From an uncultured Phycisphaerales bacterium (GTDB taxonomy: Bacteria; Planctomycetota; Phycisphaerae; Tepidisphaerales; Tepidisphaeraceae), in contig CAIQIQ010000019.1 in the NCBI GenBank assembly GCA_903871935.1, positions 1 through 64,000 on the forward strand: a stretch of DNA of 64,000 nucleotides, read 5' to 3'. Below are positions 1-64,000 of the stretch, in pieces. The first letter of the stretch is position 1. The number at the start of each line of letters is the position of its first letter. The position numbers were made by a program, and so were the translations under genes. The notes below the pieces were generated by a model, which was given only the letters and a program-made list of their open reading frames with translations, was not told the DNA's origin and did not search any database.

Positions 1-1
1 G

Positions 2-79
2 GAAGAGATCCGGAAGTACATCCGCGAGCAGGAGAAACTGGACCAAGACTTGGATCAAGGCAACCAGTTGTTCAAGTAG
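2..79 (+). CDS. C-terminal end of a Y1 (IS200/RAYT-like) transposase, partial
   Basis: Twenty-five codons of an open frame run in from the left edge and stop with TAG at 77-79. The peptide contains K-Y-I-R-E-Q, matching the Y-x3-Q spacing of the catalytic tyrosine helix of Y1 HUH transposases, followed by a short charged tail ending LFK. In this family the tyrosine attacks single-stranded DNA at palindromic ends. Two palindromes follow the stop within 55 bp, as expected for a REP-associated transposase. Most of the protein lies outside the window, so family assignment rests on this motif and context. Confidence 0.5.
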   Translation, partial: EEIRKYIREQEKLDQDLDQGNQLFK

Positions 80-87
80 TTGTCATC

Positions 88-133
88 GGCCCCTTTTAGG
101 GGCCTTCCTCATACCACCGGCTCTGCCGGTGGT
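88..133. repeat. Pair of adjacent palindromes after the transposase stop
   Basis: GGCCCCT-TTT-AGGGGCC (88-104, 7-bp stem) is followed by ACCACCGGC-TCT-GCCGGTGGT (113-133, 9-bp stem). The first could act as a terminator, although no long T-run follows it. Together they resemble REP/BIME hairpins next to a Y1 transposase. Confidence 0.6.
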
Positions 134-150
134 CGTGATTGCACCGCTAT

Positions 151-242
151 AGCGTCAGCAAGGCGAAGGCGTATTCGCCGGGAGCCGAGGGCGTCCAACA
201 CAGGACGCCATAGCCGGTGGAGCGAAGCGGAACAGCAGGCGC
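151..242 (+). repeat. 92-bp intergenic repeat, copy 1
   Basis: The block from AGCGTCAGCAAGG to AACAGCAGGCGC recurs at 626-717 with only a few mismatches and identical length. Both copies have a palindrome just upstream and are followed by a related run of CGCAAAGACCGCAAAGAG-type sequence, so the repeated unit may extend beyond 92 bp. No credible protein is encoded. Confidence 0.8.
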
Positions 243-527
243 GACCCAACCTTCTCCTCACGCGAAGACACGAAGGGGTTTAGCCGCAAAGAGCACAAAG
301 ACCGCAAAGAGAGTGCGCCTTTTTCACTCCGGATAACAGGCGGTGAAAACAGCCGCGACAGCGTCAGGATCGTGATGGCGAACAGTAGACGCAATCCTTT
401 CTGTCCACAGATTTGCACCGATTCACACAGATTGAAAATATCGCCTCGCGCGGAGAGCGCGGAGCTCGCAGAGGATACAGGAGCAGCCGGGGCGCCAGGG
501 AGTCCATGACAGAGTGGGCTTGCGATA

Positions 528-572
528 ATATGCTTTGACCCCTTATCCGGATATGCTTTGACCCTTATCCGG
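528..572 (+). repeat. Tandem duplication of a 22/23-bp unit
   Basis: ATATGCTTTGACC(C)CTTATCCGG occurs twice head to tail at 528-550 and 551-572; the first copy has one extra C. Confidence 0.85.
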
Positions 573-600
573 ATGAAGATAGACGGCGGCCGTGCCGACG

Positions 601-717
601 GCATCCCGAAGCATCGGGATGCGACAGCGTCAGCAAGGCGAAGGGGTACTCACCGGGAGCCGAGGGCGTCCAGCACAGGACGCCATAGCCGGTGGAGCGG
701 AGCGGAACAGCAGGCGC
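601..717 (+). repeat. Palindrome plus 92-bp intergenic repeat, copy 2
   Basis: A perfect 9-bp-stem hairpin, GCATCCCGA-AGCA-TCGGGATGC (601-622), is followed four bases later by the second copy of the 92-bp repeat (626-717). The hairpin sequence differs from the one preceding copy 1, but the arrangement of palindrome then repeat is the same. Confidence 0.8.
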
Positions 718-1107
718 AGAACAGACTTCTTCTCACGCAAAGCCGCGAAGGCGCAAAGGGGATCTAACCGCAGAGATCGCAAAGACCGCAGAGAATGCGT
801 CTATTTGCCAAGGGTTTGCCGATGTCGGTATGTTGCCACGACCAAAGACACTAGTTACGTCCCCGTTCCACTCTTGTTCAACTACTTCGATGCGTTTGGG
901 CGTTACCCGTCGAATGCACGATTGCGGGAGTGGTTCGAGGACATGACGCTGTGATTGCCTGGTTGTTCTGCAGGATCGAGACCGAGGGCGTCGTCGTGAG
1001 CAGATCAGCACCGTGGTGGCGCAGATTCCTCGACGTGAGCCAGCGGAGGAAGGAGTCCAGACAATCAGTTCCCGATGCCTGTTGCGTTCACGTCTCGAGC
1101 GGCGTCT

Positions 1108-2067
1108 CTAGGTACCAGCGTACAACCTCCCGCCGTAGGCCCGTTCGATCGCAATCTCCAGGACATAGGTGGCGCATGCTTGGAACTCGACCATTTGGTG
1201 AAGCTTGATGCCGCGCAGAGTCGATCCGTGCGCCACCCGCGTATCCCGAAGTCGGTTCATCTCGCGAATCACGTCCGCGACCTTTGCCTTTGTTTGGTAG
1301 CCGACCTCCTCTTCTGGATCGAGGCCGGCAGCTAGGAGTTTCGCACGGTAGCGTGATTCGTCGCGTGGCGGATCACCGATGACGGCCTCGATGCATTTGT
1401 ACGAGTTTTGATACGACGCCTCCCAACTAGCCAGTTCAGCGGCGCGCGTGGGGATTCGGTCACCATCGTCCAATGCATCGCGAAGCCCGCCCGGCGACAC
1501 GTAAAAGTCGTGCATAGACACGCAGAGGAATGCGGCGGCAAAGCGCAACTTCTCGTTGCGCAGCAATACAGGGCACGCGCGGATAGCCAATGCAACCATA
1601 TGGGTGGAGAGACCGTAGCTTCCCGCGATCAGTGCGCTACTGAAGATTGCGCGTGCATCGGCAGTTGACTCGACCTCGCTCACTATCGCTTCCAGTGAGA
1701 TAGAGCGCGAGCGTCGGAGTTTTGACGACCGTAGCGGGAACGATAGGTGGCTGGCGTCCAGCTCCAATCCCGTCCCGTTGAACACCTGACCAAGCATTAG
1801 CACGGCTTCCGCGATCCGTTCCGCTTCCGTATCGTCTCGTCGCCCTCGCTCAAGTGAGAAGAAGATGCGAGGCTCCGCGTGGCCGGATTTGCAGTGGAGC
1901 CGAACCGGTTGAACCCAGAAGTCCACCCCGAGCGTCTCTGCCGCCTCGTTCATTGCGTCATCAAGGACGTGACGAGGTTCCCCATCGTTTATCCCGCCGG
2001 AAAGATGTAGCAGGATATAACTATATCGGGGAGACCGTCTTCGCGCGTGGCCGCTCATCGTGCGCAC
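1108..2067 (-). CDS. Hypothetical protein with a C-terminal HEPN-like domain
   Basis: A 319-residue protein without signal peptide or membrane segments. The last ~50 residues contain R-D-T-R-V-A-H-G (R274 to H280), an R-x5-H arrangement compatible with the Rx4-6H motif of HEPN ribonucleases, placed after a helix ending MNRLRDTR, as in Apea-type HEPN proteins. The middle region is mostly helical; the N-terminal third is unrecognised. It is the third of three minus-strand genes, after a GIY-YIG nuclease and a UDG-like protein. Several in-frame starts exist (2067, 2058), so the N-terminus is uncertain. The HEPN call is inferred from the motif only; an unrelated hypothetical is possible. Confidence 0.55.
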   Translation of the reverse strand: MRTMSGHARRRSPRYSYILLHLSGGINDGEPRHVLDDAMNEAAETLGVDFWVQPVRLHCKSGHAEPRIFFSLERGRRDDTEAERIAEAVLMLGQVFNGTGLELDASHLSFPLRSSKLRRSRSISLEAIVSEVESTADARAIFSSALIAGSYGLSTHMVALAIRACPVLLRNEKLRFAAAFLCVSMHDFYVSPGGLRDALDDGDRIPTRAAELASWEASYQNSYKCIEAVIGDPPRDESRYRAKLLAAGLDPEEEVGYQTKAKVADVIREMNRLRDTRVAHGSTLRGIKLHQMVEFQACATYVLEIAIERAYGGRLYAGT

Positions 2068-2440
2068 ATATTACCTGCGGAACGTGGTTTAGCCGAGTGC
2101 GGCAAGGCTATTGCTGAAAGGCGGTCCGATGTTCGATGTGCTTGGTTGAACCTTATCACTAGCATTGTAGCAGGCCGTGCCATTGCTCACATGGTTTGTG
2201 TTGATTCGCCATGAGCCGATAGGCGCAGGCTATGATCTCGCGAAATGCCACGGTGTTCAGGTGCGATGAGTACAGCGTCACTTGGCCGGGGAACCACACG
2301 CCCGAGCCTCATTCCACACTACAACGGACCGTAGTCTGGCGATTGTGGGACACCGGCAAAGGAGCGTTGGCATCCATTGTTCACCAATATCGTATTTCCT
2401 TGGCATAGGGCCATGGCTCGCCACGCCGGGGGTGGTGCGA
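2068..2440. other. Spacer without a visible gene
   Basis: About 370 bp between the HEPN-like and UDG-like genes. I see no repeat, RNA gene or credible coding frame. It probably holds a promoter for the HEPN-like gene, but no clear -35/-10 pair stands out. Confidence 0.4.
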
Positions 2441-3007
2441 CTACCTATGGCTAATCGAGTAGCGGCTTAGAAGATCTCCCATCCTTCTTCTGAATTCAGC
2501 TTGCTGGCCCGACCCGGGGAAGTTGACCATCTCGGTGTTCTGGACGTTCAGTCCAGCGCGACGCAGGGGTTCGGCGCAAATCTCATAGACGAGGGCGCTG
2601 ATCAGCGCGACCGGAGTCGTGGTTCCACAGAACGAAAAGAGCCTACGCTGCAGGCCCGGCAGGTCCGCTGCCAACCGTCGTTTCTTGTATGAGGAGCCTG
2701 CCTCCAGCATTGGGTCTTCGCAGGCGTCAACGAGATAGAAACCGTCGTCGCGAAAGCGAGTGAGCAGTTCTGGTTTCCTCGGCCGGATCGCGGACGCGGT
2801 TACTACCGATCCAAGATAAAGGAGTTTCATCATCTCACAGAACAGGCTGTCTCCTTCCGGCACATCCTCCAGGTAGAAAAACCGGGGCTCTGCGTCTCGC
2901 GTCTCTGGGTCTGGTTGCGGCAGTCGGGGCGGGGCCTCCGCCACAAACACGAGGCAAAGCTGGCTCGGTAGATACTTCCTTCTCGCGTTCTCGAAAAGCT
3001 CGATCAT
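2441..3007 (-). CDS. Uracil-DNA-glycosylase-like hypothetical protein
   Basis: A 188-residue cytosolic protein. An N-terminal strand ending LVFVAEAPP resembles the substrate-pocket motif (GE-A/S-PP/PG) of the uracil-DNA glycosylase superfamily, followed by FFYLEDVPEGD and LFCEMM, and the C-terminal VNFPGSGQQAEFR resembles the conserved late motif of this group of small UDG-fold hypotheticals. If correct it would bind or process modified bases, but a catalytic Asp/Asn is not obvious. It lies 58 bp downstream of the GIY-YIG gene in the same direction. No strong ribosome-binding site precedes the ATG. The fold assignment is tentative. Confidence 0.5.
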   Translation of the reverse strand: MIELFENARRKYLPSQLCLVFVAEAPPRLPQPDPETRDAEPRFFYLEDVPEGDSLFCEMMKLLYLGSVVTASAIRPRKPELLTRFRDDGFYLVDACEDPMLEAGSSYKKRRLAADLPGLQRRLFSFCGTTTPVALISALVYEICAEPLRRAGLNVQNTEMVNFPGSGQQAEFRRRMGDLLSRYSISHR

Positions 3008-3065
3008 TGCGCCGCCAAACCGGGTCTACGCCTGGGCGGATTCCGCGCGGTGCTCTGGTCAGGGC

Positions 3066-3809
3066 TCACCACGTGTACCGGATCGGATTAGCTGCTCCGC
3101 GTTTGCGGTACTTATCCGGCACGCGTTTTCCGACGTAGAGATTCGCTATTTCAGGCGAGGCCTGTTTTCCTTCAAAACCGATTCGGCCGGGCTCGCCTTC
3201 ACCATCGGCGCGGTCGGGGAAATTCTCGAGTGTGGCGTCGAGCCATTCATCGGCGATGAAAGCGCCGCGGATGATGCCTTGTACGGTCGCAAGCACGACG
3301 TCGGCTTGCTGGGCCTTGGACTTGCTCATTTTCCATGCGTACCGGGTGGCATCGTATAACGAACGCTCCGCCGAACTCCGGTTCACGCTGATGAGAACTG
3401 CTTTGTGGGCAAAGACGGCCGGCTGGGCTTCGTAGCGACAGATGATCTCGCGGGCGTGCGCTATACCATAGTCTGTGCTGCCCGTGCCGCCGGATACGTT
3501 CGTCAGGCCTGGATACGCATCGATCAGGGCGGCTTCCACCTCGCACGCGGTCTGCTCGTTCATGCCGTGCCGGTGAATGACGTGGGCGACTTCGAACCCC
3601 GCCAACCGGATGTCTCGAATCCGCTTGAGTTTGTTGCCCAAGAGGCCGTCATCGGCTTGCAGTTCCGCGCGTGCGTGGGCGAAGACACGGTTGCCCTTGC
3701 CCTTCCCAACGTAGAACGTCTCGCCGTTTCGAGGGTCGATTAGCCTGTAGACATAGAAGTTGAGTTTTTCGATCACTTCTGGCGGAAAAGATGTAGGGTC
3801 TTTTGGCAT
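3066..3809 (-). CDS. GIY-YIG (LEM-3-like) nuclease domain protein
   Basis: A 247-residue protein. The N-terminal domain starts FYVYRLIDP (Y19-V-Y21) and continues [11 protein letters not shown] (Y33-V-G35), the two-part GIY-YIG signature in the form found in LEM-3-like nucleases, with a conserved helix bearing E in [13 protein letters not shown] as candidate metal ligand. The C-terminal half, with [10 protein letters not shown] and [12 protein letters not shown], is shared by bacterial members of unknown role. The start is fixed by TAAGGAGGACGAC just before ATG. The gene follows the HEAT-repeat gene by 30 bp and precedes the UDG-like gene, so the three may be one transcript. Predicted DNA endonuclease; target unknown. 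Confidence 0.85.
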
Positions 3810-3839
3810 GTCGTCCTCCTAAGGTGGCCTCGCCCGGTG

Positions 3840-5561
3840 TCAGTCGCTGGGCGTTGCCTGCTGGGCCATCGCCTTGCAGCCTTTGGGACAGGCGGGCCTG
3901 AAGAGTTGCTCCGGGCCCTGACCGGGTGCCGGCCGGATCCATTGGTTCGACCCTGGCGCGGCATATTCGGCTGCCCGTATCCGCCGTTCCCTCGCTTCGG
4001 ACGTCTGGAGCGACGCTTCTGCCTCAACGGCCGTCGCCTGATCGTCGGCGATGCGCATTAGATACGCCGGAAAGCTCGTTTTGCATTTGGTGCAGGCAAA
4101 GATCACCACCTCGTATGCGGGCCGGCCATCCTTTTTCATCCGGGAAGTCGGCACCTTCGGTGCAGCGAACCACGTCCTGCCCAGATCGATTGTGTAGAAC
4201 GCCTTGGGCGTTGAGGGCGCCACGGGGGCATCAAGCCGCTGAGCCGCCTCGCGCACGATCTCAGGTAACGCCGCTCGTGCCATGGCAAATCCGGCCGCGC
4301 GTACTTCCGCGTCGTCCACGCGCAACACCCAACTGACTTCGCGCCATAGTCGGGCCACACTCTGGTATCCGAGTGCAGAGAGATCCCCGATGGCTTTCAC
4401 CCGGCCGGCCGAAGTTCTGTCGCCATAGAGTCGTTTGAGGATGCCGTAAAGCTGCGGGTCTCTCGGCCACTCGCGCGACACCTCGTATTTGTTCCAGAGC
4501 GCCAGGTAGTGTTCCATCCCGCCGCCGCAATAGGCGTAGAGCATCGTCAGAGCATCCGCGGCTAGGTCCTGGTCCTGTCCTTGGGCGATCAGGATCAATG
4601 CATTGACTCCCCGACGTACACGCGTGGGGTCGGCCTGGGAAGGGGTAAGCAGGCTATAGGCCGCCATTCGCCTTACGCGCGATGAGGAACTGCTCAACAG
4701 GTGCTCCGCCACCTCTGCTTGCACCAACTTGGCGGGGTCCAGCCTGTCACCGACCAGTTGTTCGCAGCCGAGCGCCACGGCCCCGGCAAACTCGGCATCG
4801 GAGTGCTCCCGCAGGGCCTTGAGGTACTCGGGTTTGGCCCAAGTGTCTCTGCCTAGGAAGCATGCGGTATCGAGCATGGCGGCCCGCGCCGGGGGCTGGA
4901 GGCACCGGGGGTGCGGCAGGCTCTCCATGATCAGGGGCACAGCGAACTCCTGTGGGTGGTACCAGTAGAAGAAGCGGGTCGTGGCAATCAGCGCCTGCTG
5001 GGCAATCTTCTGGTCGGGATCCGCGGCCAGTTCGCGCAGGATCCGGCCGGTGCCCTCGACATCATCATTCGGGTGCAGATTCGGCGCGATAATGGCAATC
5101 ACCTGCGCGATCTTCGTCTTCTCGGCGACATCCCCGGCCTTGATTGTTTCCTGGAAGGAGCGGTTAGCCAGGCGCACGGGTAAGGGGTGGATAAGGGCCA
5201 TCCCTGCTACGCCGCGGACGGAGACGTCCGGGTCATTGTGCGCCAGATCATCGAGCTTGATGATCGCATCCTTGAAATGAGGATAGGACGACTGCGTAAT
5301 TCGCTCTGGCAGAGACGCGGCTGCTGCGCGGACTTTCGGATCGGAGTCGCTCAGCGCAGCAAAGAGCGTGTCGTTCATGCCGCCCCAGGGATTCATGTTG
5401 ATCTTTTGGATGGCGGCGAGCCGGTCGGCCGGGTTGGTGGCGTGCAGAGCATCCTGACGAACCTTCTGCAATATCGGATCGTCGGCCGGTTGGGCGATCA
5501 GGAATGGCACAAAGGTGAGGGCAAGACCTGTGAGGATAATCCAATGGCTGTATCGCGGCAT
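3840..5561 (-). CDS. Exported HEAT-repeat-like protein
   Basis: A 573-residue protein. I use the ATG at 5561 because AAAGGAGGCGCC lies directly upstream; a longer in-frame start exists at 5591. Residues 1-25 form a signal peptide (ILTGLALTFVPFLIAQP). The body consists of helical pairs with recurring motifs such as LSDSDPKVRAAAAS, DPDVSVRGVAGMALIHP and DDAEVRAAGFAMA, typical of HEAT/PBS-lyase-type repeats used as protein-binding scaffolds. The C-terminal ~100 residues, with CTKCKTSFP and a late CPKGC, have paired cysteines that could bind a metal. No enzymatic function can be assigned. It is the first gene of a possible minus-strand operon leading into the GIY-YIG gene. Confidence 0.8.
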   Translation of the reverse strand: MPRYSHWIILTGLALTFVPFLIAQPADDPILQKVRQDALHATNPADRLAAIQKINMNPWGGMNDTLFAALSDSDPKVRAAAASLPERITQSSYPHFKDAIIKLDDLAHNDPDVSVRGVAGMALIHPLPVRLANRSFQETIKAGDVAEKTKIAQVIAIIAPNLHPNDDVEGTGRILRELAADPDQKIAQQALIATTRFFYWYHPQEFAVPLIMESLPHPRCLQPPARAAMLDTACFLGRDTWAKPEYLKALREHSDAEFAGAVALGCEQLVGDRLDPAKLVQAEVAEHLLSSSSSRVRRMAAYSLLTPSQADPTRVRRGVNALILIAQGQDQDLAADALTMLYAYCGGGMEHYLALWNKYEVSREWPRDPQLYGILKRLYGDRTSAGRVKAIGDLSALGYQSVARLWREVSWVLRVDDAEVRAAGFAMARAALPEIVREAAQRLDAPVAPSTPKAFYTIDLGRTWFAAPKVPTSRMKKDGRPAYEVVIFACTKCKTSFPAYLMRIADDQATAVEAEASLQTSEARERRIRAAEYAAPGSNQWIRPAPGQGPEQLFRPACPKGCKAMAQQATPSD

Positions 5562-5793
5562 GGCGCCTCCTTTGGCAAGACAGCATACCACAATGGCGGC
5601 TGCACTATTAGGGGAAAAGAGGCAACATGGGATCAGGGGATCTGAGATTTCAGATATCGGGATTTGAGACTGAAGAGCGGCAAGGGGGGTCGGTGGGCGA
5701 GGTGGTGAATGTGGAAGGGTGGGCGTCGCTCAGGCGGCGAGGGTGGGGCACTGTGCCGTTGGCATTCATTGTACCAGGTGCGGATGTGATCGA

Positions 5794-5875
5794 GCCGGCG
5801 CTCACGCTTTGGGGTCGCGTGCCGGCGGTGACGCTCATAAACAGTATGCGCCGGCGCTTACGCTTTCGGCTCGTA
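5794..5875. repeat. REP-like palindromic repeats, outer cluster
   Basis: Three copies of the element GCCGGCGCTWACGC-TTT-CGGCTCGT: a degenerate one at 5794-5817, a truncated one at 5821-5835 and a near-consensus one at 5850-5875. The consensus folds as an imperfect hairpin with GCG/CGC and CCG/CGG arms, a CTAA or CTTA loop and a TTT bulge. The region 5562-5892 otherwise contains no gene. Confidence 0.8.
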
Positions 5876-5892
5876 TGGTTCGCCCCATGCCC

Positions 5893-6159
5893 CTATACCA
5901 GCCCAATCAGCGCGCCGACAACGGCGATCACCCAGAACAGCGCAGACTCCTGTGTGCGCGTCAGTAACCAGAAGTAGAGCAGGGCCAGCAGGTACCCGAT
6001 CAAGCCTGCGACCAGCACGAAGAGGATACCTTTGCCCAGCGCCAAACCGAATATCATCCCTATCGCGGTGTATATCCCAGCGCACATTGCCGGCCGATCC
6101 GTGTTCAGCACGATCTTGATCATCGACACCAGGATGAGCACTTTGACAATGAATAGCAT
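5893..6159 (-). CDS. Small membrane protein
   Basis: An 88-residue protein starting MLFIVKVLILVSMIK. Three hydrophobic segments (about residues 1-18, 26-62 as a hairpin-like stretch, and 70-88) suggest an inner-membrane protein with three or four helices. A longer in-frame start exists at 6264, but the added residues are basic and low-complexity. The closest upstream bases (GGAACAGGTGCGTGGG) give only a modest ribosome-binding site. No family recognised. It sits between REP-like repeat clusters. Confidence 0.55.
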   Translation of the reverse strand: MLFIVKVLILVSMIKIVLNTDRPAMCAGIYTAIGMIFGLALGKGILFVLVAGLIGYLLALLYFWLLTRTQESALFWVIAVVGALIGLV

Positions 6160-6212
6160 CCCACGCACCTGTTCCTTCCCGCCGCCGTCCGGTAACGCCC
6201 AGTCCCGGCGGC

Positions 6213-6464
6213 ATGGCCGCAGGTTACCATGTCTTGCGACGCGAGTACATTGCGTACGTACCACGGCTCGTGACGGTGGTTGTCAGGAAGGAGCAGGACC
6301 TAGCCGTGCTGAAAGATACCAGAGACTTTGCTTATTTCATTGTGGGAGCGGGGGAGTCGTTTGGACATGAGACGCAGTCGCGCCGTCGGACGGTTTACGA
6401 ATTCACCGTTGAGCGGGCTGATGCCGGAAAACAGGAAGCCACTGTGCTTGTTCGGGGGAATTAG
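6213..6464 (+). CDS. Possible small hypothetical protein
   Basis: An 83-residue open frame divergent from the membrane-protein gene. The C-terminal half (YEFTVERADAGKQEATV) looks protein-like, alternating hydrophobic and charged residues. There is no recognisable domain and no clear ribosome-binding site. It may be a real small gene or a decayed fragment. Confidence 0.25.
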   Translation: MAAGYHVLRREYIAYVPRLVTVVVRKEQDLAVLKDTRDFAYFIVGAGESFGHETQSRRRTVYEFTVERADAGKQEATVLVRGN

Positions 6465-6500
6465 GACAGCGCGCCAGCGATTACGGCTCTGGACGTGAAT

Positions 6501-6559
6501 GCCGGCGCTGACGGTTTGGGTTTGCGAAGAAGAGCCGGCGCTTACGCTTTCGGCTCGTA
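6501..6559. repeat. REP-like repeats 3' of the RAYT pseudogene
   Basis: A degenerate copy at 6501-6524 and a full copy at 6534-6559. The full copy, with flanking GA, gives matching outer arms GAGCCG/CGGCTC enclosing GCG-CTTA-CGC and a TTT bulge. Confidence 0.8.
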
Positions 6560-6589
6560 TGTTTCGGGTCGTTGGGTTCGAGGTGCGGG

Positions 6590-7286
6590 TTAGGGGTTGG
6601 GGGTGTGGGTACGGCCGTCAAAACAGGCCATGGGCTCGCCCTGCTCGTTGAGGACGTAGTGGATGGCTTCGTCCAAAGAGTCCTGCGTGTTCAGCCAGCG
6701 CGTGCTCCCGTGGCGCGTCCAGTGCTCCCTGTCCGGTGGCTCGGTAAGGGCTTCGTGCAGCTTTCGGCTGGCCCAAGCTTTGAAATCGTTCATGACCGTT
6801 TCTGGCTTTGGTGCTTTGGGGTGATTGATACCGGCGCTAACGCTTTCGGCTCGTTTACCGGCGCTAACGCTTTCGGCTCGTTTGTCGGCGCTAACGCTTT
6901 CGGCTCGTACGCTTTCTTTCGGTTCGTACGGTGTTTGGGCGTTTGGTTTTGGGTGGTGCGGTGACGACGATATGAACGTGGTTGGTTCGCACGTGAACTG
7001 CCCAGAGTCTCCATCCCCGATGGGTTGATACTTCCTGGATTGTGTGCAGGACGATTCGTCGGCGTGCTTCGTCCAGGAAGTAGGGATCCTCACGCAACGA
7101 TTGCCGGCGCCATTCCTCGAGGTCGGGGTTGGCCGGCAGAAAAGGAGTGCCAGGGATGTTGTGGTCGCGATCGACTGAGGCGGGATCGCGACCGTGCAGC
7201 CAGGTGCCGTAGGTGGTGAAGGTGATGAAGTACGCCAATGGGACGGACATGGTGAGGAGGATATGAGGTTTGGGTTGGGTGCTCAA
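6590..7286 (-). pseudogene. REP-associated tyrosine transposase (RAYT), split by repeats
   Basis: The 5' half (from 7286 or the Met at 7250) reads FITFTTYGTWLHGRD, a typical RAYT start, and ends with the HUH motif N-H-V-H-I-V-V. In that frame it stops at 6891 inside repeat sequence. The 3' half continues in another frame down to 6590, with VMNDFKAWASRKLHEA, WTRHGSTRWLN and AIHYVLNEQGE, which carries the candidate catalytic tyrosine. Between the halves lie three tandem REP-like units (6830-6909) plus a partial one. The units are 27 bp and frame-neutral, so the frame change comes from the junction. These enzymes mobilise REP palindromes; this copy should not give a normal protein without frameshifting. 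Confidence 0.8.
6830..6928. repeat. Tandem array of three REP-like units inside the transposase gene
   Basis: Two identical 27-bp units at 6830-6856 and 6857-6883 (ACCGGCGCTAACGC...TCGTTT), a third at 6884-6909 with one early difference, and a partial unit to 6928. Read on the minus strand they encode the peptide repeat ESVSAGKRA. Confidence 0.9.
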
Positions 7287-7306
7287 TGGGTTGGTGGCGA
7301 AGAAGA

Positions 7307-7373
7307 GCCGGCGCTAACGCTTTCGGCTCGTTGTCCGTCGCTAACGCTTTCGGCTCGTACGTTTCGGCTCGTT
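7307..7373. repeat. REP-like repeats 5' of the RAYT pseudogene
   Basis: Full copy at 7307-7332, second copy at 7333-7359 and a partial copy at 7360-7373 ending at the stop codon of the neighbouring 401-residue gene. The transposase is therefore bracketed by the same element on both sides. Confidence 0.85.
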
Positions 7374-8577
7374 AGGCGGCGAGAGGGGATAGGGAGCGGT
7401 GGGTGGTCCACCATTGTTTGAGGGCAGGGCGGGTGGCGGGGAGGTGGCGCTTTTTGCAGATGACGCGGAGTTCGCGGGTGACGGAGGCGCAGGTCCAGTG
7501 CATGCGGCGGGCGATCTCCTCTATGGGGAGGTCGGTGTGGGCGAGGTAGGATTCGAGTTCGTTGCGGCGGGGCGAGGAGCGGGGCCTGGCCAAAGGTTTG
7601 TTTTGGCGGAGGGCGGAGAAGGAAGCGGGGCGTTTGACTTCGCGGCCGAAGAGCAGGCCGCCGGAGAGGTGGGCGATGAGGAGACTCCAGGACTTGCTGA
7701 TGGACTTGGGGGTACGGGCGAGGCCGAAGAGGTGGTGGCAACGCTGGCAGGCCAAACAGAAGTGTGGTTCAGGGGTGTCGTACCGGCCGGCGTAGGGGAG
7801 CTTGATGTTGTGGAGCGTTGCGAAGTCTGGGGCGCCGAGCGGGAGATAGATGGTGTGGACTTCGCGTTGGCATTCGGGGCAGAGCCAGACCCAGTGCATG
7901 AAGCGCATGCGTCGGCGCTGGACGCGGAAGATGGGTTTGCGACGGAGGGACTGCTGGAACCAGTCAGGGAGGCGATCGGAAAGTTGTTGCCAATAGGGGG
8001 CTAAGAGTTTATCGGGTGGGCGATAGCCGCAGGCGCTGGGGTCCAGTTGCGTGGGGTAGCCGTAGTGTTCCCATTCGCAGGCATCGGGTGGGGCGGTGGC
8101 GGGAACGGGACTGTCGACCAGGGGGACGGGGAGGCCGCGCTGGCCGCCAAGAAGGGCAATGCGGCGGCAGCGGAGGATACCGCGGCGTTCGAGGCGGCGA
8201 GGGGTTTGCCGGGGGGCGCCGAGTTCGGCGGCGAGGGAGCGGAACTTCTGGCCCCAGTAGAGTTCGACCGGCCGGCAGAGATCCTTGATGGTGCGGGCGG
8301 TGAGCAGGACATCGTGCTCGGCTTCGTTGCCCTTATCGTCGGCGTGGCGGGAGGAGAGGTGAGCGGTCCAGTCGGTGATGCGGCGGTCGGAGGCTTTTAT
8401 AGCGAGGCAAAGCGGGCGAGGGACGTGATCGTAGATCGTGGCCCGGCGGTCGAGACGGCGGCGGAGTTCGAGTTCGTGGCCGAGGGCTTTGTCCTGGATC
8501 TTGAGCCACGCTTGCCACAGGGCTTGATCAAGTTCGGATTGCACAGGATTGGCGCTGGGTCCCGTAACAGATTGCAT
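7372..8577 (-). CDS. Unknown protein with zinc-finger-type cysteines and C-terminal HTH
   Basis: A 401-residue protein of no family I recognise. Residues 1-66 are helical and basic (ELELRRRLDRRA). The central part has cysteine pairs WLCPECQR and FCLACQRCHH, which look like a zinc-binding unit. The C-terminal ~60 residues, with LPIEEIARRMHWTCASVTRELR, read as a helix-turn-helix. The protein probably binds nucleic acid. The RAYT pseudogene lies 85 bp downstream in the same direction. A second locus (18200-18532) carries a deletion derivative of this gene with the same upstream leader, so the gene plus leader has been duplicated, suggesting mobility or selfish behaviour (inference). Confidence 0.7.
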   Translation of the reverse strand: MQSVTGPSANPVQSELDQALWQAWLKIQDKALGHELELRRRLDRRATIYDHVPRPLCLAIKASDRRITDWTAHLSSRHADDKGNEAEHDVLLTARTIKDLCRPVELYWGQKFRSLAAELGAPRQTPRRLERRGILRCRRIALLGGQRGLPVPLVDSPVPATAPPDACEWEHYGYPTQLDPSACGYRPPDKLLAPYWQQLSDRLPDWFQQSLRRKPIFRVQRRRMRFMHWVWLCPECQREVHTIYLPLGAPDFATLHNIKLPYAGRYDTPEPHFCLACQRCHHLFGLARTPKSISKSWSLLIAHLSGGLLFGREVKRPASFSALRQNKPLARPRSSPRRNELESYLAHTDLPIEEIARRMHWTCASVTRELRVICKKRHLPATRPALKQWWTTHRSLSPLAA

Positions 8578-8700
8578 AGTTCCTCCCTATATAGGGCGAT
8601 TTGGAGGGGTGGGGAATCGCAAGTTGCGTGTTTGCATGGAGTTAGGAATCTGCGAAATTCCGCGCGGATTTTGGAGTGTGAGGCTGATTACAAAGTATGG
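8578..8700. repeat. Conserved leader of the 401-residue gene, copy 1
   Basis: About 120 bp upstream of the start codon, including TATATAGGGCGATYTGGAGGG, GGAGTTAG and CCGCGCGG-TTTTGGAG, recur at 18533-18652 upstream of the truncated paralogue with roughly 80% identity. This is likely to contain the promoter. TCCCTATATAG on the coding side is a candidate -10 region. Confidence 0.7.
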
Positions 8701-9084
8701 CTGCAAGACCGGTTTGGGGTGCGGCCTGGGACAAGTTCCTCGGCTGGAAAGCGGTGATCCACCCAGGCGGATGTGCCACAATTCACCGCACTCCAAAGAA
8801 GGCGGGAACTGCGGAGCGAGTCGTTGCGGATGCGCAGGTGGGGCACAATGCCCGGCATGAGCCCAGAGCCGGAAAAAGGGCCGGAGACCGGAAAGTCGAT
8901 AACTGGAGCGCAGCGATAGCGGCGGTCGTGCGAAGGAGCCTCCTCGAGGCGGCATTGGCCCTCCCTTGGCTTTGTCTTGGCGCCCCCGGGGCGCGCCCGT
9001 GCCTTGCACGCGGGCTCGGAACGACGAGAATCACCGCTGCCAAGTCTGAGGTGATCGACGGGTTTGACGGCAGGAGGACGTGAC
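8701..9084. other. Spacer without a visible gene
   Basis: GC-rich spacer before the GH123-like gene. It contains a short GC palindrome GCGCCCC-C-GGGGCGC near 8980-8995. No coding frame has a recognisable product. Confidence 0.4.
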
Positions 9085-12000
9085 ATGAGTTTGAGGCGCG
9101 AACAGTTCGGGCGGATGCTGGCGAGGATGGCAACAGCGGCGGCGGTCGTGCTCCTGGCGACGACCACGACGGCGCGGACGGCCCGCGCGGGCGAGGAGCG
9201 GATGCTGTGCGACTTCGAATCGCCCGACGCCATGCAGGTGATCGAGGGCCGGGCCAAGATCGAGAGTGTCGCCGAGCACGCCACCCACGGTCAGCGGGCC
9301 GGCAAGGTGCCCGCCGGCTTCATCGTCGTCTGTGGCAACTGGACGGGGCTGCCGGCCGACTGGAGCGGGTACGACGAGCTGTGCCTGGACGTGTTCAACC
9401 CCGGCGCCGCCGGCAGCGTCTCGGTGTGGATCGGCGACGGCAGCAGCGACTACTGGGAGCGGCACAATAACGCCCTAAACCTGCGGACGGGCGCCAACAC
9501 GCTGGTGATCCCCGTCGGCGGGCTGTGGCGCGGCGAGAAGGGCAGCGGCAAGTTCCTCGACCCCAAGAAGATCCAGCAGCTTGTGATGAGCTTCCCCGCA
9601 CAGGGCGCCGATGCCTATTACCTGGACAATTTCCGCCTGGTCAAGGGCGCCGGCCAGGTGCAGACCAAACTGCTGCTGGGCTTTGAGCCCGGCGAGACGG
9701 AATCCGCGGTGTGGTCGGTGGATGACTGGCCGGAAGACCAGCCCGGCAAGTCCTCGGGCAGCGTCGTGGCCGAGCACGTTACGCAGGGCAAGGCAGCGCT
9801 GAAGTTCCAGGTGCGCGCCGCCGGCGGGGCGCTGGTTATTGACCGCGTCCCGGGCGACTGGAGCGCCTACGACACGCTTGAAATCGACTGCTTCAGCATG
9901 GCCGCAGCGCCGATCAAGCTGGCTGGCTGGTTCCGCGATGAGCCGTCGCGCGACGGCGACTATTGGCTGCGGCACAACTACGAGTTGACCGTCCGCCCGG
10001 GCGCCTCGACGCTGTCGTTCCCGGTTGGCGGGCTGTGGCGCGGCGAGAAGGGGAGCGGCAAGTTCCTCGACACGCACAAGATGATCTCCTTCTGCCTCGG
10101 GGCCAAGGATGTCACGCTCTACTTCGACAACATCCGCCTGGTCAAGGGCGTCGAGGAAGTCGCCGTCGAGGGCCTGCGCAAGTTCGACTTCGGCACGCCC
10201 AGCTCGCCGACGTTCCCGGGGTTCACGGCCGTCTATCCCGACACGATGTACGCCAAGGACCGCGGCTTCGGCTGGGTCGGCGCCGGCACGCGTGACGGCC
10301 GCAACTACGAGCAGCCCGACGCCCTGTGCGGCGACTTTGTCCGCGTGGACAACAACATGAAGTTCGCCGTGGATGTGCCCGACGGGCGCTACACGGTCCG
10401 CGTGATGCTCGACACGCCGGGCTTCTGGGAATACGCCTCGCCGTTCCACAGCCGCGGCATCGAGGCCAACGGCAAACCGGTCTTCCAGCAGACGCTCTCG
10501 CCGGATGAGTTCGTCAAGCACTGGTACTTCCGCTACCAGGACGTGGAGGACCTGCCCGGCACCGACATCTGGCAGCGCTACGTCGGCGACCGCTTCGTGC
10601 CCAAGACCTTCGAGGTTGACGTGAGCGGCGGCCATCTCGAGTTGCGCTTTGTCGGCGATACCTGGGGCCTGACGCCCAGCTACCTGGTGATCTATCCCAC
10701 CGCGCAGGCCGAGGCCGGCGCCCAGTGGCTTACCCAGCTCGACGCCCGCCGCAAGCAGGCGTTCAACAACACCTACGCCGAGGTCGTGCGCCAGCCCGAC
10801 CCCAAGCCCGCGGCCATCTCCCCTGAGGAGCAGAAAGCCGGCTTCATTCTCTTCGGACGGGGGCTGGACAAGCAGGTGACCTACAACTCGGCCCCCGGGG
10901 CTGACCCCAGCGACACCCGCCAGCCGCAAATGGACCTGGCCGGCTGCCCCGGCGAGTACGACTCGTTCAGCTTCTCGATTTACCCGCTGCAAGCCTGCGG
11001 CGATCTGGCGCTGACGGTCAGCGACCTGAGCGGTCCCGGCGGACAAAGAATCCCGGCCGCGGCGATCCGCCAGCGGGCAGTGAGCTACAAGTTCAAGCGC
11101 ATCGGCGGGCGGATCACCAGCAGCTACGAGTACAGCCCGTGGCTGCTGGTGGACTTCAAGAACTGGCCGATCGTCGCCGGCGTCACCCGCCAGTTCTGGC
11201 TGACGCTGGACATCCCGGCGAGCGCCGCGGCGGGCAAGTACACCGGCAAGGTGAGCGTCGCCCTCAACGGGGCGACCCGCGACATCCCGGTGAGCCTGGA
11301 GGTCTACCCCTTCACCCTCGACGAGCCGAAGATGTCCATCGGCATGTACGGCGGGTCCGGCCCGACCGGCGGCGAGGGCGGGTGGGATGAGGACTTCCGG
11401 CGCGAGTTCGGCCTGGACCGCCGCATCGAAGAAGTCCTCCGCGATCAGAAAGAGCACGGGATGACCGCCATCACCCCGCCCGCCCCCGCCTTCCAGGGCT
11501 TCAAGGACGGCAAGGCCGTCTTCGACTACAGCGCCACCGACCGGTCCATGGACTTGCTCCACAAGCTCGGCTACGACCACGAGTGCTTCACCTATGCCAG
11601 CATGTTCCGCGTCGGCGAGGGCGACCTGGAGAAGGCCTGCCGCGACCGCTACGGCATGGGGCTGGAAGAGGCGATCAAGCTGGCGTATGAAGAGCTGGGT
11701 CGCCACGCCAAGGCCGACCACTGGCTGAGCGTGGCCTGGGCGCTGGCCGATGAGCCGCTGATCCACGGCATCTCACCCGAGACGGTCATCAAGGTGTTCG
11801 AGGCGCACCGCAAGGCCGCCTCCGGCATGCAGTTCGTCAGCGAGGATGCCATGGGCGATCCGAACCACTGGTCGGTCATCCCGGCCATCGACATCATCTC
11901 GGCCAACAGCCCGCGGTATAAGGTGGCCGAGGCAGTGCGCAAGAACCATAGCCGCTACTGGTTCAATAACATTGGCACCGATCGCTACACGTTCGGCTGG

Positions 12001-12411
12001 TTCTTGTGGAAGGCCCACCGCGACATGGGCGTGGAGGCCCTGTTCCAGTGGGGCTACTCCACCAATCCCGCCGACGTCTACTACGACCTGGACGGTTTCG
12101 AGGGCGACAGCGGCGTGTCGTTCACCGCCCTGGAGGGCCAGCGGGCGCGCACCCCCTGGGAGCTGATTCGCGACGGGGCCAACGACCACCGCTACCTTCA
12201 GACTCTCTGGAACCTGTGCCAGAAGGCCCAGGCGGGCGCCGACCCCCAGGCCAAGGCCACCGCCGCCGCTGCCCAGGCCTTCTGCGACAAGGTGATGGCC
12301 AAGATCGATCTGGAGAGCAAGGGCCGTCGCCCCTATACCCAGGCCGAACTGGAGGGCTTCAAGCGCCAGTTGGCCGGGTTCATTCAGCAACTTCGCCCCG
12401 CAGCGCGGTGA
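9085..12411 (+). CDS. Exported GH123-like glycoside hydrolase with two N-terminal binding modules
   Basis: A 1,108-residue protein. The ATG at 9085 is chosen because GGAGGACGTGAC precedes it. Residues 1-36 are a signal sequence (ATAAAVVLLATTTTARTARA). Two related carbohydrate-binding-like modules follow (about 45-195 and 200-355), each containing GGLWRGEKGSGKFLD (near residues 145 and 314). The region 355-560 is a malectin-like or beta-sandwich module, and the C-terminal half has the DUF4091/GH123 layout with an ADEP motif (D889-E890) matching the adjacent Asp-Glu catalytic pair of GH123 N-acetylgalactosaminidases. It is a paralogue of the gene at 43819. Codons are unusually G/C-ending compared with neighbours. 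Substrate unknown. Confidence 0.7.
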   Translation: MSLRREQFGRMLARMATAAAVVLLATTTTARTARAGEERMLCDFESPDAMQVIEGRAKIESVAEHATHGQRAGKVPAGFIVVCGNWTGLPADWSGYDELCLDVFNPGAAGSVSVWIGDGSSDYWERHNNALNLRTGANTLVIPVGGLWRGEKGSGKFLDPKKIQQLVMSFPAQGADAYYLDNFRLVKGAGQVQTKLLLGFEPGETESAVWSVDDWPEDQPGKSSGSVVAEHVTQGKAALKFQVRAAGGALVIDRVPGDWSAYDTLEIDCFSMAAAPIKLAGWFRDEPSRDGDYWLRHNYELTVRPGASTLSFPVGGLWRGEKGSGKFLDTHKMISFCLGAKDVTLYFDNIRLVKGVEEVAVEGLRKFDFGTPSSPTFPGFTAVYPDTMYAKDRGFGWVGAGTRDGRNYEQPDALCGDFVRVDNNMKFAVDVPDGRYTVRVMLDTPGFWEYASPFHSRGIEANGKPVFQQTLSPDEFVKHWYFRYQDVEDLPGTDIWQRYVGDRFVPKTFEVDVSGGHLELRFVGDTWGLTPSYLVIYPTAQAEAGAQWLTQLDARRKQAFNNTYAEVVRQPDPKPAAISPEEQKAGFILFGRGLDKQVTYNSAPGADPSDTRQPQMDLAGCPGEYDSFSFSIYPLQACGDLALTVSDLSGPGGQRIPAAAIRQRAVSYKFKRIGGRITSSYEYSPWLLVDFKNWPIVAGVTRQFWLTLDIPASAAAGKYTGKVSVALNGATRDIPVSLEVYPFTLDEPKMSIGMYGGSGPTGGEGGWDEDFRREFGLDRRIEEVLRDQKEHGMTAITPPAPAFQGFKDGKAVFDYSATDRSMDLLHKLGYDHECFTYASMFRVGEGDLEKACRDRYGMGLEEAIKLAYEELGRHAKADHWLSVAWALADEPLIHGISPETVIKVFEAHRKAASGMQFVSEDAMGDPNHWSVIPAIDIISANSPRYKVAEAVRKNHSRYWFNNIGTDRYTFGWFLWKAHRDMGVEALFQWGYSTNPADVYYDLDGFEGDSGVSFTALEGQRARTPWELIRDGANDHRYLQTLWNLCQKAQAGADPQAKATAAAAQAFCDKVMAKIDLESKGRRPYTQAELEGFKRQLAGFIQQLRPAAR

Positions 12412-12521
12412 AGCAGCAAAAATGTGTCCCATCCTGGCTATTGTAAGTGCCGAGGCCGGGGATACATTGTTTACGCAGTTTTCGATCGTTACATCTTTGT
12501 GATGCGGACGGAGAGTGCCCC

Positions 12522-13421
12522 ATGAAAGTGCTCGTGACCGGCGCCAGTGGGCGCTTTGGACCGTATGTGGTGAAGGAATTGGAAGCGCATGGCTACGATC
12601 TCGTGCTGCTGTCGCGCTCGCGGCCGGAGGGGGCCGATCGCTGGCCGTGGGTGCAAGGTACGATAGCGAATTTCGAAGACTGTCTGCGCGCGACGGAAGG
12701 CGTGCAGGCGGTACAGCACGTGGCCGCGAATCCGTGGGCGAGCGATCACCCGGGATCGCGGGAGAGTTACGCGAAGCGCGGCGTGCCATTCTATGACACC
12801 ATGCAGACCAACATCATGGGCACGTATTTCCTGCTCCAGGCGTGTCTGCAGCACAAAGTCGGTGTTTTCGTCATGACCGGCAGCAACTGCGCCCTGGGTC
12901 ACGGTGGCCGCATTAGCGGCCGGGAGTTCCCCATCTCCTACCTTCCCATTGATGAAGAACATCCGTGCGAAGTCGAAGACTCGTATTCCTACAGCAAACA
13001 CGCAGGGGAGGAGCTGCTCGCCTCGTATACGCGCGCCTATGGGATTCGCACCTATGTGCTCCGCTCCGCCGGCATCTGCGCACTGGAACGCCGGCAGCGC
13101 ACGGCCCAGCAGGCAGGCCCGGCGAAAGGGTGGGACACCTGGCTGTGGGCCTGGGTGAGCAGTGAAGATCAAGCGGTGGCGCATCGCATGTTGATGGAGA
13201 AAGCGCCTGAGATTGAGCCCCACGGCGTGTTCTTCTGCAATGCGGATGATACCACCGCGCTGGAATCGACGCGGGAATTGGTGGAGAGATTCAAGCCGGA
13301 ACTGTTGAGCACCGTACGTGAACTGGAGGGACATGCCAGCATCCTCTCCAATAAGAAGCTGAAAAGAACGATTGGCTGGGAACACAAACTCTCGTGGCGC
13401 GAGTTTCTAAAGAAGTTTTAG
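12522..13421 (+). CDS. NAD(P)-dependent epimerase/dehydratase (extended SDR)
   Basis: A 299-residue cytosolic protein starting MKVLVTGASGRFG, the Rossmann G-x-x-G-x-x-G motif of extended short-chain dehydrogenases. The catalytic Y-x3-K is present as SYSYSKHAGEEL, with MTGSNCALGHGG as the serine strand. The family acts on nucleotide sugars or free sugar acids. Translation probably starts at 12522, since the Rossmann strand should be N-terminal; an upstream in-frame start adds unrelated residues. It ends 12 bp before a Gfo/Idh/MocA oxidoreductase, so the two are likely co-transcribed and may act in the same sugar oxidation/epimerisation pathway. Confidence 0.85.
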   Translation: MKVLVTGASGRFGPYVVKELEAHGYDLVLLSRSRPEGADRWPWVQGTIANFEDCLRATEGVQAVQHVAANPWASDHPGSRESYAKRGVPFYDTMQTNIMGTYFLLQACLQHKVGVFVMTGSNCALGHGGRISGREFPISYLPIDEEHPCEVEDSYSYSKHAGEELLASYTRAYGIRTYVLRSAGICALERRQRTAQQAGPAKGWDTWLWAWVSSEDQAVAHRMLMEKAPEIEPHGVFFCNADDTTALESTRELVERFKPELLSTVRELEGHASILSNKKLKRTIGWEHKLSWREFLKKF

Positions 13422-13433
13422 GGAGAAATAGCG

Positions 13434-14513
13434 ATGGGTGACGTCCTTGGTATGGGTGTCGTTGGTGCCGGCGCCATCGGATTGCGCTGCGCGTTTAATC
13501 ATCTCACGCAGGAAGATGTGAAGGATCGGGTGCGCATCACCGCGGTGTGCGATCCCGTGCCCGGGCGCGCGGAAGCCGCCGCGAAGAAGTTCGGTGTGCC
13601 GAAATGGTACTTGTCGCTGGAAGAATTGCTCGCAGATAAGAACGTTGATGCCGTCACCCTGGGTTCTCCCATCGGCCTGCATTATCAGCAAGGCCTGGCG
13701 GCCATCGCAGCGGGCAAGCATGTGCATTTCAACAAGACCATGGCCACGACCGTCGCGGAGTGTGATGACCTCATCGCCCGCGCGGCGAAGAAGAATGTCC
13801 GCCTGGTGGCCTCTCCCGGGATGATGTTGCACCCGTTCAACCAGCGCATCAAGGCGAAGATCAAAGAGGGCGCTATCGGGCAGGTGGTGTGGGCCGCCAC
13901 CGGTGTCGGGGTGGGAGATTATCACCTCACGGAAGACTTCCGCAACGGCAACGATGTGCTCACCGACGTCGATCCCACGTGGTACTTCCGTCGCCCCGGC
14001 GGAGGGCCGATGTATGATGTGACGGTGTATTGTCTGCATAATCTCACCGGCCTGCTTGGTCCGGCGAAACGCGTCACGGCCTTGTCCGGCATGTGCCTGC
14101 CGAAGCGGGAGTACCGGGGCCGCACCATTAAATGCGATATGGATGACAGCACCTTTATCTCCATCGATTTTGGCCATGCTGTTTATGCCCTCGCTTTCGG
14201 CACGGTGGCCGGAGGCGTCACGCGGGGCTTCAACCCCAGCATCTTTGGTACGGCCGGCTCGGTTGTCGGCACGAAGGTGAATGATCAGGAAATGCGGCAG
14301 GAGGGAGACCACCAGCCGCACGTCGTGGGAGTGCATGCGAAACTGCCGGAGTCGCACGTCTACGAGGATATCATGCAACTGGTTGATTGGGTGCGGGAAG
14401 GCACTGCTTCCATCGCCTGCGCGGAGCACGCGCGCCACGTCATCGATATCATCGAGTCCGGCTACCGCGCTGCGGAGACGGGACAGACGCAGACCCTGAA
14501 GACAACATTCTAG
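13434..14513 (+). CDS. Gfo/Idh/MocA family oxidoreductase
   Basis: A 359-residue protein. N-terminal dinucleotide-binding motif GVVGAGAIG is followed by TAVCDPVPGRAEAAAKKFGV and the conserved AAGKHVHFNKTMATT helix, in which the usual EKP is NKT; the lysine is kept. The C-terminal alpha/beta domain contains DVTVYCLHNLTGLLG in the substrate region. Such enzymes oxidise or reduce sugars and inositols with NAD(P). A ribosome-binding site AGGGAGAAATAGCG precedes the ATG. It follows the epimerase gene by 12 bp and overlaps the convergent methyltransferase-like gene by 4 bp at the stop codons. The substrate cannot be deduced. Confidence 0.88.
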   Translation: MGDVLGMGVVGAGAIGLRCAFNHLTQEDVKDRVRITAVCDPVPGRAEAAAKKFGVPKWYLSLEELLADKNVDAVTLGSPIGLHYQQGLAAIAAGKHVHFNKTMATTVAECDDLIARAAKKNVRLVASPGMMLHPFNQRIKAKIKEGAIGQVVWAATGVGVGDYHLTEDFRNGNDVLTDVDPTWYFRRPGGGPMYDVTVYCLHNLTGLLGPAKRVTALSGMCLPKREYRGRTIKCDMDDSTFISIDFGHAVYALAFGTVAGGVTRGFNPSIFGTAGSVVGTKVNDQEMRQEGDHQPHVVGVHAKLPESHVYEDIMQLVDWVREGTASIACAEHARHVIDIIESGYRAAETGQTQTLKTTF

Positions 14514-15355
14514 CGCTGGAGACACATCCACCACTGCGGGTCGAGCCCCGGGAGCGGCCGTTCCACCAGCGGCAAGCGCTCCTCCTGGATCCAGCGGCGG
14601 GTGAGCGGGACCATGTCGCAGAACAGTTCCCAGGGGAACCACTCCTGCTCGCGGTGACCGATCCAGGTCCAGTGGTCGAAGAGCAGGAATCCCCCAGGCT
14701 TTACGAGATCCGATGCGAAGCGCACGGCGTCCATCAGCGCCGGCCTGGCGCGAAGGTGCAGCGTGCCCGCGCGCCACTCCTCGGCGAGCCACTGGATCAT
14801 CGTTCGCTCGTTGGGCCACCAGTCGACGGTGCGGGTATCCATCCCGCGGGGTTCAGAAACGGCGGTCTGGAGCAGGTCGTTGATCGCATGATGGAAGCAG
14901 GCCACGTCGAAGGAAGCGGAGGTTAGCCGCGACGGCGCGTTCTGGGCATAGTCTTCGATGATGGTCACCGGCAGCCGCACGTTCGTCAGCTTCGGGCGGA
15001 GTTGGGCGGCGAGCGGCCGGTTCAGGTTCAGCGTGACGTACTCGCCCAACCCCCCGGTGTACATTTGGGTCGCAAGGATGACGGGTTCGCTTGCTCCCGA
15101 GCACGGCTCGTAGACGCGCATCGGGCGCGGCAGCTCGAGCTCTTCAAACACGCTGAGCCACTGCACTGCAAGGCACGGATTCATCAAGAGCCGGCCTGAC
15201 TGCGACACCGAGCCGGGCTGCGGTCGGGCGAGGGTGCGGATCGCCGCTTCACGGACCTCCTCACGGGAGAGCAGCGCGATCTCCGCCTGCAGCGCCTGCG
15301 GGAGCAGCGCCCATACCTCGCCTCCGGAAACGGATTCGACCACTCGATCGATCAT
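14510..15355 (-). CDS. Methyltransferase-like protein
   Basis: A 281-residue protein from the ATG at 15355 (AGGAAGC upstream); a longer start at 15538 would add residues overlapping the divergent promoter. A strand-loop RVYEPCSGASEPVIL resembles SAM-binding motif I, followed by YVTLNLNRPLAAQLRPKL and later VKPGGFLLFDHW, as in class I methyltransferases. Substrate unknown. The gene is divergent from the URO-D-like gene and shares its ~130-bp promoter region. Assignment rests on fold-like motifs only. Confidence 0.5.
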   Translation of the reverse strand: MIDRVVESVSGGEVWALLPQALQAEIALLSREEVREAAIRTLARPQPGSVSQSGRLLMNPCLAVQWLSVFEELELPRPMRVYEPCSGASEPVILATQMYTGGLGEYVTLNLNRPLAAQLRPKLTNVRLPVTIIEDYAQNAPSRLTSASFDVACFHHAINDLLQTAVSEPRGMDTRTVDWWPNERTMIQWLAEEWRAGTLHLRARPALMDAVRFASDLVKPGGFLLFDHWTWIGHREQEWFPWELFCDMVPLTRRWIQEERLPLVERPLPGLDPQWWMCLQR

Positions 15356-15485
15356 CGCTTTGCTTCCTAAACCCCTCACCCCCTCCCCCCGGATCATCGC
15401 CAACCGCCCCCGCGAAATCAAACTTCCTGTCACTAAGCATTGTACAGTGCTGTATAGTAGCCCTATCCACTTGCCAGGAGCGCAC
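15356..15485. promoter_or_regulatory. Divergent promoter region with operator-like inverted repeat
   Basis: This spacer separates divergent genes. It contains TACAG-TG-CTGTA (within 15442-15456), a 5-bp inverted repeat that overlaps a possible -10 TATAGT, consistent with a repressor site. No regulator gene is adjacent, so the assignment is tentative. Confidence 0.35.
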
Positions 15486-16556
15486 ATGCAGGCCGCGTTG
15501 GAGTACAAACCGAATTTCCCTGAGGCCGTGGAGCGCATGAAGCGGTTCTGGGATCTCGAGGAGCCCGGGGACCGCGTGCCGGCGGCGATCTATCTGCCGG
15601 AGCCGGAGGGCCGCAAGGCAGACGGCTCGTTCTACGGCAGGCTCGGCGATTACGTGGCGCACATGGAGGAATACTTCCGCCTCCGCGCTGACGTGCCGGA
15701 CGAATACTTTCCCACGGTCGTGCCGCAGTACGGGCACACGATGATCTCCGTGCTTCTGGGGTGCGAGGTGCGGCACGCGGCCGAGACGCTCTGGTCGATC
15801 CCCTGCATGACAGGGGAAGTGCCTGAGGCGGATCTGTCGCTCGACTGGGGCAACGAATGGGGCGCGCGTTTCCGCGAGGACTACGAGCGACTGCTCGAAA
15901 CCGCACGTGGGCGCTACGCGGTGGGGCAGTATGAGATCGAGGGCGTGTCGGACACCTACAGCGCTGTACGCAGCGCGGAGCGCATGTTCTACGATTTCGC
16001 CGACGAGCCGGAGAAGGCCCACCGGTTCACTTCCCGTATCGTGGACGCACTGGTTTCGTTCGGCCGATGGAACCAGCGGAATGTCTCGGACAGGCAGGAC
16101 CTGATGGGAGGCATGACCAGCGTATACCCGATCTGGATGCCGAGGGATTCCTGCGTGACGACGGAGGACCATTCGGTGATGTTCAGCCGGGAGTACTACT
16201 CCGAAACGATCCGTCGCCATGCGGAGCGGCTCACATCGTCGTTTGCATGCACGCTCATGGAGGTGCACGGCGAGGGCAACCACCAGATCCGGTCTTTCGC
16301 CGGGATGGCCGGCGTTGGCCTGCTCACGCTGGGCAATCCGCTTGGCATGGGCGCGGAGCACCGGGCCGACGTGCAGTCGCTGCTGGGGCGCAAGCGGCTG
16401 CGGTTCGGCGTGGAAGAGAACAAGATAGAAGAGGTCCTGGAATTCACGGGTATCCGGGGTGTGCTGCTATGCTTTGCGGCCGACTCAGTTGCGTCTGCAA
16501 ACAGGATACTGGGTAGGCTTGAAAAGGCCACGCAGCGGCTGAAACGCAGCACCTAG
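15486..16556 (+). CDS. URO-D/cobalamin-methyltransferase-like protein
   Basis: A 356-residue cytosolic protein with ATG at 15486 (CAGGAGCGCAC upstream). Overall layout is that of the URO-D/MtaA superfamily TIM barrel: an early VPAAIYLPEP segment, a central helix FYDFADEPEKAHRFTSRIVDALV and a late strand SSFACTLMEVHGEGNHQIRSFAGM in place of the usual Zn-binding H-x-C. Here H is present but the cysteine is replaced (HGEG), so it may not bind the MtaA-type zinc. True heme biosynthesis is unlikely because it clusters with sugar enzymes. The family is uncertain. Confidence 0.5.
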   Translation: MQAALEYKPNFPEAVERMKRFWDLEEPGDRVPAAIYLPEPEGRKADGSFYGRLGDYVAHMEEYFRLRADVPDEYFPTVVPQYGHTMISVLLGCEVRHAAETLWSIPCMTGEVPEADLSLDWGNEWGARFREDYERLLETARGRYAVGQYEIEGVSDTYSAVRSAERMFYDFADEPEKAHRFTSRIVDALVSFGRWNQRNVSDRQDLMGGMTSVYPIWMPRDSCVTTEDHSVMFSREYYSETIRRHAERLTSSFACTLMEVHGEGNHQIRSFAGMAGVGLLTLGNPLGMGAEHRADVQSLLGRKRLRFGVEENKIEEVLEFTGIRGVLLCFAADSVASANRILGRLEKATQRLKRST

Positions 16557-16919
16557 AGTTGCGCGGAGTACGGCTGACCCTGGGCGGTATTCTCCCGTCC
16601 CGTTGTGCGCTAGGCAGATCATCTCGCGAATCCGCCTGCGCCGGCCGGCGACTTGGAGTAAGTAGATCCATCCCCCTTGGATTCTGCGGAGTAAGTAGAG
16701 CCGTCCCCCTTGGATTCGTCTCTGTCGTAAAGCCGCATCCTCCGCCGAAAAGGTTTCATGACTTTACAGGAAACGATCCGGAGGGCGCGAAGGGGAGTTC
16801 TGGGTAGAGGGGTAAAGGGAGGTGGGTACGCCAAATCTCGGGACAGAATGCCTGGAACATGCAATGCCCTTGACCGGGGCTCCTGGAGAAGCTTATACTA
16901 CGACATAAGAGGTATTAGT
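16557..16919. other. Gene-free spacer with a 30-bp direct repeat
   Basis: GGAGTAAGTAGAKCCRTCCC-CCTTGGATTC occurs at 16655-16684 and again at 16688-16717, differing at only two positions. The remaining sequence carries no convincing gene; it forms the leader of the Rrf2-type regulator. Confidence 0.6.
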
Positions 16920-17462
16920 TTGAAGGCTTCCATGTATGGTGCAGGGGCTGAGTATGCGATGCATTCGCTGCTGATACTGGCGACTCGGCCAGCGCCGGTC
17001 AGCGTCAGCGATCTTGCAGGCTATCAGCGGATCCCCAAGCGGTTTCTCGCAAAGGTGTTCACTCGGCTCAAGAAGGCGAAACTGGTAAAAGGAACGGAAG
17101 GCATCGCAGGCGGCTTTGTGCTAGCCAGGCCGGCCCAGAGCATCCATGTGATGGACGTGCTGAAGGCGGTGGATCCTGGACGAACCTTGTTTGCGTGTGC
17201 CGAGATCCGGCAGAACTGCGCTCTTTTCGGTGACAAGCCTCCGGAATGGGCGGTCTCAGGTCCATGCCGGATCCACGCATTCATGGAAGAAGCCGAGCGC
17301 AGGCTGTTTGCCTTCCTTGCGTCAAAGACATTGGCCGACCTGGCCTGTGAGTTCCAGCGTAAGGCTCCGGGCGAGTTTTGTGAACGAACCGGGATATGGT
17401 TCCAGGACCGGAAAACCCGCAGGGCCAAGCGCCACCTGAACGCGGACCACGATGCCCGGTGA
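16920..17462 (+). CDS. Rrf2-family transcriptional regulator with conserved cysteines
   Basis: About 180 residues. The likely start is TTG at 16920, giving M-K-A-S-M-Y-G-A-G-A-E-Y-A-M, like the usual Rrf2 N-terminus, with AAGAGG eight bases upstream; ATG at 16932 is an alternative. The winged HTH contains SVSDLAGYQRIPKRFLAKVFTRLKKAKLV and the wing GIAGGFVLARP. Three cysteines (C-x6-C-x15-C, beginning FACAEIRQNC) lie where IscR/NsrR proteins bind an Fe-S cluster, so it may sense redox state or nitric oxide. A ~50-residue basic tail is unusual. It precedes a PPOX flavoprotein gene in the same direction. Confidence 0.8.
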   Translation: MKASMYGAGAEYAMHSLLILATRPAPVSVSDLAGYQRIPKRFLAKVFTRLKKAKLVKGTEGIAGGFVLARPAQSIHVMDVLKAVDPGRTLFACAEIRQNCALFGDKPPEWAVSGPCRIHAFMEEAERRLFAFLASKTLADLACEFQRKAPGEFCERTGIWFQDRKTRRAKRHLNADHDAR

Positions 17463-17582
17463 TAGACATCCCGCCGACGTGACAGAGCGGGCGCTTAGCG
17501 TATTGAACTGATGGACGGGGCAGCAACAGAGCTCCCAATCGTGTCGTGAACCGAAGATGCGTTTGCTGAATTGAGGAAGATC

Positions 17583-17957
17583 ATGGTGATTCCAGAGAAG
17601 CTGCTGCAGGTGCTGAAGAACGATGGAGTCGTTGCCATCGCCAGCCTTGGACCCGATGGTCCGCACATGGTGAACACCTGGAACACGTACGTCCGGGTAT
17701 CGGAAGATGGCCGGTTGCTGATTCCGGCCGGATATTACCACAAGACTGAAGCCAATGTTGCCTTCAACAACAAGGTTCTGGTTACTCTGGGCAGCATCAA
17801 GGTGCCGGGGATGAATGGTCCAGGCACTGGTTTTCTGATCAAGGGGACCGCTTCATTCCTGAAGGCAGGCGCCGAGTTTGAAACCATGAAGTCTCGCTTC
17901 GCATGGGCTCGTGCGGTCCTGGCCATCACGGTTGATTCTGCAACGCAGACATTGTAG
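17583..17957 (+). CDS. Pyridoxamine 5'-phosphate oxidase-like flavin protein
   Basis: A 124-residue protein of the split-barrel PPOX family: MVIPEKLLQVLKNDGVVAIASLGPDGPHMVNTW is followed by the LIPAGYYHKTEANV flavin-contacting region and KGTASFLKAGAEFETMK. ATG at 17583 has GAGGAAG directly upstream. Small stand-alone members bind FMN or F420 or are stress-linked heme/flavin reductases. It lies 120 bp after the Rrf2 regulator and is a plausible target of it (inference). Confidence 0.75.
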   Translation: MVIPEKLLQVLKNDGVVAIASLGPDGPHMVNTWNTYVRVSEDGRLLIPAGYYHKTEANVAFNNKVLVTLGSIKVPGMNGPGTGFLIKGTASFLKAGAEFETMKSRFAWARAVLAITVDSATQTL

Positions 17958-18108
17958 CCCTCACGGCACGGCCCCAGCCTGCGCTATAGACAAGGCGGCG
18001 TGTGGTCAGGACTTTTATGTCGATTGCTGCGTACGCGCGGAAGGCCATGCGCGGGGCACGCTGTGGGGTGGTGAAAACCGTCGCTTGCGCGGGCGAAGGT
18101 GGTGCGGA

Positions 18109-18127
18109 GGCAGGCTGCAAGCCTGCC
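18109..18127. repeat. Palindrome GGCAGGCT-GCA-AGCCTGCC
   Basis: Perfect 8-bp stem with 3-bp loop in the gene-free interval 17958-18199. The sequence type is common as an interspersed hairpin in planctomycete-like genomes (recalled, not checked). Confidence 0.6.
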
Positions 18128-18199
18128 CCACGAAGAATGAGCGAACCAGGAATTGCTGATCGTATGAAGATCAGCGGTCAGGCGTTTTCGACTTTGCAT

Positions 18200-18532
18200 T
18201 CAGGCGGCGATTTGAGCGTGGAATGGGTGGTTTTGAGTCCACCATTCCCTCAATGCTGCACGTCTTCCTTTGAGGCAGCGCTTTTGGCAGATGAGGTGGA
18301 GGTCGGTGTGGGCGAGATGGGCTTCGAGTTCATCGCGGCGGTCGGAGGCCTTGAGGGCGAGGCAGAGCGGGCGGGGGACGCGATCGTGCATCTTGGCCCG
18401 GCGGTCGAGACGGCGGCGCAGCTCGATCTCGTGGCCGAGGACTTTGTCCTGAACCTCAAGCCAGGCGTCCCACAGAACTTGATCGAGTTCGCATTGCACG
18501 GGATTCGAGCCGGGCCCCCTAACAGATTGCAT
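18200..18532 (-). pseudogene. Deletion derivative of the 401-residue zinc-finger/HTH gene
   Basis: A 110-residue open frame starting MQSVRGPGSNPVQ, matching residues 1-66 of the protein at 7372-8577 (MQSVTGPSANPVQ) and then jumping directly to the region corresponding to residue ~339 (DELEAHLAHTDL). The HTH segment is also missing, so only the extreme N- and C-termini remain and all Cys motifs are lost. The large deletion is in frame and its edges share GCGGCGG in the full-length gene. The protein is unlikely to be functional, though the frame is open. Confidence 0.8.
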
Positions 18533-18652
18533 AGTCCCTCCATCTATATAGGGCGATCTGGAGGGGATGGGAGATCGCAAGTTGGTTGTTCGCAGGGAGT
18601 TAGCATTCCGGAGATCTCCGCGCGGGTTTTGGAGCGTAAGAGAGATCACAGA
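18533..18652. repeat. Conserved leader of the 401-residue gene, copy 2
   Basis: Matches 8578-8700, including TATATAGGGCGATCTGGAGG and CCGCGCGG-GTTTTGGAGCG. The remaining interval to 18783 has no gene. Confidence 0.7.
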
Positions 18653-18783
18653 TGCGTTGCGGCCGGGCTGGGAGCGCAGCCTATTGTTGCGGGCTCTTGC
18701 AGAACGCGTGAGAAGCGCCACAGCGGGTCGGAATCGGGGGAAGTGCTGACGTGCGGCACGGTGTGCCGCACTACTGTCGCTAT

Positions 18784-19512
18784 TTAGCGCGGCAGTTCGC
18801 TGACCTGGTAACGCAGATACCGGCTCTTAAGCCAGCGAACGCCCAGAAGATCCTTCAATGCTCGCAGGACGCGATTGCGGAAGCCATATTTGGCGGTTCC
18901 GGCGTAGCGTGGAGAATGTTTTACAGGCACTTCCTGGACCGTATAGCCGCGCATCTTGACCAGGGTGGGCATGAAGCGGTGGGCGCCGTTGAACATGAAC
19001 ATTCCCTCAAGGCAATGCCGTTTGTAGACCTTGAGACTGCAGGCGGAATCGTTGATGGTCTCGCCGCTGAGACGGTTGCGGATGCGATTGGCCATGCGTG
19101 ACTGCCAGCGGCGGAACGGCGTGTCGTGGCGATCCTTACGCCAGCCATTGATCATGTCAACGCCTGCGGTCTCCAGCAGCCCGACCAGGCGGGGGATCTC
19201 TTCGGGATCGTTTTGCAGGTCGGCATCGATGGTGACGATGACGTGGCCGCGCGCTGCCCTGAAGCCCGCCTCAAAAGCGGCGCTCTGGCCGGTGTTCTTT
19301 GCCATGCGGAGAACGCGGAGCCATTGCAGGCGATTCATTGCTTCCTCGAGCAGCATGGGAGTGGAATCGCTGCTGCCATCGTCGACGATGATGACTTCAA
19401 ACGGCCGGCCCACCTGGAGAAGAGAAGCCGCAACCCGCTGTAGCAACATAGGGATGACTTCCTGCTCGTTGTAGGCAGGGATCACCAGCGACAGAAACGG
19501 CCTCTCGCTCAT
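18784..19512 (-). CDS. Family 2 glycosyltransferase (DPM1/GtrB-like)
   Basis: A 242-residue protein with the GT-A signature: LVIPAYNEQEVI, VIIVDDGSSDST, GQSAAFEAGFRAARG and the metal-binding region TIDADLQNDPEEIP. This resembles dolichol/polyprenyl-phosphate mannose synthases and GtrB-type enzymes, which load a sugar from its nucleotide donor onto a membrane lipid phosphate. There are no transmembrane helices in the C-terminus, so it is the soluble type. Its ATG overlaps the TGA of the upstream PAP2 gene (ATGA, 19509-19512), indicating translational coupling; both probably act in lipid-linked sugar metabolism. Confidence 0.88.
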   Translation of the reverse strand: MSERPFLSLVIPAYNEQEVIPMLLQRVAASLLQVGRPFEVIIVDDGSSDSTPMLLEEAMNRLQWLRVLRMAKNTGQSAAFEAGFRAARGHVIVTIDADLQNDPEEIPRLVGLLETAGVDMINGWRKDRHDTPFRRWQSRMANRIRNRLSGETINDSACSLKVYKRHCLEGMFMFNGAHRFMPTLVKMRGYTVQEVPVKHSPRYAGTAKYGFRNRVLRALKDLLGVRWLKSRYLRYQVSELPR

Positions 19513-20201
19513 GTGTTTGTGTCCTCAACGGCTTTCACTGCGGGCAGTGGCGGCACCGGGAACCAGCGGAGCAACGCTCGCATGCACGCCTGGCTCAGAA
19601 TAATCCCTATTCCGGCGGCCGCCACCACATCACTGAGGTAGTGTGCCAGTTCCAGCACCCGCTCCATCGCCACAAGGGTTGCCACAGCATAGAACAGAGG
19701 CCACCATCTCGGGTAGTACCGCGCCAGGCAGGCCGCCGTTGCGAACGCCAACATCGCATGGCCGGATGGAAAGGAGTTCCCCGATTCGCGGTATGAAAAA
19801 GGGACGAAGTCCATAGGCGCAGAGAGGAGGCCAGCGGGATTTACGGGTCGCGACCGGCCGGCAATCCACTTGACGATATCTGTAGCGACCGCAGTCGCAG
19901 CGCACAGCAACAATGCCCCGGCCCTTTGCCAGCTCAGCATGCGGACGAGCAGCAGTACGCCGGCGAGTACGATGACGGCGTAGTATGTGCCGAAGAACCG
20001 CGCGGCGTCGGCCCACGGCGTGCCTTTGAAGATTCCTGTTTCGGAATCATGGAAGCCGTGGACGAAGAGCCATTGTGAGATGGGCTGATCGACGAGGAAT
20101 GCGCAGGCCAGGATCACCAGCCACGCACCTGGCCACAACGGCGTTCGTTTGTTCAGCACTGCGGGGCATTGTATAGCCAGCGTTCCTTGCGTACAGAACA
20201 C
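19509..20201 (-). CDS. PAP2 superfamily membrane phosphatase
   Basis: A 230-residue integral membrane protein with about six helices. The three phosphatase motifs are visible: KWIAGRSRP, NSFPSGHA and a final MERVLELAHYLSDVVA with catalytic His and Asp. Members dephosphorylate undecaprenyl pyrophosphate, phosphatidate or lipid A. The precise start is uncertain, since an in-frame GTG at 20159 would trim 14 residues. It is coupled by a 4-bp overlap to the glycosyltransferase, suggesting a role in recycling the lipid carrier (inference). Confidence 0.85.
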   Translation of the reverse strand: MFCTQGTLAIQCPAVLNKRTPLWPGAWLVILACAFLVDQPISQWLFVHGFHDSETGIFKGTPWADAARFFGTYYAVIVLAGVLLLVRMLSWQRAGALLLCAATAVATDIVKWIAGRSRPVNPAGLLSAPMDFVPFSYRESGNSFPSGHAMLAFATAACLARYYPRWWPLFYAVATLVAMERVLELAHYLSDVVAAAGIGIILSQACMRALLRWFPVPPLPAVKAVEDTNT

Positions 20202-20257
20202 AGGAACGGTCGTTGCTTGCAGCTACGGCGAGCTCAGTTATGCTGCTAAAGAGTAGT

Positions 20258-21139
20258 ATGTTTGACAATGCATGGTTTTACGTTGCCCTGGCCGCGATTG
20301 CCTTCATCGGCGTGACCAAGAGCGGGTTTGGCAGTGGCGTGGGGCTGATCATCGTGCCGATGATGGCCCTGGCGATGGGCAATGGAGCGTTTCCCGGCCG
20401 GGGAGAGCAGGCAGCACTCGGATTGCTGCTGCCGCTGCTGGTGGTGGGCGATCTGATCTCGATCTGGCAACATCGCGGGTACTTCCTGAGGAAGGCGGGC
20501 GCGCCTTCGGCAGAGCATGGCACGGAAGCGTCCGGGACGCCGCAAAGCAGTTACACGACCGGCTGGGTTATGCGCAGGTTGATCCCGGGAACGCTTCTGG
20601 GCGTCCTGCTGGGGAGCCTGCTGTTGTGGTGGTTCCATAGCCAGCAGCAGATCGTCGCCTCGCTGATGCGGATTGAGATTGGCTGTGAGTCGGTGCTGCT
20701 GGTGGGGCTGCATTGGTGGCGAATGTATCGTGGGATACAGGTGCGCCTGGTGCCTGAGCCGGTGCGGGGCCTGGTGACCGGGGCGTTCGCCGGGGCATCC
20801 TCAACTCTGGCGCACGCGGCCGGGCCGATCATTGTGATGTATCTGCTGCCGCTGAAACTGGAACGCAAACTGTTCGTCGCTACGTGTGCCTTGTACTTCT
20901 TCGTGCTGAACAGCCTCAAGATGCCGTTCTATTACCAGGTGGGGTTGTTTGAGAAGGCGGAGTTCGGCTTTACGGTCATGTTCATCCCGGTGGTCCTGGC
21001 CGGGGCGATCTTCGGCTTCTGGGTGAACAAGCGGATGAGCGACAAGCTGTTCATCAATATTGTGTATGTGTGCACGTTCGTTCTGGGCTGGTACATCATG
21101 GCCGACGGCGTCATGACGCTGGTACGCCAGCTTCGTTGA
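20258..21139 (+). CDS. TauE/SafE family anion exporter
   Basis: A 293-residue membrane protein with about eight helices. The N-terminal half has the family-typical AAIAFIGVTKSGFGSGVGLIIVPMMAL, the loop G-R-G-E-Q-A-A-LGLLLPLLVVGD, and the second repeat GAFAGASSTLAHAAGPIIVMYLLPLKL. These proteins move sulfite, sulfoacetate or related organosulfur anions. ATG at 20258 follows AAAGAG; an upstream in-frame ATG (20240) is possible. It stands alone between the divergent PAP2 gene and tRNA-Ile. Confidence 0.85.
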   Translation: MFDNAWFYVALAAIAFIGVTKSGFGSGVGLIIVPMMALAMGNGAFPGRGEQAALGLLLPLLVVGDLISIWQHRGYFLRKAGAPSAEHGTEASGTPQSSYTTGWVMRRLIPGTLLGVLLGSLLLWWFHSQQQIVASLMRIEIGCESVLLVGLHWWRMYRGIQVRLVPEPVRGLVTGAFAGASSTLAHAAGPIIVMYLLPLKLERKLFVATCALYFFVLNSLKMPFYYQVGLFEKAEFGFTVMFIPVVLAGAIFGFWVNKRMSDKLFINIVYVCTFVLGWYIMADGVMTLVRQLR

Positions 21140-21249
21140 GATTGCGTGTTACATGATGCCTGGCAATCACTTGCGCGTGCGTTGACAGCGCTGGGATGCT
21201 CCATATACTGCTGGTCTTCGCTGTCCGGGAGCAAACGCCTCCGGCGAGC

Positions 21250-21323
21250 GGGCTCGTAGCTCAGTTGGTTAGAGCGCGTCCCTGATAAGGACGAGGTCGT
21301 ACGTTCGAATCGTATCGGGCCCA
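21250..21323 (+). tRNA. tRNA-Ile (GAT)
   Basis: A 74-nt cloverleaf. Acceptor GGGCTCG pairs with CGGGCCC with one T-G wobble, discriminator A; D-arm GCTCAGTTGGTTAGAGC; anticodon loop C-T-G-A-T-A-A with GAT at 21284-21286; T-arm with GTTCGAAT. CCA is not encoded. Confidence 0.96.
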
Positions 21324-21338
21324 CTTTTAAAGACAAGG

Positions 21339-21367
21339 AACGCCCCCGCAAGGCACGGGGGCGTTTT
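21339..21367 (+). terminator. Rho-independent terminator after tRNA-Ile
   Basis: AACGCCCCCG stem, 7-nt loop, CGGGGGCGTT stem, then TTTT (21364-21367). It lies 25 bp before the proC start, so it separates the tRNA from proC. Confidence 0.85.
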
Positions 21368-21391
21368 CGTACCCACGTTCAGGAGCATGCT

Positions 21392-22204
21392 ATGCAGAAC
21401 CGTCTTGGGTTCATTGGCGCTGGGAATATGGCCGAGGCGATCGCCCGCGGAGTCCTTTCGGCGAGCCTGTATCGCGCGCAGGACATGATCGCGGCCGATA
21501 TCTCACCGCAGCGCCGCGGCCTGTTTGCAGATCAACTCAAGATCCGTTCCATCGAGGATGCCCAGGGCATCGTGACGCAGTGTCAGACGGTGTTGCTGTG
21601 CGTCAAGCCGCAGCACATGGCGGAGATGCTGTCCCGGGTTCGTGACCTGGTGACAGAGAAGCATTTGCTGATCAGCATAGCGGCCGGGATCAGCACGAAG
21701 TTCATCCAGGAGACGCTGAATGGGAAGCTGAATCTGCGCGTGGTGCGTGCAATGCCCAATACGCCGATGCTGGTGAACAAAGGGATGGTGGCAATCTGTC
21801 CCGGAACGCATGCGACCCCGGATGACATGGTGGCGGCGAAGCGGATCTTTGAGGTGGCAGCATCAGTCGTGGAAGTGCGCGAGGAAATGATGAATGCCGT
21901 GACGTCCGTCAGCGGATCAGGCCCCGCGTACTTCTTCTTCCTGGTTGAGCAGATGATCAAGGCGGGGACCGAGATGGGGCTGACGCCGCAACAGGCGCAT
22001 CAGCTGGCAACGCAGACGGCGCGCGGGGCGGCCGAGATGCTCTGCACATCGACGGATTCTCCCGAGGAGCTTCGGCGCAAAGTAACCAGCCCCGGCGGCA
22101 CCACCCACGCTGCCATTACAATCATGCAGGACCGGCAATTGCCGGCGATTATAGTTGAGGCGTTGAAGGCTGCTTGCCGACGAGGCGCGGAACTGGGCAA
22201 GTGA
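21392..22204 (+). CDS. proC: Pyrroline-5-carboxylate reductase
   Basis: A 270-residue cytosolic enzyme for the last step of proline synthesis, reducing pyrroline-5-carboxylate with NAD(P)H. The N-terminus LGFIGAGNMAEAIARGVL is the canonical Rossmann motif, followed by CVKPQHM, VVRAMPNTPM and the C-terminal catalytic block TSVSGSGPAYFFFLVEQM and SPGGTTHAAI. Length fits the family exactly. ATG at 21392 follows AGGAGCATGCT. It lies between two tRNA genes and is preceded by a terminator, so it probably has its own promoter. Confidence 0.95.
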   Translation: MQNRLGFIGAGNMAEAIARGVLSASLYRAQDMIAADISPQRRGLFADQLKIRSIEDAQGIVTQCQTVLLCVKPQHMAEMLSRVRDLVTEKHLLISIAAGISTKFIQETLNGKLNLRVVRAMPNTPMLVNKGMVAICPGTHATPDDMVAAKRIFEVAASVVEVREEMMNAVTSVSGSGPAYFFFLVEQMIKAGTEMGLTPQQAHQLATQTARGAAEMLCTSTDSPEELRRKVTSPGGTTHAAITIMQDRQLPAIIVEALKAACRRGAELGK

Positions 22205-22270
22205 AAGTTCAGTTGACTTCACCACTCACCTCGCGCGTAATCGTGGAGGTGTTGCACCGACAGAACACAA

Positions 22271-22352
22271 GCAGGAGTGGCGGAATTGGCAGACGCGCTG
22301 GCCTTAGGAGCCAGTGCCGAAAGGCGTAGGGGTTCGAGTCCCCTCTCCTGCA
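22271..22352 (+). tRNA. tRNA-Leu (TAG)
   Basis: An 82-nt class II tRNA. Acceptor GCAGGAG/CTCCTGC with discriminator A; anticodon loop C-T-T-A-G-G-A with TAG at 22305-22307 between CTGGC and GCCAG; long variable arm TGCCGAAAGGCGT; T-arm GGGGTTCGAGTCCCC. Overlapping antisense frames are shadows. Confidence 0.95.
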
Positions 22353-22790
22353 ATGAAAATGCTTGGATTTCTGTGATATTTGGATGTCAAGAAAGGATTT
22401 CCAGGGGAGCGCACGTCCGTCGTCTGCCACCGCGCCCAATTCGATCTCTACATCCTCGCCCATCGGTTGGCGTTCACCTTGGGTTTTCATCGACACGATG
22501 CTCCTCGCGAACGCTATCCATGGCCGCCGAGAGGGCGGTGAGCGTGGCGGGGTGAGCCTCGAACAGCAGCACCGTTGATGCCGTCGATCAGGGCTGAGGC
22601 GAAGACCAACAGCGTTAATACCGCGAGGGTCGCGGACGTCAGACGGAAGATCGCGAGGAGGCGTTTCAATTTGGGGCATTGCGGGAGTCGGTACCGAATG
22701 TACGGGTCATGGCGCGATGCACCCGGGGCCGATAGCCTGCTGCGCAGGCAAGCTGCCGGCCCCAAGTTTCTGCCGGAGCTATCGCGGCGG
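22353..22790. other. Spacer without a convincing gene
   Basis: The minus strand has a short frame (stop near 22514) with one hydrophobic stretch, FRLTSATLAVLTLLVFASAL, which could be a small membrane peptide starting at a TTG. No ribosome-binding site or homologue supports it. Nothing else seen. Confidence 0.35.
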
Positions 22791-25700
22791 TCACGTGCTC
22801 ATATCCGACGGGTCGGCAAATGTCCCAGCTAAACTCGGCAGCACCCCGCCAAGGATGCCGCCATCCTGCAACAGGACAACGCTGCTTGTGCTCAGGTTCT
22901 TGGCGCCGCCCTGGGTGATCGTACCGGTGGTGTGGCCAGTTTTGATTGACCCGATCGTCGTGCCTACCGTCACATCCCCGGCCAGCGTGCCGGCCACTCG
23001 GATCGACTTGATCCCGCCGCTCACGCTCACATCCGCATCCAGGTCGCCGGGTAAACCCGTGACCATGCTGCTGGCCTTGCGGCCTTTGACGCTGATCGAA
23101 CCGATCGAAGGTGCACGCAGCGGGTCCGACACTCCATCGCTGTCCTGCCAGTCCAACAGCGACAACGACTTGATCGGCAGATCCTGCGACTCGATCCCGC
23201 CATCCACCACCTGTAGGAACTTCAGGCTCACCGCCGTCTTCGCCGCAGTTCGATCCAGATTGTTCAGCAGCACCTCGCCTCCCAGAACCACGCCTTTGGC
23301 GTTGATCGCTTTGATCAGGCCGTCGCTGCTTATCCCTCCTACCAGGTACTGACCATCTCCGCTCCTGCTCCGCTTCACGCTGATCGTCAGGACGCTCTTA
23401 CTGGTCGTCCCGATCAGGCTCAGTTGGTTGCCCCAGAGGGCTCCCAGGCCTCCTCCTGACAGCTTGAACGTCACCATATCGCCATCATCATCCACGGTGC
23501 TCAGGCTTACGGCCTTCTTCCCGCCCGTCAGCCCAAACTCCGGCAGGCTGCTGACATCGATCGTGAACTCCTTCTCTACCCACAGACCGGTGGAGGCCGT
23601 AGCGCGAATGCGGACCGCATACGTCCGCTCGGGGAGGTAGTTGAAGGTCATTGCCGTGCCCAGTTGATCGTCGTTGATCTGGAAACTGCTGTTGTCCTCC
23701 GAATTCGTCCCAGACACCAAGGCGTAGCTGAAGGTGTCCCCGGCGTTGGAACTCACCCCCGAGAGTACCCCAACCAACGTCCCGATCGGCTGATCCTCCG
23801 GAACACTGGCGTTGGAGAGCTCGATGTCCGTTGGCGGTTCGTTCACGTTGGTCACCGCGATGGTGAAGATCTTCTCATAGCTCAGACCCCCGGCGTCGGT
23901 GGTCTGCACCCGGATGCTGTAGCTGGTCTTTACTTCGTAATCGAAGCTCTCCGTCGTCTGTAACTGGTCGCCGCTGATGGTGAAGCTGCTGTTGTCCGTG
24001 CTGCCTTCGCCATCCACCAGAGAATAGCTGAAGCTGTCTCCGGCATCCTCATCCGTGCTGGAAAGTGTCCCAACCACCGTACCGGCAGGCTGGTTCTCCG
24101 GCACCGATGCATTATCCAGGGTAATGTCGGTGGGGGGATCGTTGACATCGCTCACTGCGATTACAAAGGCCTTCTCGAAGGCCATCCCACCCGCATCGGT
24201 GCTGCGAATGCGGATGCTGTAGCTGTTCTTGGCCTCGTAGTTGAACATCTCGGCCGTCACAAGCTGGGTGCCGGCGATGCTGAAGCTGGCATTGTCTTCG
24301 CTGCCCGAACCGGAGACCAGGCTGTAGGTAAAGCTGTCTCCCGCATCCGGGTCGGTACTGCTCAGATTGCCGACCAGCGTGCCCCACGGCTGATTCTCCG
24401 GAACTGAGGCATTATCCAGGGCAATGTCGGTCGGGGCATAGTGCAGCGTCGTGGCGCTGGCCGAAGCGCTGTTCGCCGAGGGAGCGCTGAGGTTATAGGC
24501 TCGCAAGCGAAAGTAATAGGTGCTGGCAGAGGTCAGACCGGTGGCGTTGAATGTCGTCACATTGGCGCCCACGGCACTGGTGATCAGGTTGGTGCTAAAA
24601 GCGCTGTCAGAGGCCCGGTCAATATAAAAGCCGATCTCGTCGGAACTGTTGTCCGTCCACGACAGATTGATCTGCGTCTGCGAAGTCACCGTGGCATTGA
24701 GTCCCGAAGGGGCATTGGGCAACGTCGTGGCGCTGGCCGGAGCACTGTTGGCCGAGGGGCCAACACTGTTATAGGCGCGCACCCGGAAGTAATAGGTGTT
24801 GCTAGGCGACAGGCCCATGGCGCTGAGGATCCTTACGTTGGCCCCCACAGTGCTGGTCAGGACATTGCTGCTAAAGCCGCTGTCGGAGGCGCGGTCGATG
24901 TAAAAGCCATCCTCATTGCTGGAGTTATCCGTCCAGGAAAGGTCGATCTGTGTCTGCGAGATCACGGTCGGCACCAAGCCTGAGGGCGCTAAGGGCGCCA
25001 CCTGCAGGGTTGTGGCGCTGGCCGTATTGCTGTTGGCGGAGGGGCCGCCGCTGCCATAGGCACGCACCTGGAAGTAGTAGGTGGTGTTGGGCAACAACCC
25101 CATGGCGTCAAACGTGGTCGTGTTGGCGGGGATGGTGCTGGTCACCAGGTTGCTGCTGAAACCGCTGTTGGTCGCTCGATCCAGATAAAAGCCCATCTCG
25201 TTGCTGGAGTTGTCTGTCCAGGAAAGGTTAATCTGCGAGAAGGAGATCACCGTTGCGCTCAGGCCCGAAGGGACCGATGGCGGGTAGTCCAGCGTGGTAG
25301 CGCTGGCCGGGGCGCTGTTGCCCGAGAGACCGCCATCGTTATAGGCGCGCACCTGGAAGTAGTAGGTGGTGCTGGACGAGAGCCCCGTGACGCTCAGCGT
25401 CGTCACGTTGGCGCCGACTGGGGTAGTTACCACAATCGCGGCGAAGCCGCTGTCGGTGGATCGATCCACATAAAAGCCCAATTCGTTGTTGGAATTGTCC
25501 GTCCAGGAGAGGTTGATCTGCGCCTGCGACATCGCCGTCGCCGTCAGCGCGGACGGGGCGACTGGTAGTCCGACCAGCGTCGTGGCGCTGGCGGTATTGC
25601 TGTTGGGCGAGGGGCTGATCGCGTTGTAGGCACGTACCTGGAAGTAATAGGTGGTGCCAGAAGACAGCCCGGTGGCGTTGAATGTCATCACGTTGGCGGC

Positions 25701-28445
25701 CACCGGGGTGGTCACCAGATTGGTGGTAAAGCTGCTGTCGGTGGATCGATCCAGGTAGAAGCCATCCTCATTGCTGGAGTTGTCCGTCCAGGAGAGGCTG
25801 ATCTGCGTTTGGGAAATCACCGTGGCACTGAGCCCCGAGGGGGCTGCCGGGCCAGGGGCAAGGGTGATGGCGCTGGCCGGATTGCTGTTGGCCGAGGCGT
25901 TGGGCCCATTGGTAGCGCGGACACGGAAGTAGTAGAGCGTGGTGGGATTCAGCCCGGTGATCGAAGCGACCGTGGCGTTCTGGCCGGCCGTGGTGGTTAC
26001 CAGGTTTTGCGTGAAGGCAGGATCCGTCGCCCGGTCAATGGCAAAACCGGTCTCATTACTGGAATTATCCGCCCAACTCAGGTTGATCTGTGAAGAGTTG
26101 ACGGCAGTGGCAGCAAGGTTGCTGGGGCCGACGCCACCCTCGATAAGACCGCCGCCGAAGGCGGCAACCCAGACATCCTGGGAGTTGTAGGGGTTGATGA
26201 ATGCCCGCTCGTTCCAGGCAAAGGGGAAGGAAGTCACATTGGTAATATTGGCAGCTGAGAAGCCCGGTACCGTAACATCGGGGGCATACGCGAGACCGGC
26301 GTTGCCGCTGACCACGTACATTTCTTTGGTGCCCGCATTGATCGTGACTGAGCTGACGTCCGGATAGGGAACACCAAACACGCCCGCAAGGTTCATCCTT
26401 GTCCAGGTCACGCCGCGATCTGTGGTGCGGTAGAGATCGCCCATGCCATTGCCGTTGCCTCCCCAGGCGTTAAAGACTCCGGCGTACCAGGTGTTCTGGG
26501 TCGGATCGGTGGGGTCGATTGCTATCTGCATCGTGTACCAGTGCATGGTGGGCCCGGTGCGGTCCGTCCAGGTGGCACCACCATCGGTGCTGACGAACAC
26601 ACCGCTGCTGTCGGTGAAAACGTTGCCCGCCATCCGGCCCGAATAGGTGGCGACCAGGGTTCCATCGTTCAGAACTTGAAGGATGTAGGCATGGCCTTGC
26701 GTCCGCGGAGGATTGGCCAGCTTGGTCCAGGTGGATGCCGCGCCCAGATTCAGGTTGCTGGTTACCCAGATGCCGCCGTTGCTGCCCACGCCGTCCACTG
26801 CGCATGCGTACATCCGATTGGCATTGTTCGGATCGAGCTGAATCCAAATGACCGGCACGCCGAAACTGTGAATGGGGGTAGGCGACCAGGTTGCCCCCTG
26901 GTCGGCCGACACCACCACCGCGCCGGTTTGCCAGCTTGGATTGCAGGTGGCATCGGTCAGGTGGGTCGATTGGTACATGTCGTGCACATTGCTGGTCGCG
27001 CCGTACAGCATGCCCCCGGAATAGATGGTCTTGTACAGTGTGTTGGTTACAGCGCCGTTCCACGTCGGGAACGACCAGGATACTCCGCCATTGGTGCTGA
27101 TAGCGCCATTGATGTCCGTGTAGCCGGCCATGATGTCCGTCGGACTTGTCCAGGTGAGGTAGTGAGCACTGGTCATGGTCAATCCAACACCCGTGTACAT
27201 CTCATGCTGCGGGCTAAGCTGGCCCATCGGATTGCTGTTAGCCTGGTTCTCGTACACCTGGTGCCAGGTGGTACCGCCGTCGCTGGTCAGATGGACCCAA
27301 GCTTCGGATATGATCGCCTTGTTGACGTCTGTCGGACAGACTGAGAAACCGTAGGCTGGTCCGCCCCAGCTCCAGTCAAAATCTCCGCCCTGTCCTTCGG
27401 ATGCCGTGGCGATGTTCGCATTGGGAATGTTCGTGGGAACATCCGATGGCCTGGTGAAGAATGTGTCATTCCATGTAACACCCCCATCCGTGCTTTTGAG
27501 TACATCCGGGCGCCCATTGGGGTCGCCGCCGCCCAGGTATGCGACAGTGATGTTGCCTTGGGCCATGGCGACAAAGTATGGAGTCTCTCCGGAACGCACG
27601 CCCGCGCTCCCATTGACCCAGCTTCCGCCAACGTCCAGACGATAAAGTCCGTTGTAGGTCAGGTCCCTGGGGCTGTAGCCATCCCAGAAGCTGTCGCTGG
27701 TCGTCAGAGCCAGCAGGCGTACCGTGCTGCCCTGTTTGGCGCCCGTGAACGACATGATGTTGGCGGTGGCTGGCTGCTGCGCTGACAGAGTGAAAGTGCT
27801 GCCGCCATTGCTGGAGGTCAGGAAGCCTTTGTTGCTGCCCACATAGACGTTGCTGCCGTCAAAGAACGCCCCGCCGACAGCCAGATTGCTCGAGGAGTAG
27901 GCCGTGGTGAAACTCGTGCCGCCATTGCTGGAGAAGTACAGATTGGTCCCATCGCATCCCAGAATATTGGTCGTCGTTGACGGATCAGCGCCAATCCAGA
28001 TGGCCGTGCCATACGTCCACCCGCTCAAGGCTGTCCAGGTTGCTCCGTCGTCGGTGCTCTTTACCGGCCCGGCATTGGTGGGGCCGATATACAGAACATT
28101 GGGGTCGCTGGTGAATACCACTTGCGAGTTGGCTCCGCCATTGACTCCGCCAATGCTGTTGTGGAAGTTCACCATCTGCCAGCTCTGGCCAAAGTTCCTG
28201 GAGTGGTAGATGCCGCTCATGTCACTACAGGTCCAGAGATCCTGACCGTTGGGAGAGATCTCCGCCCAGAGCGTCGCCCCGCCTCCGCCAGGACCCGTGG
28301 GCGTCCAGAGCGTCGGCATCGCCAGTAGAATCCGAGACTCCATTGCCTCGATCCGTGGTTGGGCGGTGGCGAGCCTCAGAGCAGTGGATCGAGTGCGGGA
28401 CAAACGTGGGGTCGAATGACCGATAACGTTGCTAAACAACGGCAT
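22791..28445 (-). CDS. Giant surface protein: BNR propeller, six FN3, three cadherin-like domains
   Basis: 1,884 residues from ATG 28445, fixed by GGAGG-TTCAC. The N-terminus carries RIEAMESRILLA (about 32-43), the planctomycete export-associated motif. Residues ~45-770 form a sialidase/VPS10/GH74-type propeller with many S-x-D-G-G-x-T-W Asp-box repeats (KSTDDGATW, KSTDGGVTW, VSTDGGATW). Six FN3 domains follow (~773-1335), each with INLSWTDNSSNE and TTYYFQVRAYN. Three cadherin-like repeats (~1335-1630) begin PTDI-x-L-x-NASVPE-x-QP. The last ~250 residues form a glycine/serine-rich beta domain (SIGSISVKG, IGSIKTGHTTG) typical of planctomycete surface proteins. Probably secreted or cell-surface; enzymatic xyloglucanase-like activity is possible but unproven. 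Confidence 0.9.
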   Translation of the reverse strand: MPLFSNVIGHSTPRLSRTRSTALRLATAQPRIEAMESRILLAMPTLWTPTGPGGGGATLWAEISPNGQDLWTCSDMSGIYHSRNFGQSWQMVNFHNSIGGVNGGANSQVVFTSDPNVLYIGPTNAGPVKSTDDGATWTALSGWTYGTAIWIGADPSTTTNILGCDGTNLYFSSNGGTSFTTAYSSSNLAVGGAFFDGSNVYVGSNKGFLTSSNGGSTFTLSAQQPATANIMSFTGAKQGSTVRLLALTTSDSFWDGYSPRDLTYNGLYRLDVGGSWVNGSAGVRSGETPYFVAMAQGNITVAYLGGGDPNGRPDVLKSTDGGVTWNDTFFTRPSDVPTNIPNANIATASEGQGGDFDWSWGGPAYGFSVCPTDVNKAIISEAWVHLTSDGGTTWHQVYENQANSNPMGQLSPQHEMYTGVGLTMTSAHYLTWTSPTDIMAGYTDINGAISTNGGVSWSFPTWNGAVTNTLYKTIYSGGMLYGATSNVHDMYQSTHLTDATCNPSWQTGAVVVSADQGATWSPTPIHSFGVPVIWIQLDPNNANRMYACAVDGVGSNGGIWVTSNLNLGAASTWTKLANPPRTQGHAYILQVLNDGTLVATYSGRMAGNVFTDSSGVFVSTDGGATWTDRTGPTMHWYTMQIAIDPTDPTQNTWYAGVFNAWGGNGNGMGDLYRTTDRGVTWTRMNLAGVFGVPYPDVSSVTINAGTKEMYVVSGNAGLAYAPDVTVPGFSAANITNVTSFPFAWNERAFINPYNSQDVWVAAFGGGLIEGGVGPSNLAATAVNSSQINLSWADNSSNETGFAIDRATDPAFTQNLVTTTAGQNATVASITGLNPTTLYYFRVRATNGPNASANSNPASAITLAPGPAAPSGLSATVISQTQISLSWTDNSSNEDGFYLDRSTDSSFTTNLVTTPVAANVMTFNATGLSSGTTYYFQVRAYNAISPSPNSNTASATTLVGLPVAPSALTATAMSQAQINLSWTDNSNNELGFYVDRSTDSGFAAIVVTTPVGANVTTLSVTGLSSSTTYYFQVRAYNDGGLSGNSAPASATTLDYPPSVPSGLSATVISFSQINLSWTDNSSNEMGFYLDRATNSGFSSNLVTSTIPANTTTFDAMGLLPNTTYYFQVRAYGSGGPSANSNTASATTLQVAPLAPSGLVPTVISQTQIDLSWTDNSSNEDGFYIDRASDSGFSSNVLTSTVGANVRILSAMGLSPSNTYYFRVRAYNSVGPSANSAPASATTLPNAPSGLNATVTSQTQINLSWTDNSSDEIGFYIDRASDSAFSTNLITSAVGANVTTFNATGLTSASTYYFRLRAYNLSAPSANSASASATTLHYAPTDIALDNASVPENQPWGTLVGNLSSTDPDAGDSFTYSLVSGSGSEDNASFSIAGTQLVTAEMFNYEAKNSYSIRIRSTDAGGMAFEKAFVIAVSDVNDPPTDITLDNASVPENQPAGTVVGTLSSTDEDAGDSFSYSLVDGEGSTDNSSFTISGDQLQTTESFDYEVKTSYSIRVQTTDAGGLSYEKIFTIAVTNVNEPPTDIELSNASVPEDQPIGTLVGVLSGVSSNAGDTFSYALVSGTNSEDNSSFQINDDQLGTAMTFNYLPERTYAVRIRATASTGLWVEKEFTIDVSSLPEFGLTGGKKAVSLSTVDDDGDMVTFKLSGGGLGALWGNQLSLIGTTSKSVLTISVKRSRSGDGQYLVGGISSDGLIKAINAKGVVLGGEVLLNNLDRTAAKTAVSLKFLQVVDGGIESQDLPIKSLSLLDWQDSDGVSDPLRAPSIGSISVKGRKASSMVTGLPGDLDADVSVSGGIKSIRVAGTLAGDVTVGTTIGSIKTGHTTGTITQGGAKNLSTSSVVLLQDGGILGGVLPSLAGTFADPSDMST
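24440..26130 (-). repeat. Six tandem ~282-bp repeats coding FN3 domains
   Basis: In-gene duplication visible at DNA level: GTTGTCCGTCCA-GGA and GTAGTAGGTGGTG-type segments recur about every 280 bp. These are candidate sites for recombination-driven domain number change. Confidence 0.8.
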
Positions 28446-28739
28446 GTGAACCTCCGTCGCAATGATGGCAATCTCAACAGTGTAATGCTGATCACCATAC
28501 CTGAGTACTGTGAATCCAACAGGATAACAGGGGATACGGTTCGAGACGGCGAGGAGGATTCCGTATTGGCTAATCGTTCGCAAGATCGGTCAACGCTCTG
28601 ACGCAAAACGCATGCAGCACGTACCGCCGGCCGAAACAGGTGCCCGCAAGCGCTGTGCGAACAGCAGAAGGTCCAATCCCTTGCCTACCCGGCCGGGGAC
28701 TGTAACCTTCTGCCGATACCCAACAACAAGAGAGGTTTG

Positions 28740-30758
28740 ATGTCGTCAGTTTCATCGCCGTCCATTCCGTCGCCACAACCGTTGATTGCCACGGGTGCCT
28801 GGGCTGCCGACCTGGGTGCCCATCCGTGCCTGCTTGGGCCGCGCCGGTTTCTTCGTCAACGTGCCGAGGAACACCCCGACTTCTATGCGCGGATGAAAGG
28901 TCTGGATGCCAAGCAGTGGCGCGACGGAGTCAAGCACCCATGGATCGGCACGAACGACCTGCTGGCCGCCGGAATCGTCCATGCGGTTGAAGGTCTGCCG
29001 GCCGACCGTATGCGCCCTTACATCGACAAGGCGCTGGCGATCGCCGGCCGCGGTCCGACGAATAACCATCAAGACTCGTGGATTGACATGGAGCAGGCTG
29101 TCCTGGCCTTTGATCTGTTCCACGACCAACTCCAGCCCCAGGAAGTTCAGCGCATCGTCGATTATCTCGAGCAACAGCTGGCCTCTTTCACCGACGACGA
29201 GACGCCGTTCCATAATTCCGCCGCCAGCAAGTTTCACGCGTATCTCCGCGTCGCGTACGGCATCTGGGGGCACACACCGGTGGCGCGGGTGTTCCGCGAC
29301 TATGCCATCACGCGCCTGTACGAGCGCGGGCTGGTGCCGGTCTTCCGCGAGTTCGGCGCCGGCGGTGGCTGGACCGAATGCGGCTGGTACTGCCGGCACA
29401 GCCTCTGGCATCTGGTGCAGGGATTGGAGCTTGCCCGCCGCTTTGAGGGGTACGATGGCTACGCGCTGTGCCCGAAGTTCTTCTACCAGCGTCTGGCCTA
29501 CGAGCTGCACCAACCGTATCCCGGCCTCTGGGAACGTGGTGCCGAGCGATACAGCAGTGAAGGCGACGGCCAGCAGATCTACAGCGAGTTCAAAGAATTC
29601 CCGCGCTTGATGCGTACCGTCATCGCCCAGTACTTTCGCGGCAGTGAACTGGCGCAGCTCACTGCCAGCCGTCGGCGTGCCGGCACCAGCGATCACGTGC
29701 GCCTGTTCGATTTCCTGTACGAGGAAGCGCCCGACAAGGCACTGGCCCCCGCGGCCGCCCGTTTGCCTCTTTCCCACCTGGCGCAGAACATCGGCAAGGC
29801 CTATGCCCGCTCTGACTGGACGCCTGATGCCACGTGGCTGCGCTTTGAGTGCGGACCGTGGTTCAACCAGCACCAGCACTTCGAAGCCGGCAACTTCGAG
29901 ATTTTCCACAAAGACATCCTCGCCAACGAAAGCGGCGAATACTGCGGCTGGGCCGATCCCTACGCCGTCAACTGGCTCGTTCGCACCATCGCCCACAACT
30001 GCCTCCTGATCAATAAACCCGATGAGAAGTGGCAGATGACCCGCGGCGGCGGCCAAACGGAACCGGCCAATGATGGCGGCCAAGGCAATCGCTCGCTTGC
30101 CCCGTTCGACCTGCGGTCGTGGAAGCAGCACCCGGCCGAGTACGTCCGCGGCCACATCGCCGCATACTGCAACGATGATCGCGTCACCTATATCGCCGGC
30201 GACGCCACTGCCGCCTACGACCCGTCCAAGGCCCGCCGCGTTCTGCGACAAATCGTGTTCATTCGCCCCGGCCTGTTCGTCATGCTCGACAGCGTCATCA
30301 GCACGCAGGCGGAATATCAGAAGACCTGGCTCCTGCACTGCCAGAACGAACCGACGATCAGCGGCGCAGGGTTCTCGCTGCAGAATGGCGGCGGATCGCT
30401 GCACGTACAAACATTGCTGCCCGAGTCCGCTCGGATGGAGAAGATGCACGGCCCAACCTATGGCGGCCAGACTTACAAGCCGGCTCACAGCTACCATCCG
30501 CCGGAACTACTGCCGCAGTGGCGCGTGGAAGTTCGCCCGGGCCAGGCGACGTGCGAGGACCTGTTCCTGCACGTTCTCTCAACGGCAGGGCCGGCCAATG
30601 CATCTCTGGCCCGTGAGGGCGATAGTGTTGGTGCGGCCGGGTCGTCGCCGATCACCTGGCAGGTGCTCCTGCGGCCGGAGGGCGGCGGCGTGGTTCGCCT
30701 CGGCGGCAAGGAGATCGTATTGGAGGCGAAAATCATCCCCGGTCCATACGAATCGTAG
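28740..30758 (+). CDS. Heparinase II/III-like polysaccharide lyase
   Basis: A 672-residue protein. ATG 28740 follows AGAGAGGTTTG. The N-terminal ~350 residues form an (alpha/alpha) toroid (HNSAASKFHAYLRVAYGIWG, AGGGWTECGWYCRHSLWHL), and the C-terminal beta-sandwich contains W-F-N-Q-H-Q-H-F-E-A-G-N-F-E-I-F and AHNCLLINKPDEKW, with the H-x-H-x-x-x-G pattern of the heparinase II/III C-domain. Such enzymes cleave uronic-acid polysaccharides by beta-elimination. There is no obvious signal peptide, so export is uncertain. It is followed by a GNAT gene after 43 bp and by a beta-helix protein, and faces the minus-strand PQQ/GH42-like operon. Confidence 0.75.
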   Translation: MSSVSSPSIPSPQPLIATGAWAADLGAHPCLLGPRRFLRQRAEEHPDFYARMKGLDAKQWRDGVKHPWIGTNDLLAAGIVHAVEGLPADRMRPYIDKALAIAGRGPTNNHQDSWIDMEQAVLAFDLFHDQLQPQEVQRIVDYLEQQLASFTDDETPFHNSAASKFHAYLRVAYGIWGHTPVARVFRDYAITRLYERGLVPVFREFGAGGGWTECGWYCRHSLWHLVQGLELARRFEGYDGYALCPKFFYQRLAYELHQPYPGLWERGAERYSSEGDGQQIYSEFKEFPRLMRTVIAQYFRGSELAQLTASRRRAGTSDHVRLFDFLYEEAPDKALAPAAARLPLSHLAQNIGKAYARSDWTPDATWLRFECGPWFNQHQHFEAGNFEIFHKDILANESGEYCGWADPYAVNWLVRTIAHNCLLINKPDEKWQMTRGGGQTEPANDGGQGNRSLAPFDLRSWKQHPAEYVRGHIAAYCNDDRVTYIAGDATAAYDPSKARRVLRQIVFIRPGLFVMLDSVISTQAEYQKTWLLHCQNEPTISGAGFSLQNGGGSLHVQTLLPESARMEKMHGPTYGGQTYKPAHSYHPPELLPQWRVEVRPGQATCEDLFLHVLSTAGPANASLAREGDSVGAAGSSPITWQVLLRPEGGGVVRLGGKEIVLEAKIIPGPYES

Positions 30759-30801
30759 CCCCGTCGGCGGCGCAATAGGCTATGTCGTCAATGGAGTAAC
30801 C

Positions 30802-31317
30802 ATGGACGAAACGATCGAGCAACTCACACACGATCGGGTTGAGTGGTTGGCCGGGCAGTTCGCTTCACTGGCCTGGCCGAAGCCCGAAGGTTATTTTCGC
30901 GGCTGTTTCGCCGCGCAGGAACGAGGTGAGAATATCGTGCTCGTCGCTCGAAGCGGCGAGCATCTCCATGGTTATCTCAAGATCATCTGGGAACCGGATT
31001 ATCCTCCGTTCCGGGAGCAAAGGATTCCGGAGATTCAAGACTTGAATGTCGTTCCATCGTCGAGGCGGCGCGGTGTTGCGACGCGGCTGATGGATAGAGC
31101 AGAAGCGACAGTCGCCACTCGCAGCGAGATCATCGGTATTGGTGTCGGGCTTCATCCCGGCTACGCGGCGGCGCAACGGATGTACGCCATACGCGGATAT
31201 GTTCCAGACGCGCAACCATTGACGTACAACAATCAGTTCGTGATCGAAGACCAGCAGGTAAGACTTGATAACGATCTTGTCCTGCACCTCACGAAGGTTC
31301 TTAAGGAGTTGTCGTAG
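30802..31317 (+). CDS. GNAT-family N-acetyltransferase
   Basis: A 171-residue protein; ATG 30802 follows ATGGAGTAACC. It shows the acetyl-CoA-binding motif A V-P-S-S-R-R-R-G-V-A-T-R-LMDRAE (pattern Q/R-x-x-G-x-G/A) preceded by strand EIQDLNVV, then IGIGVGLHPGYAAAQRMYAIRGYVPD, typical of GNAT motif B. Substrate unknown. It lies between two polysaccharide-related genes on the same strand but need not act with them. Confidence 0.85.
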   Translation: MDETIEQLTHDRVEWLAGQFASLAWPKPEGYFRGCFAAQERGENIVLVARSGEHLHGYLKIIWEPDYPPFREQRIPEIQDLNVVPSSRRRGVATRLMDRAEATVATRSEIIGIGVGLHPGYAAAQRMYAIRGYVPDAQPLTYNNQFVIEDQQVRLDNDLVLHLTKVLKELS

Positions 31318-31425
31318 ACTACGAAGTATTACCCGATGCCCACGGATCCTGATTTGTACGCGAAATACCTGCTGGTTATTTTGCTATGGGGCAATAGACT
31401 TAGGCCAATTGTAAAGGAGCCAGCA

Positions 31426-33408
31426 ATGCGCGGTGTTGCAGTATTGATCGGGATTGTTGCATGTGTGGTTGGATCTTATGGCAAGGCGGAAACCTACGGC
31501 AACTACACTACGATGGGCGTCATCGTTGATCCCCCGGCGGGAACAAAGGTCGACGACATTGGCCGGGTGGGGATGTTCCTGATTGAAGGCGGCGAGCGCC
31601 GGCCGCTGCATGACCTGGCGCGCGTAGGGCGGGAGAGCTTTTTTGCCGGCAGCCTGTTCTGGCTAAAGCCGGCCAGCAAGTACCAGGTTGAGGTGGAGTT
31701 CTACGATCGCGGTGGAAAGCTCATCTCCAAGGTGCCCGAGTCCGGACAGACGCGCGCTGAGCCGGCCGTGCCGGAGACGAAGGATGCAGTGTATGTCGCG
31801 GCAGCGGGCGACGATCAGAATCCAGGTACGCTGGACAAACCGCTCAAGACGATCAAGGCTGGGCTGAGCAAGCTAACCGGCGGAGTGACGCTCTTCGTGC
31901 GCGGTGGGCGATACTATGAGGGTGATCTGGATGTGCCGGCCAAGGGCTCGACCGATGCGCCCGTAGTGATCCGCGCGTATCGTGATGAGCGCGCGGTCAT
32001 TGATGGCGATGATCCAACTCTGGTCGAAGCCAAATGGGAAAAGGGCCCAAGCGAGACGTTCAACGCCCCGTACGCAGGCCGGACCTGGGATGTCTCGATG
32101 GAAGAGAAGGCGAGCGGGAAGTACTACCGCTTGTATCCGCTGCGGACGATGGCTGAACTTACGCTCCGCAAGAGCGCCAACAAGACATTCACGCAACTCG
32201 GGTTTACCGGGGCGTATTACTGTGATGGCAAGCGGATTCACGTGCTTACGCCCGGCGCGGATATCGCTGACTATCGCGTGCATGTGGCGAACCACACGAT
32301 TGGTCTGCAGGTTACGGGCAAGTCCAACCTGACCATCGAGGGGCTGGAGTTCCGGCACTTCGGCAGGAATGAGTACGGCAGCGCGATCAACCTAATGGAT
32401 AGTTCGCAGGTGCTGATCCAGAAGTGCAAAGTCTACTACACGAATTCCGGCGTGTGGATCAAGGGACAGAGCGACAATACCACGATCCAGGACTCGTTGT
32501 TTGTCGACGATGTCAACCACTGGCATTTCAGCTACTCCAAGAATGAGGAAGGGTGGAGCTATCACGACCAGATCGAGACTGGGGCTGCATATACGGATGC
32601 CAACTACACGGGGCGTGGCTTGGTCGTCCGGCGCAACCGGATCGAGGGGATATTCGATGGCAGCCATCTGGGCCCGTGGGAGAAGGTCAACGCGCGGACC
32701 AGCGAGACCGACTTTTATGAAAACACAATGGACGGTATCACGGACGACTTCATCGAAACCGATGGATTCAGCCGCAACGTGCGCATCTTCGACAATCGCA
32801 TGAATAAAAGCCTGTCAGGGATCTCGCTGGCGCAGGCGCTGGATGGGCCGACGTGGATTCTCTACAACACGCTGGAGAATTGCGGGATTTCCACCGGCAC
32901 CTCGCTGGAGAGCTACGAAGGATATCCCTTTAAGACCAACGGCGGGCCCGATCCGCGGACCGGCTCAGGGCCTGTGTTTTTCTATCACAATACCGCCTGG
33001 ACCAGCGACCCCAAGAGCCGAGCCATGCTGGTCAAATCTAACGTGCGATGGCAGCAGATGGTGATGAAGAACAACATCTGGTGCGGTAAGGCAATGGGCT
33101 TTGACAAGTGGAGCGGGGATCTGTCGCCACTGGTGTGGGACTACGATGACTTGTACCACGCAGCCGGTCCATTCATGAAGATGGACAAGACCATCCACGA
33201 GAATCTGATCGATGTGCAGAAGGCGAAGGGATGGATGACTCACGGGATCTCCGCCGACCCTCGCTTTGTCGCGCCCGAAAAGAGCGACTTCCACCTGCAG
33301 CCCGATAGCCCATGCATCGACGCGGGGACCGTGCTCCCCGGGATCAACGTTGGCCGATATCGCGGTAAAGGGCCGGATATCGGGTGTTTCGAGGCTGGCG
33401 GGAAATAG
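31426..33408 (+). CDS. Exported right-handed beta-helix protein
   Basis: A 660-residue protein, ATG 31426 after AAAGGAGCCAGCA. A signal peptide (VAVLIGIVACVVGSYGKAE) is followed by a small beta domain and then, from ~residue 135, DAVYVAAAGDDQNPGTLDKPLKTI, the classical entry to a pectate-lyase-like beta-helix. Repeating strands such as NLTIEGLEFRHFG, QVLIQKCKVYYTNSGVWI and TTIQDSLFVDD follow. The C-terminus PDSPCIDAGTVLPG...DIGCFEAG is the common end of planctomycete beta-helix proteins. A lyase or sulfatase-associated binding role is likely; catalytic residues are not recognisable. It is convergent, 2 bp from the next gene. Confidence 0.85.
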   Translation: MRGVAVLIGIVACVVGSYGKAETYGNYTTMGVIVDPPAGTKVDDIGRVGMFLIEGGERRPLHDLARVGRESFFAGSLFWLKPASKYQVEVEFYDRGGKLISKVPESGQTRAEPAVPETKDAVYVAAAGDDQNPGTLDKPLKTIKAGLSKLTGGVTLFVRGGRYYEGDLDVPAKGSTDAPVVIRAYRDERAVIDGDDPTLVEAKWEKGPSETFNAPYAGRTWDVSMEEKASGKYYRLYPLRTMAELTLRKSANKTFTQLGFTGAYYCDGKRIHVLTPGADIADYRVHVANHTIGLQVTGKSNLTIEGLEFRHFGRNEYGSAINLMDSSQVLIQKCKVYYTNSGVWIKGQSDNTTIQDSLFVDDVNHWHFSYSKNEEGWSYHDQIETGAAYTDANYTGRGLVVRRNRIEGIFDGSHLGPWEKVNARTSETDFYENTMDGITDDFIETDGFSRNVRIFDNRMNKSLSGISLAQALDGPTWILYNTLENCGISTGTSLESYEGYPFKTNGGPDPRTGSGPVFFYHNTAWTSDPKSRAMLVKSNVRWQQMVMKNNIWCGKAMGFDKWSGDLSPLVWDYDDLYHAAGPFMKMDKTIHENLIDVQKAKGWMTHGISADPRFVAPEKSDFHLQPDSPCIDAGTVLPGINVGRYRGKGPDIGCFEAGGK

Positions 33409-33410
33409 CC

Positions 33411-34682
33411 CTACGGGCGGCTTGGATTCGTCGCCGGCTTGTGCGCGGCAGACCGCACCTCGCCTTCAATCCGATTGCCTGATGCGATATGCGCATCCTC
33501 GGCACTCGCGCCGACGCTTATGGCGATAGTCTGCTTGCGTTCGGCGGCTGGCCGGGTATCGCGAATCACGTTGTCTTCCAGCACCGTGCCGCGGGTGACA
33601 CCGTCGATTTGGATCCCCAGGGCATTGTCCTCGATGACGTTGGCGCGGAAGGTGCATCGATGCCCGGCAGTGGTCTCGACTTCGTCGCGGAAGAGCACAC
33701 CGTAACGACTGTTGCGGCGGACCTGGTTGTTGATGAACACGTTGTCGGCGTCCTTGTGGCCGATGGAGATGCCCACGGGGTTGTCCTCGAGGATGTTGTT
33801 TTCAAACCGCGAGAAGCGCACGCCCCAGCAGAGGAACAGGCCTACTTGACCGTTGTGGTGCGCGCGGCAGTTCCGTACCGTCGTGCGCGGCGAGCCAGTG
33901 CCCGGATGCAGGCCCAGGCCCGTGTTGCCATAAGCCTGGCAGTCCTCGACGAGCATGTCTTCGGTGGTCTGCCAACTGATGCCGTCGCCGTTGACGTTGC
34001 GGGCAATGCATCGGCGAACGGTGCACCCGCGTACATCATGGAAGTAGATGCCGCCGCTGCGGCAACCGTCGAGGTGAATATCGCGGTTCTCCTCGAGATT
34101 GCCATCGGTCAGCAGATCCTCGATGACGACGCCGTTCACCTGCCGGACGCTGATCAGCGGGAAGCTGTTTTGCGCCCACGCTCCCTGAGCCAGGCCGTAA
34201 TCGCGCTCCGGCCGCCGGTCCAGCCGGACATCTTGGCCCTTGATCGCCACGATCGTGCGCACGCTGCATTCCCAGCCGCTCTGCTGCGCTGAGTCCTTGA
34301 GGGTGATGCCCATGCCAACGCGCAGTCCCTGGGGATTCTCGACCTTCATGACGTATTCGCTCAGGTCGAAATCCTGCAGCAGTTTCGTACGCACCTGGGC
34401 GCACTTGCGCAGTACCGTCGCTTCGCCTTGCCCGCGGATGGTCATCGGTGCCGGCACATGCAGCGAGTCGTACATGGTGTAGGTGCCGGCTCCAATCAAT
34501 AGAGTTCCGCCGCCGGCCGGGGCCCGCCGTGCGACTTCGTCGGCCGCTCGTTGCAGGGCGAAGCTATCGTTGCCGATGACGTCGCCGCTGTCCTGCCCGA
34601 CGCGCACCACCACACCATCGGCATTGGCCTCTGCCGCTGCCATGAGCATACCCGCCGCCGCCATCGCCATGATTGTGATCAT
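33411..34682 (-). CDS. Exported right-handed beta-helix (pectate-lyase-like) protein
   Basis: A 423-residue protein with an Ala/Met-rich signal peptide (MITIMAMAAAGMLMAAAEANA). DSFALQRAADEVARRAPAGGGTLLIGAGTY is the entry motif of glycosyl hydrolase 28/pectate-lyase-type helices, and repeated NNxx-type strands follow (TVRNCRAHHNGQVGLFL, RFENNILEDNPVGISIG, TFRANVIEDNALGIQ). Probably binds or cleaves acidic polysaccharide. It is the last gene of a four-gene minus-strand series (40112 to 33411), 41 bp after the GH42-like gene. Confidence 0.8.
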   Translation of the reverse strand: MITIMAMAAAGMLMAAAEANADGVVVRVGQDSGDVIGNDSFALQRAADEVARRAPAGGGTLLIGAGTYTMYDSLHVPAPMTIRGQGEATVLRKCAQVRTKLLQDFDLSEYVMKVENPQGLRVGMGITLKDSAQQSGWECSVRTIVAIKGQDVRLDRRPERDYGLAQGAWAQNSFPLISVRQVNGVVIEDLLTDGNLEENRDIHLDGCRSGGIYFHDVRGCTVRRCIARNVNGDGISWQTTEDMLVEDCQAYGNTGLGLHPGTGSPRTTVRNCRAHHNGQVGLFLCWGVRFSRFENNILEDNPVGISIGHKDADNVFINNQVRRNSRYGVLFRDEVETTAGHRCTFRANVIEDNALGIQIDGVTRGTVLEDNVIRDTRPAAERKQTIAISVGASAEDAHIASGNRIEGEVRSAAHKPATNPSRP

Positions 34683-34723
34683 GCCCGGATACTACCGCGC
34701 GCCCGGTCAATGGGAAAAGACCA

Positions 34724-36676
34724 TCAGGTCTCGATCACGAACAGCTTGTATCGCTTCAAATCCGACACGCGGAATTTTACGGCGCTTCCGGCGGCGGCTC
34801 GGAATGGGACGGCCTTGTCCGTTCCTTCCTCCGGCGACATCAGCGTGATGCTCTTGACCGGCCGGGGGAGTTGGAGTTGAACGCCGATGTTCGAGAGCCT
34901 CCGGTCGCGATGGTAATTGAGCAGATGAAGGATATATCGGTGGTCGGACTTGAAAAGTCCGCTCACGCAGCCAAATGGTGCTTTGACCTCCAGCACGCTT
35001 TGGCCGCCCAGCAGCTTGCGCAACTCACCCATGACCTGGCGATGGTTCTTGGGCAATCCCCACAGCCGCGCGTCTATGCACCAATCTTCGGGCTTATAGG
35101 AGTACTTTCGCGGGTGATCGAGCACCTCGACATGACCGATCTGGCCCTTTCCCAGAGGACCGGGCATCAGCGGCGAACGCTCACGCCGCCTGTACCACTG
35201 GTCATATATCCCGGTCTTTTCGGTAGTCAGCAGGTTTCCGCCCTGACGGACGTAATCCAGCAGCAATGTCGCATGCGCTTCGCTAAGCAGTTGCACATTG
35301 GGAAGGATGACGACCTTATATCGTCCGATATCGTTGAAACGATCGAGGGTGAGAACATCGTACTGCATGTTCCCGGTGATCAGCATCTGGTGGACGGCCA
35401 CGAGCGAGTGATGCGGATCGATCCGCGTGTAGGCCAGCGTGTCGAAGGACTCCAGCACTGCCACGTCGGAGACGCTGGAAGTGCCGTTGTACAGATCGCG
35501 ATGGGCGGAAGAGAACTCCATGTATCGCTTGCGCGATGGTTCATGGTTCGCATCGACCGTATCAGGGCGGAACCCGCCGGGAATCATGCCGATGTGCCCG
35601 GAGTTAAACGCGAGGTTCTCGGCCATCGAGAGCTTGACGTCCTCAATGGATTTCCCGTGGTAGTTGCAGTTGGGCAGCATGAACTTGCCGCAGGCCTTGA
35701 ACGCCTTGAATGGCCGGATCATCGAGGTAAGGATGCCATCCTGGTTGATGCCGGGATGGGGATCCTGCTCGTTGTACACGGCATCGAGATGTGCCATGTT
35801 GCGCTGGATGTCGACGCCGACCCAGAACATGCTGTTGTCGCCCGATGCGCCATAGCAGTTCCATTCCAGGACGATGTCAGGTTTGAGCTTGCGAGCGTAG
35901 TCACCGATCTCCGCGATGTTCTCGCGCATGCACTCGCACTTGAAATCCACCCACTCCTGGATCATCGGCTCATCGATCTCGAACAGATTGATCGGCATTG
36001 CCCACTTGTGCCAATTGGGCGGCTCAACGCACGCGAAGCTCTTCAAGGCAAATCGCTCCCACGCCATCGCGCGCCCGGCGGCCGTTTTCATGCGATACTT
36101 GCGGTTGAGAAACTCGCGGAATTTGGCCTTGCACACCGGGCACTGGCATGCCGTGGGCTCGACCGCCCAGGCGGAATTGTCGAAGCCGAACATATCCAGC
36201 CCATCGGCGATGCCCTTGCGGATAACCTTCTTGATGTAATCCACATGCCCCTTCTGGTTGAAGCAGGGCTTGTAGCGGAAGAACTGATAGCCGTAGGTGA
36301 TGCTGGTTCTAAGGCCGTACTGGTCTTGTGCAACCCAGTTGCGATACTTCGGTTCCTCAAGATACAGCGTTTCGTAGGTGATGGTGCCGTGCTGGACATA
36401 CCCCTGCACGCGGATGCCGTATGTGTGACACAGCTTCACGAAGTCGGCGGTCATGCGCATCTCAGGCGATTCGTACTTGATTCCGCCACCTTTGTAGTAA
36501 TGGGTGCGAAGGCAGGTGATGCCGAACCGGGCGGCATTGCGCACAAACTCCTCGCTATGCTCGTAGGCGAACTGCTGCGGCGCATCCAGTGCATGTCTGC
36601 CGCGACGAATCCGAAACGTGAGCGGCTCATGATTCGACAGCATAACCAGGCCTTGATCCACCCATTTAGGCAACAT
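34724..36676 (-). CDS. GH42-like glycoside hydrolase with trimerisation-type domain
   Basis: A 650-residue protein, ATG 36676 with AAGGAG eight bases upstream. No signal peptide. A TIM barrel covers ~20-400: FGITCLRTHYYKGGGI, YGIRVQGYVQHGTI, MFGFDNSAWAVEPTACQCPVCKAKF (a CxCxxC segment) and DIVLEWNCYGASGDN, with E/D residues at strand ends. Residues ~400-520 look like the beta-galactosidase trimerisation domain (SDVAVLESFDTLAYTRI, YKVVILPNVQLLSEAHATLLLDYVRQGGNLL). Likely acts on oligosaccharides in the cytoplasm. The exact GH family and catalytic pair are not certain. Lies in the PQQ/beta-helix operon. Confidence 0.65.
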   Translation of the reverse strand: MLPKWVDQGLVMLSNHEPLTFRIRRGRHALDAPQQFAYEHSEEFVRNAARFGITCLRTHYYKGGGIKYESPEMRMTADFVKLCHTYGIRVQGYVQHGTITYETLYLEEPKYRNWVAQDQYGLRTSITYGYQFFRYKPCFNQKGHVDYIKKVIRKGIADGLDMFGFDNSAWAVEPTACQCPVCKAKFREFLNRKYRMKTAAGRAMAWERFALKSFACVEPPNWHKWAMPINLFEIDEPMIQEWVDFKCECMRENIAEIGDYARKLKPDIVLEWNCYGASGDNSMFWVGVDIQRNMAHLDAVYNEQDPHPGINQDGILTSMIRPFKAFKACGKFMLPNCNYHGKSIEDVKLSMAENLAFNSGHIGMIPGGFRPDTVDANHEPSRKRYMEFSSAHRDLYNGTSSVSDVAVLESFDTLAYTRIDPHHSLVAVHQMLITGNMQYDVLTLDRFNDIGRYKVVILPNVQLLSEAHATLLLDYVRQGGNLLTTEKTGIYDQWYRRRERSPLMPGPLGKGQIGHVEVLDHPRKYSYKPEDWCIDARLWGLPKNHRQVMGELRKLLGGQSVLEVKAPFGCVSGLFKSDHRYILHLLNYHRDRRLSNIGVQLQLPRPVKSITLMSPEEGTDKAVPFRAAAGSAVKFRVSDLKRYKLFVIET

Positions 36677-36742
36677 ATGTATGACTCCTTGTTGATGCCC
36701 ACAGCATAGCCAATGCCCGTCTGCTACAACAGTCGGTTGAGC

Positions 36743-38836
36743 CTACTTCGTCCCAATGCAATACAGGTATTGCTCGCCGCGGAGGTAGAGGCGCTGGCCA
36801 TCGGTGATGGGCGGGGCGTAGGAAAGGGTCTCCTGCGGCGGCGCCGCCCAGACGCGCGGCAGTTGTGTGCCGATGACGTTCTTCGCAACCGGCTTAAAGG
36901 TCCGCCCCGGTTCGATCATGATTGCCTCGCCCTGATTGTTGAGCAGACAAATATACTTGCCCAACAGCGTCGGGCTGGCGGCGACGGGTAGGGCGTTGTA
37001 GTGCATCAGTCCGCCGAAATCGAGCTGCTGGCGGACGAGAGTTTGCTTGCTCTTTAAGTCAACGATGTAGAGGGTCTTGTAGATGTCCACGACATAGGCC
37101 AGGTCATCGTGGATGAGCCATGATGACGCCGCCCAGCGGTCGATCCACTTGCCATCGGGCTGTTTGCTGATGGTGATGCCTTCAATGCGCGTCCGGGCAG
37201 GTGTCCACTTCTCACCGATGCATTGGGAGAAGTCGAGGGTGTTCAGCACGCTGGCGCCATACCACGGCAGATAGAGCAGGTTGCCCAGGACGACCGGGGC
37301 ATTCCAGCCGGTGTCGCCGGTGATTTTTTCAGCGTTATTGTAGAGCAGGGCACCATCGCTGGCGCGAACGACATCGCCTTTCTGGCTGACGATGATCTCG
37401 ACGCCGCCGAATTTGCCGGGGATGAGCGAGGCGCAACTCTGTGTGACGGCTTTCTGCTCCCATAGAAGTTTGCCCGTGTTCTTGTCCAGGCCACGCAGAT
37501 GGCCCATGAAGACGGCAAAGGTGTTGCCGATCAGGGCGGGCGAGCAGGGGTATACCAACACGGGAACGCTCAGGCGGGTGATCCACTGGCGCTGGCCCGC
37601 CAGGTCGTAGCATGCCACGACGCCTGTGCCACAGAAGACGTAGACGTTCTTGCCATCGGAGCAGGGCGTGGGCAGGGAATAGCCGACGACGCCGAAATGA
37701 CTGGACATGTGGCCCTCAACGCGAGGGTTGTAGGTGGCATCATCGATGTCCTTGAGCGTCTGTGTGAGCTTGCGGCGGATCGCCAGACGCTTGTCGTAAT
37801 CGCTCTCGTCCAGGAGTTGCTGATAAAGCGGCTTGACTTTGTCCTTGAAGGCGGGATTGGCGTCGCGCTGCGCCTGCGGCGTGGCATCGTAGTATGTGTT
37901 GTAAGCGGTCCAGAGCTGTTTGCCGGTGTTCTTGTCGAGGCAGATGAGCTGATCGGGGTCGGCCATGACGAAGATGCGATTACCCACGAGGATCGGCGTG
38001 GAGGTGGAACGATTGGCCAGCGGCGCCTTCCAGAGGATGTTCTTTTCCTCGTAAGGAGCATCGGCCTTTTCCATCAGGTACATGCACATGCGCATCTCGT
38101 TCCAGCCGGCTTTGTTGGCGGTGGTGAGTTTGCACAGGAGTCGGTTCCAGCCCTTATTGAGCTGAAGCTCGAACGTGGGCGCATGGGGGTATTCGTCAGA
38201 GATGGTCAGGCGGCCCATCTGCTGGTAGCTGCCAAGGGCATATTGGCGGTCGTTGGCGGAGAACGCGGGTTTGCCGTTCACCCACACCTTCAGTCCGAAT
38301 CCGTGTTCCACGACAGCGCGGACGGCGCCGGCCGTTTGGGCGTAGAGGTAGGTATGGATATACGCCACCTGGTTTGGCTTAGCATCCAGCGCCTTGCCGA
38401 CATCGAGCCATGCCAGCTCCGTGGTCCCGAACTGCCAACGGTCTTCCGGCGGCAATACAAGCGGATTCCACTCCAAGTCGCCGACTTTATCGCCGGCCGC
38501 CGGCTTAAGCTCGGCCTCATTGGCGATCTGGCTCTCATCGACCTGCTTCACGGAATCGGCGACGGGGAAGGGACCAATTACCAGCCAGTCTCGAATCAGA
38601 CCATCGCGCACCGCAGTGGCGCCCTGAGGGGCGGCCGATTCATCGGCCGGTCGCGTTGTAGCGCATTGCAGCCCGCGCGTGGCTCCCATCGGCAGGCGCG
38701 ACCACTCAACCGGCGTCTGTGCATCGGGCCACAGGCCGGTCCAGTTGCCTCGCCAGCCGACGACATCGTCGCCGCGTGCTGCCAGACCCGATAGGGTGAC
38801 GCCTGCCAATATCCAAGTGGCGAGGTGGCGGAGCAT
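36743..38836 (-). CDS. Exported PQQ-like beta-propeller protein with N-terminal extension
   Basis: A 697-residue protein. The signal peptide MLRHLATWILAGVTLSGLAARGDD is followed by a galactose-binding-like module (~80-250: IRDWLVIGPFPVADS, FGLKVWVNGKPAFSAND, LNKGWNRLLCKLT) and a propeller built on PQQ-type repeats: QLICLDKNTGKQLWTAYN, VACYDLAGQRQWI, RGLDKNTGKLLWEQK. No haem-binding CxxCH is present, so it is a propeller without evident quinoprotein dehydrogenase features. The start has TGGAGA upstream. It follows the other PQQ-like gene by 16 bp, so the two are co-transcribed and may form an extracellular binding complex. Confidence 0.82.
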   Translation of the reverse strand: MLRHLATWILAGVTLSGLAARGDDVVGWRGNWTGLWPDAQTPVEWSRLPMGATRGLQCATTRPADESAAPQGATAVRDGLIRDWLVIGPFPVADSVKQVDESQIANEAELKPAAGDKVGDLEWNPLVLPPEDRWQFGTTELAWLDVGKALDAKPNQVAYIHTYLYAQTAGAVRAVVEHGFGLKVWVNGKPAFSANDRQYALGSYQQMGRLTISDEYPHAPTFELQLNKGWNRLLCKLTTANKAGWNEMRMCMYLMEKADAPYEEKNILWKAPLANRSTSTPILVGNRIFVMADPDQLICLDKNTGKQLWTAYNTYYDATPQAQRDANPAFKDKVKPLYQQLLDESDYDKRLAIRRKLTQTLKDIDDATYNPRVEGHMSSHFGVVGYSLPTPCSDGKNVYVFCGTGVVACYDLAGQRQWITRLSVPVLVYPCSPALIGNTFAVFMGHLRGLDKNTGKLLWEQKAVTQSCASLIPGKFGGVEIIVSQKGDVVRASDGALLYNNAEKITGDTGWNAPVVLGNLLYLPWYGASVLNTLDFSQCIGEKWTPARTRIEGITISKQPDGKWIDRWAASSWLIHDDLAYVVDIYKTLYIVDLKSKQTLVRQQLDFGGLMHYNALPVAASPTLLGKYICLLNNQGEAIMIEPGRTFKPVAKNVIGTQLPRVWAAPPQETLSYAPPITDGQRLYLRGEQYLYCIGTK

Positions 38837-38852
38837 TGTGTGGTCTCCAGGA

Positions 38853-40112
38853 TTAGTTCGCGGCCGCCTTCACGTCGTAGCACTTGAGGCTCCGGCGCAA
38901 GCGGACGATCAGCTTGCCATCGCTCAGTGACATGGGGCCCCAGAACTCCTGACCCTCGGCGGCCTTGATCTGTCCGAGTTCCTTGTATCCATCAGGTGTG
39001 GCGCGGATGAGCCGCAGCACGCCGTCGGCAGCGCCCAAGGCGTAAAGCTTGTCGTCGGCAATGAGAATGCTTCCGGCATCTTCATCACTGGCGCTGGGGC
39101 CGCCTTTCCACTTGAGTTCACCGGCCAGGTCGATGCACATCAGGCCCTGCTTATTGCCGGAACTGTTGCCGTAGATGAAGCCCTTGTAGAAGACGGGGTT
39201 CTGGGCCTGCGATGAAAGGACTTTATTGCGGAAGATCTCGGTGACCGTCCACGCCTCGCCATCCTTCTTGACCTGAACCAGGGCGCTGCCGGCGTCATAG
39301 CCGCCGGTGACGAAGATGCGGTCTTCGGGCAGGAGAATGGGCGACGCTATTGGGTTAGGACAAACCCAACCTTTATATCGCCAAAGGACCTTGCCGGTGG
39401 CAGCATCGAGGCCGGTCATAATCGGCTCGCCGCGCGAGGTGAGGATGATGATCTGGTCCACACCGCCGATCGTCGCAATCAGGGGGCTGGTCCACGCCAT
39501 CTCGCCCACACGCTCGCTCTTCCAGGCTACCTTACCCGTTGCCCGTTCCAGCGCCAGAACGCCGCCTTGCTTGCTGAGCGGCATGACGATTACCCAGTCC
39601 TTGTAGAGCGCGGGCGATTGGCAGAATCCCCAGTTGCTGACTGTCGCGCCATACTCCTTCACCAGATCGACCGACCAGAGCGACTGGTGGGTCTCTTTGC
39701 TGACACAGTTGAGCAGGCCGTAGACGCCAATGACGTAGACATTCTTGTCATCAACGGCCGGTAGATTACGCGAGCCGTTGTAGCCGCCCTTGAAAGGTCC
39801 GGGCGCCTCATTGGCGAACTGCCATTCTTCCTTACCCGACTCCAGGCTCAGGCAACGCAGGATGTCCTGCTTGTTGTCCACGCGGTCCATGACGTAGATC
39901 TTGCCGCCCTGAACGACTGCGCCGCCGTAGCCCTGGCCAAGCTTGTCGTTGGACCAGAGCAGCTTGGGCCCGTCGGCCGGCCAGGCATCAGCCAAACCCG
40001 TTTCCGGGGATACGCCATTTCGCTCTGGTCCCTGGAACTGCGGCCAGTCAGCCGCACGAACGACGCTGGAAGAGATGATCAGGCCCACAAATGCCGCGGC
40101 AAATCTGTGCAT
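38853..40112 (-). CDS. Exported PQQ-like beta-propeller protein
   Basis: A 419-residue protein. The signal peptide ends around RAA, then DWPQFQGPERNGVSPETGL, the hallmark opening of planctomycete PQQ-like proteins. Repeats such as LSLESGKEEWQFANE, ALERATGKVAWKSE and LDAATGKVLWRYKG build the propeller. AGAAAGGATTTCC precedes the ATG. First gene of the minus-strand operon running to 33411 and divergent from the transglutaminase-like gene. Exact role unknown. Confidence 0.88.
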   Translation of the reverse strand: MHRFAAAFVGLIISSSVVRAADWPQFQGPERNGVSPETGLADAWPADGPKLLWSNDKLGQGYGGAVVQGGKIYVMDRVDNKQDILRCLSLESGKEEWQFANEAPGPFKGGYNGSRNLPAVDDKNVYVIGVYGLLNCVSKETHQSLWSVDLVKEYGATVSNWGFCQSPALYKDWVIVMPLSKQGGVLALERATGKVAWKSERVGEMAWTSPLIATIGGVDQIIILTSRGEPIMTGLDAATGKVLWRYKGWVCPNPIASPILLPEDRIFVTGGYDAGSALVQVKKDGEAWTVTEIFRNKVLSSQAQNPVFYKGFIYGNSSGNKQGLMCIDLAGELKWKGGPSASDEDAGSILIADDKLYALGAADGVLRLIRATPDGYKELGQIKAAEGQEFWGPMSLSDGKLIVRLRRSLKCYDVKAAAN

Positions 40113-40325
40113 GGAAATCCTTTCTTTCTGAGGCGGCAGATGGTAACCGGATGCGGGCCGAACCCCAAGAGCGGAAAGGAGGCAACGACGAACTGTCGTG
40201 TGCGGTAATGCGTTATGCGGCTTGAGGTGATGCGGATCGCAATAGAGAATCGCGCCTCATTGTGATTGCATCGGCGTTTTGCGACAATCGCCAGACAACA
40301 TCGACCCAATATGGAGATCCACATC
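40113..40325. promoter_or_regulatory. Divergent promoter region of the glycan locus
   Basis: This 213-bp region separates two opposed operons (minus: PQQ-like to beta-helix; plus: transglutaminase-like to TIM-barrel). It contains direct repeats of TGCGGTAATGCG/TATGCGGCTTGAG type. I cannot place promoters with confidence. Confidence 0.35.
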
Positions 40326-42299
40326 ATGAGAAAATCCTGGCAAGCATCATTGGCAGTGGCTGTGGCGGCGGCATTGATTGGGACGACAGGCTGTTCGTCC
40401 GCATCGGCTCAGGGCACCAGGCCCCCGCAGGTGAATCAGGCCGGCGTGGTCTGCAACGTCAAGGTTATGTCGGACAAGGTGAAGGATGTCTCCAGCATCG
40501 AGGCGTGGAAGAAGTCGTATATCAATGACAGCATGACGCCGCAGGAGAAAGCGATTGCCGTCTGGACTTCGATGGTGTCGCACCAGCATCAGGAATCACC
40601 TCCTGCGGAGTACCTGCAGTCCGGGGGGCTCGTGGTCGATCCTATCAAGATCATGAATGTCTATGGGTACTCCTTCTGCTCGGTGGCGGCATCGGAGATG
40701 TGCGAACTGGGCAAGGTGGCAGGCTTAAAGGCCCGCGGCCTGGGCATCAAGACGCACAACGTCATGGAGTTTGGCTGGGATAATTCCTGGCACATGTTCG
40801 ATGCATCACTGATCAATTATTTCCCCAAGCCCGATGGCACGATCGCATCCGCGGATGAGATCAGTGCGGAAGTCCGAGGTTGGCTGGAGCAGCACCCGGA
40901 GCTCAGGGGCGATGGCAAGAAGCTGACCGCGTTTCACTTTGCCGATGGCAAGACGGGGTGGAAGAAGGGGCCGGTCCTGTTGACCAACTGTCCCTGGTAT
41001 ACCCCGACGGGCTGGTGGCCGGCCAAGACGCACGGCTGGTACAGCACGATGCAGGAATACGACATCAAACCGTTTATCACGCAGGATACACCCTCGCTGA
41101 GCTATAGCGTCAACATTCAACTTCGCCAGGGCGAGAAACTGACGCGCAACTGGAGCAATAAGGGACTGCATATCAATATGGATCGGGACGATGCCCCGGG
41201 CTGCATCGGTCCCAATGCCGGGACGGAACTGCTGTTCCATACCGCCAAGTTTGGCAATCTCGCGCCGGGGCGCATTGGCAATGGCGTCTTGGAATACGAT
41301 GCCCTGAGCGACAAGGCTCTGCCGGCTACAGCGCTGACGTTTGAGAACCTCACGTTTACCGATGGCAAGCTTCGCGTTAAAGATGGCTCGCGCAGCGGCG
41401 TGCTGGTCGTTCGTATGCCCAGCAGCTATGTCTATCTGACGGGCGCGATGGACCTGACGGCCGCGGTGGGCAATGGCGGGAGCATCGTTGCATCCTTCAG
41501 CGATAACAATGGTCTGGATTGGAAAGAACTGTCCAACGTGACCGCGGCGGGGGCGCAGAAGATCGATCTGTCGAAAAAGGTCTTCCGCCGGTACGACTAT
41601 CGCATGAAGTTTGAACTCAAGGGCGCGGGCACGGGCCTGGATGCCCTGAGCTTCACGCACGATATCCAGCATTCGCAACGGCCGCTGCCGGCGCTGGCAC
41701 AGGGCGAGAACACGATCAGCTTCTCGACCGGTGAGCAGCTCAGCACCATGCGCGTGGAAGGTAGCATTGAGGACTTTGGCGCGAAGCAGCTTCGCTACAC
41801 CAGCTTCCACCCCCAGATGGTCGGCCTCAACGATCGGCTTGGCGGCACGGGTTCATTAACCTTCCCAGTCCAGACGCCAGGCGATCTCAAGAGCATCCGC
41901 GCCGGCTGCTTCTATCGAGGTCCGGCCGACAGCTACCAAGTGCAAGTTTCCTACGATGGCGGCAAAACGTTCAAGACCATCTCGACGACGCCGACTCTTT
42001 CGGGTGACAGTGCCAACAGCGTCAACCCAACCACAACGGACATCCCCTCCGGCACTAAGACCGCACTGGTCCGCTATGCCGTGAAGGGCGGTGCGGCATT
42101 GGATTCGTTCTGGATCGTATTGGACTACAAACCCGCGGCCGCCGGCTTCCGCCCGGTGAAGCTGACGTACGCCTGGGATGAGGATGGCAAGGAAAGGACC
42201 GATGTGCACATCGCCAAGACGCCGGAAGAAACCTACAAGATCACCTGCGCTGCCAAGCCGACAATGAAGAACATCGTCATGGAAGTGGCCGCGCAGTAA
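40326..42299 (+). CDS. Exported protein with transglutaminase-like domain
   Basis: A 657-residue protein; ATG 40326 has GGAG upstream. The N-terminal export signal includes AVAVAAALIGTTGCSS, with a cysteine but a weak lipobox (T at -3). Residues ~100-165 carry a transglutaminase-like triad: YGYSFCSVAASEM (C118), KTHNVMEF (H144) and DNSWHMFDAS (D159), as in microbial peptidase/amidase-like transglutaminases. The rest is beta-sandwich, with YVYLTGAMDLTAAVGNGGSIVASFSDNNG. Function may be peptide or glycopeptide processing outside the cell. It is 7 bp before the MttB-like gene. Confidence 0.7.
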   Translation: MRKSWQASLAVAVAAALIGTTGCSSASAQGTRPPQVNQAGVVCNVKVMSDKVKDVSSIEAWKKSYINDSMTPQEKAIAVWTSMVSHQHQESPPAEYLQSGGLVVDPIKIMNVYGYSFCSVAASEMCELGKVAGLKARGLGIKTHNVMEFGWDNSWHMFDASLINYFPKPDGTIASADEISAEVRGWLEQHPELRGDGKKLTAFHFADGKTGWKKGPVLLTNCPWYTPTGWWPAKTHGWYSTMQEYDIKPFITQDTPSLSYSVNIQLRQGEKLTRNWSNKGLHINMDRDDAPGCIGPNAGTELLFHTAKFGNLAPGRIGNGVLEYDALSDKALPATALTFENLTFTDGKLRVKDGSRSGVLVVRMPSSYVYLTGAMDLTAAVGNGGSIVASFSDNNGLDWKELSNVTAAGAQKIDLSKKVFRRYDYRMKFELKGAGTGLDALSFTHDIQHSQRPLPALAQGENTISFSTGEQLSTMRVEGSIEDFGAKQLRYTSFHPQMVGLNDRLGGTGSLTFPVQTPGDLKSIRAGCFYRGPADSYQVQVSYDGGKTFKTISTTPTLSGDSANSVNPTTTDIPSGTKTALVRYAVKGGAALDSFWIVLDYKPAAAGFRPVKLTYAWDEDGKERTDVHIAKTPEETYKITCAAKPTMKNIVMEVAAQ

Positions 42300-42306
42300 A
42301 GGATGT

Positions 42307-43689
42307 ATGAACACCGTATCCGCCGAGCGGATTCACGCGGCAGCGGTGTCGCTGCTGGAAGATCCCGGCATCCGCATCGAACACGAGGCGATCTACAGCT
42401 TGCTGCTCAAGCACGGTGCTCAAGCGGGCAACGATGCGCAGGTTGTGCGGTTGCCGCGGGAGATGGTACGGGAGTACGTCGGCCTGGCTCCCAAGCAGTT
42501 CGCGCTGACCAACCGGCGCGGCGAGCCGACAGTCCTGTCATCCCAAAGCAAGCCAATCTACTGGTCATGTCCGGGGATGAGCCTGTGGCGCGAGGGGAAG
42601 CACCGGCTGTTTCGTAGCGAGGATATGGCGGACGTGGCACGCCTGATGGAGCACCTCGACAACGTGCACGGGGTCTTCGGCATGGCCCTGGACGATGTCC
42701 CGCCGCCTGCGCGAGATATCGCCGGTCTGAACATCATCGCACAGAATTCCAGCAAGCACATTCGCGTCTTGTGCTTCTCGCCGGCCGGCGCCAAGATGAT
42801 GACCGAGATGCGCCCGGTAATCGGGAGCCATCCTTGGTTCAGCATCGGATTCACCGCGCATGGCCCCTTGCGCTGGACGCACCTGGCGCTGGAGATCTTC
42901 CGTCTGACCGCAGGGCACGGAATTCCCGCCAGCATCAACGGTGAGCCGATGGCTGGGGTGTCCGGGCCGGTTACATTGGCAGGGGCTGGCGCGGTGGGCA
43001 ATGCCGAAATCCTGGCCGGAATCGTCATCAACCAGCTCCTCGAGCCGGGCCGGCCGTGCCTCTACAACCTCGGTTTGGCGCACATCTTCGACATGCGAAC
43101 CGCCATCGCCTTGACCGGGGCGCCGGAGAACGCGCTGTTCGCCAAGATGGCGGCCGAGATGGGGCGCTTCTACGACCTGCCGAGCGCTTCCTGGGTTTCG
43201 ACCGAGTCCATGTGCCCCGACAGCCAGGCTGCGCTTGAAAAGATGATGGGATTCCAGACCCACGCCGCCGCGGGTGTCTCCTGCATCTGGGGAGTGGGGC
43301 AGTTGGAATCCGAAATCACGATCTCCCCAGCTCAGGCGGTGATCGACAACGAGATGATCTCCTTCACCCGCCGGTTCAATCGCGGCTATGAGGCAACCGA
43401 TGCATCATTGGCGCTCGACGTGACGCGTTCGGTGGGCATCGCTGGCTCGTTCCTCGACCACGATCACACGCTGGAGCACTTTCGCGAGGAGTTCTACCAG
43501 CCCGATCTGCTGTGGCGGCGCAGGCGGCCGGATTGGCAAGCGGGTGGGCGCAAGCGGCTGGATGAGCGGGCAGAGGAAGTGGCCACGGAACTCATGGCAC
43601 GCCCCGCGGACAACGCAATGAGCCAGGAGCAGGCGAAGACGCTGATGGAGATGACTGAAGAATTCACGCAGAGGATGGGTGAGAGCTGA
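42307..43689 (+). CDS. Trimethylamine methyltransferase (MttB) family protein
   Basis: A 460-residue cytosolic protein. It opens S-A-E-R-I-H-A-A-A-V-S-L-L-E-D-P-G-I-R-I, like MttB proteins, with SKPIYWSCPGMSLW, NGEPMAGVSGPVTLAGAGAVGNAEILAGIV and the conserved SWVSTESMCPDSQAALEKMMGF barrel segment. There is no internal TAG, so it is a non-pyrrolysine member; relatives demethylate glycine betaine, proline betaine or carnitine to a corrinoid protein. No corrinoid protein is nearby. It begins 7 bp after the transglutaminase-like stop, so it is co-transcribed with exported glycan genes, an odd pairing. Substrate unknown. Confidence 0.85.
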   Translation: MNTVSAERIHAAAVSLLEDPGIRIEHEAIYSLLLKHGAQAGNDAQVVRLPREMVREYVGLAPKQFALTNRRGEPTVLSSQSKPIYWSCPGMSLWREGKHRLFRSEDMADVARLMEHLDNVHGVFGMALDDVPPPARDIAGLNIIAQNSSKHIRVLCFSPAGAKMMTEMRPVIGSHPWFSIGFTAHGPLRWTHLALEIFRLTAGHGIPASINGEPMAGVSGPVTLAGAGAVGNAEILAGIVINQLLEPGRPCLYNLGLAHIFDMRTAIALTGAPENALFAKMAAEMGRFYDLPSASWVSTESMCPDSQAALEKMMGFQTHAAAGVSCIWGVGQLESEITISPAQAVIDNEMISFTRRFNRGYEATDASLALDVTRSVGIAGSFLDHDHTLEHFREEFYQPDLLWRRRRPDWQAGGRKRLDERAEEVATELMARPADNAMSQEQAKTLMEMTEEFTQRMGES

Positions 43690-43818
43690 AATGCCTCTCG
43701 CGGCTATGCGGCAGTTACTTCAACGGTGGATCATCCGGTTTGTACATCTTATGAGGCATCATCGGCCGCTTCATCGGCCACGGTTCGTCCCGGCATGTCG
43801 GGAGAAAGAGCACGCAAT

Positions 43819-46800
43819 ATGAGATCATCCTTCACAGCAATTACCGCGTTGGCGATCCTTCTCGTAGGCGCATGCGCCCTCGCGGCGGACAACAACCTCC
43901 TGACCAACGCCTCCTTCGAGCAATTCGACAAGGCGATCCTGGAGCAGAAGGGCGCCAACGCTCAGCCCTTTGCCGGCTGGATATACAAGGTCTGGGAAGG
44001 GCAGTGCGAACTCCGCGGCAGCCCCGTTGCCCATTCGGGCAAGATGTCAGCGCTGCTGGTAGGGGGCATGGCCCCCAAGCAGCGAATCTGGCAGCAGCAG
44101 GAACTTGAGCCCGGTCGCTATCGCATCACTGGTTACATTCGCGGCTTGGACCTTGGCAAAGGCAACTTCGGCGCCACAACCGAGTTCATGTTCAATGAGG
44201 CCTACCTCCCTCTGGGCAAAGAAGGAACCTTTGGCTGGTCCAAAGTCACCTTCGTTGGCGAAGTGAAGGAGAAGAAGAAAGTCCAGGGCCCGTCATTCGG
44301 TTCGTGGTCGCCGGGATTCTTCTGGGTTGATGATGTGACCATGGAAAAAGTGGGCAACGATGTGCCCTTGACAGAGAAGCCCATCGTCGACAAGGAAGAA
44401 GCACCCCTCACGCCGCCGGGCAAGCTCGATGGAACCGCCATTCGCTGCCCCGACTGCGGCAGCCGCAATATGCCCGCCTGGAAGACCTGCTACGCCTGCG
44501 GATGGGTCATGGGGGAGAAGAAGCCGGCCGCGGCCGCCTTCACCGGCCCGGTCATCAAGCCGATCACTTCCTTCGAAGGCGATAATCCCTTCAACCAGGG
44601 CGATGGCAGCGACAAGGCCACCATCGTTGAAGAACACGCCACCGACGGCAAAAAGGCCATGAAACTCGCCCAGGACTGGGCGGTCACCAAAGGCACCTTC
44701 AATTGGGCCGGCTACGACTATCTCAAGTTCGATGCGTACACAGACGCCAAAGATGCCCTGACCCTGGGAATCGAGTTCTCCGATACCGCGACCTTTGGCT
44801 ACTGGGATCGCGTGAATTACTCGACGATCGTCCCACCGGGTCCGAGCACGATCATCATCCCCCTCAAGCAACTCTTCAAGGGTGAACGATCGCGTCCCGG
44901 CGGTCCGCTGAACCTCTCCGAGATCGTGAAGTGGGGTCTTGTCTTCTATGCCAAGCCCTCCGCGCCGCTGTACGTTGACAACATTCGCCTTGAGCGCGAT
45001 CTGGAAGGTGGCAAGCAGAACTTCGATGGCCTGTTCGCCTTTGATTTCCAGGTGGACAGCTCGATGCCGCTGATGGACGGTTTCACGCCGATCTACCCAT
45101 CCAGTGAATACACCGAGATGAAGGGCTACGGCTTCAAGAATGCCAAAATCCAGCCCGGCAACAACTTCGCCAATAACATGATGCAGCCCGATCCGCTGTA
45201 CCAGGACTTCGTCAACATCAATAGCGGCGATTTTGTGATTGACGTTCCCAACGGAAAGTACCGTGTGATGGTGAATGTGAACCGCCCCTCGGGATTCTGG
45301 GGCGACCTGCAGCGATTCACCAGGCGGACGATCTCCGCCCAGGGCAAGCAGGTTGTCACCGAGACCGAGGATGATGCCTCCTTCAAGAAGAAGTTCTTCA
45401 AGAACTATGGCCCGGACGACCTGCCCTCCGACAACGTCTGGGAGCGGTACGTCAAGAACTACGGCGAGAAGGTTTTCGACGTCGATGTCACCGACGGGCA
45501 ACTGCGCATCGGCTTTGAAGGCGATGGCAACGCCTTGTCGGCGATGATCGTCTACCCTCTGGACAAGCTCGCCGAAGGCCAGAAGTTCGTGAAGTGGGTC
45601 GAGCGGCAACGCCAATTCCACTTCGACAACAATTCCAAACGTATGGTCCATCAGCCCACGGGCGATGCGCTGGCGCCCAGCGATGCTGACAAAAAGAATG
45701 GTTACGTGGCCTTCGCGCGCGAAGTCATGAAGCCGGTTTACTACAACGACACACCCTTCAAGAGTGAACTGGGCAGGCCCGTCGCCGCCGATGCTTTCGC
45801 GGGTGAATATGCTCCGATGGCCCTGGCACTGTGTCCGCTCCAGGATCTGGGCAAAGTGACGGTAAGCGCCGGCGACCTTACCTGTGCCGCTGGAACGATC
45901 CCTGCCAGCGCCATCGACGTGGGCTACGTCTCCTATCGCTTGGCGCGCGTCACCGGCGACGGCACGGTTTACTCGATCAATCCGCGTTACGTCATGCCGA
46001 CCAATACCGTCGAGATGCCCAAAGACACCGTGCGGCGCTTCTGGCTGACCGCCAGAGTTCCCGCCGATGCCAAACCCGGCCTCTACAAGGGCAAGCTCAC
46101 CATCAAGCCCGAAAAGGGACAGGCCAGCGAGATGCCCGTCGAGCTTCGCATCCGCACCGGCTCCCTGGACGCCCTGGACATCCAGGCCGGCCCCTGGGGA
46201 TATCAGGTTCCCTACGTGGATGACGTCAAGTGTCTCAAGAAGATCCGCGAGTATGGCTTTACGATGTTCTCAAGCCCGCAGGTAGTCGGCTACCAGGGAT
46301 TCAAGGATGGCAAACCCGTCCTCGATTTCACGGCCGCGGACAAGCTGATGGCCACCGCCAAGGAAATGGGCTTCCAGTCCGTCATGTTCTATGGCTCGCT
46401 GATCAACGGCATTAACCCCTATGAGCAGGATCAGGCCCAGATGGCGGCCGCCGGCTTCAAGAACTACAGCGAGTTTATCAAGGCGGTATACACCGACGTC
46501 CAGAAGCACGCCGATGAGAAGGCCTGGATCACCTATCACGTCAATCTGGGTGATGAACCCAGTGGCGATGGCGTCGCCAAGTCCGCCCTCAATGCCGAGG
46601 CGTACCACAAGGCTTTCCCCAAGGGTCCTCCGTTCTTCTCGGCCGCCACCAGCCTGGAAGACATCGCCAAGGATCCCGAGCATGTCCGCCTGATCAAGGC
46701 CCTCCCGATTTCCAATCTCAACGGCCACAACGAAGAGGTCGTGAAGATGCTTCACGATGTCGGCAACGAGTGGGCGTTCTACAACGGCGGCGGCCGCTGG

Positions 46801-47202
46801 ACCTTCGGCGATTACATGTTCAAAGCTGCCAAGCAGTTTGGCATGAAGTTCCGCATCGACTGGCACTGGAACGTGACCATGGGCGATCCCTACTACCCGC
46901 TGGACAGCCGTGAGGATGAGTACGGCTGGTGCAACAGCAGTCCGCAAGGCGAACTGGTCCCCGCGCTGGACTTTGAGCTGCGCCGCGAGGGCCTGGGCGA
47001 CTACCGCCGCCTGCTGACGCTCCAGCACCTGGCCAAAGACAAAGCCGGCACGCCGGCCGCCGCCGCAGCGCAGAAACTCATCGACGACCGCATGGCATCC
47101 TTCAAGCTCGGCCAGCGCGACCACGATCCGCTGCTGGGCATCGACGATTGGGAGCAGTTCCGCGCAAAGGTTAACGATGCCATCGATGCGCTGCGGAAAT
47201 AG
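43819..47202 (+). CDS. Exported GH123-like glycoside hydrolase with internal zinc ribbon
   Basis: A 1,127-residue protein; ATG 43819, earlier in-frame starts possible. A signal peptide (TALAILLVGACALAADN) is followed by a carbohydrate-binding-like module (~30-190), then an unusual four-cysteine segment CPDCGSRNMPAWKTCYACGW (C210, C213, C224, C227), a second binding module (~245-390), a beta-sandwich domain and the DUF4091/GH123-type half with GDEP (D912-E913), matching the Asp-Glu pair of GH123. Same architecture as 9085-12411 but with the zinc-ribbon insertion. Likely releases N-acetylated sugars from glycans; substrate unproven. Followed by another exported protein 19 bp later. Confidence 0.7.
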   Translation: MRSSFTAITALAILLVGACALAADNNLLTNASFEQFDKAILEQKGANAQPFAGWIYKVWEGQCELRGSPVAHSGKMSALLVGGMAPKQRIWQQQELEPGRYRITGYIRGLDLGKGNFGATTEFMFNEAYLPLGKEGTFGWSKVTFVGEVKEKKKVQGPSFGSWSPGFFWVDDVTMEKVGNDVPLTEKPIVDKEEAPLTPPGKLDGTAIRCPDCGSRNMPAWKTCYACGWVMGEKKPAAAAFTGPVIKPITSFEGDNPFNQGDGSDKATIVEEHATDGKKAMKLAQDWAVTKGTFNWAGYDYLKFDAYTDAKDALTLGIEFSDTATFGYWDRVNYSTIVPPGPSTIIIPLKQLFKGERSRPGGPLNLSEIVKWGLVFYAKPSAPLYVDNIRLERDLEGGKQNFDGLFAFDFQVDSSMPLMDGFTPIYPSSEYTEMKGYGFKNAKIQPGNNFANNMMQPDPLYQDFVNINSGDFVIDVPNGKYRVMVNVNRPSGFWGDLQRFTRRTISAQGKQVVTETEDDASFKKKFFKNYGPDDLPSDNVWERYVKNYGEKVFDVDVTDGQLRIGFEGDGNALSAMIVYPLDKLAEGQKFVKWVERQRQFHFDNNSKRMVHQPTGDALAPSDADKKNGYVAFAREVMKPVYYNDTPFKSELGRPVAADAFAGEYAPMALALCPLQDLGKVTVSAGDLTCAAGTIPASAIDVGYVSYRLARVTGDGTVYSINPRYVMPTNTVEMPKDTVRRFWLTARVPADAKPGLYKGKLTIKPEKGQASEMPVELRIRTGSLDALDIQAGPWGYQVPYVDDVKCLKKIREYGFTMFSSPQVVGYQGFKDGKPVLDFTAADKLMATAKEMGFQSVMFYGSLINGINPYEQDQAQMAAAGFKNYSEFIKAVYTDVQKHADEKAWITYHVNLGDEPSGDGVAKSALNAEAYHKAFPKGPPFFSAATSLEDIAKDPEHVRLIKALPISNLNGHNEEVVKMLHDVGNEWAFYNGGGRWTFGDYMFKAAKQFGMKFRIDWHWNVTMGDPYYPLDSREDEYGWCNSSPQGELVPALDFELRREGLGDYRRLLTLQHLAKDKAGTPAAAAAQKLIDDRMASFKLGQRDHDPLLGIDDWEQFRAKVNDAIDALRK

Positions 47203-47221
47203 CTTACATTGGGAGCTACAA

Positions 47222-48817
47222 ATGAAACGCTTCACACACTTCGTAGCATGTCTGCTGGTATTGGTGTTGGGTGGCGCGGCATCAGCGCAGGAGAAGATGC
47301 CGCAGCGCTGGAATTACGCCAGCGCCAATCTCAACAGCGATGCGGGATTAAAGACCTTCATGGACGTCATGCAGCAGTCCAAGGATGTCGGCTGCACCCA
47401 CATCCTCATGCCCGAGGGCGGGTGGTTGAAGCAGGCGGACAATCCAGCCTATCAGGCCCGGGTTGACCAGGTGCAGGCAAAGGCGACCGAACTGGGGCTC
47501 ACGATCGTTCCCTGCGTCTACAAGATCGGGTACTCCGGCGGTTATCTCGGCTTCGACAAGAATCTCGCCGCGGGCATGCCCGTCAAGGACATGGTATTTG
47601 CGGTTAAAGGCAAGACTGCCGTCGTCGATCCGGCCGGCGCGCTGGATGTATCAAATGTGAAAGAGGGCGCTGGCACACTCAAATGCCAGCCGTTCATGCA
47701 CTATCGCATTACCATCCTTACCAGCGAGCAGCCGTCCAGAGGTGAGGGAACGGTGCAGGTCACCAGCCAGCCCGGATCGCGTGTGCACACGCGCTCCAAT
47801 GCGCAAGTCAGCAAGCAGGGCGACAAGTGGCTGGTCACCACCACGTTCAACAGCCTTCAGGCCACCGACCTGCGCTTCTCATGCCGCGTCAAGGGCATTA
47901 CCGATCTGAAGATCGAGCCGGCCGGCACACTGCTGGTCGTCCGCCGTGCCATGTGTCCGCTGAAGGTGACCAATGAGGATGGCACTCTCACCTACGAAGA
48001 GGGCAAGGATTTCGTCAAAATCGAAGATCCCATGATCTCCGGCAAGATGGAGGGCGAATTCGAGGACCACAAGCCCGCCGACATCACCATCGCCGATGGC
48101 TCGCGCATCAAGGATGGCGACAAGATCAAGGTCTCCTTCTTCCACACCCAGAGGCTCGGCAGTGACCAGGATTGCATCTCCATGGATGATCCGGCCGTCT
48201 TCAAGATCATGGAGCGCGACATCGTCAACTGCCAGAAGGTGTGGAAGCCCGCCGGCGTCTTCATGAACTACGACGAGATCCGCCTGGGCGGCTGGGAAGT
48301 CCAGCCCGACGGCAAGCAACTCAAGCCCGGCGAATTGCTGGCCAATCATGTCAAGAAGGGGATCGAGATGATCCGCCAATATGCCCCCAACGCCAAGATC
48401 TACACGTGGTCGGACATGTTCACCCCCTTGCACAACGCCCGGCCGTTCTCCACCAAAGGCTATTACTACCTCGTGAATGGCAACTGGGATGGTGCATGGG
48501 AAGGGCTCCCCAAAGATGTCATCATCATGAACTGGTACTCGCCGACCGCCGAGGGGATAAAATTCTTCGCCGACCGTGGCAACCCGCAGGTCCTCTGCGG
48601 CTACTACGATGGCACCAGTACCGATGCCATGAAGAAGAACATCACCAACTGGATGAAGGTATCGCAAGGCCAACCGCAGATGCAGGGCTTCATGTACACC
48701 ACCTGGAGACGCAACTACAAGAATCTCAAGGAATACTTCCAACTGGTCGACACCTACGACCAGTGGGGCAAAGGCGCTCAAGCCGCCCCCGAAAAAGAGC
48801 CCGGCGTGGCCCAATAA
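47222..48817 (+). CDS. Exported TIM-barrel-type hypothetical protein (GH-like)
   Basis: A 531-residue protein, ATG 47222 with GGGAGCTACAA upstream. Signal peptide VACLLVLVLGGAASAQEK. The layout suggests a TIM barrel interrupted by a beta domain (~130-290): GCTHILMPEGGWLKQ, LGLTIVPCVYKIG, VFMNYDEIRLGG, NAKIYTWSDMF, VIIMNWYSP. The N-Y-D-E-I-R and W-S-D segments may hold acidic catalytic residues as in hexosaminidase-type glycosidases, but the family is not certain. It closes the transcription unit, before the terminator at 48847. Confidence 0.65.
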   Translation: MKRFTHFVACLLVLVLGGAASAQEKMPQRWNYASANLNSDAGLKTFMDVMQQSKDVGCTHILMPEGGWLKQADNPAYQARVDQVQAKATELGLTIVPCVYKIGYSGGYLGFDKNLAAGMPVKDMVFAVKGKTAVVDPAGALDVSNVKEGAGTLKCQPFMHYRITILTSEQPSRGEGTVQVTSQPGSRVHTRSNAQVSKQGDKWLVTTTFNSLQATDLRFSCRVKGITDLKIEPAGTLLVVRRAMCPLKVTNEDGTLTYEEGKDFVKIEDPMISGKMEGEFEDHKPADITIADGSRIKDGDKIKVSFFHTQRLGSDQDCISMDDPAVFKIMERDIVNCQKVWKPAGVFMNYDEIRLGGWEVQPDGKQLKPGELLANHVKKGIEMIRQYAPNAKIYTWSDMFTPLHNARPFSTKGYYYLVNGNWDGAWEGLPKDVIIMNWYSPTAEGIKFFADRGNPQVLCGYYDGTSTDAMKKNITNWMKVSQGQPQMQGFMYTTWRRNYKNLKEYFQLVDTYDQWGKGAQAAPEKEPGVAQ

Positions 48818-48846
48818 GGGAATCAGCCGAGCCTAAGTTGTCGATC

Positions 48847-48880
48847 AAAAGGCGCCCATCGCGAGATGGGCGCCTTTGCT
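48847..48880 (+). terminator. Rho-independent terminator
   Basis: AAAA then GGCGCCCATC-GCGA-GATGGGCGCC (10-bp perfect stem, tetraloop) followed by TTT. It ends the 40326-48817 unit. Confidence 0.9.
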
Positions 48881-48949
48881 CTTACCGCGTCGCATCCACC
48901 GTGAGCGTTCCTTGCGTCCTCCGCCCGCGCGGCTTAGCCTACCGCTGCC

Positions 48950-50041
48950 ATGATCAAACTCGAAGGCTTCAGGAATCCTCATACGCCCAACTGGCCCGGT
49001 CTGCTGGCGAATCTTGCCCGCAAGGGAACGCCCGATCGCGTCTATCACATGGAACTATTCCACGACCCCGAAGTGCAGGATGCGCTGTGCGAGCGGTTTG
49101 CCATCCGCCCCAAGCTCCCGCGCGATCACAAGTTCGCCGGCTACGAGCGCATGGCGCTGGTCAACCGCCTGGTCGGCTGGGACTACGTCTGCATCTGGCC
49201 GGGTGGGCTAGGCTTTGAGTTCCACAACGCCACGGTGGATGACGTTGGCGATCTGAAGCGCACTTCCGGCCGGACGTTCCGTGATGAGCACACCGGCCCG
49301 ATCTCCAGTTGGGAAGACTTCAAGAAATTCAAGTGGCCCGACCCCACCTCACCCGAGGTTACCGCCCCGTTTGAGTGGTGCAGCCAGCACATCCCTGAGG
49401 ATATGGCCCTGGTCGCCTTCACCGGCCACATCTGCGAGGAACTCTCCTGGCTCTTCGGCTTCGAGACCCTCTGCTTCCTGCTCTATGATCAGCCCGACCT
49501 CGTGCAGGCCGTGGCCGACAAACTCTTCGCCATGTACGACGTCGCGGTTGCCCGCATGCTCCAGTTCCCACGCGTCAAGATGGTCTGGGCCACCGATGAC
49601 ATGGGCTACCGGACCGGCACGCTGATCGGCCCGAAGGAAATGCGCCATTACGTGCTCAAGACGCACAAGCGACTGGCCGCTCTATCCCATGCTGCCGGCC
49701 GGCCGTACCTGCTGCACTCCTGCGGCAACCTGACCGACATCATTGATGACCTGATCGACGATGTGAAGATTGACGCCAAACACAGCTTCGAGGACACGAT
49801 CGAGGATGTCCGGCAGGCCAAGAATACCTACGGTCGCCGCATCGCCATGATCGGCGGCCTCGACGTCGATTTCCTCTGCCGCAGCGACGAACAGGCGATC
49901 CGCGGCCGTGTTCGGGATACCCTCGACAAATGCCTCCCCGGCGGCGGTTACTGCCTGGGAACCGGCAACAGCGTCGCCAACTACATCCCCTTGGACAATT
50001 ACCTGGCCATGGTCGATGAGGGCATGCTGTATGGCAGATGA
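48950..50041 (+). CDS. URO-D/MtaA-like zinc methyltransferase
   Basis: A 363-residue cytosolic TIM-barrel protein of the uroporphyrinogen decarboxylase superfamily. It contains LLHSCGNLTDIID, the H-x-C zinc ligands of MtaA/MtbA-type corrinoid:coenzyme M-like methyltransferases, and a downstream cysteine in GGYCLGTGNSVAN, completing the H-x-C...C set. FLLYDQPDLVQAVADKLF and the preceding HICEELSWLFGF are typical. It is therefore more likely a methyl-transfer enzyme than heme-pathway HemE. Separate from the MttB unit by a terminator but only 5 kb away, so it could be the second methyltransferase for that MttB (inference). Confidence 0.8.
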   Translation: MIKLEGFRNPHTPNWPGLLANLARKGTPDRVYHMELFHDPEVQDALCERFAIRPKLPRDHKFAGYERMALVNRLVGWDYVCIWPGGLGFEFHNATVDDVGDLKRTSGRTFRDEHTGPISSWEDFKKFKWPDPTSPEVTAPFEWCSQHIPEDMALVAFTGHICEELSWLFGFETLCFLLYDQPDLVQAVADKLFAMYDVAVARMLQFPRVKMVWATDDMGYRTGTLIGPKEMRHYVLKTHKRLAALSHAAGRPYLLHSCGNLTDIIDDLIDDVKIDAKHSFEDTIEDVRQAKNTYGRRIAMIGGLDVDFLCRSDEQAIRGRVRDTLDKCLPGGGYCLGTGNSVANYIPLDNYLAMVDEGMLYGR

Positions 50042-50087
50042 TCTTTTGCACCGTTGGCGCTTCTGGCCCAGGGCCTAGTGTCCGAAC

Positions 50088-50495
50088 ATGAATCACTCTG
50101 AAAAAGTCCTCGTGGTACTCTTGCGGCTTTCGGCGGTTCTGCTGCTGGTTGCCTTGATTCCTGCCGTCATGCCGTTCGCATGGATGAAGGACATCCACCG
50201 GCTTCTGGGAATGGGCGAACTTCCCGAAGGGCCGATCATGAGCTATCTCACCCGTTCGTTGTCCGCCATGTATGCGTTGCACGGAGCTCTGGTTTTCTTT
50301 GTTTCTCTGGACGTTCGCCGTTACCTGCCCCTGGTGAAGTTCATCGCCATCCTGGGGATCATGTTCGGCGTCGGGATGCTGGTTCTAGACCTCGCAGTCG
50401 CGATGCCACCGTTATGGATTGCTGGTGAAGGTCCGTTCATCATCGTCCTCGGTGGCGTCATGCTCCGGCTGACGGCGCGAGTCCAACCCGCGTAG
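50088..50495 (+). CDS. Small four-helix membrane protein
   Basis: A 135-residue protein with about four transmembrane helices (VLVVLLRLSAVLLLVALIP, ALHGALVFFVS, FIAILGIMFGVGMLVLDLA, FIIVLGGVMLRL). No catalytic motif seen. Conserved-looking hypothetical, probably of planctomycete distribution. It follows the MtaA-like gene by 46 bp. No clear ribosome-binding site. Confidence 0.6.
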   Translation: MNHSEKVLVVLLRLSAVLLLVALIPAVMPFAWMKDIHRLLGMGELPEGPIMSYLTRSLSAMYALHGALVFFVSLDVRRYLPLVKFIAILGIMFGVGMLVLDLAVAMPPLWIAGEGPFIIVLGGVMLRLTARVQPA

Positions 50496-50572
50496 CGCCG
50501 GTGACCCCACCGTCCGCCTGCATTCCGAATCCCTGAACACCGAGCGAGGTACAGGCAGCAGGGCCTTCCGTC

Positions 50573-50695
50573 CGTATCTTAAGCCCCAACGGGGCGCAAG
50601 TGCACAGCCCAGGGCAAGGCGTACCCGCCGCCCTGGGTATCGTCGTCACAAGAACAAAGAGCCCTGCAAGGGCGAGACAATGATCGGAAGATACG
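50573..50695. repeat. Cloverleaf-like intergenic element (three hairpins inside an outer stem)
   Basis: Outer inverted repeats CGTATCTT (50573-50580) and AAGATACG (50688-50695) enclose GCCCC-AAC-GGGGC (50583-50595), a long two-part hairpin CCCAGGGC-AA-GGCG/CGCC-GCCCTGGG (50608-50637) and GCCCT-GCA-AGGGC (50661-50673). The combination resembles widely dispersed planctomycete/verrucomicrobial interspersed repeats as I recall them. The rest of 50496-51071 shows no convincing gene; a 67-residue minus frame at 50791-50994 is unsupported. Confidence 0.65.
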
Positions 50696-51071
50696 AGACA
50701 CCACCCAATCAACAGCACCATTCCCAACACCGCACCTCATACCGCCTTGGGTTCGCAGCCAGCCCACAGAATCTGCCGGGATCGCCGTCTTCATCGAGTC
50801 GGCGGAGCAGAAGGCTGAGTAGTAACGTCCCAGAACCCCGCCGTGGGCGGTGGGCGCAAACCGTTTCCTCTCTCGATGTCTTCTATCAGAAACAGGATCG
50901 TGTCATATGCCAGATACGCTTGAGCGAAGTCCACGCTGGCCAGGTCGTCGCCGGGGATCGTCGGGGGGATACGCGGCCGGGAGTGTTTAGCCACGCACCA
51001 ACGGGCTGACGCCCGCTGCTCCTTGGGGGCATGGGGTTGTCGCGAGGCTTGTCATCGCGGATAGTAGGGGC

Positions 51072-52544
51072 GTGCCACACTGGTTCTACATCGTTTTGGT
51101 GTTTGTTTTCGGGTCGTGCATTGGGAGTTTTCTCAATGTGGTGGTCTGGCGGTTGCCGCGGGGGAAGAGTCTTTTGTGGCCGCCGTCGGCGTGCCCGAAG
51201 TGCGGGCATCAACTGGGGGCGCGGGACAATATCCCGGTTTTTGGCTGGGTTTTTCTGGGTGGGAAGTGTCGGTATTGCCGGGCACCGGTGTCGGTGCGGT
51301 ATCCGATTATCGAGGCGATAACGGGGTTGCTGTTTGTCGTCTACTATGTGGCGTTCTTCGTGTATGGGCTGGGGCCGAGCCTGACGACGTATGACAGTTG
51401 GGGCGGGCCGGAGCATATGGTGTTGCGGGCGATTGAGCAGGACTGGGGGATCTATGTGCTGAGCGTGGTGCTGGTGAGCATGCTGCTGGCGGCCAGCCTG
51501 ATCGATGCTGAGTTGTATATCATCCCGATTGAGTTGCCCTGGACTGTGGCGGTCGTGGCGTTTGTGGGATATGCGCTGATTGCGAGCCCGCGGCAGCCGG
51601 GGGCACTGATGGCCGGGCCGGTGGGCGGGGCGTTTGCGGCCGGGGGGGCGATTGGGCTCTTGATCGCCAATGTGTTGCTGTGGCTGAAGGTTCTGCCGCG
51701 CAGCTTTCCGCAGGGCGAGCCGATCCTGGAATGGGAGCGGAAGGAGATGGAGAAGACGCTGGCGGAGGAGAAGAAACTGAAGGAGGAGGGGAAGGATGCG
51801 AAGGTTTTCGAGGAGCCGGAAAAGGCTTCGGCGTCGCCGGTGCTGATCGGGGTGGTGGGAGTTGTGGGCCTGGTGGGGCTGGGATGGCTGCTTTGGATGC
51901 TGACGCAGAATGCGGCGATGGCGATTGCGGTGGCGAGCGTGGTCGGACTTTGGTTTGCAGCGCATGTGGGGATTGGGGCGAAGATCTCAGAGGAGTTGCA
52001 GGAACAGGAAGAACTGCCTCCGGTGGCGACGAAGGGAGAGATTCGCAGGCAGATGCTGATTGAGGTGGGGTTTGCGTTGATCCCAATCGTATTGGCGCTC
52101 GGGGCGGCCGGTTGTGCGCTGTATGTGCCATCGCTGCGCATTTGGTGGGGAGAGATGATTGGCCAGAATGCGTGGCTGAGCGGGTTGTTGGGAAGTGTGC
52201 TGGGAGCGCTGGTGGCGGGGGGAGCAATCTGGGTGACGCGGGCGCTGGCGACGCTGGCGCTGGGACGGGTGGCGATGGGACAGGGGGATACCCATCTGAT
52301 GATCGGAATCGGGGCGGTGCTGGGGGCGGGACCGTCGGTTCTGGTGTTTTTCATCGCGCCGTTTGCGGGGCTGGCAATGGGGCTTTACAGGTGGGTGAGC
52401 AAGGGGGCGAGGGAGATGCCGTACGGGCCATACCTGAGCCTGGCGGCGGCGGTGGTGATCCTGCTGTATCGATACGTGGCCGATTACTTCGCGCCGTCGC
52501 TGGCAGTGATCGGGGATATGCTGAGGCAGTGGATGGGAGGATGA
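51072..52544 (+). CDS. pilD: Type IV prepilin peptidase (A24) with a large insertion
   Basis: A 490-residue membrane protein starting GTG 51072 (TAGGGGC upstream). SCIGSFLNVVVWRLPRG and the zinc-binding CPKCGHQLGARDNIPVFGWVFLGGKCRYCRAP are the hallmark N-methylase region. The two catalytic aspartates lie in LLAASLIDAELYIIP and GRVAMGQGDTHLMIG. The family is normally about 230-300 residues; here ~200 residues are inserted between them, including a charged cytosolic stretch (EWERKEMEKTLAEEKKL) and extra helices. Should process type IV pilin or type II secretion pseudopilins; no pilin gene is in the window. Confidence 0.85.
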   Translation: MPHWFYIVLVFVFGSCIGSFLNVVVWRLPRGKSLLWPPSACPKCGHQLGARDNIPVFGWVFLGGKCRYCRAPVSVRYPIIEAITGLLFVVYYVAFFVYGLGPSLTTYDSWGGPEHMVLRAIEQDWGIYVLSVVLVSMLLAASLIDAELYIIPIELPWTVAVVAFVGYALIASPRQPGALMAGPVGGAFAAGGAIGLLIANVLLWLKVLPRSFPQGEPILEWERKEMEKTLAEEKKLKEEGKDAKVFEEPEKASASPVLIGVVGVVGLVGLGWLLWMLTQNAAMAIAVASVVGLWFAAHVGIGAKISEELQEQEELPPVATKGEIRRQMLIEVGFALIPIVLALGAAGCALYVPSLRIWWGEMIGQNAWLSGLLGSVLGALVAGGAIWVTRALATLALGRVAMGQGDTHLMIGIGAVLGAGPSVLVFFIAPFAGLAMGLYRWVSKGAREMPYGPYLSLAAAVVILLYRYVADYFAPSLAVIGDMLRQWMGG

Positions 52545-52612
52545 GCGAAAGAGCGGAAAGCCGAAAGGGGGGTGGTTGACGTTGGGTGGGGGGGCAATAG
52601 CATGGCGGGGAT

Positions 52613-53230
52613 ATGGCGATTGCGATCATAGATTATGGGATGGCGAACCTGCGCTCGGTGCAGAAGGGGTTTGCGCAGGTGGGGGTGGCGACGGAGATCA
52701 TTGACGATCCAGCGATGGCGAGCGGGTTTGACCGGCTGGTGCTGCCGGGGGTTGGGGCTTTTCAGGATGCGGTGGCGACGCTGAGGGCGAAGGGGTGGGA
52801 CCAGGTGGTGATCGGGCACATCAATGCTGGACGGCCGCTGCTGGGGATTTGCCTGGGGCTGCAGATGCTATTTGATGTGGGATATGAAGATGGTGAGCAT
52901 AAGGGCTTGGGAGTGATTCCGGGGAAGTGCGTGCGATTTGATGTGGACAGGGCGTATGGACTGAAGGTGCCGCACATGGGGTGGAATCAGGTGAACGTTG
53001 TTCGGCCCTGCCCGCTGTATCGGGGGATTGAGGCGGGATCAGGCGTATATTTCGTGCACAGCTATCATGTGCAGCCAGTAGATCAGGCCGTGGTGGCGAC
53101 GACGACAGAATATGGACGGGAGTTTGTGTCGAGCATCTGGCGTGAGAATGTCATGGCGACGCAGTTTCACCCGGAGAAGAGCCAGGCGGTGGGGTTAAAG
53201 ATACTGGAGAATTTCGCGAAGAGTCTCTAG
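52613..53230 (+). CDS. hisH: Imidazole glycerol phosphate synthase subunit HisH
   Basis: A 205-residue glutamine amidotransferase that feeds ammonia to HisF in histidine synthesis. It starts AIAIIDYGMANLRSVQKGF, has LPGVGAFQDAV, the nucleophile elbow PLLGICLGLQMLFD and the ATQFHPEKSQ histidine-glutamate pair. Length typical. ATG 52613 follows GGGGATATGG. No hisA, hisF or other his genes are adjacent, so it is detached from the usual his operon. Convergent with the parvulin gene, 7 bp apart. Confidence 0.95.
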   Translation: MAIAIIDYGMANLRSVQKGFAQVGVATEIIDDPAMASGFDRLVLPGVGAFQDAVATLRAKGWDQVVIGHINAGRPLLGICLGLQMLFDVGYEDGEHKGLGVIPGKCVRFDVDRAYGLKVPHMGWNQVNVVRPCPLYRGIEAGSGVYFVHSYHVQPVDQAVVATTTEYGREFVSSIWRENVMATQFHPEKSQAVGLKILENFAKSL

Positions 53231-53237
53231 GCGGAGC

Positions 53238-54440
53238 CTAGTGGGTGCTTTTGGCCCAAAGGGGGTAGTTCTGCATGGCCATTTCCACAGCGCTTTGGGT
53301 CATGTCGGGATTCTCGCGAACCATCGACTTGCCGCGGAGGTTACGCTCGATGGCTTCGGTGAGAGCGCGGAACTGACGTGACCAGAGCGTGCCGCGGATT
53401 TTGTCCTGGGTCTCGCGGGCGTCGAAGGACATGACGGTGCCTTCTTTGCGGGACTCGACTTTGGCAATGTAGAAGCCGTTGGCGTCTTCGATGATGGGAG
53501 TGATTTGTCCAACGGGGGTCGCCCAGAGTGCCTGCTCGACCTTTTCCAGCCGATAGGCGCCGCGCTGGACGGTTAGCTGGCCGCCGGATCGGGCGAGATT
53601 GGGGTCATCGTTGTTGGTGCGGGCAAGTTCGGCAAAGTCGGCGGTCTTGGCTTTGGCCAGCAGTTCTTGTGCGCGCCGGCTGGCTTCGGCTTTATCCGGG
53701 TATCTTCGCGTGGCGATCTGGATGATGCGGAAGGTGATCTCATCCTGCTGCGTGAATTCACTCTGAAGGTTGGCGTTGTAGTAGCTCCGCATATCGTCAG
53801 CGGTGATCTGGATCCTGGGGACGACCTTGCGACGGTAGAAGACTTCGGTCATCTGTTTGCGGTATTCGGCGAGGATCAATTCATCAAAATCGTCGCCATC
53901 GGCGGCGGCCTTGTGACGGGCAAGTTCGGCGGAGCCACCGGCGTCGGTGATGCGGCGAGTGCGGGCCTGCATGGTGAGCATCTCGGCGATCTTGCGATCC
54001 TCATCGCTGAGAGTGCGATCGGCGGCGCCGTAGACGAGTTCATCGCGTTCAAGGCCTTGGATCTTCTTGGTTACCTCCTGAGTTGCCAGTGAACGAAACT
54101 GCTGCTCATCCATTTCCGAGGCGCGGGCGGAAAGCTCGGGGCTGAGTTGGCGGAGGACTTTGTTGGCGAAGATCGGGGTGCCGTTGACTTCGGCGACAAC
54201 GCCGCCGAGGGTCTTGTAGCCGCCGAGGGAAGCGCCTTGTAGATGGATAGCGCTGGGGACGGGTGCGGCGGCGTGCTGGCGCATGGGGGCCGGAGCAACC
54301 GCGCGGGCGACCTGGGGCGCGAGATCGGGCCTCTGGAATGAAGCAGAAGCCAAAGGAACGGAAGGGCGTGAGGACTCGCAACCCGCCAGCAGCAGCAGGG
54401 GAGCGACCAATAGCCAGGATTTTGAGCGCGGATCGATCAT
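53238..54440 (-). CDS. Lipoprotein peptidyl-prolyl isomerase (parvulin/SurA-like)
   Basis: A 400-residue protein; ATG 54440 preceded by CAGGAAAAAGC. The lipobox LLLLAGC is preceded by a basic N-terminus, giving a membrane-anchored lipoprotein. Residues ~65-200 are a SurA-N-like helical chaperone region (FANKVLRQLSPELSAR). The parvulin domain follows: ITFRIIQIATRRYPDKAEASRRAQELLAKAK, SGGQLTVQRGAYRLEKVEQALW, VGQITPIIEDANGFYIAKVESR. Probably assists outer-membrane or secreted protein folding. Next gene downstream on the other strand is hisH. Confidence 0.85.
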   Translation of the reverse strand: MIDPRSKSWLLVAPLLLLAGCESSRPSVPLASASFQRPDLAPQVARAVAPAPMRQHAAAPVPSAIHLQGASLGGYKTLGGVVAEVNGTPIFANKVLRQLSPELSARASEMDEQQFRSLATQEVTKKIQGLERDELVYGAADRTLSDEDRKIAEMLTMQARTRRITDAGGSAELARHKAAADGDDFDELILAEYRKQMTEVFYRRKVVPRIQITADDMRSYYNANLQSEFTQQDEITFRIIQIATRRYPDKAEASRRAQELLAKAKTADFAELARTNNDDPNLARSGGQLTVQRGAYRLEKVEQALWATPVGQITPIIEDANGFYIAKVESRKEGTVMSFDARETQDKIRGTLWSRQFRALTEAIERNLRGKSMVRENPDMTQSAVEMAMQNYPLWAKSTH

Positions 54441-54522
54441 GCTTTTTCCTGTCGGTGCGGCATTGTAGCGAGCGGGACAGTGAATCCCAAATGGTGAAAA
54501 GCGATGTCGCATTGCGGGCGTG

Positions 54523-55656
54523 TCAGGGCGAGGCGGTCGTAGTTGTGGGTGGAGGCTGCAGAGAGTCGAGCAGGGCATCATCGGGAGTGACGTCAACGGC
54601 GCGGACGATACCATCGCGGCTGATGATGATGGTGGCGGGGAATTCTACGACACCGTATTGGGCGGCGAAGGCAGAGGGGTCGGACGCCTCGCGGATGACA
54701 GTCCAGGGGATGGGTTTGTGCTGGGCCAGGTAAGTGCGGACGGCATCATCTGAGCTGTCGCAGAGAATGGTAACGATGGCGACGTTGGCAGGCAGATCGG
54801 CAAAGGACTGGAGCAGGGCATTGTGCTGGGTCTGCCACTGGGGCGAGGTGGTCAGACCGAAGTGGACGATGAGCGTCTGTCCGGCAAGCGATTGGGTGCT
54901 GAATGGTTGGCCGGCGATGGTGGGGGCCTTGACGAGCAGCGGCTTGCCGAGCAGGGAGCGGCGTTTTTCGGCGAAGCGGAATTGGTCATGGGCAGCGAGC
55001 GCCAAGGGGCCGGTCAGGTGGGTGGTGATGATCGACTCAATCTGGGGGGCAAGGGGCGACATGGGGGGAAGGTCTTCGCGCATCTGGAGGAGGAGGCTGG
55101 CCAGGTCGTCGTCCGTACGATTGGCGATGGCGAGGGCCTGGAGTTCGTCGAGGACTTTCTGGGCTTCGGCCGGTCGGTTGAGGCGGGGCCACCAGCGGGT
55201 GAGATACCAGGCATGGCGGGCGAAGGGTGCGTTTTCGGGGGTGGTGTGCCGGCGGTAGTCGTCCAGGGAAATGATTGAGGGATGATCACCCAGGAATGCC
55301 ATGATCGCCAGAATGTGGAAATAGTGTTGGCGGGCGGCCGAGCGTACGGCGGGGAGGGTGGAGTTGGCGTGGAACATCTCAATGGTGAGGGCGAGAGATT
55401 TGCGGAGCAGGGGAAGGGCATCGGGGGCGACCTTCGCGCGGGCTTCGAGGCTGGTGAGATCGCGCGGCGGTGGAAGTATGGCACGAAGAGCCTGGCTGGT
55501 TGAGTTCCAATCGTCCATGACCTGAGAGTCAGATCGCGTGGTGGTCGCGGAGGTGAGATAGGAGGAGGGTACGGAGGGCGAAGCGGGCATGGCAGCTAAG
55601 GCGGCAGCGCTGGCGGAGGCAAGCAGCGTGGCGGCTAAGCACTTATGGCACAGCAT
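54523..55656 (-). CDS. Exported thioredoxin-fold protein lacking the CxxC
   Basis: A 377-residue protein with signal peptide (LAATLLASASAAALAAMP). A helical N-terminal half (~40-250) precedes a TlpA/AhpC-like fold with LVKAPTIAGQPFSTQSLAGQTLIVHFGLTTSPQW: where the CxxC motif normally follows F-W-A-x, the sequence reads GLTTSPQW without cysteines. ATIIISRDGIVRAVD matches the cis-proline-type second half (EFPATI). Therefore it is unlikely to be a thiol-disulfide exchanger and may be a structural or binding variant. Precedes the parvulin gene by 82 bp on the same strand. Confidence 0.75.
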   Translation of the reverse strand: MLCHKCLAATLLASASAAALAAMPASPSVPSSYLTSATTTRSDSQVMDDWNSTSQALRAILPPPRDLTSLEARAKVAPDALPLLRKSLALTIEMFHANSTLPAVRSAARQHYFHILAIMAFLGDHPSIISLDDYRRHTTPENAPFARHAWYLTRWWPRLNRPAEAQKVLDELQALAIANRTDDDLASLLLQMREDLPPMSPLAPQIESIITTHLTGPLALAAHDQFRFAEKRRSLLGKPLLVKAPTIAGQPFSTQSLAGQTLIVHFGLTTSPQWQTQHNALLQSFADLPANVAIVTILCDSSDDAVRTYLAQHKPIPWTVIREASDPSAFAAQYGVVEFPATIIISRDGIVRAVDVTPDDALLDSLQPPPTTTTASP

Positions 55657-55803
55657 GTTGGCGTATTGAAGCGGAATGGGCGTTGCTTTGCAAAACGGCG
55701 GGTGGCATTCTACACTCTTCGCGATCCGTTGGCTCGGCGATCTGAGCCGCCGGAGCGATGGGTGGGAAGTCAGGCGAGTTTGGCTGACTGCTCACACAAT
55801 TAT

Positions 55804-55870
55804 CCTCCCCCCGGGGAGGCCACGGAGAGGAACAGCCTGAAGGCTGTACTACGGACATAGGCTGAAGCCT
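55804..55870. repeat. Hairpin repeats in the atpG leader
   Basis: CCTCCCC/GGGGAGG (55804-55819), then AGCCT-GA-AGGCT (55834-55845) and AGGCT-GA-AGCCT (55859-55870), each of the latter two followed by GTACTACG. The last pair forms a direct repeat of about 25 bp. It lies just before the atpG start. Confidence 0.6.
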
Positions 55871-55896
55871 GTACTACGAACGAAGAGAAGTGTCCC

Positions 55897-56916
55897 ATGG
55901 CCAAGGCTCGGGCAATAGTCAAACGCCGCAAATCGGTTAAGAGTACGCGCAAGATCACCAAGACGATGCAGATGATCGCGACGGCGAAGTTCCAGAAAGC
56001 GCTGAAGCGGGCGGTGGCGGCCAAGCCGTTCACATACAAGGTTCGCGAGATGGTTGCGGATCTGGTGGAGGCGGTGGGGGAGTTCAAGCATCCACTGATT
56101 GATTCGGCGGAACGACCGAAGACCAATCGCGTGGTGGTGCTGGTCATGGTGGGCAACCGTGGCTTGGCAGGGGCGTACAACGGGAATGTACTGCGGATGA
56201 CGGAGCGGTTCTTGAAGGAGCAGGCGGCGGCGGGGATAGCCGTTGAACTCAACACGGCGGGAAAGAAGGCATACAGCTATTTCACGTTCCTCAAGCGGAC
56301 GATTTCGCATCGGTACGACCCGATCGTCGAGACGACTCTCTTTCCTGAAGTGCAGGCGCTGGCGGATCGACTGATGAAGATGTGCGCTGATGGCGAGGTG
56401 GATGCGGTGTATGTGGCGTACACGAATTTCATCAGCACGGGCGTGCAGAAGGCAGATATGCTGAAACTGCTGCCGCTGACCAGCGCGACAAGTGCGTCTG
56501 AGCAACTGGCGCTGCACGGCAAGGAGAGCCAGGAGGCCCTGGACAAGGTCGGCCACCATCCCACCGGAATGACCGAGATTGCCAAACTTGAGGTGCAGAA
56601 GCGCGCCCGCGGGCAAATTATGCGGACGTTGCCGGATGAACTTCTGCGCGATGACCGGCTCGTTTATGAGTTCGGCCCGTCGGCGAAAGAACTGATGGAG
56701 GAACTGCTGCCGATTACGGTGCGAACCACGCTGTATCAGTGTTTCCTCGATGCGGCGACAAGCGAAAATGTGGCGCGCATGGTATCGATGAAGGCGGCGA
56801 CCGATAACGCGGACAAACTGATCAAGTCGCTGACCATGCAGTACAACCGCGCGCGGCAGAGCCAGATTACTACGGAACTGTCGGAGATCATGGGCGGCGT
56901 TGAGGCGATGAAGTAA
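55897..56916 (+). CDS. atpG: ATP synthase gamma chain
   Basis: A 339-residue F1 gamma subunit. The N-terminal coiled-coil AKARAIVKRRKSVKSTRKITKTMQMIATAKFQKAL and the C-terminal coil NADKLIKSLTMQYNRARQSQITTELSEIMGG are clear, and MVGNRGLAGAYNGNV is the conserved central strand. It is about 50 residues longer than usual (~290); the extra segment KVGHHPTGMTEIAKLEVQKRARGQ lies in the central domain. No other atp gene lies within this window; typical operons place atpG between atpA and atpD. It is followed by the GH4 gene after only 10 bp, an unrelated neighbour. Confidence 0.92.
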   Translation: MAKARAIVKRRKSVKSTRKITKTMQMIATAKFQKALKRAVAAKPFTYKVREMVADLVEAVGEFKHPLIDSAERPKTNRVVVLVMVGNRGLAGAYNGNVLRMTERFLKEQAAAGIAVELNTAGKKAYSYFTFLKRTISHRYDPIVETTLFPEVQALADRLMKMCADGEVDAVYVAYTNFISTGVQKADMLKLLPLTSATSASEQLALHGKESQEALDKVGHHPTGMTEIAKLEVQKRARGQIMRTLPDELLRDDRLVYEFGPSAKELMEELLPITVRTTLYQCFLDAATSENVARMVSMKAATDNADKLIKSLTMQYNRARQSQITTELSEIMGGVEAMK

Positions 56917-56926
56917 AAGGAGCAAG

Positions 56927-58456
56927 ATGATGGCTAAGAGTGCTGTGCAAGCGGATAAGGGACATGTGGCGCATTCAAAAGCGGCCGATTCGCAGGAAGG
57001 TCTGAAGGGGAAGTTCAGCCGTCCGATCAATATTACATTCCTGGGCGCCGGGTCGGGCTTCTGCCCGACGCTGTGCAAGGATGTGCTGCTGATTCCCAGC
57101 GCCGATCGCGGCGAATTCCGCCTGGTGGATATCGACAAGGACCGCCTGAGCAAAGTCTACAAGGTCATCCAGAAATTGATCAAGGAATCCGGCCGAGAAG
57201 ATGGCTGGATAGTAAAGGCGACAACGAACCGTCGCGAAGTACTCAAGGGCACCGACTACGCGGTTTGCTGCGTGGAAGTATCGGGCATGGCGTGCGTGGC
57301 GTTTGATAATGACATTCCGCTGAAGTACGGGGTGGATCAGTGCATCGGCGACACGGTTGGGCCAGGCGGGCTCTTCAAGGGACTGCGGACGATCCCGGTG
57401 TTCCTGGACATCCTTCGCGATATGCGCGAGCTGTGCCCGCAGGCGATCATGCTCAACTACACGAATCCGATGAGCATGATGGTCTGATCGGCCGGCCGGG
57501 CTGTGCCGGAGATTCCCGTGGTCGGACTGTGCCACAGCGTCCAGGGCACCAGCCACCTGCTGGCCAGGTATGCGGGTGTGCCGTACGAAGAGATGGAGTG
57601 GGATTGCGCCGGGATTAATCACCTGGCATGGTTTACCAAGGCCATGCACAAGGGCGAGGATCTTTATCAGAAGGTGCTGTACAAGAAGTTTGCCGAGGAA
57701 GTGGCCGAGGGGATCAAGGAGGCGGAGGCGGGGGTAGGGATCTATAAGACGAGCGAGAAGTGGACCTGGTCACAAGGAAAGCAGGGCAAGTACAAGTACA
57801 CGGATCTGGTCCGCAAGGACATGTGCGTGCACTTCGGTGCGTACATTACCGAGAGTTCGGGACATCTGTCGGAGTACCTGCCTTACTATCGCAAGAGCGA
57901 AGCGGGCAGGAAGCTGCTGCGTCTGGGGTATGATGGCGGCGCCCGGTTCTATGCGTCGAATTGGCCGGACTGGCGCAAGGCGGCCGATGATGAGCGCGTG
58001 CGCCTGGCCAATGGCGAGGAACAGGTGAAGCTTGAGCGGTCCTGGGAGTATGGCTCGATGATCATCGAAGCCCGCGAGAAAGATTGCCCGGTACGCATCC
58101 ACGGAAACGTGATGAACTACGGCAATACCGGGCGGAGCACGGCCGGCGAGGCGAGCCGGCTGATTACGAACCTGCCGGGCGACGGGGTGGTGGAAGTGGC
58201 GTGCATGGTTGATCGCAATGGCGTGCAGCCGACCCGCTATGGCGCGCTGCCTCCGCAGATGGCGCATATCTGTGGCATGAACATGGCGTGCTATGACCTG
58301 GCAGCGAAGGCTGCGGTGGAGAAGAGCATTGAGGCGGCAGCGCATGCCCTGATGCTCGATCCGCTGTGCATGGCTGTTTGCACCCCGGGCGAGATCAAGG
58401 CGATGACGATGGAGTTGTTCAAGGCGGAGAAGAAGTACCTGCCGGGGTTCAAATAG
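56927..58456 (+). pseudogene. GH4 family glycosidase (alpha-glucosidase/galactosidase) with in-frame TGA
   Basis: The N-terminal part (56927-57487) carries ITFLGAGSGFCP, GDTVGPGGLFKGLRT and NYTNPMSMM; the frame then meets TGA at 57485-57487 and continues without shift through PVVGLCHSVQGTSH, CAGINHLAWF and the C-terminal half to 58456. In GH4 enzymes the position corresponds to a conserved Trp (NPMAM-x-T/V-W), so TGG to TGA is the likely change. GH4 enzymes use NAD+ and a metal (Cys/His of GLCHSVQG) for redox-assisted hydrolysis. As written the gene would make a truncated protein; readthrough, assembly error or decay are alternatives. A terminator follows at 58485. Confidence 0.85.
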
Positions 58457-58484
58457 GCCGTCGCGGAGAGAAGACCAAATGATG

Positions 58485-58514
58485 CAGGTGCGCCGGTTCT
58501 TCCCGGCGCACCTG
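58485..58514 (+). terminator. Strong hairpin after the GH4 gene
   Basis: CAGGTGCGCCGG-TTCTTC-CCGGCGCACCTG, a perfect 12-bp stem; the following GCGTTTATT has a weak T-tract. Probable terminator. Confidence 0.75.
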
Positions 58515-58602
58515 TGCGTTTATTGTTGAGGCGCATCTCAATCGTTCGGGCCTACCCACGTCGCTCGCAATCGGGTAGTTTCATGGGCGGAAGTTGAGCC
58601 TT

Positions 58603-60318
58603 ATGCGTATTGCACTAGCACAGACGAATCCGATCGTTGGGGATATTCCGCACAACTGCAAACAGATCGTGGACTTTGCGCAGCGGGCGAAGACGCAGGG
58701 GGCGGAGGTGGTGGTGTTCCCGGAATTGACGATTCCGGGGTATCCGCCGAAAGATCTGCTGCTCAAGCCGCAGTTCATTGATGACAACCTGCGGGCACTG
58801 GGGATTGTCGCCAACCACGTGAAGGGGATCGATGCCATTGTCGGCTATGCGGATCGCAATCCGGAACCGGTTGGCCGGCCGCTGCGGAACTCGGTTGCCC
58901 TGCTTCGCGATGGCGTGGTGCTTAGCAGGCACTACAAGACGCTGTTGCCCACCTATGACGTGTTCGATGAGAGCCGCTACTTTGAACCGGGGCCGGCGGA
59001 TGGGCGGTGCAATCTGGTTCAGCTTGGGCAGGTGAAGGCGGGCCTGACGATCTGTGAGGATCTATGGAACGATGAGCGCCTGATTGGCCGGCGGTTGTAC
59101 CACCAGAACCCGCTGACGAAGCTGCAGTCGTGTGGAGCGCAGGTGCTGGTGAATACCAGTGCGTCGCCGTTTGTGGTTGCCAAACACGATTTCCGCATCC
59201 AGTTGTTCGCATCTCAGGTCAGGCAGGTGGGCGTGCCGCTGATCTATGTGAATCAGGTTGGCGGCAATGATGAATTGGTATTTGATGGCAACAGTCTGGT
59301 GATGGATGGCAGTGGCAAGGTAGTGGGGCAGGCGCGCGATTTTGAGGAGGATCTGCTGGTCGTCGATGTCGGTGAGGATGCAGTGACCCAGGGCGGCCGG
59401 GTCGAACACCATAGCCGTGATGTCGAGTCGATTTATCGGGCGCTGGTGCTGGGGCTGCGGGATTACGTGCGCAAGTGCGGCTTCAAGAAAGTGGTGCTGG
59501 GTTTGTCGGGAGGGATCGACTCAGCGCTGGTGTGCGCCCTGGCGGCCGCGGCACTGGGACCGGAGAACGTCACGGGTGTGGCGATGCCATCGCGGTTCAG
59601 TTCGGATCACTCGATTGCAGACGCGAAACAGCTTGCGGCGAATCTGGGGGTGAGGTTCCAGATTGTGCCGATTGAACCAGCGCATATCGCCTATGAGCAC
59701 ATGCTGGCGGCAGCCTTTGCGGGGATGAAGCCAGACCTGACCGAGGAGAATGTTCAGGCACGCATCCGCGGGGCAACGCTGATGGCGTTCTCGAACAAGT
59801 TTGGCTCGCTGCTGCTCACAACCGGCAACAAGAGCGAGATTGCCACCGGGTATTGCACACTCTATGGAGACATGTGCGGCGGTTTGGCGGTGATCAGCGA
59901 TGTGCCAAAGATGGTGGTATATCAGCTCGCGGAATTCGTCAATCAGAAGGCTGGGCACGATCTGATCCCGCGAAACAGCATTACGAAGCCCCCATCGGCT
60001 GAGCTGCGGCCGAACCAGACGGACCAGGATTCGCTGCCGCCGTACGATGTGCTGGATGCGATCCTCTTCCGATATGTGGAGGAGGAGAAGGGTGCTCCAC
60101 AGATCATTGCCGACGGCTTCGACCCCGCTACCGTGATGCGGGTGATTCGCCTGATCGACCTGAGCGAGTACAAGCGGAGGCAGGCAGCGCCAGGGATCAA
60201 GGTAACCAGCCGGGCATTCGGGTTTGGCAGACGGATGCCGATTGCGCAGAACTACCGGCAGCCGGTGCCCAGCGTCGGGCAGACTGTGGATGCGCTGGCT
60301 GAGCTTTTGAAGAACTGA
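58603..60318 (+). CDS. nadE: Glutamine-dependent NAD+ synthetase
   Basis: A 571-residue two-domain enzyme that amidates deamido-NAD+ in the last step of NAD synthesis. The nitrilase-type glutaminase begins RIALAQTNPIVGDI and has the E-K-C triad elements PELTIPGYPPKDLL, HYKTLLPTYDVFDE and KAGLTICEDLWND (Cys151). The ATP-pyrophosphatase domain contains VLGLSGGIDSALVCA and the late TTGNKSEIATGY motif. Start at ATG 58603 (GGCGGAAG upstream), since the in-frame TTG at 58594 lacks a better site. Length matches the glutamine-type family. Follows the GH4 terminator, so a separate transcript. Confidence 0.95.
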   Translation: MRIALAQTNPIVGDIPHNCKQIVDFAQRAKTQGAEVVVFPELTIPGYPPKDLLLKPQFIDDNLRALGIVANHVKGIDAIVGYADRNPEPVGRPLRNSVALLRDGVVLSRHYKTLLPTYDVFDESRYFEPGPADGRCNLVQLGQVKAGLTICEDLWNDERLIGRRLYHQNPLTKLQSCGAQVLVNTSASPFVVAKHDFRIQLFASQVRQVGVPLIYVNQVGGNDELVFDGNSLVMDGSGKVVGQARDFEEDLLVVDVGEDAVTQGGRVEHHSRDVESIYRALVLGLRDYVRKCGFKKVVLGLSGGIDSALVCALAAAALGPENVTGVAMPSRFSSDHSIADAKQLAANLGVRFQIVPIEPAHIAYEHMLAAAFAGMKPDLTEENVQARIRGATLMAFSNKFGSLLLTTGNKSEIATGYCTLYGDMCGGLAVISDVPKMVVYQLAEFVNQKAGHDLIPRNSITKPPSAELRPNQTDQDSLPPYDVLDAILFRYVEEEKGAPQIIADGFDPATVMRVIRLIDLSEYKRRQAAPGIKVTSRAFGFGRRMPIAQNYRQPVPSVGQTVDALAELLKN

Positions 60319-60390
60319 GCTCTGGGCAAAGCATGGGAAATGGGGTTGATTCTGGCTCTTTGCGCGAGGAATATGTGCTGAAGGTGAACC

Positions 60391-61272
60391 ATGCTCAAGA
60401 GCAGTGACATCCAGATCCGTGATCCGTTTGTTGTGCCGGTGGCGGCCGAGAATGCATACTATCTGTTCGGAACGACGGATGTGAACTGCTGGGCGGGTCA
60501 CGATGATCCGGTTCGTCATGGTTTTGACTGTTATCGCACGGTCGATCTGGAGAACTTTGAGGGGCCGTTCCCGGCGTTTCGCCCGGACGGACAGTTCTGG
60601 GGAACGCAGAATTTCTGGGCCCCGGAGGTGCACCGTTATGGAAACCGGTGGTACATGCTGGCTTCATTCAAGGCGCCGGGCGCGTGTCGGGGAACGCAGA
60701 TCCTGGCGGCCGACCAGATCAGTGGCCCATATCGGCCGCACAGCTTTGGGCCGGTGACCCCGCGTACCTGGGAGTGCCTGGATGGCACGTTGTTTATCGA
60801 CGAGAAGGATGATCCGTGGCTGGTGTTCTGCCATGAATGGGTGCAGACCCGGATCGGCACGATTGATGCGGTTCGGCTTGCCCGCGACATGCGACGGCCG
60901 GTGGGCGATGCCGTGACGCTCTTCTCGGCCAGAGATGCCAGGTGGATCACAGACCGGATGCAGAGGAAAGAGATGGTGACCGATGGACCGTTCCTGTATC
61001 GGGGCCGTAATGGCATGCTGATGCTGCTTTGGTCCAGTTTCGTATCGATCGGCTACGCCATAGCGGCGGCTCGCTCGGGGAGCGGCAAGCTGATCGGCCC
61101 ATGGTATCACGATAGCCCGCCGATCTTTGCCAGCGATGGAGGTCATGGAATGATCTTCAAGAATCTCGCCGGGCGGCTGATGCTGAGCATTCATTCGCCC
61201 AACAAGACGCCGCTGGAACGGCCACTGTTCATCCCGCTGCGTGAACTGGATGGGCAGTTGGTCAAGGCGTAG
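60391..61272 (+). CDS. GH43-like glycosidase
   Basis: A 293-residue protein with a five-bladed-propeller pattern. IQIRDPFVVP holds the N-terminal catalytic Asp, NFWAPEVHRYGNRWYMLAS is the family W-A-P-E-V motif, and TWECLDGTLFIDEKDD the pKa-modulating Asp. The usual acid Glu of E-G-P is replaced by Asp in MVTDGPFLYRG. No signal peptide, so a cytoplasmic arabinofuranosidase/xylosidase-like enzyme is likely; activity may be altered by the Asp. It starts 72 bp after nadE and is followed by pcm after 17 bp. Confidence 0.75.
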   Translation: MLKSSDIQIRDPFVVPVAAENAYYLFGTTDVNCWAGHDDPVRHGFDCYRTVDLENFEGPFPAFRPDGQFWGTQNFWAPEVHRYGNRWYMLASFKAPGACRGTQILAADQISGPYRPHSFGPVTPRTWECLDGTLFIDEKDDPWLVFCHEWVQTRIGTIDAVRLARDMRRPVGDAVTLFSARDARWITDRMQRKEMVTDGPFLYRGRNGMLMLLWSSFVSIGYAIAAARSGSGKLIGPWYHDSPPIFASDGGHGMIFKNLAGRLMLSIHSPNKTPLERPLFIPLRELDGQLVKA

Positions 61273-61289
61273 GCCTAACGAGGGTAGCG

Positions 61290-61961
61290 ATGGACTCGCT
61301 GGAGCGGATGATCCAGGAGCAGATCGAGGCACGCGGGGTGCGTACGCCGGCTGTGCTGGAGGCGATCCGCAAGGTGCCCCGCGACAGGTTTGTGCCCCCC
61401 GAACTGCGGACCGAGGCCTATGAGGATTGGCCCTTGCCGATTGGATGCGGGCAGACGATCAGCCAGCCGTATATGGTGGCGGTGATGACCGAAGCGGTCC
61501 TGCCTACAGGCGCCCGAAGCATTCTGGAGATCGGCACGGGCAGCGGCTACCAGACGGCAATCCTCGCCAAACTGATCCCGCAGGTCTATACCATCGAGCG
61601 ATTGCCAGAACTGCTCCATGGCGCGCAGCGAACGCTGATCGAACTTGAGATCAACAATGTGCACTTCAAGACTGGCGATGGCACCCTGGGTTGGCAGACA
61701 CATGCGCCGTTTGACCGTATCCTGATAGCGGCGGCGGCGCCTGGGCTGCCGCGGAAGCTTTTATTGGGGCAACTTAGCGAAGACGGTGTTGCCGTCGTTC
61801 CGGTATCCGATGATGCGGTGGGTGGCTGGCAGACGCTCTATCGAGTGCGGAAGGTGAACGGCGAACTGCAGAGAGAGGATCTTGGCGGTTGCCGCTTTGT
61901 TCCCTTGATCGGCGAAGAGGGCTATCAGAGCGGTGATGCGAGACGATCTGAAGGGCGGTGA
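61290..61961 (+). CDS. pcm: Protein-L-isoaspartate O-methyltransferase
   Basis: A 223-residue SAM-dependent repair enzyme that methylates isoaspartyl residues. RDRFVPPELRTEAYEDWPLPIGCGQTISQPYMVAVMTE is the conserved pre-motif region, ILEIGTGSGYQTAILA is motif I, and VYTIERLPELL and GDGTLGWQTHAPFDRILIAAAA are motifs post-I and II. Length is typical. It follows the GH43-like gene closely and precedes the MFS gene. Confidence 0.93.
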   Translation: MDSLERMIQEQIEARGVRTPAVLEAIRKVPRDRFVPPELRTEAYEDWPLPIGCGQTISQPYMVAVMTEAVLPTGARSILEIGTGSGYQTAILAKLIPQVYTIERLPELLHGAQRTLIELEINNVHFKTGDGTLGWQTHAPFDRILIAAAAPGLPRKLLLGQLSEDGVAVVPVSDDAVGGWQTLYRVRKVNGELQREDLGGCRFVPLIGEEGYQSGDARRSEGR

Positions 61962-62015
61962 CCGGCCACTATTCTTGTGCATGGAGCTTGTCCGGGACAG
62001 ACCCCATCGGTAAAG

Positions 62016-63251
62016 ATGGAGGTTATGGAAACGCCGGTGATTCCGCGCAGGACGGAGAAGCGCTGGCACTATGCGCCCAACGTGATTGCGCTGGGATGGG
62101 TAAGCTTTCTCACCGACATGGCGTCGGAGATGCTTTACCCGATCATCCCGCTGTTTCTGACTACCACGTTGGGTGCAAGTCCGGCCATCGTGGGGCTGAT
62201 CGATGGGATCGCCGAGGGCATCAGTACACTGCTTCGCTGGTTTGCCGGTGCGATTTCCGATCACTACCGCCGGCGCAAGCCATTCATCTTCGCGGGGTAT
62301 ACGCTATCGGCGTTGAGCAAGCCGGTAATGGGAATGGCTGCACTGGCCATAGGCTGGCCGCTGTTTCTGGTTGCACGAATCGTCGATCGAGTAGGCAAGT
62401 CGATCCGTACTGCGCCGCGTGATGCACTGATTGCGGATTCCACTCCTGTGGAGCACCGCGGCGCGGCATTCGGGCTGCATCGCGCGATGGACACGGCCGG
62501 AGCAGTGGCCGGGCCGGCAGTTGCGCTTCTGGTGCTATGGAGCTGGCCGGATGTGCCGCTGCATTACCTGTTCTTCCTGGCATTGTTGCCGGGACTGGGC
62601 AGCAGCCTGCTGACACTGGTGATGATCCGAGATGTGCCGGCGGAGAAGCTGAGCAGTGGCCCGCGCCCGGCCATCTGGCGGCGCTACCCGGCCGCCTTCT
62701 GGCGGGTGCTGACGGTGATCGGCATTTTCTCGCTGGCCAACAGCAGTGACTCGTTTCTGGTGCTGCGGAGCAAAGACGATGGTTTGTCGTTCGTGCAGAT
62801 CGTCCTGGCGTTCATGCTGTACAACCTGGTGTATGCGTTACTGTCGTCGCCGATGGGCAGGCTGTCGGATCGAGTTGGCCGTCGACCGGTGATCGCAGGT
62901 GGATGGCTGCTCTACGCGGGGGTGTATGCAGGCTTCGCCATCCTGCGGACTCCGCTGGCGCCGTGGGTGCTCTGGAGTTTGTATGGTGCGTATCAGGCGA
63001 TGAGCGAGGGTGTGAGCAAGGCGCTGATTGGCGACACGGTCTGCGCGCAGGATCGCGCTGGCGCGATCGGCTTGACCTATACCATCGCGGGGCTGGCGCA
63101 GTTCGTTGCCAGTGTCGTGGCGGGGAGCACATGGGGCGTCCACCTCGGCGGGTGGCATCTGCCGTTTGTGCTGGGATCGGGACTGGCTTTTATTGCAGTC
63201 GGGGCGCTGATGTTGATGGTTCCGCTGAGGCATTCAACGCAGCACGTATAA
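62016..63251 (+). CDS. MFS transporter
   Basis: A ~411-residue membrane protein with about 11-12 helices. The first helix reads GWVSFLTDMASEMLYPIIPLFL, and ISDHYRRRKP in the loop between helices 2 and 3 is the MFS G-x-x-x-D/R-x-x-R-R signature variant; SSPMGRLSDRVGRRPVIAGGWLL repeats it in the second half. The set resembles the drug/sugar efflux families with a D-M-x-S-E-M start. ATG 62016 is my choice; GTG at 61977 or ATG 62025 are possible. Substrate unknown. Convergent with the ABC gene, 6 bp apart. Confidence 0.8.
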   Translation: MEVMETPVIPRRTEKRWHYAPNVIALGWVSFLTDMASEMLYPIIPLFLTTTLGASPAIVGLIDGIAEGISTLLRWFAGAISDHYRRRKPFIFAGYTLSALSKPVMGMAALAIGWPLFLVARIVDRVGKSIRTAPRDALIADSTPVEHRGAAFGLHRAMDTAGAVAGPAVALLVLWSWPDVPLHYLFFLALLPGLGSSLLTLVMIRDVPAEKLSSGPRPAIWRRYPAAFWRVLTVIGIFSLANSSDSFLVLRSKDDGLSFVQIVLAFMLYNLVYALLSSPMGRLSDRVGRRPVIAGGWLLYAGVYAGFAILRTPLAPWVLWSLYGAYQAMSEGVSKALIGDTVCAQDRAGAIGLTYTIAGLAQFVASVVAGSTWGVHLGGWHLPFVLGSGLAFIAVGALMLMVPLRHSTQHV

Positions 63252-63257
63252 TCGGGG

Positions 63258-64000
<743 letters not shown>

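Follow-up and report, generated by a model that had tools for sequence, protein, structure and literature searches.

A HuH/Tyr transposase gene on the minus strand of the window, a 64,000-nucleotide stretch of an uncultured Phycisphaerales contig, is broken into two pieces (at approximately 7250-6590), with an array of short tandem repeats at the break. The locus raises the question of where this array came from and whether the gene can still give rise to a working transposase. We consider it likely that the gene, a class 3 transposase, has been interrupted by an array of its own cognate REP repeats, copied from the cluster that flanks it. The evidence base is one assembly of one species, a 6.3-Mb draft genome in 172 contigs.

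A class 3 transposase gene in two pieces

An earlier note, made from the sequence alone, described the HuH and Tyr halves of the transposase as lying out of frame with each other and as being joined by three tandem 27-bp units plus a partial one. Our analysis of open reading frames and repeats agrees with this description and gives the following features.

7286-6891, minus strand: ORF of 131 aa, HuH half of a class 3 TnpA_Y1 (RAYT-like), motif RTNHVHIVV
6590-6808, minus strand: Tyr half, within the ORF 7093-6590 of 167 aa, KPETVMNDFKAW...WTRHGSTRW...AIHYVLNEQG
6829-6909, minus strand: three tandem 27-bp REP units, copies at 6830, 6857 and 6884 (96% matches, TRF score 146)
6910-6931, minus strand: array tail CGTACGCTTTCTTTCGGTTCGTACGG, common by alignment to the upstream flanking cluster (~7360-7372), with an extra 5 nt
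7307-7372: REP cluster on the upstream flank, made of two 27-bp units (7307-7333, 7334-7360) and a tail like that of the array
6534-6566: downstream flanking REP unit (6534-6560)
5794-5882: two more REP units downstream, partly degenerate (5797-5816, 5850-5874)

The likely true start of the HuH half is the ATG at 7250 (MSVPLAYFITF). The Tyr half, which begins with an ATG as well (MNDFKAW), lies in a frame +1 to that of the HuH half.

The gene had been taken for a RAYT-type transposase, and both the class-3 profile and the motifs agree. The HuH half matches Y1_Tnp (E=3.8e-6) and the class-3 profile (E=1.1e-45), and positions 100-167 of the latter match the Tyr half (E=7.8e-23), which alone gave no match in Pfam. 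On the NCBIfam RAYT model NF047646 the HuH half scores 22.8 bits and does not reach the curated cut-off of 80 bits, a shortfall expected for half of a gene that belongs to class 3 and not to class 2; it is also well under the NCBIfam IS200 cut-off.

Class 3 TnpA_Y1 proteins are rare, mostly planctomycete and REPtron-like, and are defined by the motifs NHVH, W[TA] and YV[VI][AENY]EQ, an extended N-terminus (155-aa profile) and flanking repeats with the 5' foot CnGA (Quentin et al., 2018; PMC6006769). Judged by its sequence, the split protein fits this class. It contains NHVH within RTNHVHIVV, both H being invariant in our alignment, and the extended conserved N-terminus YFITFTTYGTWLHG, in which every invariant column is kept. 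Its Y motif, YVLNEQ, is one conservative change away from the published form, with WT and Y....Q retained.

We found 51 related loci, nearly all of them in Planctomycetota, and a tree built from two conserved blocks groups the window gene with L117 and the gene of the same-family genome G018 (support 0.95). The AlphaFold model of a relative (L022, pLDDT 86) has a strand at 91-97 and a helix at 102-121, and Foldseek with this model returns structures of ISDra2, IS608 and E. coli TnpAREP (4er8). The genome holds 14 Y1_Tnp matches, of which one is class 3, and a second intact cognate RAYT is absent from these matches.

The repeats are cognate to the transposase

Genome-wide repeat counts were made by pattern searches. 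Four exact copies of the 20-mer REP core occur in the 6.3-Mb genome, all at the transposase locus; with one mismatch or fewer there are seven copies at the locus against one elsewhere, besides a few more diverged copies. The reversed-pattern control for the related REP pattern gave 0 hits in this genome, and the concentration of copies at the locus is not due to chance. Across 26 genomes of the family, the REP pattern gave 11, 12 and 16 copies in G000, G018 and G022, the only ones in which this close RAYT is present, and 0-1 copies in the other 23, with 0-3 hits for the reversed pattern. On these sequence patterns, the REP family is the cognate family of this transposase. The earlier attribution of the repeats to the gene's own family is thereby upheld, copy counts above one being limited to the family genomes that bear this RAYT, and the locus shows the general hallmark of a RAYT or REPtron, a dispersed REP family of its own that flanks the transposase gene.

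The repeat had also been placed around the gene at 5794-5875, 6501-6559 and 7307-7373. Copies are found there, although the one near 6502 is weak and degenerate. All 8 REP copies in the window lie on one strand, and the inverted, hairpin-forming pair of a REPIN was not found among them; in the relatives L117, L118 and L028, inverted REP pairs are present on both sides of the gene. The tag is CGGC in 7/8 local copies and CGTC in 60/69 copies of the relatives, and the CGGC form alters the predicted REP hairpin. Dispersed REP copies in this genome keep CGTC, and none is of the local CGGC type.

Direct repeats of ~46 bp (6517-6562 and 7287-7334), which reach beyond the REP unit, enclose the split gene. 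Recombination between them could delete or duplicate the whole of it.

No array in the intact relatives

In 33/33 intact class-3 matches, HVH and the FK of helix C are 15-16 aa apart. From the HVH codon to the PE codons we counted 166 nt in the window versus 24-27 nt in relatives, a net gain in the loop of 139 or 142 nt. Either value is 3n+1, so that the reading frame is lost and no continuous transposase is encoded. On the structural model, the insert maps to the loop that connects strand beta3 (HuH) with helix alphaC.

The earlier note had suggested looking for intact related RAYTs without the array. Such genes exist in two genomes of the family (G018, G022) and, outside it, in L117 and L118 from the same phylum, and the loop is short in every match measured, which identifies the array as an insertion. 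The possibility that it is an ancestral linker is ruled out, as no relative examined carries it. The genes flanking the transposase gave no synteny matches in those loci of the relatives that were retrieved.

Several candidates for a similar break were rejected. In L147 (G161) the frame stays open at the same loop, and the gene has probably diverged or been truncated at the end of the contig; L148, L149, L150, L151 and L070 are shortened or decayed genes with an array-free loop. We likewise discarded the resemblance between the HuH-frame read-through RTERKRTSRK and the helix MNDFKAWASRK, a coincidental weak likeness produced by the REP read in the HuH frame, which let profile searches extend past the array.

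Probable local origin of the array

The closest relative of the internal array is the upstream flanking cluster at 7307-7372. Positions 6858-6927 align with 7308-7372 over ~65 bp, shared tail included, so the likeness continues beyond the REP unit, and both carry the local CGGC type. Because the array resembles this cluster and not the dispersed copies, its source is more likely local, by copying or recombination, than distant. The earlier suggestion that the element was inserting into, or recombining at, its own gene can be refined accordingly: the insertion stands, and a local event (copying or recombination) accounts for it better than transposition from a distant site.

An origin without any flanking copy can also be imagined, in which the array grew in place by slippage from a chance match. 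The sequence AGCCGAAAGC at the ASRKL codons does match the REP core over 10 nt, and the equal length of the tandem units suggests slippage expansion. However, the array contains the tail sequence of the flanking cluster and is located upstream of the ASRKL match, not at that match, making growth in place extremely unlikely in our judgment.

The reading that we favor is copying from the flanking cluster. The system is a REPtron, in which one class 3 HuH/Tyr transposase gene is accompanied by its cognate REPs, and a REP array was probably copied from its own flanking cluster into the loop that separates the HuH strand from helix C. The array plus extra junction sequence adds the 139-142 nt and breaks the frame. 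Any of three processes could account for the local placement: recombination, slippage during replication, or a local event mediated by the RAYT. The enzyme is probably inactive now, with its repeats no longer spreading. A ~30-bp duplication of the target or loop around the array, suggestive by eye, was not significant when compared with dinucleotide shuffles (p ~0.09).

Fate of the split gene

All 21 invariant class-3 residues are kept across both halves (21/21), together with 19/20 of the near-invariant ones, counting a V that is just past the trimmed HuH piece and present in the ORF. As every invariant residue is still there, the break looks recent; taken by itself, the residue conservation points to either a recent break or retained function. 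We infer loss of function from the frame break in a gene whose two halves are both still open and fully conserved, and the gene is probably freshly dead. The earlier suggestion that the array would inactivate the gene stands with respect to the broken reading frame and is tempered by the open halves and their conserved residues.

The earlier note offered a tolerated linker as its alternative. In the form weighed here, the array is an in-frame linker of ~47 residues, and the frame break an assembly error or a minority variant. Such a linker has a precedent, since REP insertions inside tnpAREP genes, in the HuH-Tyr interval and with the frame kept, have been described and called unique to subclass 2.4 (PMC6006769). 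The Tyr frame of the window gene runs open through every REP unit, translated as ESVSAGKRA, while the HuH frame meets a stop there, and the catalytic residues are all kept in the split gene. Yet the frame that is kept in subclass 2.4 is lost here, no homopolymer at the junction exceeds 4 nt, and no convincing recoding signal was seen. We regard the in-frame linker as unlikely, although the apparent frequent tolerance of class-3 elements and their repeats as translated inserts elsewhere (see below) keeps it alive.

Alternatively, the gene may still be expressed, either by a +1 frameshift between 6971 and 6894 or as halves that are made separately and cooperate. The overlap of the two open frames would allow a shift, the Tyr half could start from its own ATG, and neither half shows decay of its conserved residues. 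In dimers of the IS200/IS605 family, the Tyr of a subunit works with the HuH of its partner. Judged by eye, however, the junction has no strong slippery site or Shine-Dalgarno sequence, and the best-studied RAYT, E. coli TnpAREP, appears monomeric (PMC6006769), so that continued expression by either route seems very unlikely.

The earlier idea that loss of the gene would freeze the repeat family is suggestive at most. Clear REP copies off the locus number 3 in this genome versus 6-7 in intact relatives, the CGTC tag is mostly lost locally, and the local type is absent from the dispersed copies. Against this, the total of 11 copies is not clearly below the 12-16 of the genomes with an intact gene. 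The locus may serve as a natural experiment on the course of a REP family after loss of its mobiliser, with drift of the tag, loss of inverted pairs and no new dispersed copies as the traits to follow.

Comparison with known systems

Like the published class 3 TnpA_Y1 and their REPtron-like systems (PMC6006769), the window gene combines NHVH, WT, Y....Q and a long N-terminus with about one copy per genome, flanking repeats and relatives in Planctomycetota. Unlike them, it is split by its own repeat, has L in place of V/I in YVLNEQ, and has local copies with CGGC and not CGTC. The 5' foot of its repeat is ACGA, as in the nearest clade, and not CnGA; in L024, L026, L027, L028 and L031 the foot is CGGA, CAGA or CCGA.

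As in tnpAREP genes of subclass 2.4, cognate REPs lie between HuH and Tyr, and the beta3-alphaC loop is a named variable insertion site in that subclass. Unlike in subclass 2.4, the frame is not preserved, and the protein falls outside class 2, having WT and YVLNEQ with no WQ and no NP after the Tyr. What is new here is REP self-insertion in class 3, and with the frame lost; the kind of event was already known in subclass 2.4. Self-insertion of REPs between HuH and Tyr thus recurs in a separate class and is not unique to subclass 2.4, and an out-of-frame case that retains all invariant residues captures a possible stage in the death of such a system.

The REPINs and RAYTs of Pseudomonas (Bertels and Rainey, 2011; PMC3116915) similarly pair a single-copy transposase with cognate short palindromic repeats and tandem REP clusters, but the window copies are all direct, with no inverted pairs, and number ~11 instead of hundreds. 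The intragenic GTAG/CGTC REPs (Di Nocera et al., 2013; PMC3733652) resemble those studied here in that they are located in coding sequences and translated as extra residues. No transposase linked to the CGTC repeats was found in that study; the planctomycete REPs, which have the CGTC tag in relatives, do flank a transposase, and their different stem sequence rules out identity with the CGTC families.

Class 3 RAYTs embedded in host genes

Among the related loci, class 3 HuH/Tyr domains with both motifs are also found in frame within host genes.

Within valyl-tRNA synthetase: L030:1375-5403, L033:1507-5559, L040:967-5553, L041:1630-5277, L046:1525-5607
Within valyl-tRNA synthetase: L045:142-4260, L154:1382-5416, L156:1121-5971, L158:681-5423
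Within PglX (DUF7008 and Eco57I methylase): L153:299-5140, minus strand
Within a DUF1156 methylase: L157:1348-5883; L159:205-5220, minus strand

The domains in valyl-tRNA synthetase are bordered by translated repeat peptides, as are those in PglX and the DUF1156 methylase, and in L158 the RAYT occupies a different site of valyl-tRNA synthetase than in the other loci. In G447 (a one-contig genome), G092, G451, G012 and G078, no valyl-tRNA synthetase was found other than the ORF that holds the RAYT. A second REP family, GAGCCGCGACCGTGAGGGAGCGG, one strand of which reads PLPHGRGS, is present at 5-340 copies per genome in 10/12 genomes searched (G447, G078, G092 and G372 included), with 0 hits for the reversed control, and an inverted pair of it surrounds the embedded RAYT within the host ORF in G447 and G078. 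Our literature search on class-3 RAYTs embedded in host genes found no paper in the collection covered.

These loci suggest that translated inserts of class-3 elements and their repeats are often tolerated. A bolder reading would be that it is routine for class 3 REPtrons to place copies of their repeats in proteins, where these are translated as linkers (valyl-tRNA synthetase, PglX, the DUF1156 methylase and their own transposase), and that the window copy is a working or regulated self-insertion, operating via recoding or two cooperating pieces, and not a dead gene. We think this improbable, and a freshly dead gene is the reading that we retain.

Elsewhere in the window, at 24444-25897, a 285-bp unit, which in frame would amount to 95 codons, is repeated in tandem ~5 times; this is apparently a repeated protein domain.

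Follow-up and report, generated by a model that had tools for sequence, protein, structure and literature searches.

A non-pyrrolysine MttB-family protein, a URO-D paralogue with an altered metal site and their possible corrinoid partner in a Phycisphaerales genome

Why do genes for two methyltransferase-like proteins lie among genes for exported, hydrolase-like proteins, and is there a corrinoid protein with which they could work? The question is raised by a stretch of 64,000 nucleotides of contig C19 from an uncultured Phycisphaerales bacterium (the window), in which genes for an MttB-family and a URO-D-superfamily protein form a same-strand run with genes for three exported proteins, separated by short gaps (Table 1). 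All five open reading frames given in a preliminary description of this DNA were recovered on the forward strand, with the same coordinates and the same 7-bp gap before MttB.

Table 1. Features of the same-strand run in the window. Leaders of the three exported proteins were judged by eye, and the starts at 40326, 43822 and 47222 were chosen within longer mechanical open reading frames.
Feature	Position	Strand	Remarks
Exported-protein ORF	40326..42299	+	Family of 13 genes in the genome; leader by eye
MttB ORF	42307..43689	+	7-bp gap after the exported-protein ORF
GH123-like exported protein	43822..47202	+	Pfam and PDB matches; leader by eye
GH20-like exported protein	47222..48817	+	PDB match; leader by eye
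URO-D-superfamily protein, H-x-C...N site	48950..50041	+	PF01208; PDB 4ay7
H256-S-C258 codons (URO-D)	49715..49723	+	Computed from residue numbers; aligned with two MtaA zinc ligands
N340 codon (URO-D)	49967..49969	+	Computed from residue number; position of the third ligand Cys in MtaA
Small membrane protein	50088..50495	+	Last gene of the run; no match in Pfam or NCBIfam

Proteins encoded in the run

MttB matches PF06253 (MTTB) over its full length, scoring 227.6 bits where the cut-off is 25 (profile positions 38-493 of 500), and its PDB matches are 7xcl/7xcm, 9yce (a glycine betaine methyltransferase) and 2qne. Pyrrolysine is ruled out, as Ser298 occupies the pyrrolysine position of 7xcl and the reading frame has no internal stop. 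The score against TIGR02369, the pyrrolysine-type trimethylamine methyltransferase (295.3 bits), is below the equivalog cut-off of 525. Judged by its sequence, this protein is a clear non-pyrrolysine member of the MttB superfamily, one of four encoded in the genome. Homologues elsewhere lie downstream of amino-acid-type ABC importer genes, a setting that would favour a betaine-like substrate, and two of them also adjoin a corrinoid gene.

The two exported proteins encoded after MttB had been called hydrolase-like; by profile and structure matches they are GH123-like and GH20-like, respectively. One exceeds the cut-offs of two N-terminal families (PF22680, 43.6 bits against 27; PF19543, 28.5 against 22), reaches 19.0 bits for GH123_cat (under the cut-off of 23.1) and matches PDB 5l7v (E = 0.002). 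The other matches the GH20 catalytic domain of PDB 9fyl (E = 4.7e-6), with no Pfam match at E <= 1e-3 or at E <= 5. The exported protein encoded before MttB belongs to a family of 13 genes in this genome (17 matches), 10 of which, itself included, show at least 44% identity. The label transglutaminase-like suits this family only in part: the protein itself has no Transglut_core (PF01841) match at E <= 5, but three of nine paralogues have weak ones (E from 1.7e-4 to 0.03, all under the cut-off). By their location, the exported hydrolases might supply a substrate to MttB or the URO-D protein.

The URO-D protein matches PF01208 (68.9 bits against 23.9; profile positions 98-341 of 346) and the MtaA structure PDB 4ay7 (E = 1.4e-4). 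Aligned to three residues of 4ay7 that we take to be the zinc ligands of MtaA are H256, C258 and Asn340, so that the His and the first Cys are kept and the third-ligand Cys is replaced. A passage of PMC10418091 agrees with these ligands, and by a rule in the same passages, superfamily members with an HCC site are S-methyltransferases and those with substituted sites O-methyltransferases. The preliminary description had read an H-x-C...C zinc site of MtaA type; H256-x-C258 is present, and the other Cys of that reading, C335, lies five residues upstream of N340. The score against TIGR01463 (MtaA/CmuA) is 48.0 bits, far below the cut-off of 235.4, and together with Asn340 this rules out an MtaA-like zinc thiol methyltransferase. 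The Asn-substituted site favours an O-methyl substrate over a thiol. In UroD-type O-demethylases, by the rule in the available passages of PMC10418091, one or both Cys ligands are replaced, as here by Asn. A corrinoid gene, which would be expected in the cluster of such an enzyme, is absent from the window, as had been noted, and a genome-wide search gave none on C19.

A corrinoid protein elsewhere and an expanded URO-D family

The preliminary description had proposed searching the rest of the genome for a corrinoid protein and its reductive activase, and both were found on another contig, C61. Besides MetH, the corrinoid protein (C61:58231-58857) is the only one found in the genome, and it stands alone. 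Its best NCBIfam match is MtgC (191.7 bits, under the cut-off of 370), and its best PDB match is 1y80, followed by the trimethylamine corrinoid protein 7xcn_M. The gene for the RACo activase (C61:58951-60786) adjoins it divergently, and CODH/ACS genes that exceed NCBIfam cut-offs are present on contig C78. An MttB without corrinoid partner is thus rejected. Points against a connection are the distance of the corrinoid gene from the window, on another contig, and a DUF1638-hydantoinase gene, also adjoining the corrinoid gene, to which the reading below gives no role.

Because the genome encodes a stand-alone corrinoid protein, its activase and CODH/ACS, corrinoid-dependent demethylation is plausible. 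Of the earlier proposal that the two enzymes remove and transfer methyl groups, this part stands; the part given to the URO-D protein is weakened by the missing third ligand of MtaA. We place at even chances a reading in which MttB and some 65 URO-D proteins are demethylases with a common corrinoid protein that feeds folate and Wood-Ljungdahl metabolism. MttB would demethylate an imported betaine-like quaternary ammonium compound in the cytoplasm and pass the methyl group to the MtgC-like corrinoid protein of C61, which the neighbouring RACo would keep active. From there the methyl group would enter folate and Wood-Ljungdahl metabolism, with its CODH/ACS genes on C78. The URO-D protein of the window would be one of many paralogues, most likely substrate-specific methyltransferases that act on the same corrinoid protein.

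The genome encodes 65 URO-D paralogues, mostly away from any corrinoid gene. Two have a His-Cys-Cys site, eight have D-x-D...H sites without a thiolate, and 21 fall outside the seven commonest patterns; in some of those with uncommon sites, metal binding or demethylation chemistry may be missing. No dominant Pfam family was identified among the 25 of 79 families listed for operonic neighbours, a tally that covers 67 of the 74 neighbours listed (four on C78 and three in the window were set aside). Present in small numbers are Gfo/Idh/MocA, amidohydrolase and xylose-isomerase-like proteins.

Across 101 genomes, RACo occurs in 47 of the 49 with at least two URO-D genes and in 7 of the 52 others (both, URO-D only, RACo only, neither: 47/2/7/45; P = 1e-18, where co-occurrence P values ignore phylogeny and RACo is the best among the markers tried). 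For a stand-alone corrinoid protein the figures are 44 of 49 and 7 of 52 (44/5/7/45). The association with RACo is also seen in NRDD-negative genomes (36/1/6/45) and in the host's family (7/0/3/16). As NRDD, found in 13 of 101 genomes, is a poor anaerobic marker, PFOR was used as well. Among the 20 genomes with an MttB match, RACo is present in 19 and a corrinoid protein in 18. Clusters of an HCC-type URO-D, a corrinoid protein and RACo were identified in the relatives G036 and G044. In G004, G042 and G049, which encode URO-Ds, a stand-alone corrinoid protein was not found. Exceptions to the association with RACo are G072 (98% complete), with seven URO-Ds (the one site read is HCC) and neither RACo nor a stand-alone corrinoid protein, G076 (74% complete), with many URO-Ds and no RACo, and G057, with RACo and a corrinoid protein and no URO-D match.

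Alternatively, the expanded URO-Ds could be lyases, decarboxylases or isomerases that depend on a metal and break down sugars or acids, linked to corrinoid activation only through a shared anaerobic lifestyle, with MttB an unrelated betaine demethylase. The disproportion of 65 URO-D genes to one corrinoid protein, the sites that lack a thiolate, the few neighbours of catabolic type and the URO-D-rich genomes G072 and G076 are in keeping with this. However, the association with RACo persists in both PFOR-positive (39/1/4/16) and PFOR-negative genomes (8/1/3/29), PFOR adds nothing among RACo-positive genomes (P = 0.14), and in G018 and G005 expanded types (HCH and HDH) occur at most 2 kb from the genes for the corrinoid protein and RACo. 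We regard this alternative as unlikely.

A shared corrinoid protein could take the form of a hub with spokes, a tentative reading that we consider possible but short of probable. One corrinoid protein and one activase would serve about 65 URO-D-fold methyltransferases, with sites diversified (His-Cys-His, Asp-Asp-His, His-Asp-His, His-Cys-Asn) for different methyl ethers, probably of glycans, and four MttB proteins for betaines. The same reading would make this pattern a recurrent one in the class that tracks corrinoid activation.

Neighbourhoods of MttB genes

A search of 25 further genomes from the host's family did not recover the MttB of the window. It is sister to a sequence from Verrucomicrobia, in a clade of its own with members from several phyla, and was probably acquired horizontally, independently of the family's history. 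Genes around MttB in relatives were called by codon usage; as calls were wrong at four loci (L157, L168, L170 and L172), presence was re-scored on six-frame open reading frames. On this basis, no transglutaminase-like gene lies near MttB in 20 loci from 14 related genomes (22 of 40 MttB matches, in 14 of 19 other genomes; many loci stop at contig ends), and none was found in 21 loci of MttB homologues from a genome collection. A transglutaminase-MttB module kept in relatives is rejected on these counts, and the neighbourhood is largely not conserved.

This bears on the model of the preliminary description, in which the exported proteins free a methylated glycan component that the MttB and URO-D proteins of the run then process. 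The close same-strand arrangement fits such a dedicated pathway, as do transglutaminase-like genes near three of this genome's four MttB genes (chance probability about 8e-5, calculated post hoc) and a GH123-like gene near an MttB of a different clade in L161. With no transglutaminase-like gene found at those 20 and 21 loci, an MttB probably gained horizontally, amino-acid-type importers beside its homologues, and N-methyl groups as the targets of MttB enzymes in the available text of PMC8604678, we consider this model improbable. In four of the 20 relatives' loci a URO-D gene adjoins MttB, in line with the association proposed in the preliminary description: on the same strand in L156 (which carries the closest MttB homologue found in the class), L165 and L168 and divergently in L171, against 0.3 flanking cases expected. 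This, like the HCC site of the URO-D in L171, would suit a classical pair, in which MttB methylates the corrinoid protein and an MtaA/MtbA-like URO-D moves the methyl group to a thiol or folate, but the sites beside MttB are inconsistent (HDD in L156, HCH in L165, HCC in L171) and the URO-D of the window lacks the third Cys and scores far from MtaA/CmuA, so that such a pair is very improbable.

Comparison with known systems

The UroD-superfamily O-demethylases OdmB and VdmB, likened here by the rule in the available passages of PMC10418091, share the fold family and likewise do not keep the Cys pair of the metal site; the proteins of this genome differ in having Asn, His or Asp at the third position, about 65 paralogues and mostly no adjoining corrinoid gene. 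MtaA/CmuA and the type 1 mlp clusters (Kountz and Balskus, PMC10418091, in the passages available) also belong to the URO-D family, and by gene content may correspond to the clusters of G036 and G044, whereas the URO-D of the window is HCN and far below MtaA/CmuA cut-offs. Many paralogous corrinoid methyltransferases per genome are described, in the available parts of PMC8604678 and PMC9768040, for MttB in Eubacterium limosum and in 'Ca. Formimonas warabiya', which has 82; here the expanded family is URO-D, beside four MttB genes and one stand-alone corrinoid protein.

If the URO-Ds are corrinoid demethylases, many of the searched planctomycetes would hold up to dozens of them under the name uroporphyrinogen decarboxylase, and the metal sites would predict the kind of atom attacked. 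To our knowledge, anaerobic demethylation of O-methylated polysaccharides is little characterised, the two matches listed on the topic being concerned, by title and abstract, with aromatic or phenolic compounds. Among the matches listed from the open-licence literature, no title or abstract start reports such a URO-D expansion.

MttB is closest in kind to the non-pyrrolysine quaternary amine methyltransferases MtgB, MtpB, MtcB and MtyB (MtgB compared via PDB 9yce and 2qne), in being a full-length family member without pyrrolysine in a genome with a corrinoid protein and RACo; it differs in its own multi-phylum clade and in a corrinoid gene that is not adjacent. In-frame stops were seen in some MttB homologues (TAG in G058:C104 and G039:C24, TGA in G039:C11), and one open frame was seen over the MttB match in the six-frame re-scoring.

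Putative corrinoid partners of the window enzymes

The best reading of the window locus is that its MttB-superfamily methyltransferase (MttB) and its URO-D-superfamily protein (URO-D) both form part of a capacity for corrinoid demethylation that extends across the genome. The preliminary description proposed that they demethylate a methylated glycan component released outside the cell, and saw no corrinoid partner in the window. A stand-alone corrinoid protein and a corrinoid activase (RACo) are encoded elsewhere in the genome (6.32 Mb in 172 contigs, 91.7% complete, 2.95% contamination), and thus the objection that a partner is absent genome-wide does not hold. A PF02607 search identified two proteins, one of MetH size on contig C128 and the stand-alone protein on C61 (208 aa, both B12 domains present). 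Among NCBIfam models the latter scores best with MtgC (191.7 bits vs a cut-off of 370), and its best PDB match is 1y80. The RACo gene is divergent from it, and a 951-aa DUF1638-hydantoinase fusion flanks it on the other side; a similar gene also adjoins the corrinoid gene of a relative, G041. A second RACo occurs on C78, together with CODH/ACS genes that score over NCBIfam cut-offs. Also on C78 is a 1169-aa single chain in which residues 10-725 correspond to CODH/ACS alpha/beta and residues 859-1165 to delta.

Features of the window, the rest of its genome and one relative
Sequence	Position	Feature	Basis
Window	15486-16556	Second URO-D-like protein	Only with profile from own 65 URO-Ds; Pfam none
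Window	40326-50495	Same-strand run, six ORFs	
Window	42307-43689	MTTB	Pfam match
Window	43822-47202	GH123 N-terminal families	Pfam match
Window	48950-50041	URO-D	Pfam match
Window	56927-58456	GH4-like gene in two ORFs, different frames (56927-57487, 57503-58456)	By eye
C61	58231-58857	Stand-alone corrinoid protein	PF02607
C61	58951-60786	RACo	
Locus L042 (C61)	5257-8112	DUF1638-hydantoinase fusion	
Locus L043 (C78)	8478-11987	CODH/ACS fusion	
Locus L041 (C11)	7818-9278	Another MttB	
Locus L186 (G041)	5112-7178	DUF1638-hydantoinase-like gene	

The run and its neighbourhood

The run encodes an exported protein, MttB 7 bp on, two exported proteins, URO-D and a small membrane protein. Leaders were judged by eye, and none was seen in MttB or URO-D. 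The second hydrolase-like exported protein has a match to the catalytic domain in a GH20-type structure, and the exported genes around MttB and URO-D are probably glycan-degrading. The 7-bp gap and gene order of the preliminary description stand; the transglutaminase label of the first exported protein is weaker, being based on weak matches in three of nine paralogues. This protein belongs to a 13-gene family in its own genome (10, including itself, at no less than 44% identity). The split in the GH4-like gene reflects either disruption of the gene or faulty assembly.

Transglutaminase-like genes lie near three of the genome's four MttB genes (one 7 bp away, one about 4.4 kb away with intervening genes, and one about 3 kb away on the opposite strand; chance about 8e-5, post hoc). 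Conservation of this pairing was not seen: no such gene was found in 20 MttB loci of 14 other genomes, or in 21 homologue loci from named records (three of them relatives already covered, two partial). URO-D is a same-strand MttB neighbour in three loci of relatives (L156, L165, L168) and a divergent one in L171; over the loci, URO-D density predicts about 0.3 flanking genes (P about 4e-4, post hoc, with several loci from one genome). In L161, a GH123-like gene is found no more than 10 kb from MttB.

Expansion of the URO-D family

The PF01208 search gave 66 matches but, since two on C32 share one frame, 65 genes. Aligned with the MtaA zinc ligands, their sites are HCH (16), DDH (8), HDH (6), HCN (6), HCQ (3), HCD (3), HCC (2) and others (21), with readings unchanged for 60 of 65 in a second alignment. 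The window URO-D has HCN, not the H-x-C...C site first described. PMC10418091 gives HCC as the site of superfamily S-methyltransferases, with one or both Cys replaced in O-methyltransferases.

Among relatives, an HCH URO-D adjoins RACo and corrinoid genes in G018, and an HDH URO-D lies about 1.5 kb past the corrinoid gene in G005. Clusters of all three genes occur in G036 and G044 (HCC sites, possibly recalling the mlp clusters of that paper) and, compactly, in G007, G020 and G021 (L176, L177, L178; H-x-D...G sites, same family, one URO-D match per genome).

One set of 101 genomes was searched for URO-D, RACo, NRDD, PFOR and corrinoid protein, with up to 18 URO-D matches scored per genome. Counts follow as both / at least two URO-Ds only / other only / neither. 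Against RACo they are 47/2/7/45 (P=1e-18, phylogeny ignored), with 39/1/4/16 in genomes PFOR-positive over cut-off, 8/1/3/29 in PFOR-negative genomes, 36/1/6/45 in NRDD-negative genomes and 7/0/3/16 in the window's family. PFOR had no added effect among RACo-positive genomes (P=0.14, phylogeny ignored). Against the stand-alone corrinoid protein (open frame <400 aa, including partial frames in G007 and G052) they are 44/5/7/45; 4 of the 51 genomes having this protein carry two copies. Exceptions are G072 (98% complete; 7 URO-Ds) and G076 (74% complete), with URO-Ds and neither RACo nor corrinoid protein, and G057, with both and no URO-D match. First-look counts, not all scored, reach 74 (G040), 63 (G081) and 58 (G086). 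The URO-D half of the locus is part of an expansion that runs through the class and in which metal sites are altered; among the open-licence full texts listed by our searches, none describes it in its title or the opening of its abstract.

Origin and putative substrate of MttB

The MttB half is a further member of an already known group. Ser298 of the protein aligns with the pyrrolysine of 7xcl, and the gene contains no internal stop. The genome's four MttB genes are scattered over a 40-row tree, each at a place of its own, and there the window MttB is sister to a Verrucomicrobia sequence (68% identical; support 99/97) in a clade that also holds Lentisphaerae, Desulfobacterales and unnamed bacteria. 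At E<=1e-10, it has a match in none of the family's 25 other genomes among the relatives searched and in 19 of the 75 genomes that belong to other families in the class. This distribution and placement point to horizontal gain.

Substrates, transfer direction and methyl acceptor of both enzymes are putative. Among MttB homologue loci, branched-chain-type ABC importer genes precede MttB in L205, L206, L213 and L215 (Pfam-checked, L206 by eye), a corrinoid gene lies shortly downstream in L213 and L215, and a dihydroorotate-dehydrogenase-like ferredoxin protein is nearby in L205, L206 and L215. In the relative G033, a Glu/Leu/Phe/Val dehydrogenase is the upstream neighbour. These neighbours favour an amino-acid-like betaine as substrate. 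The MttB gene on C11 lies about 10 kb or less from glycine-cleavage T, H and P-like genes (by eye), a setting that would be consistent with breakdown of betaine to glycine.
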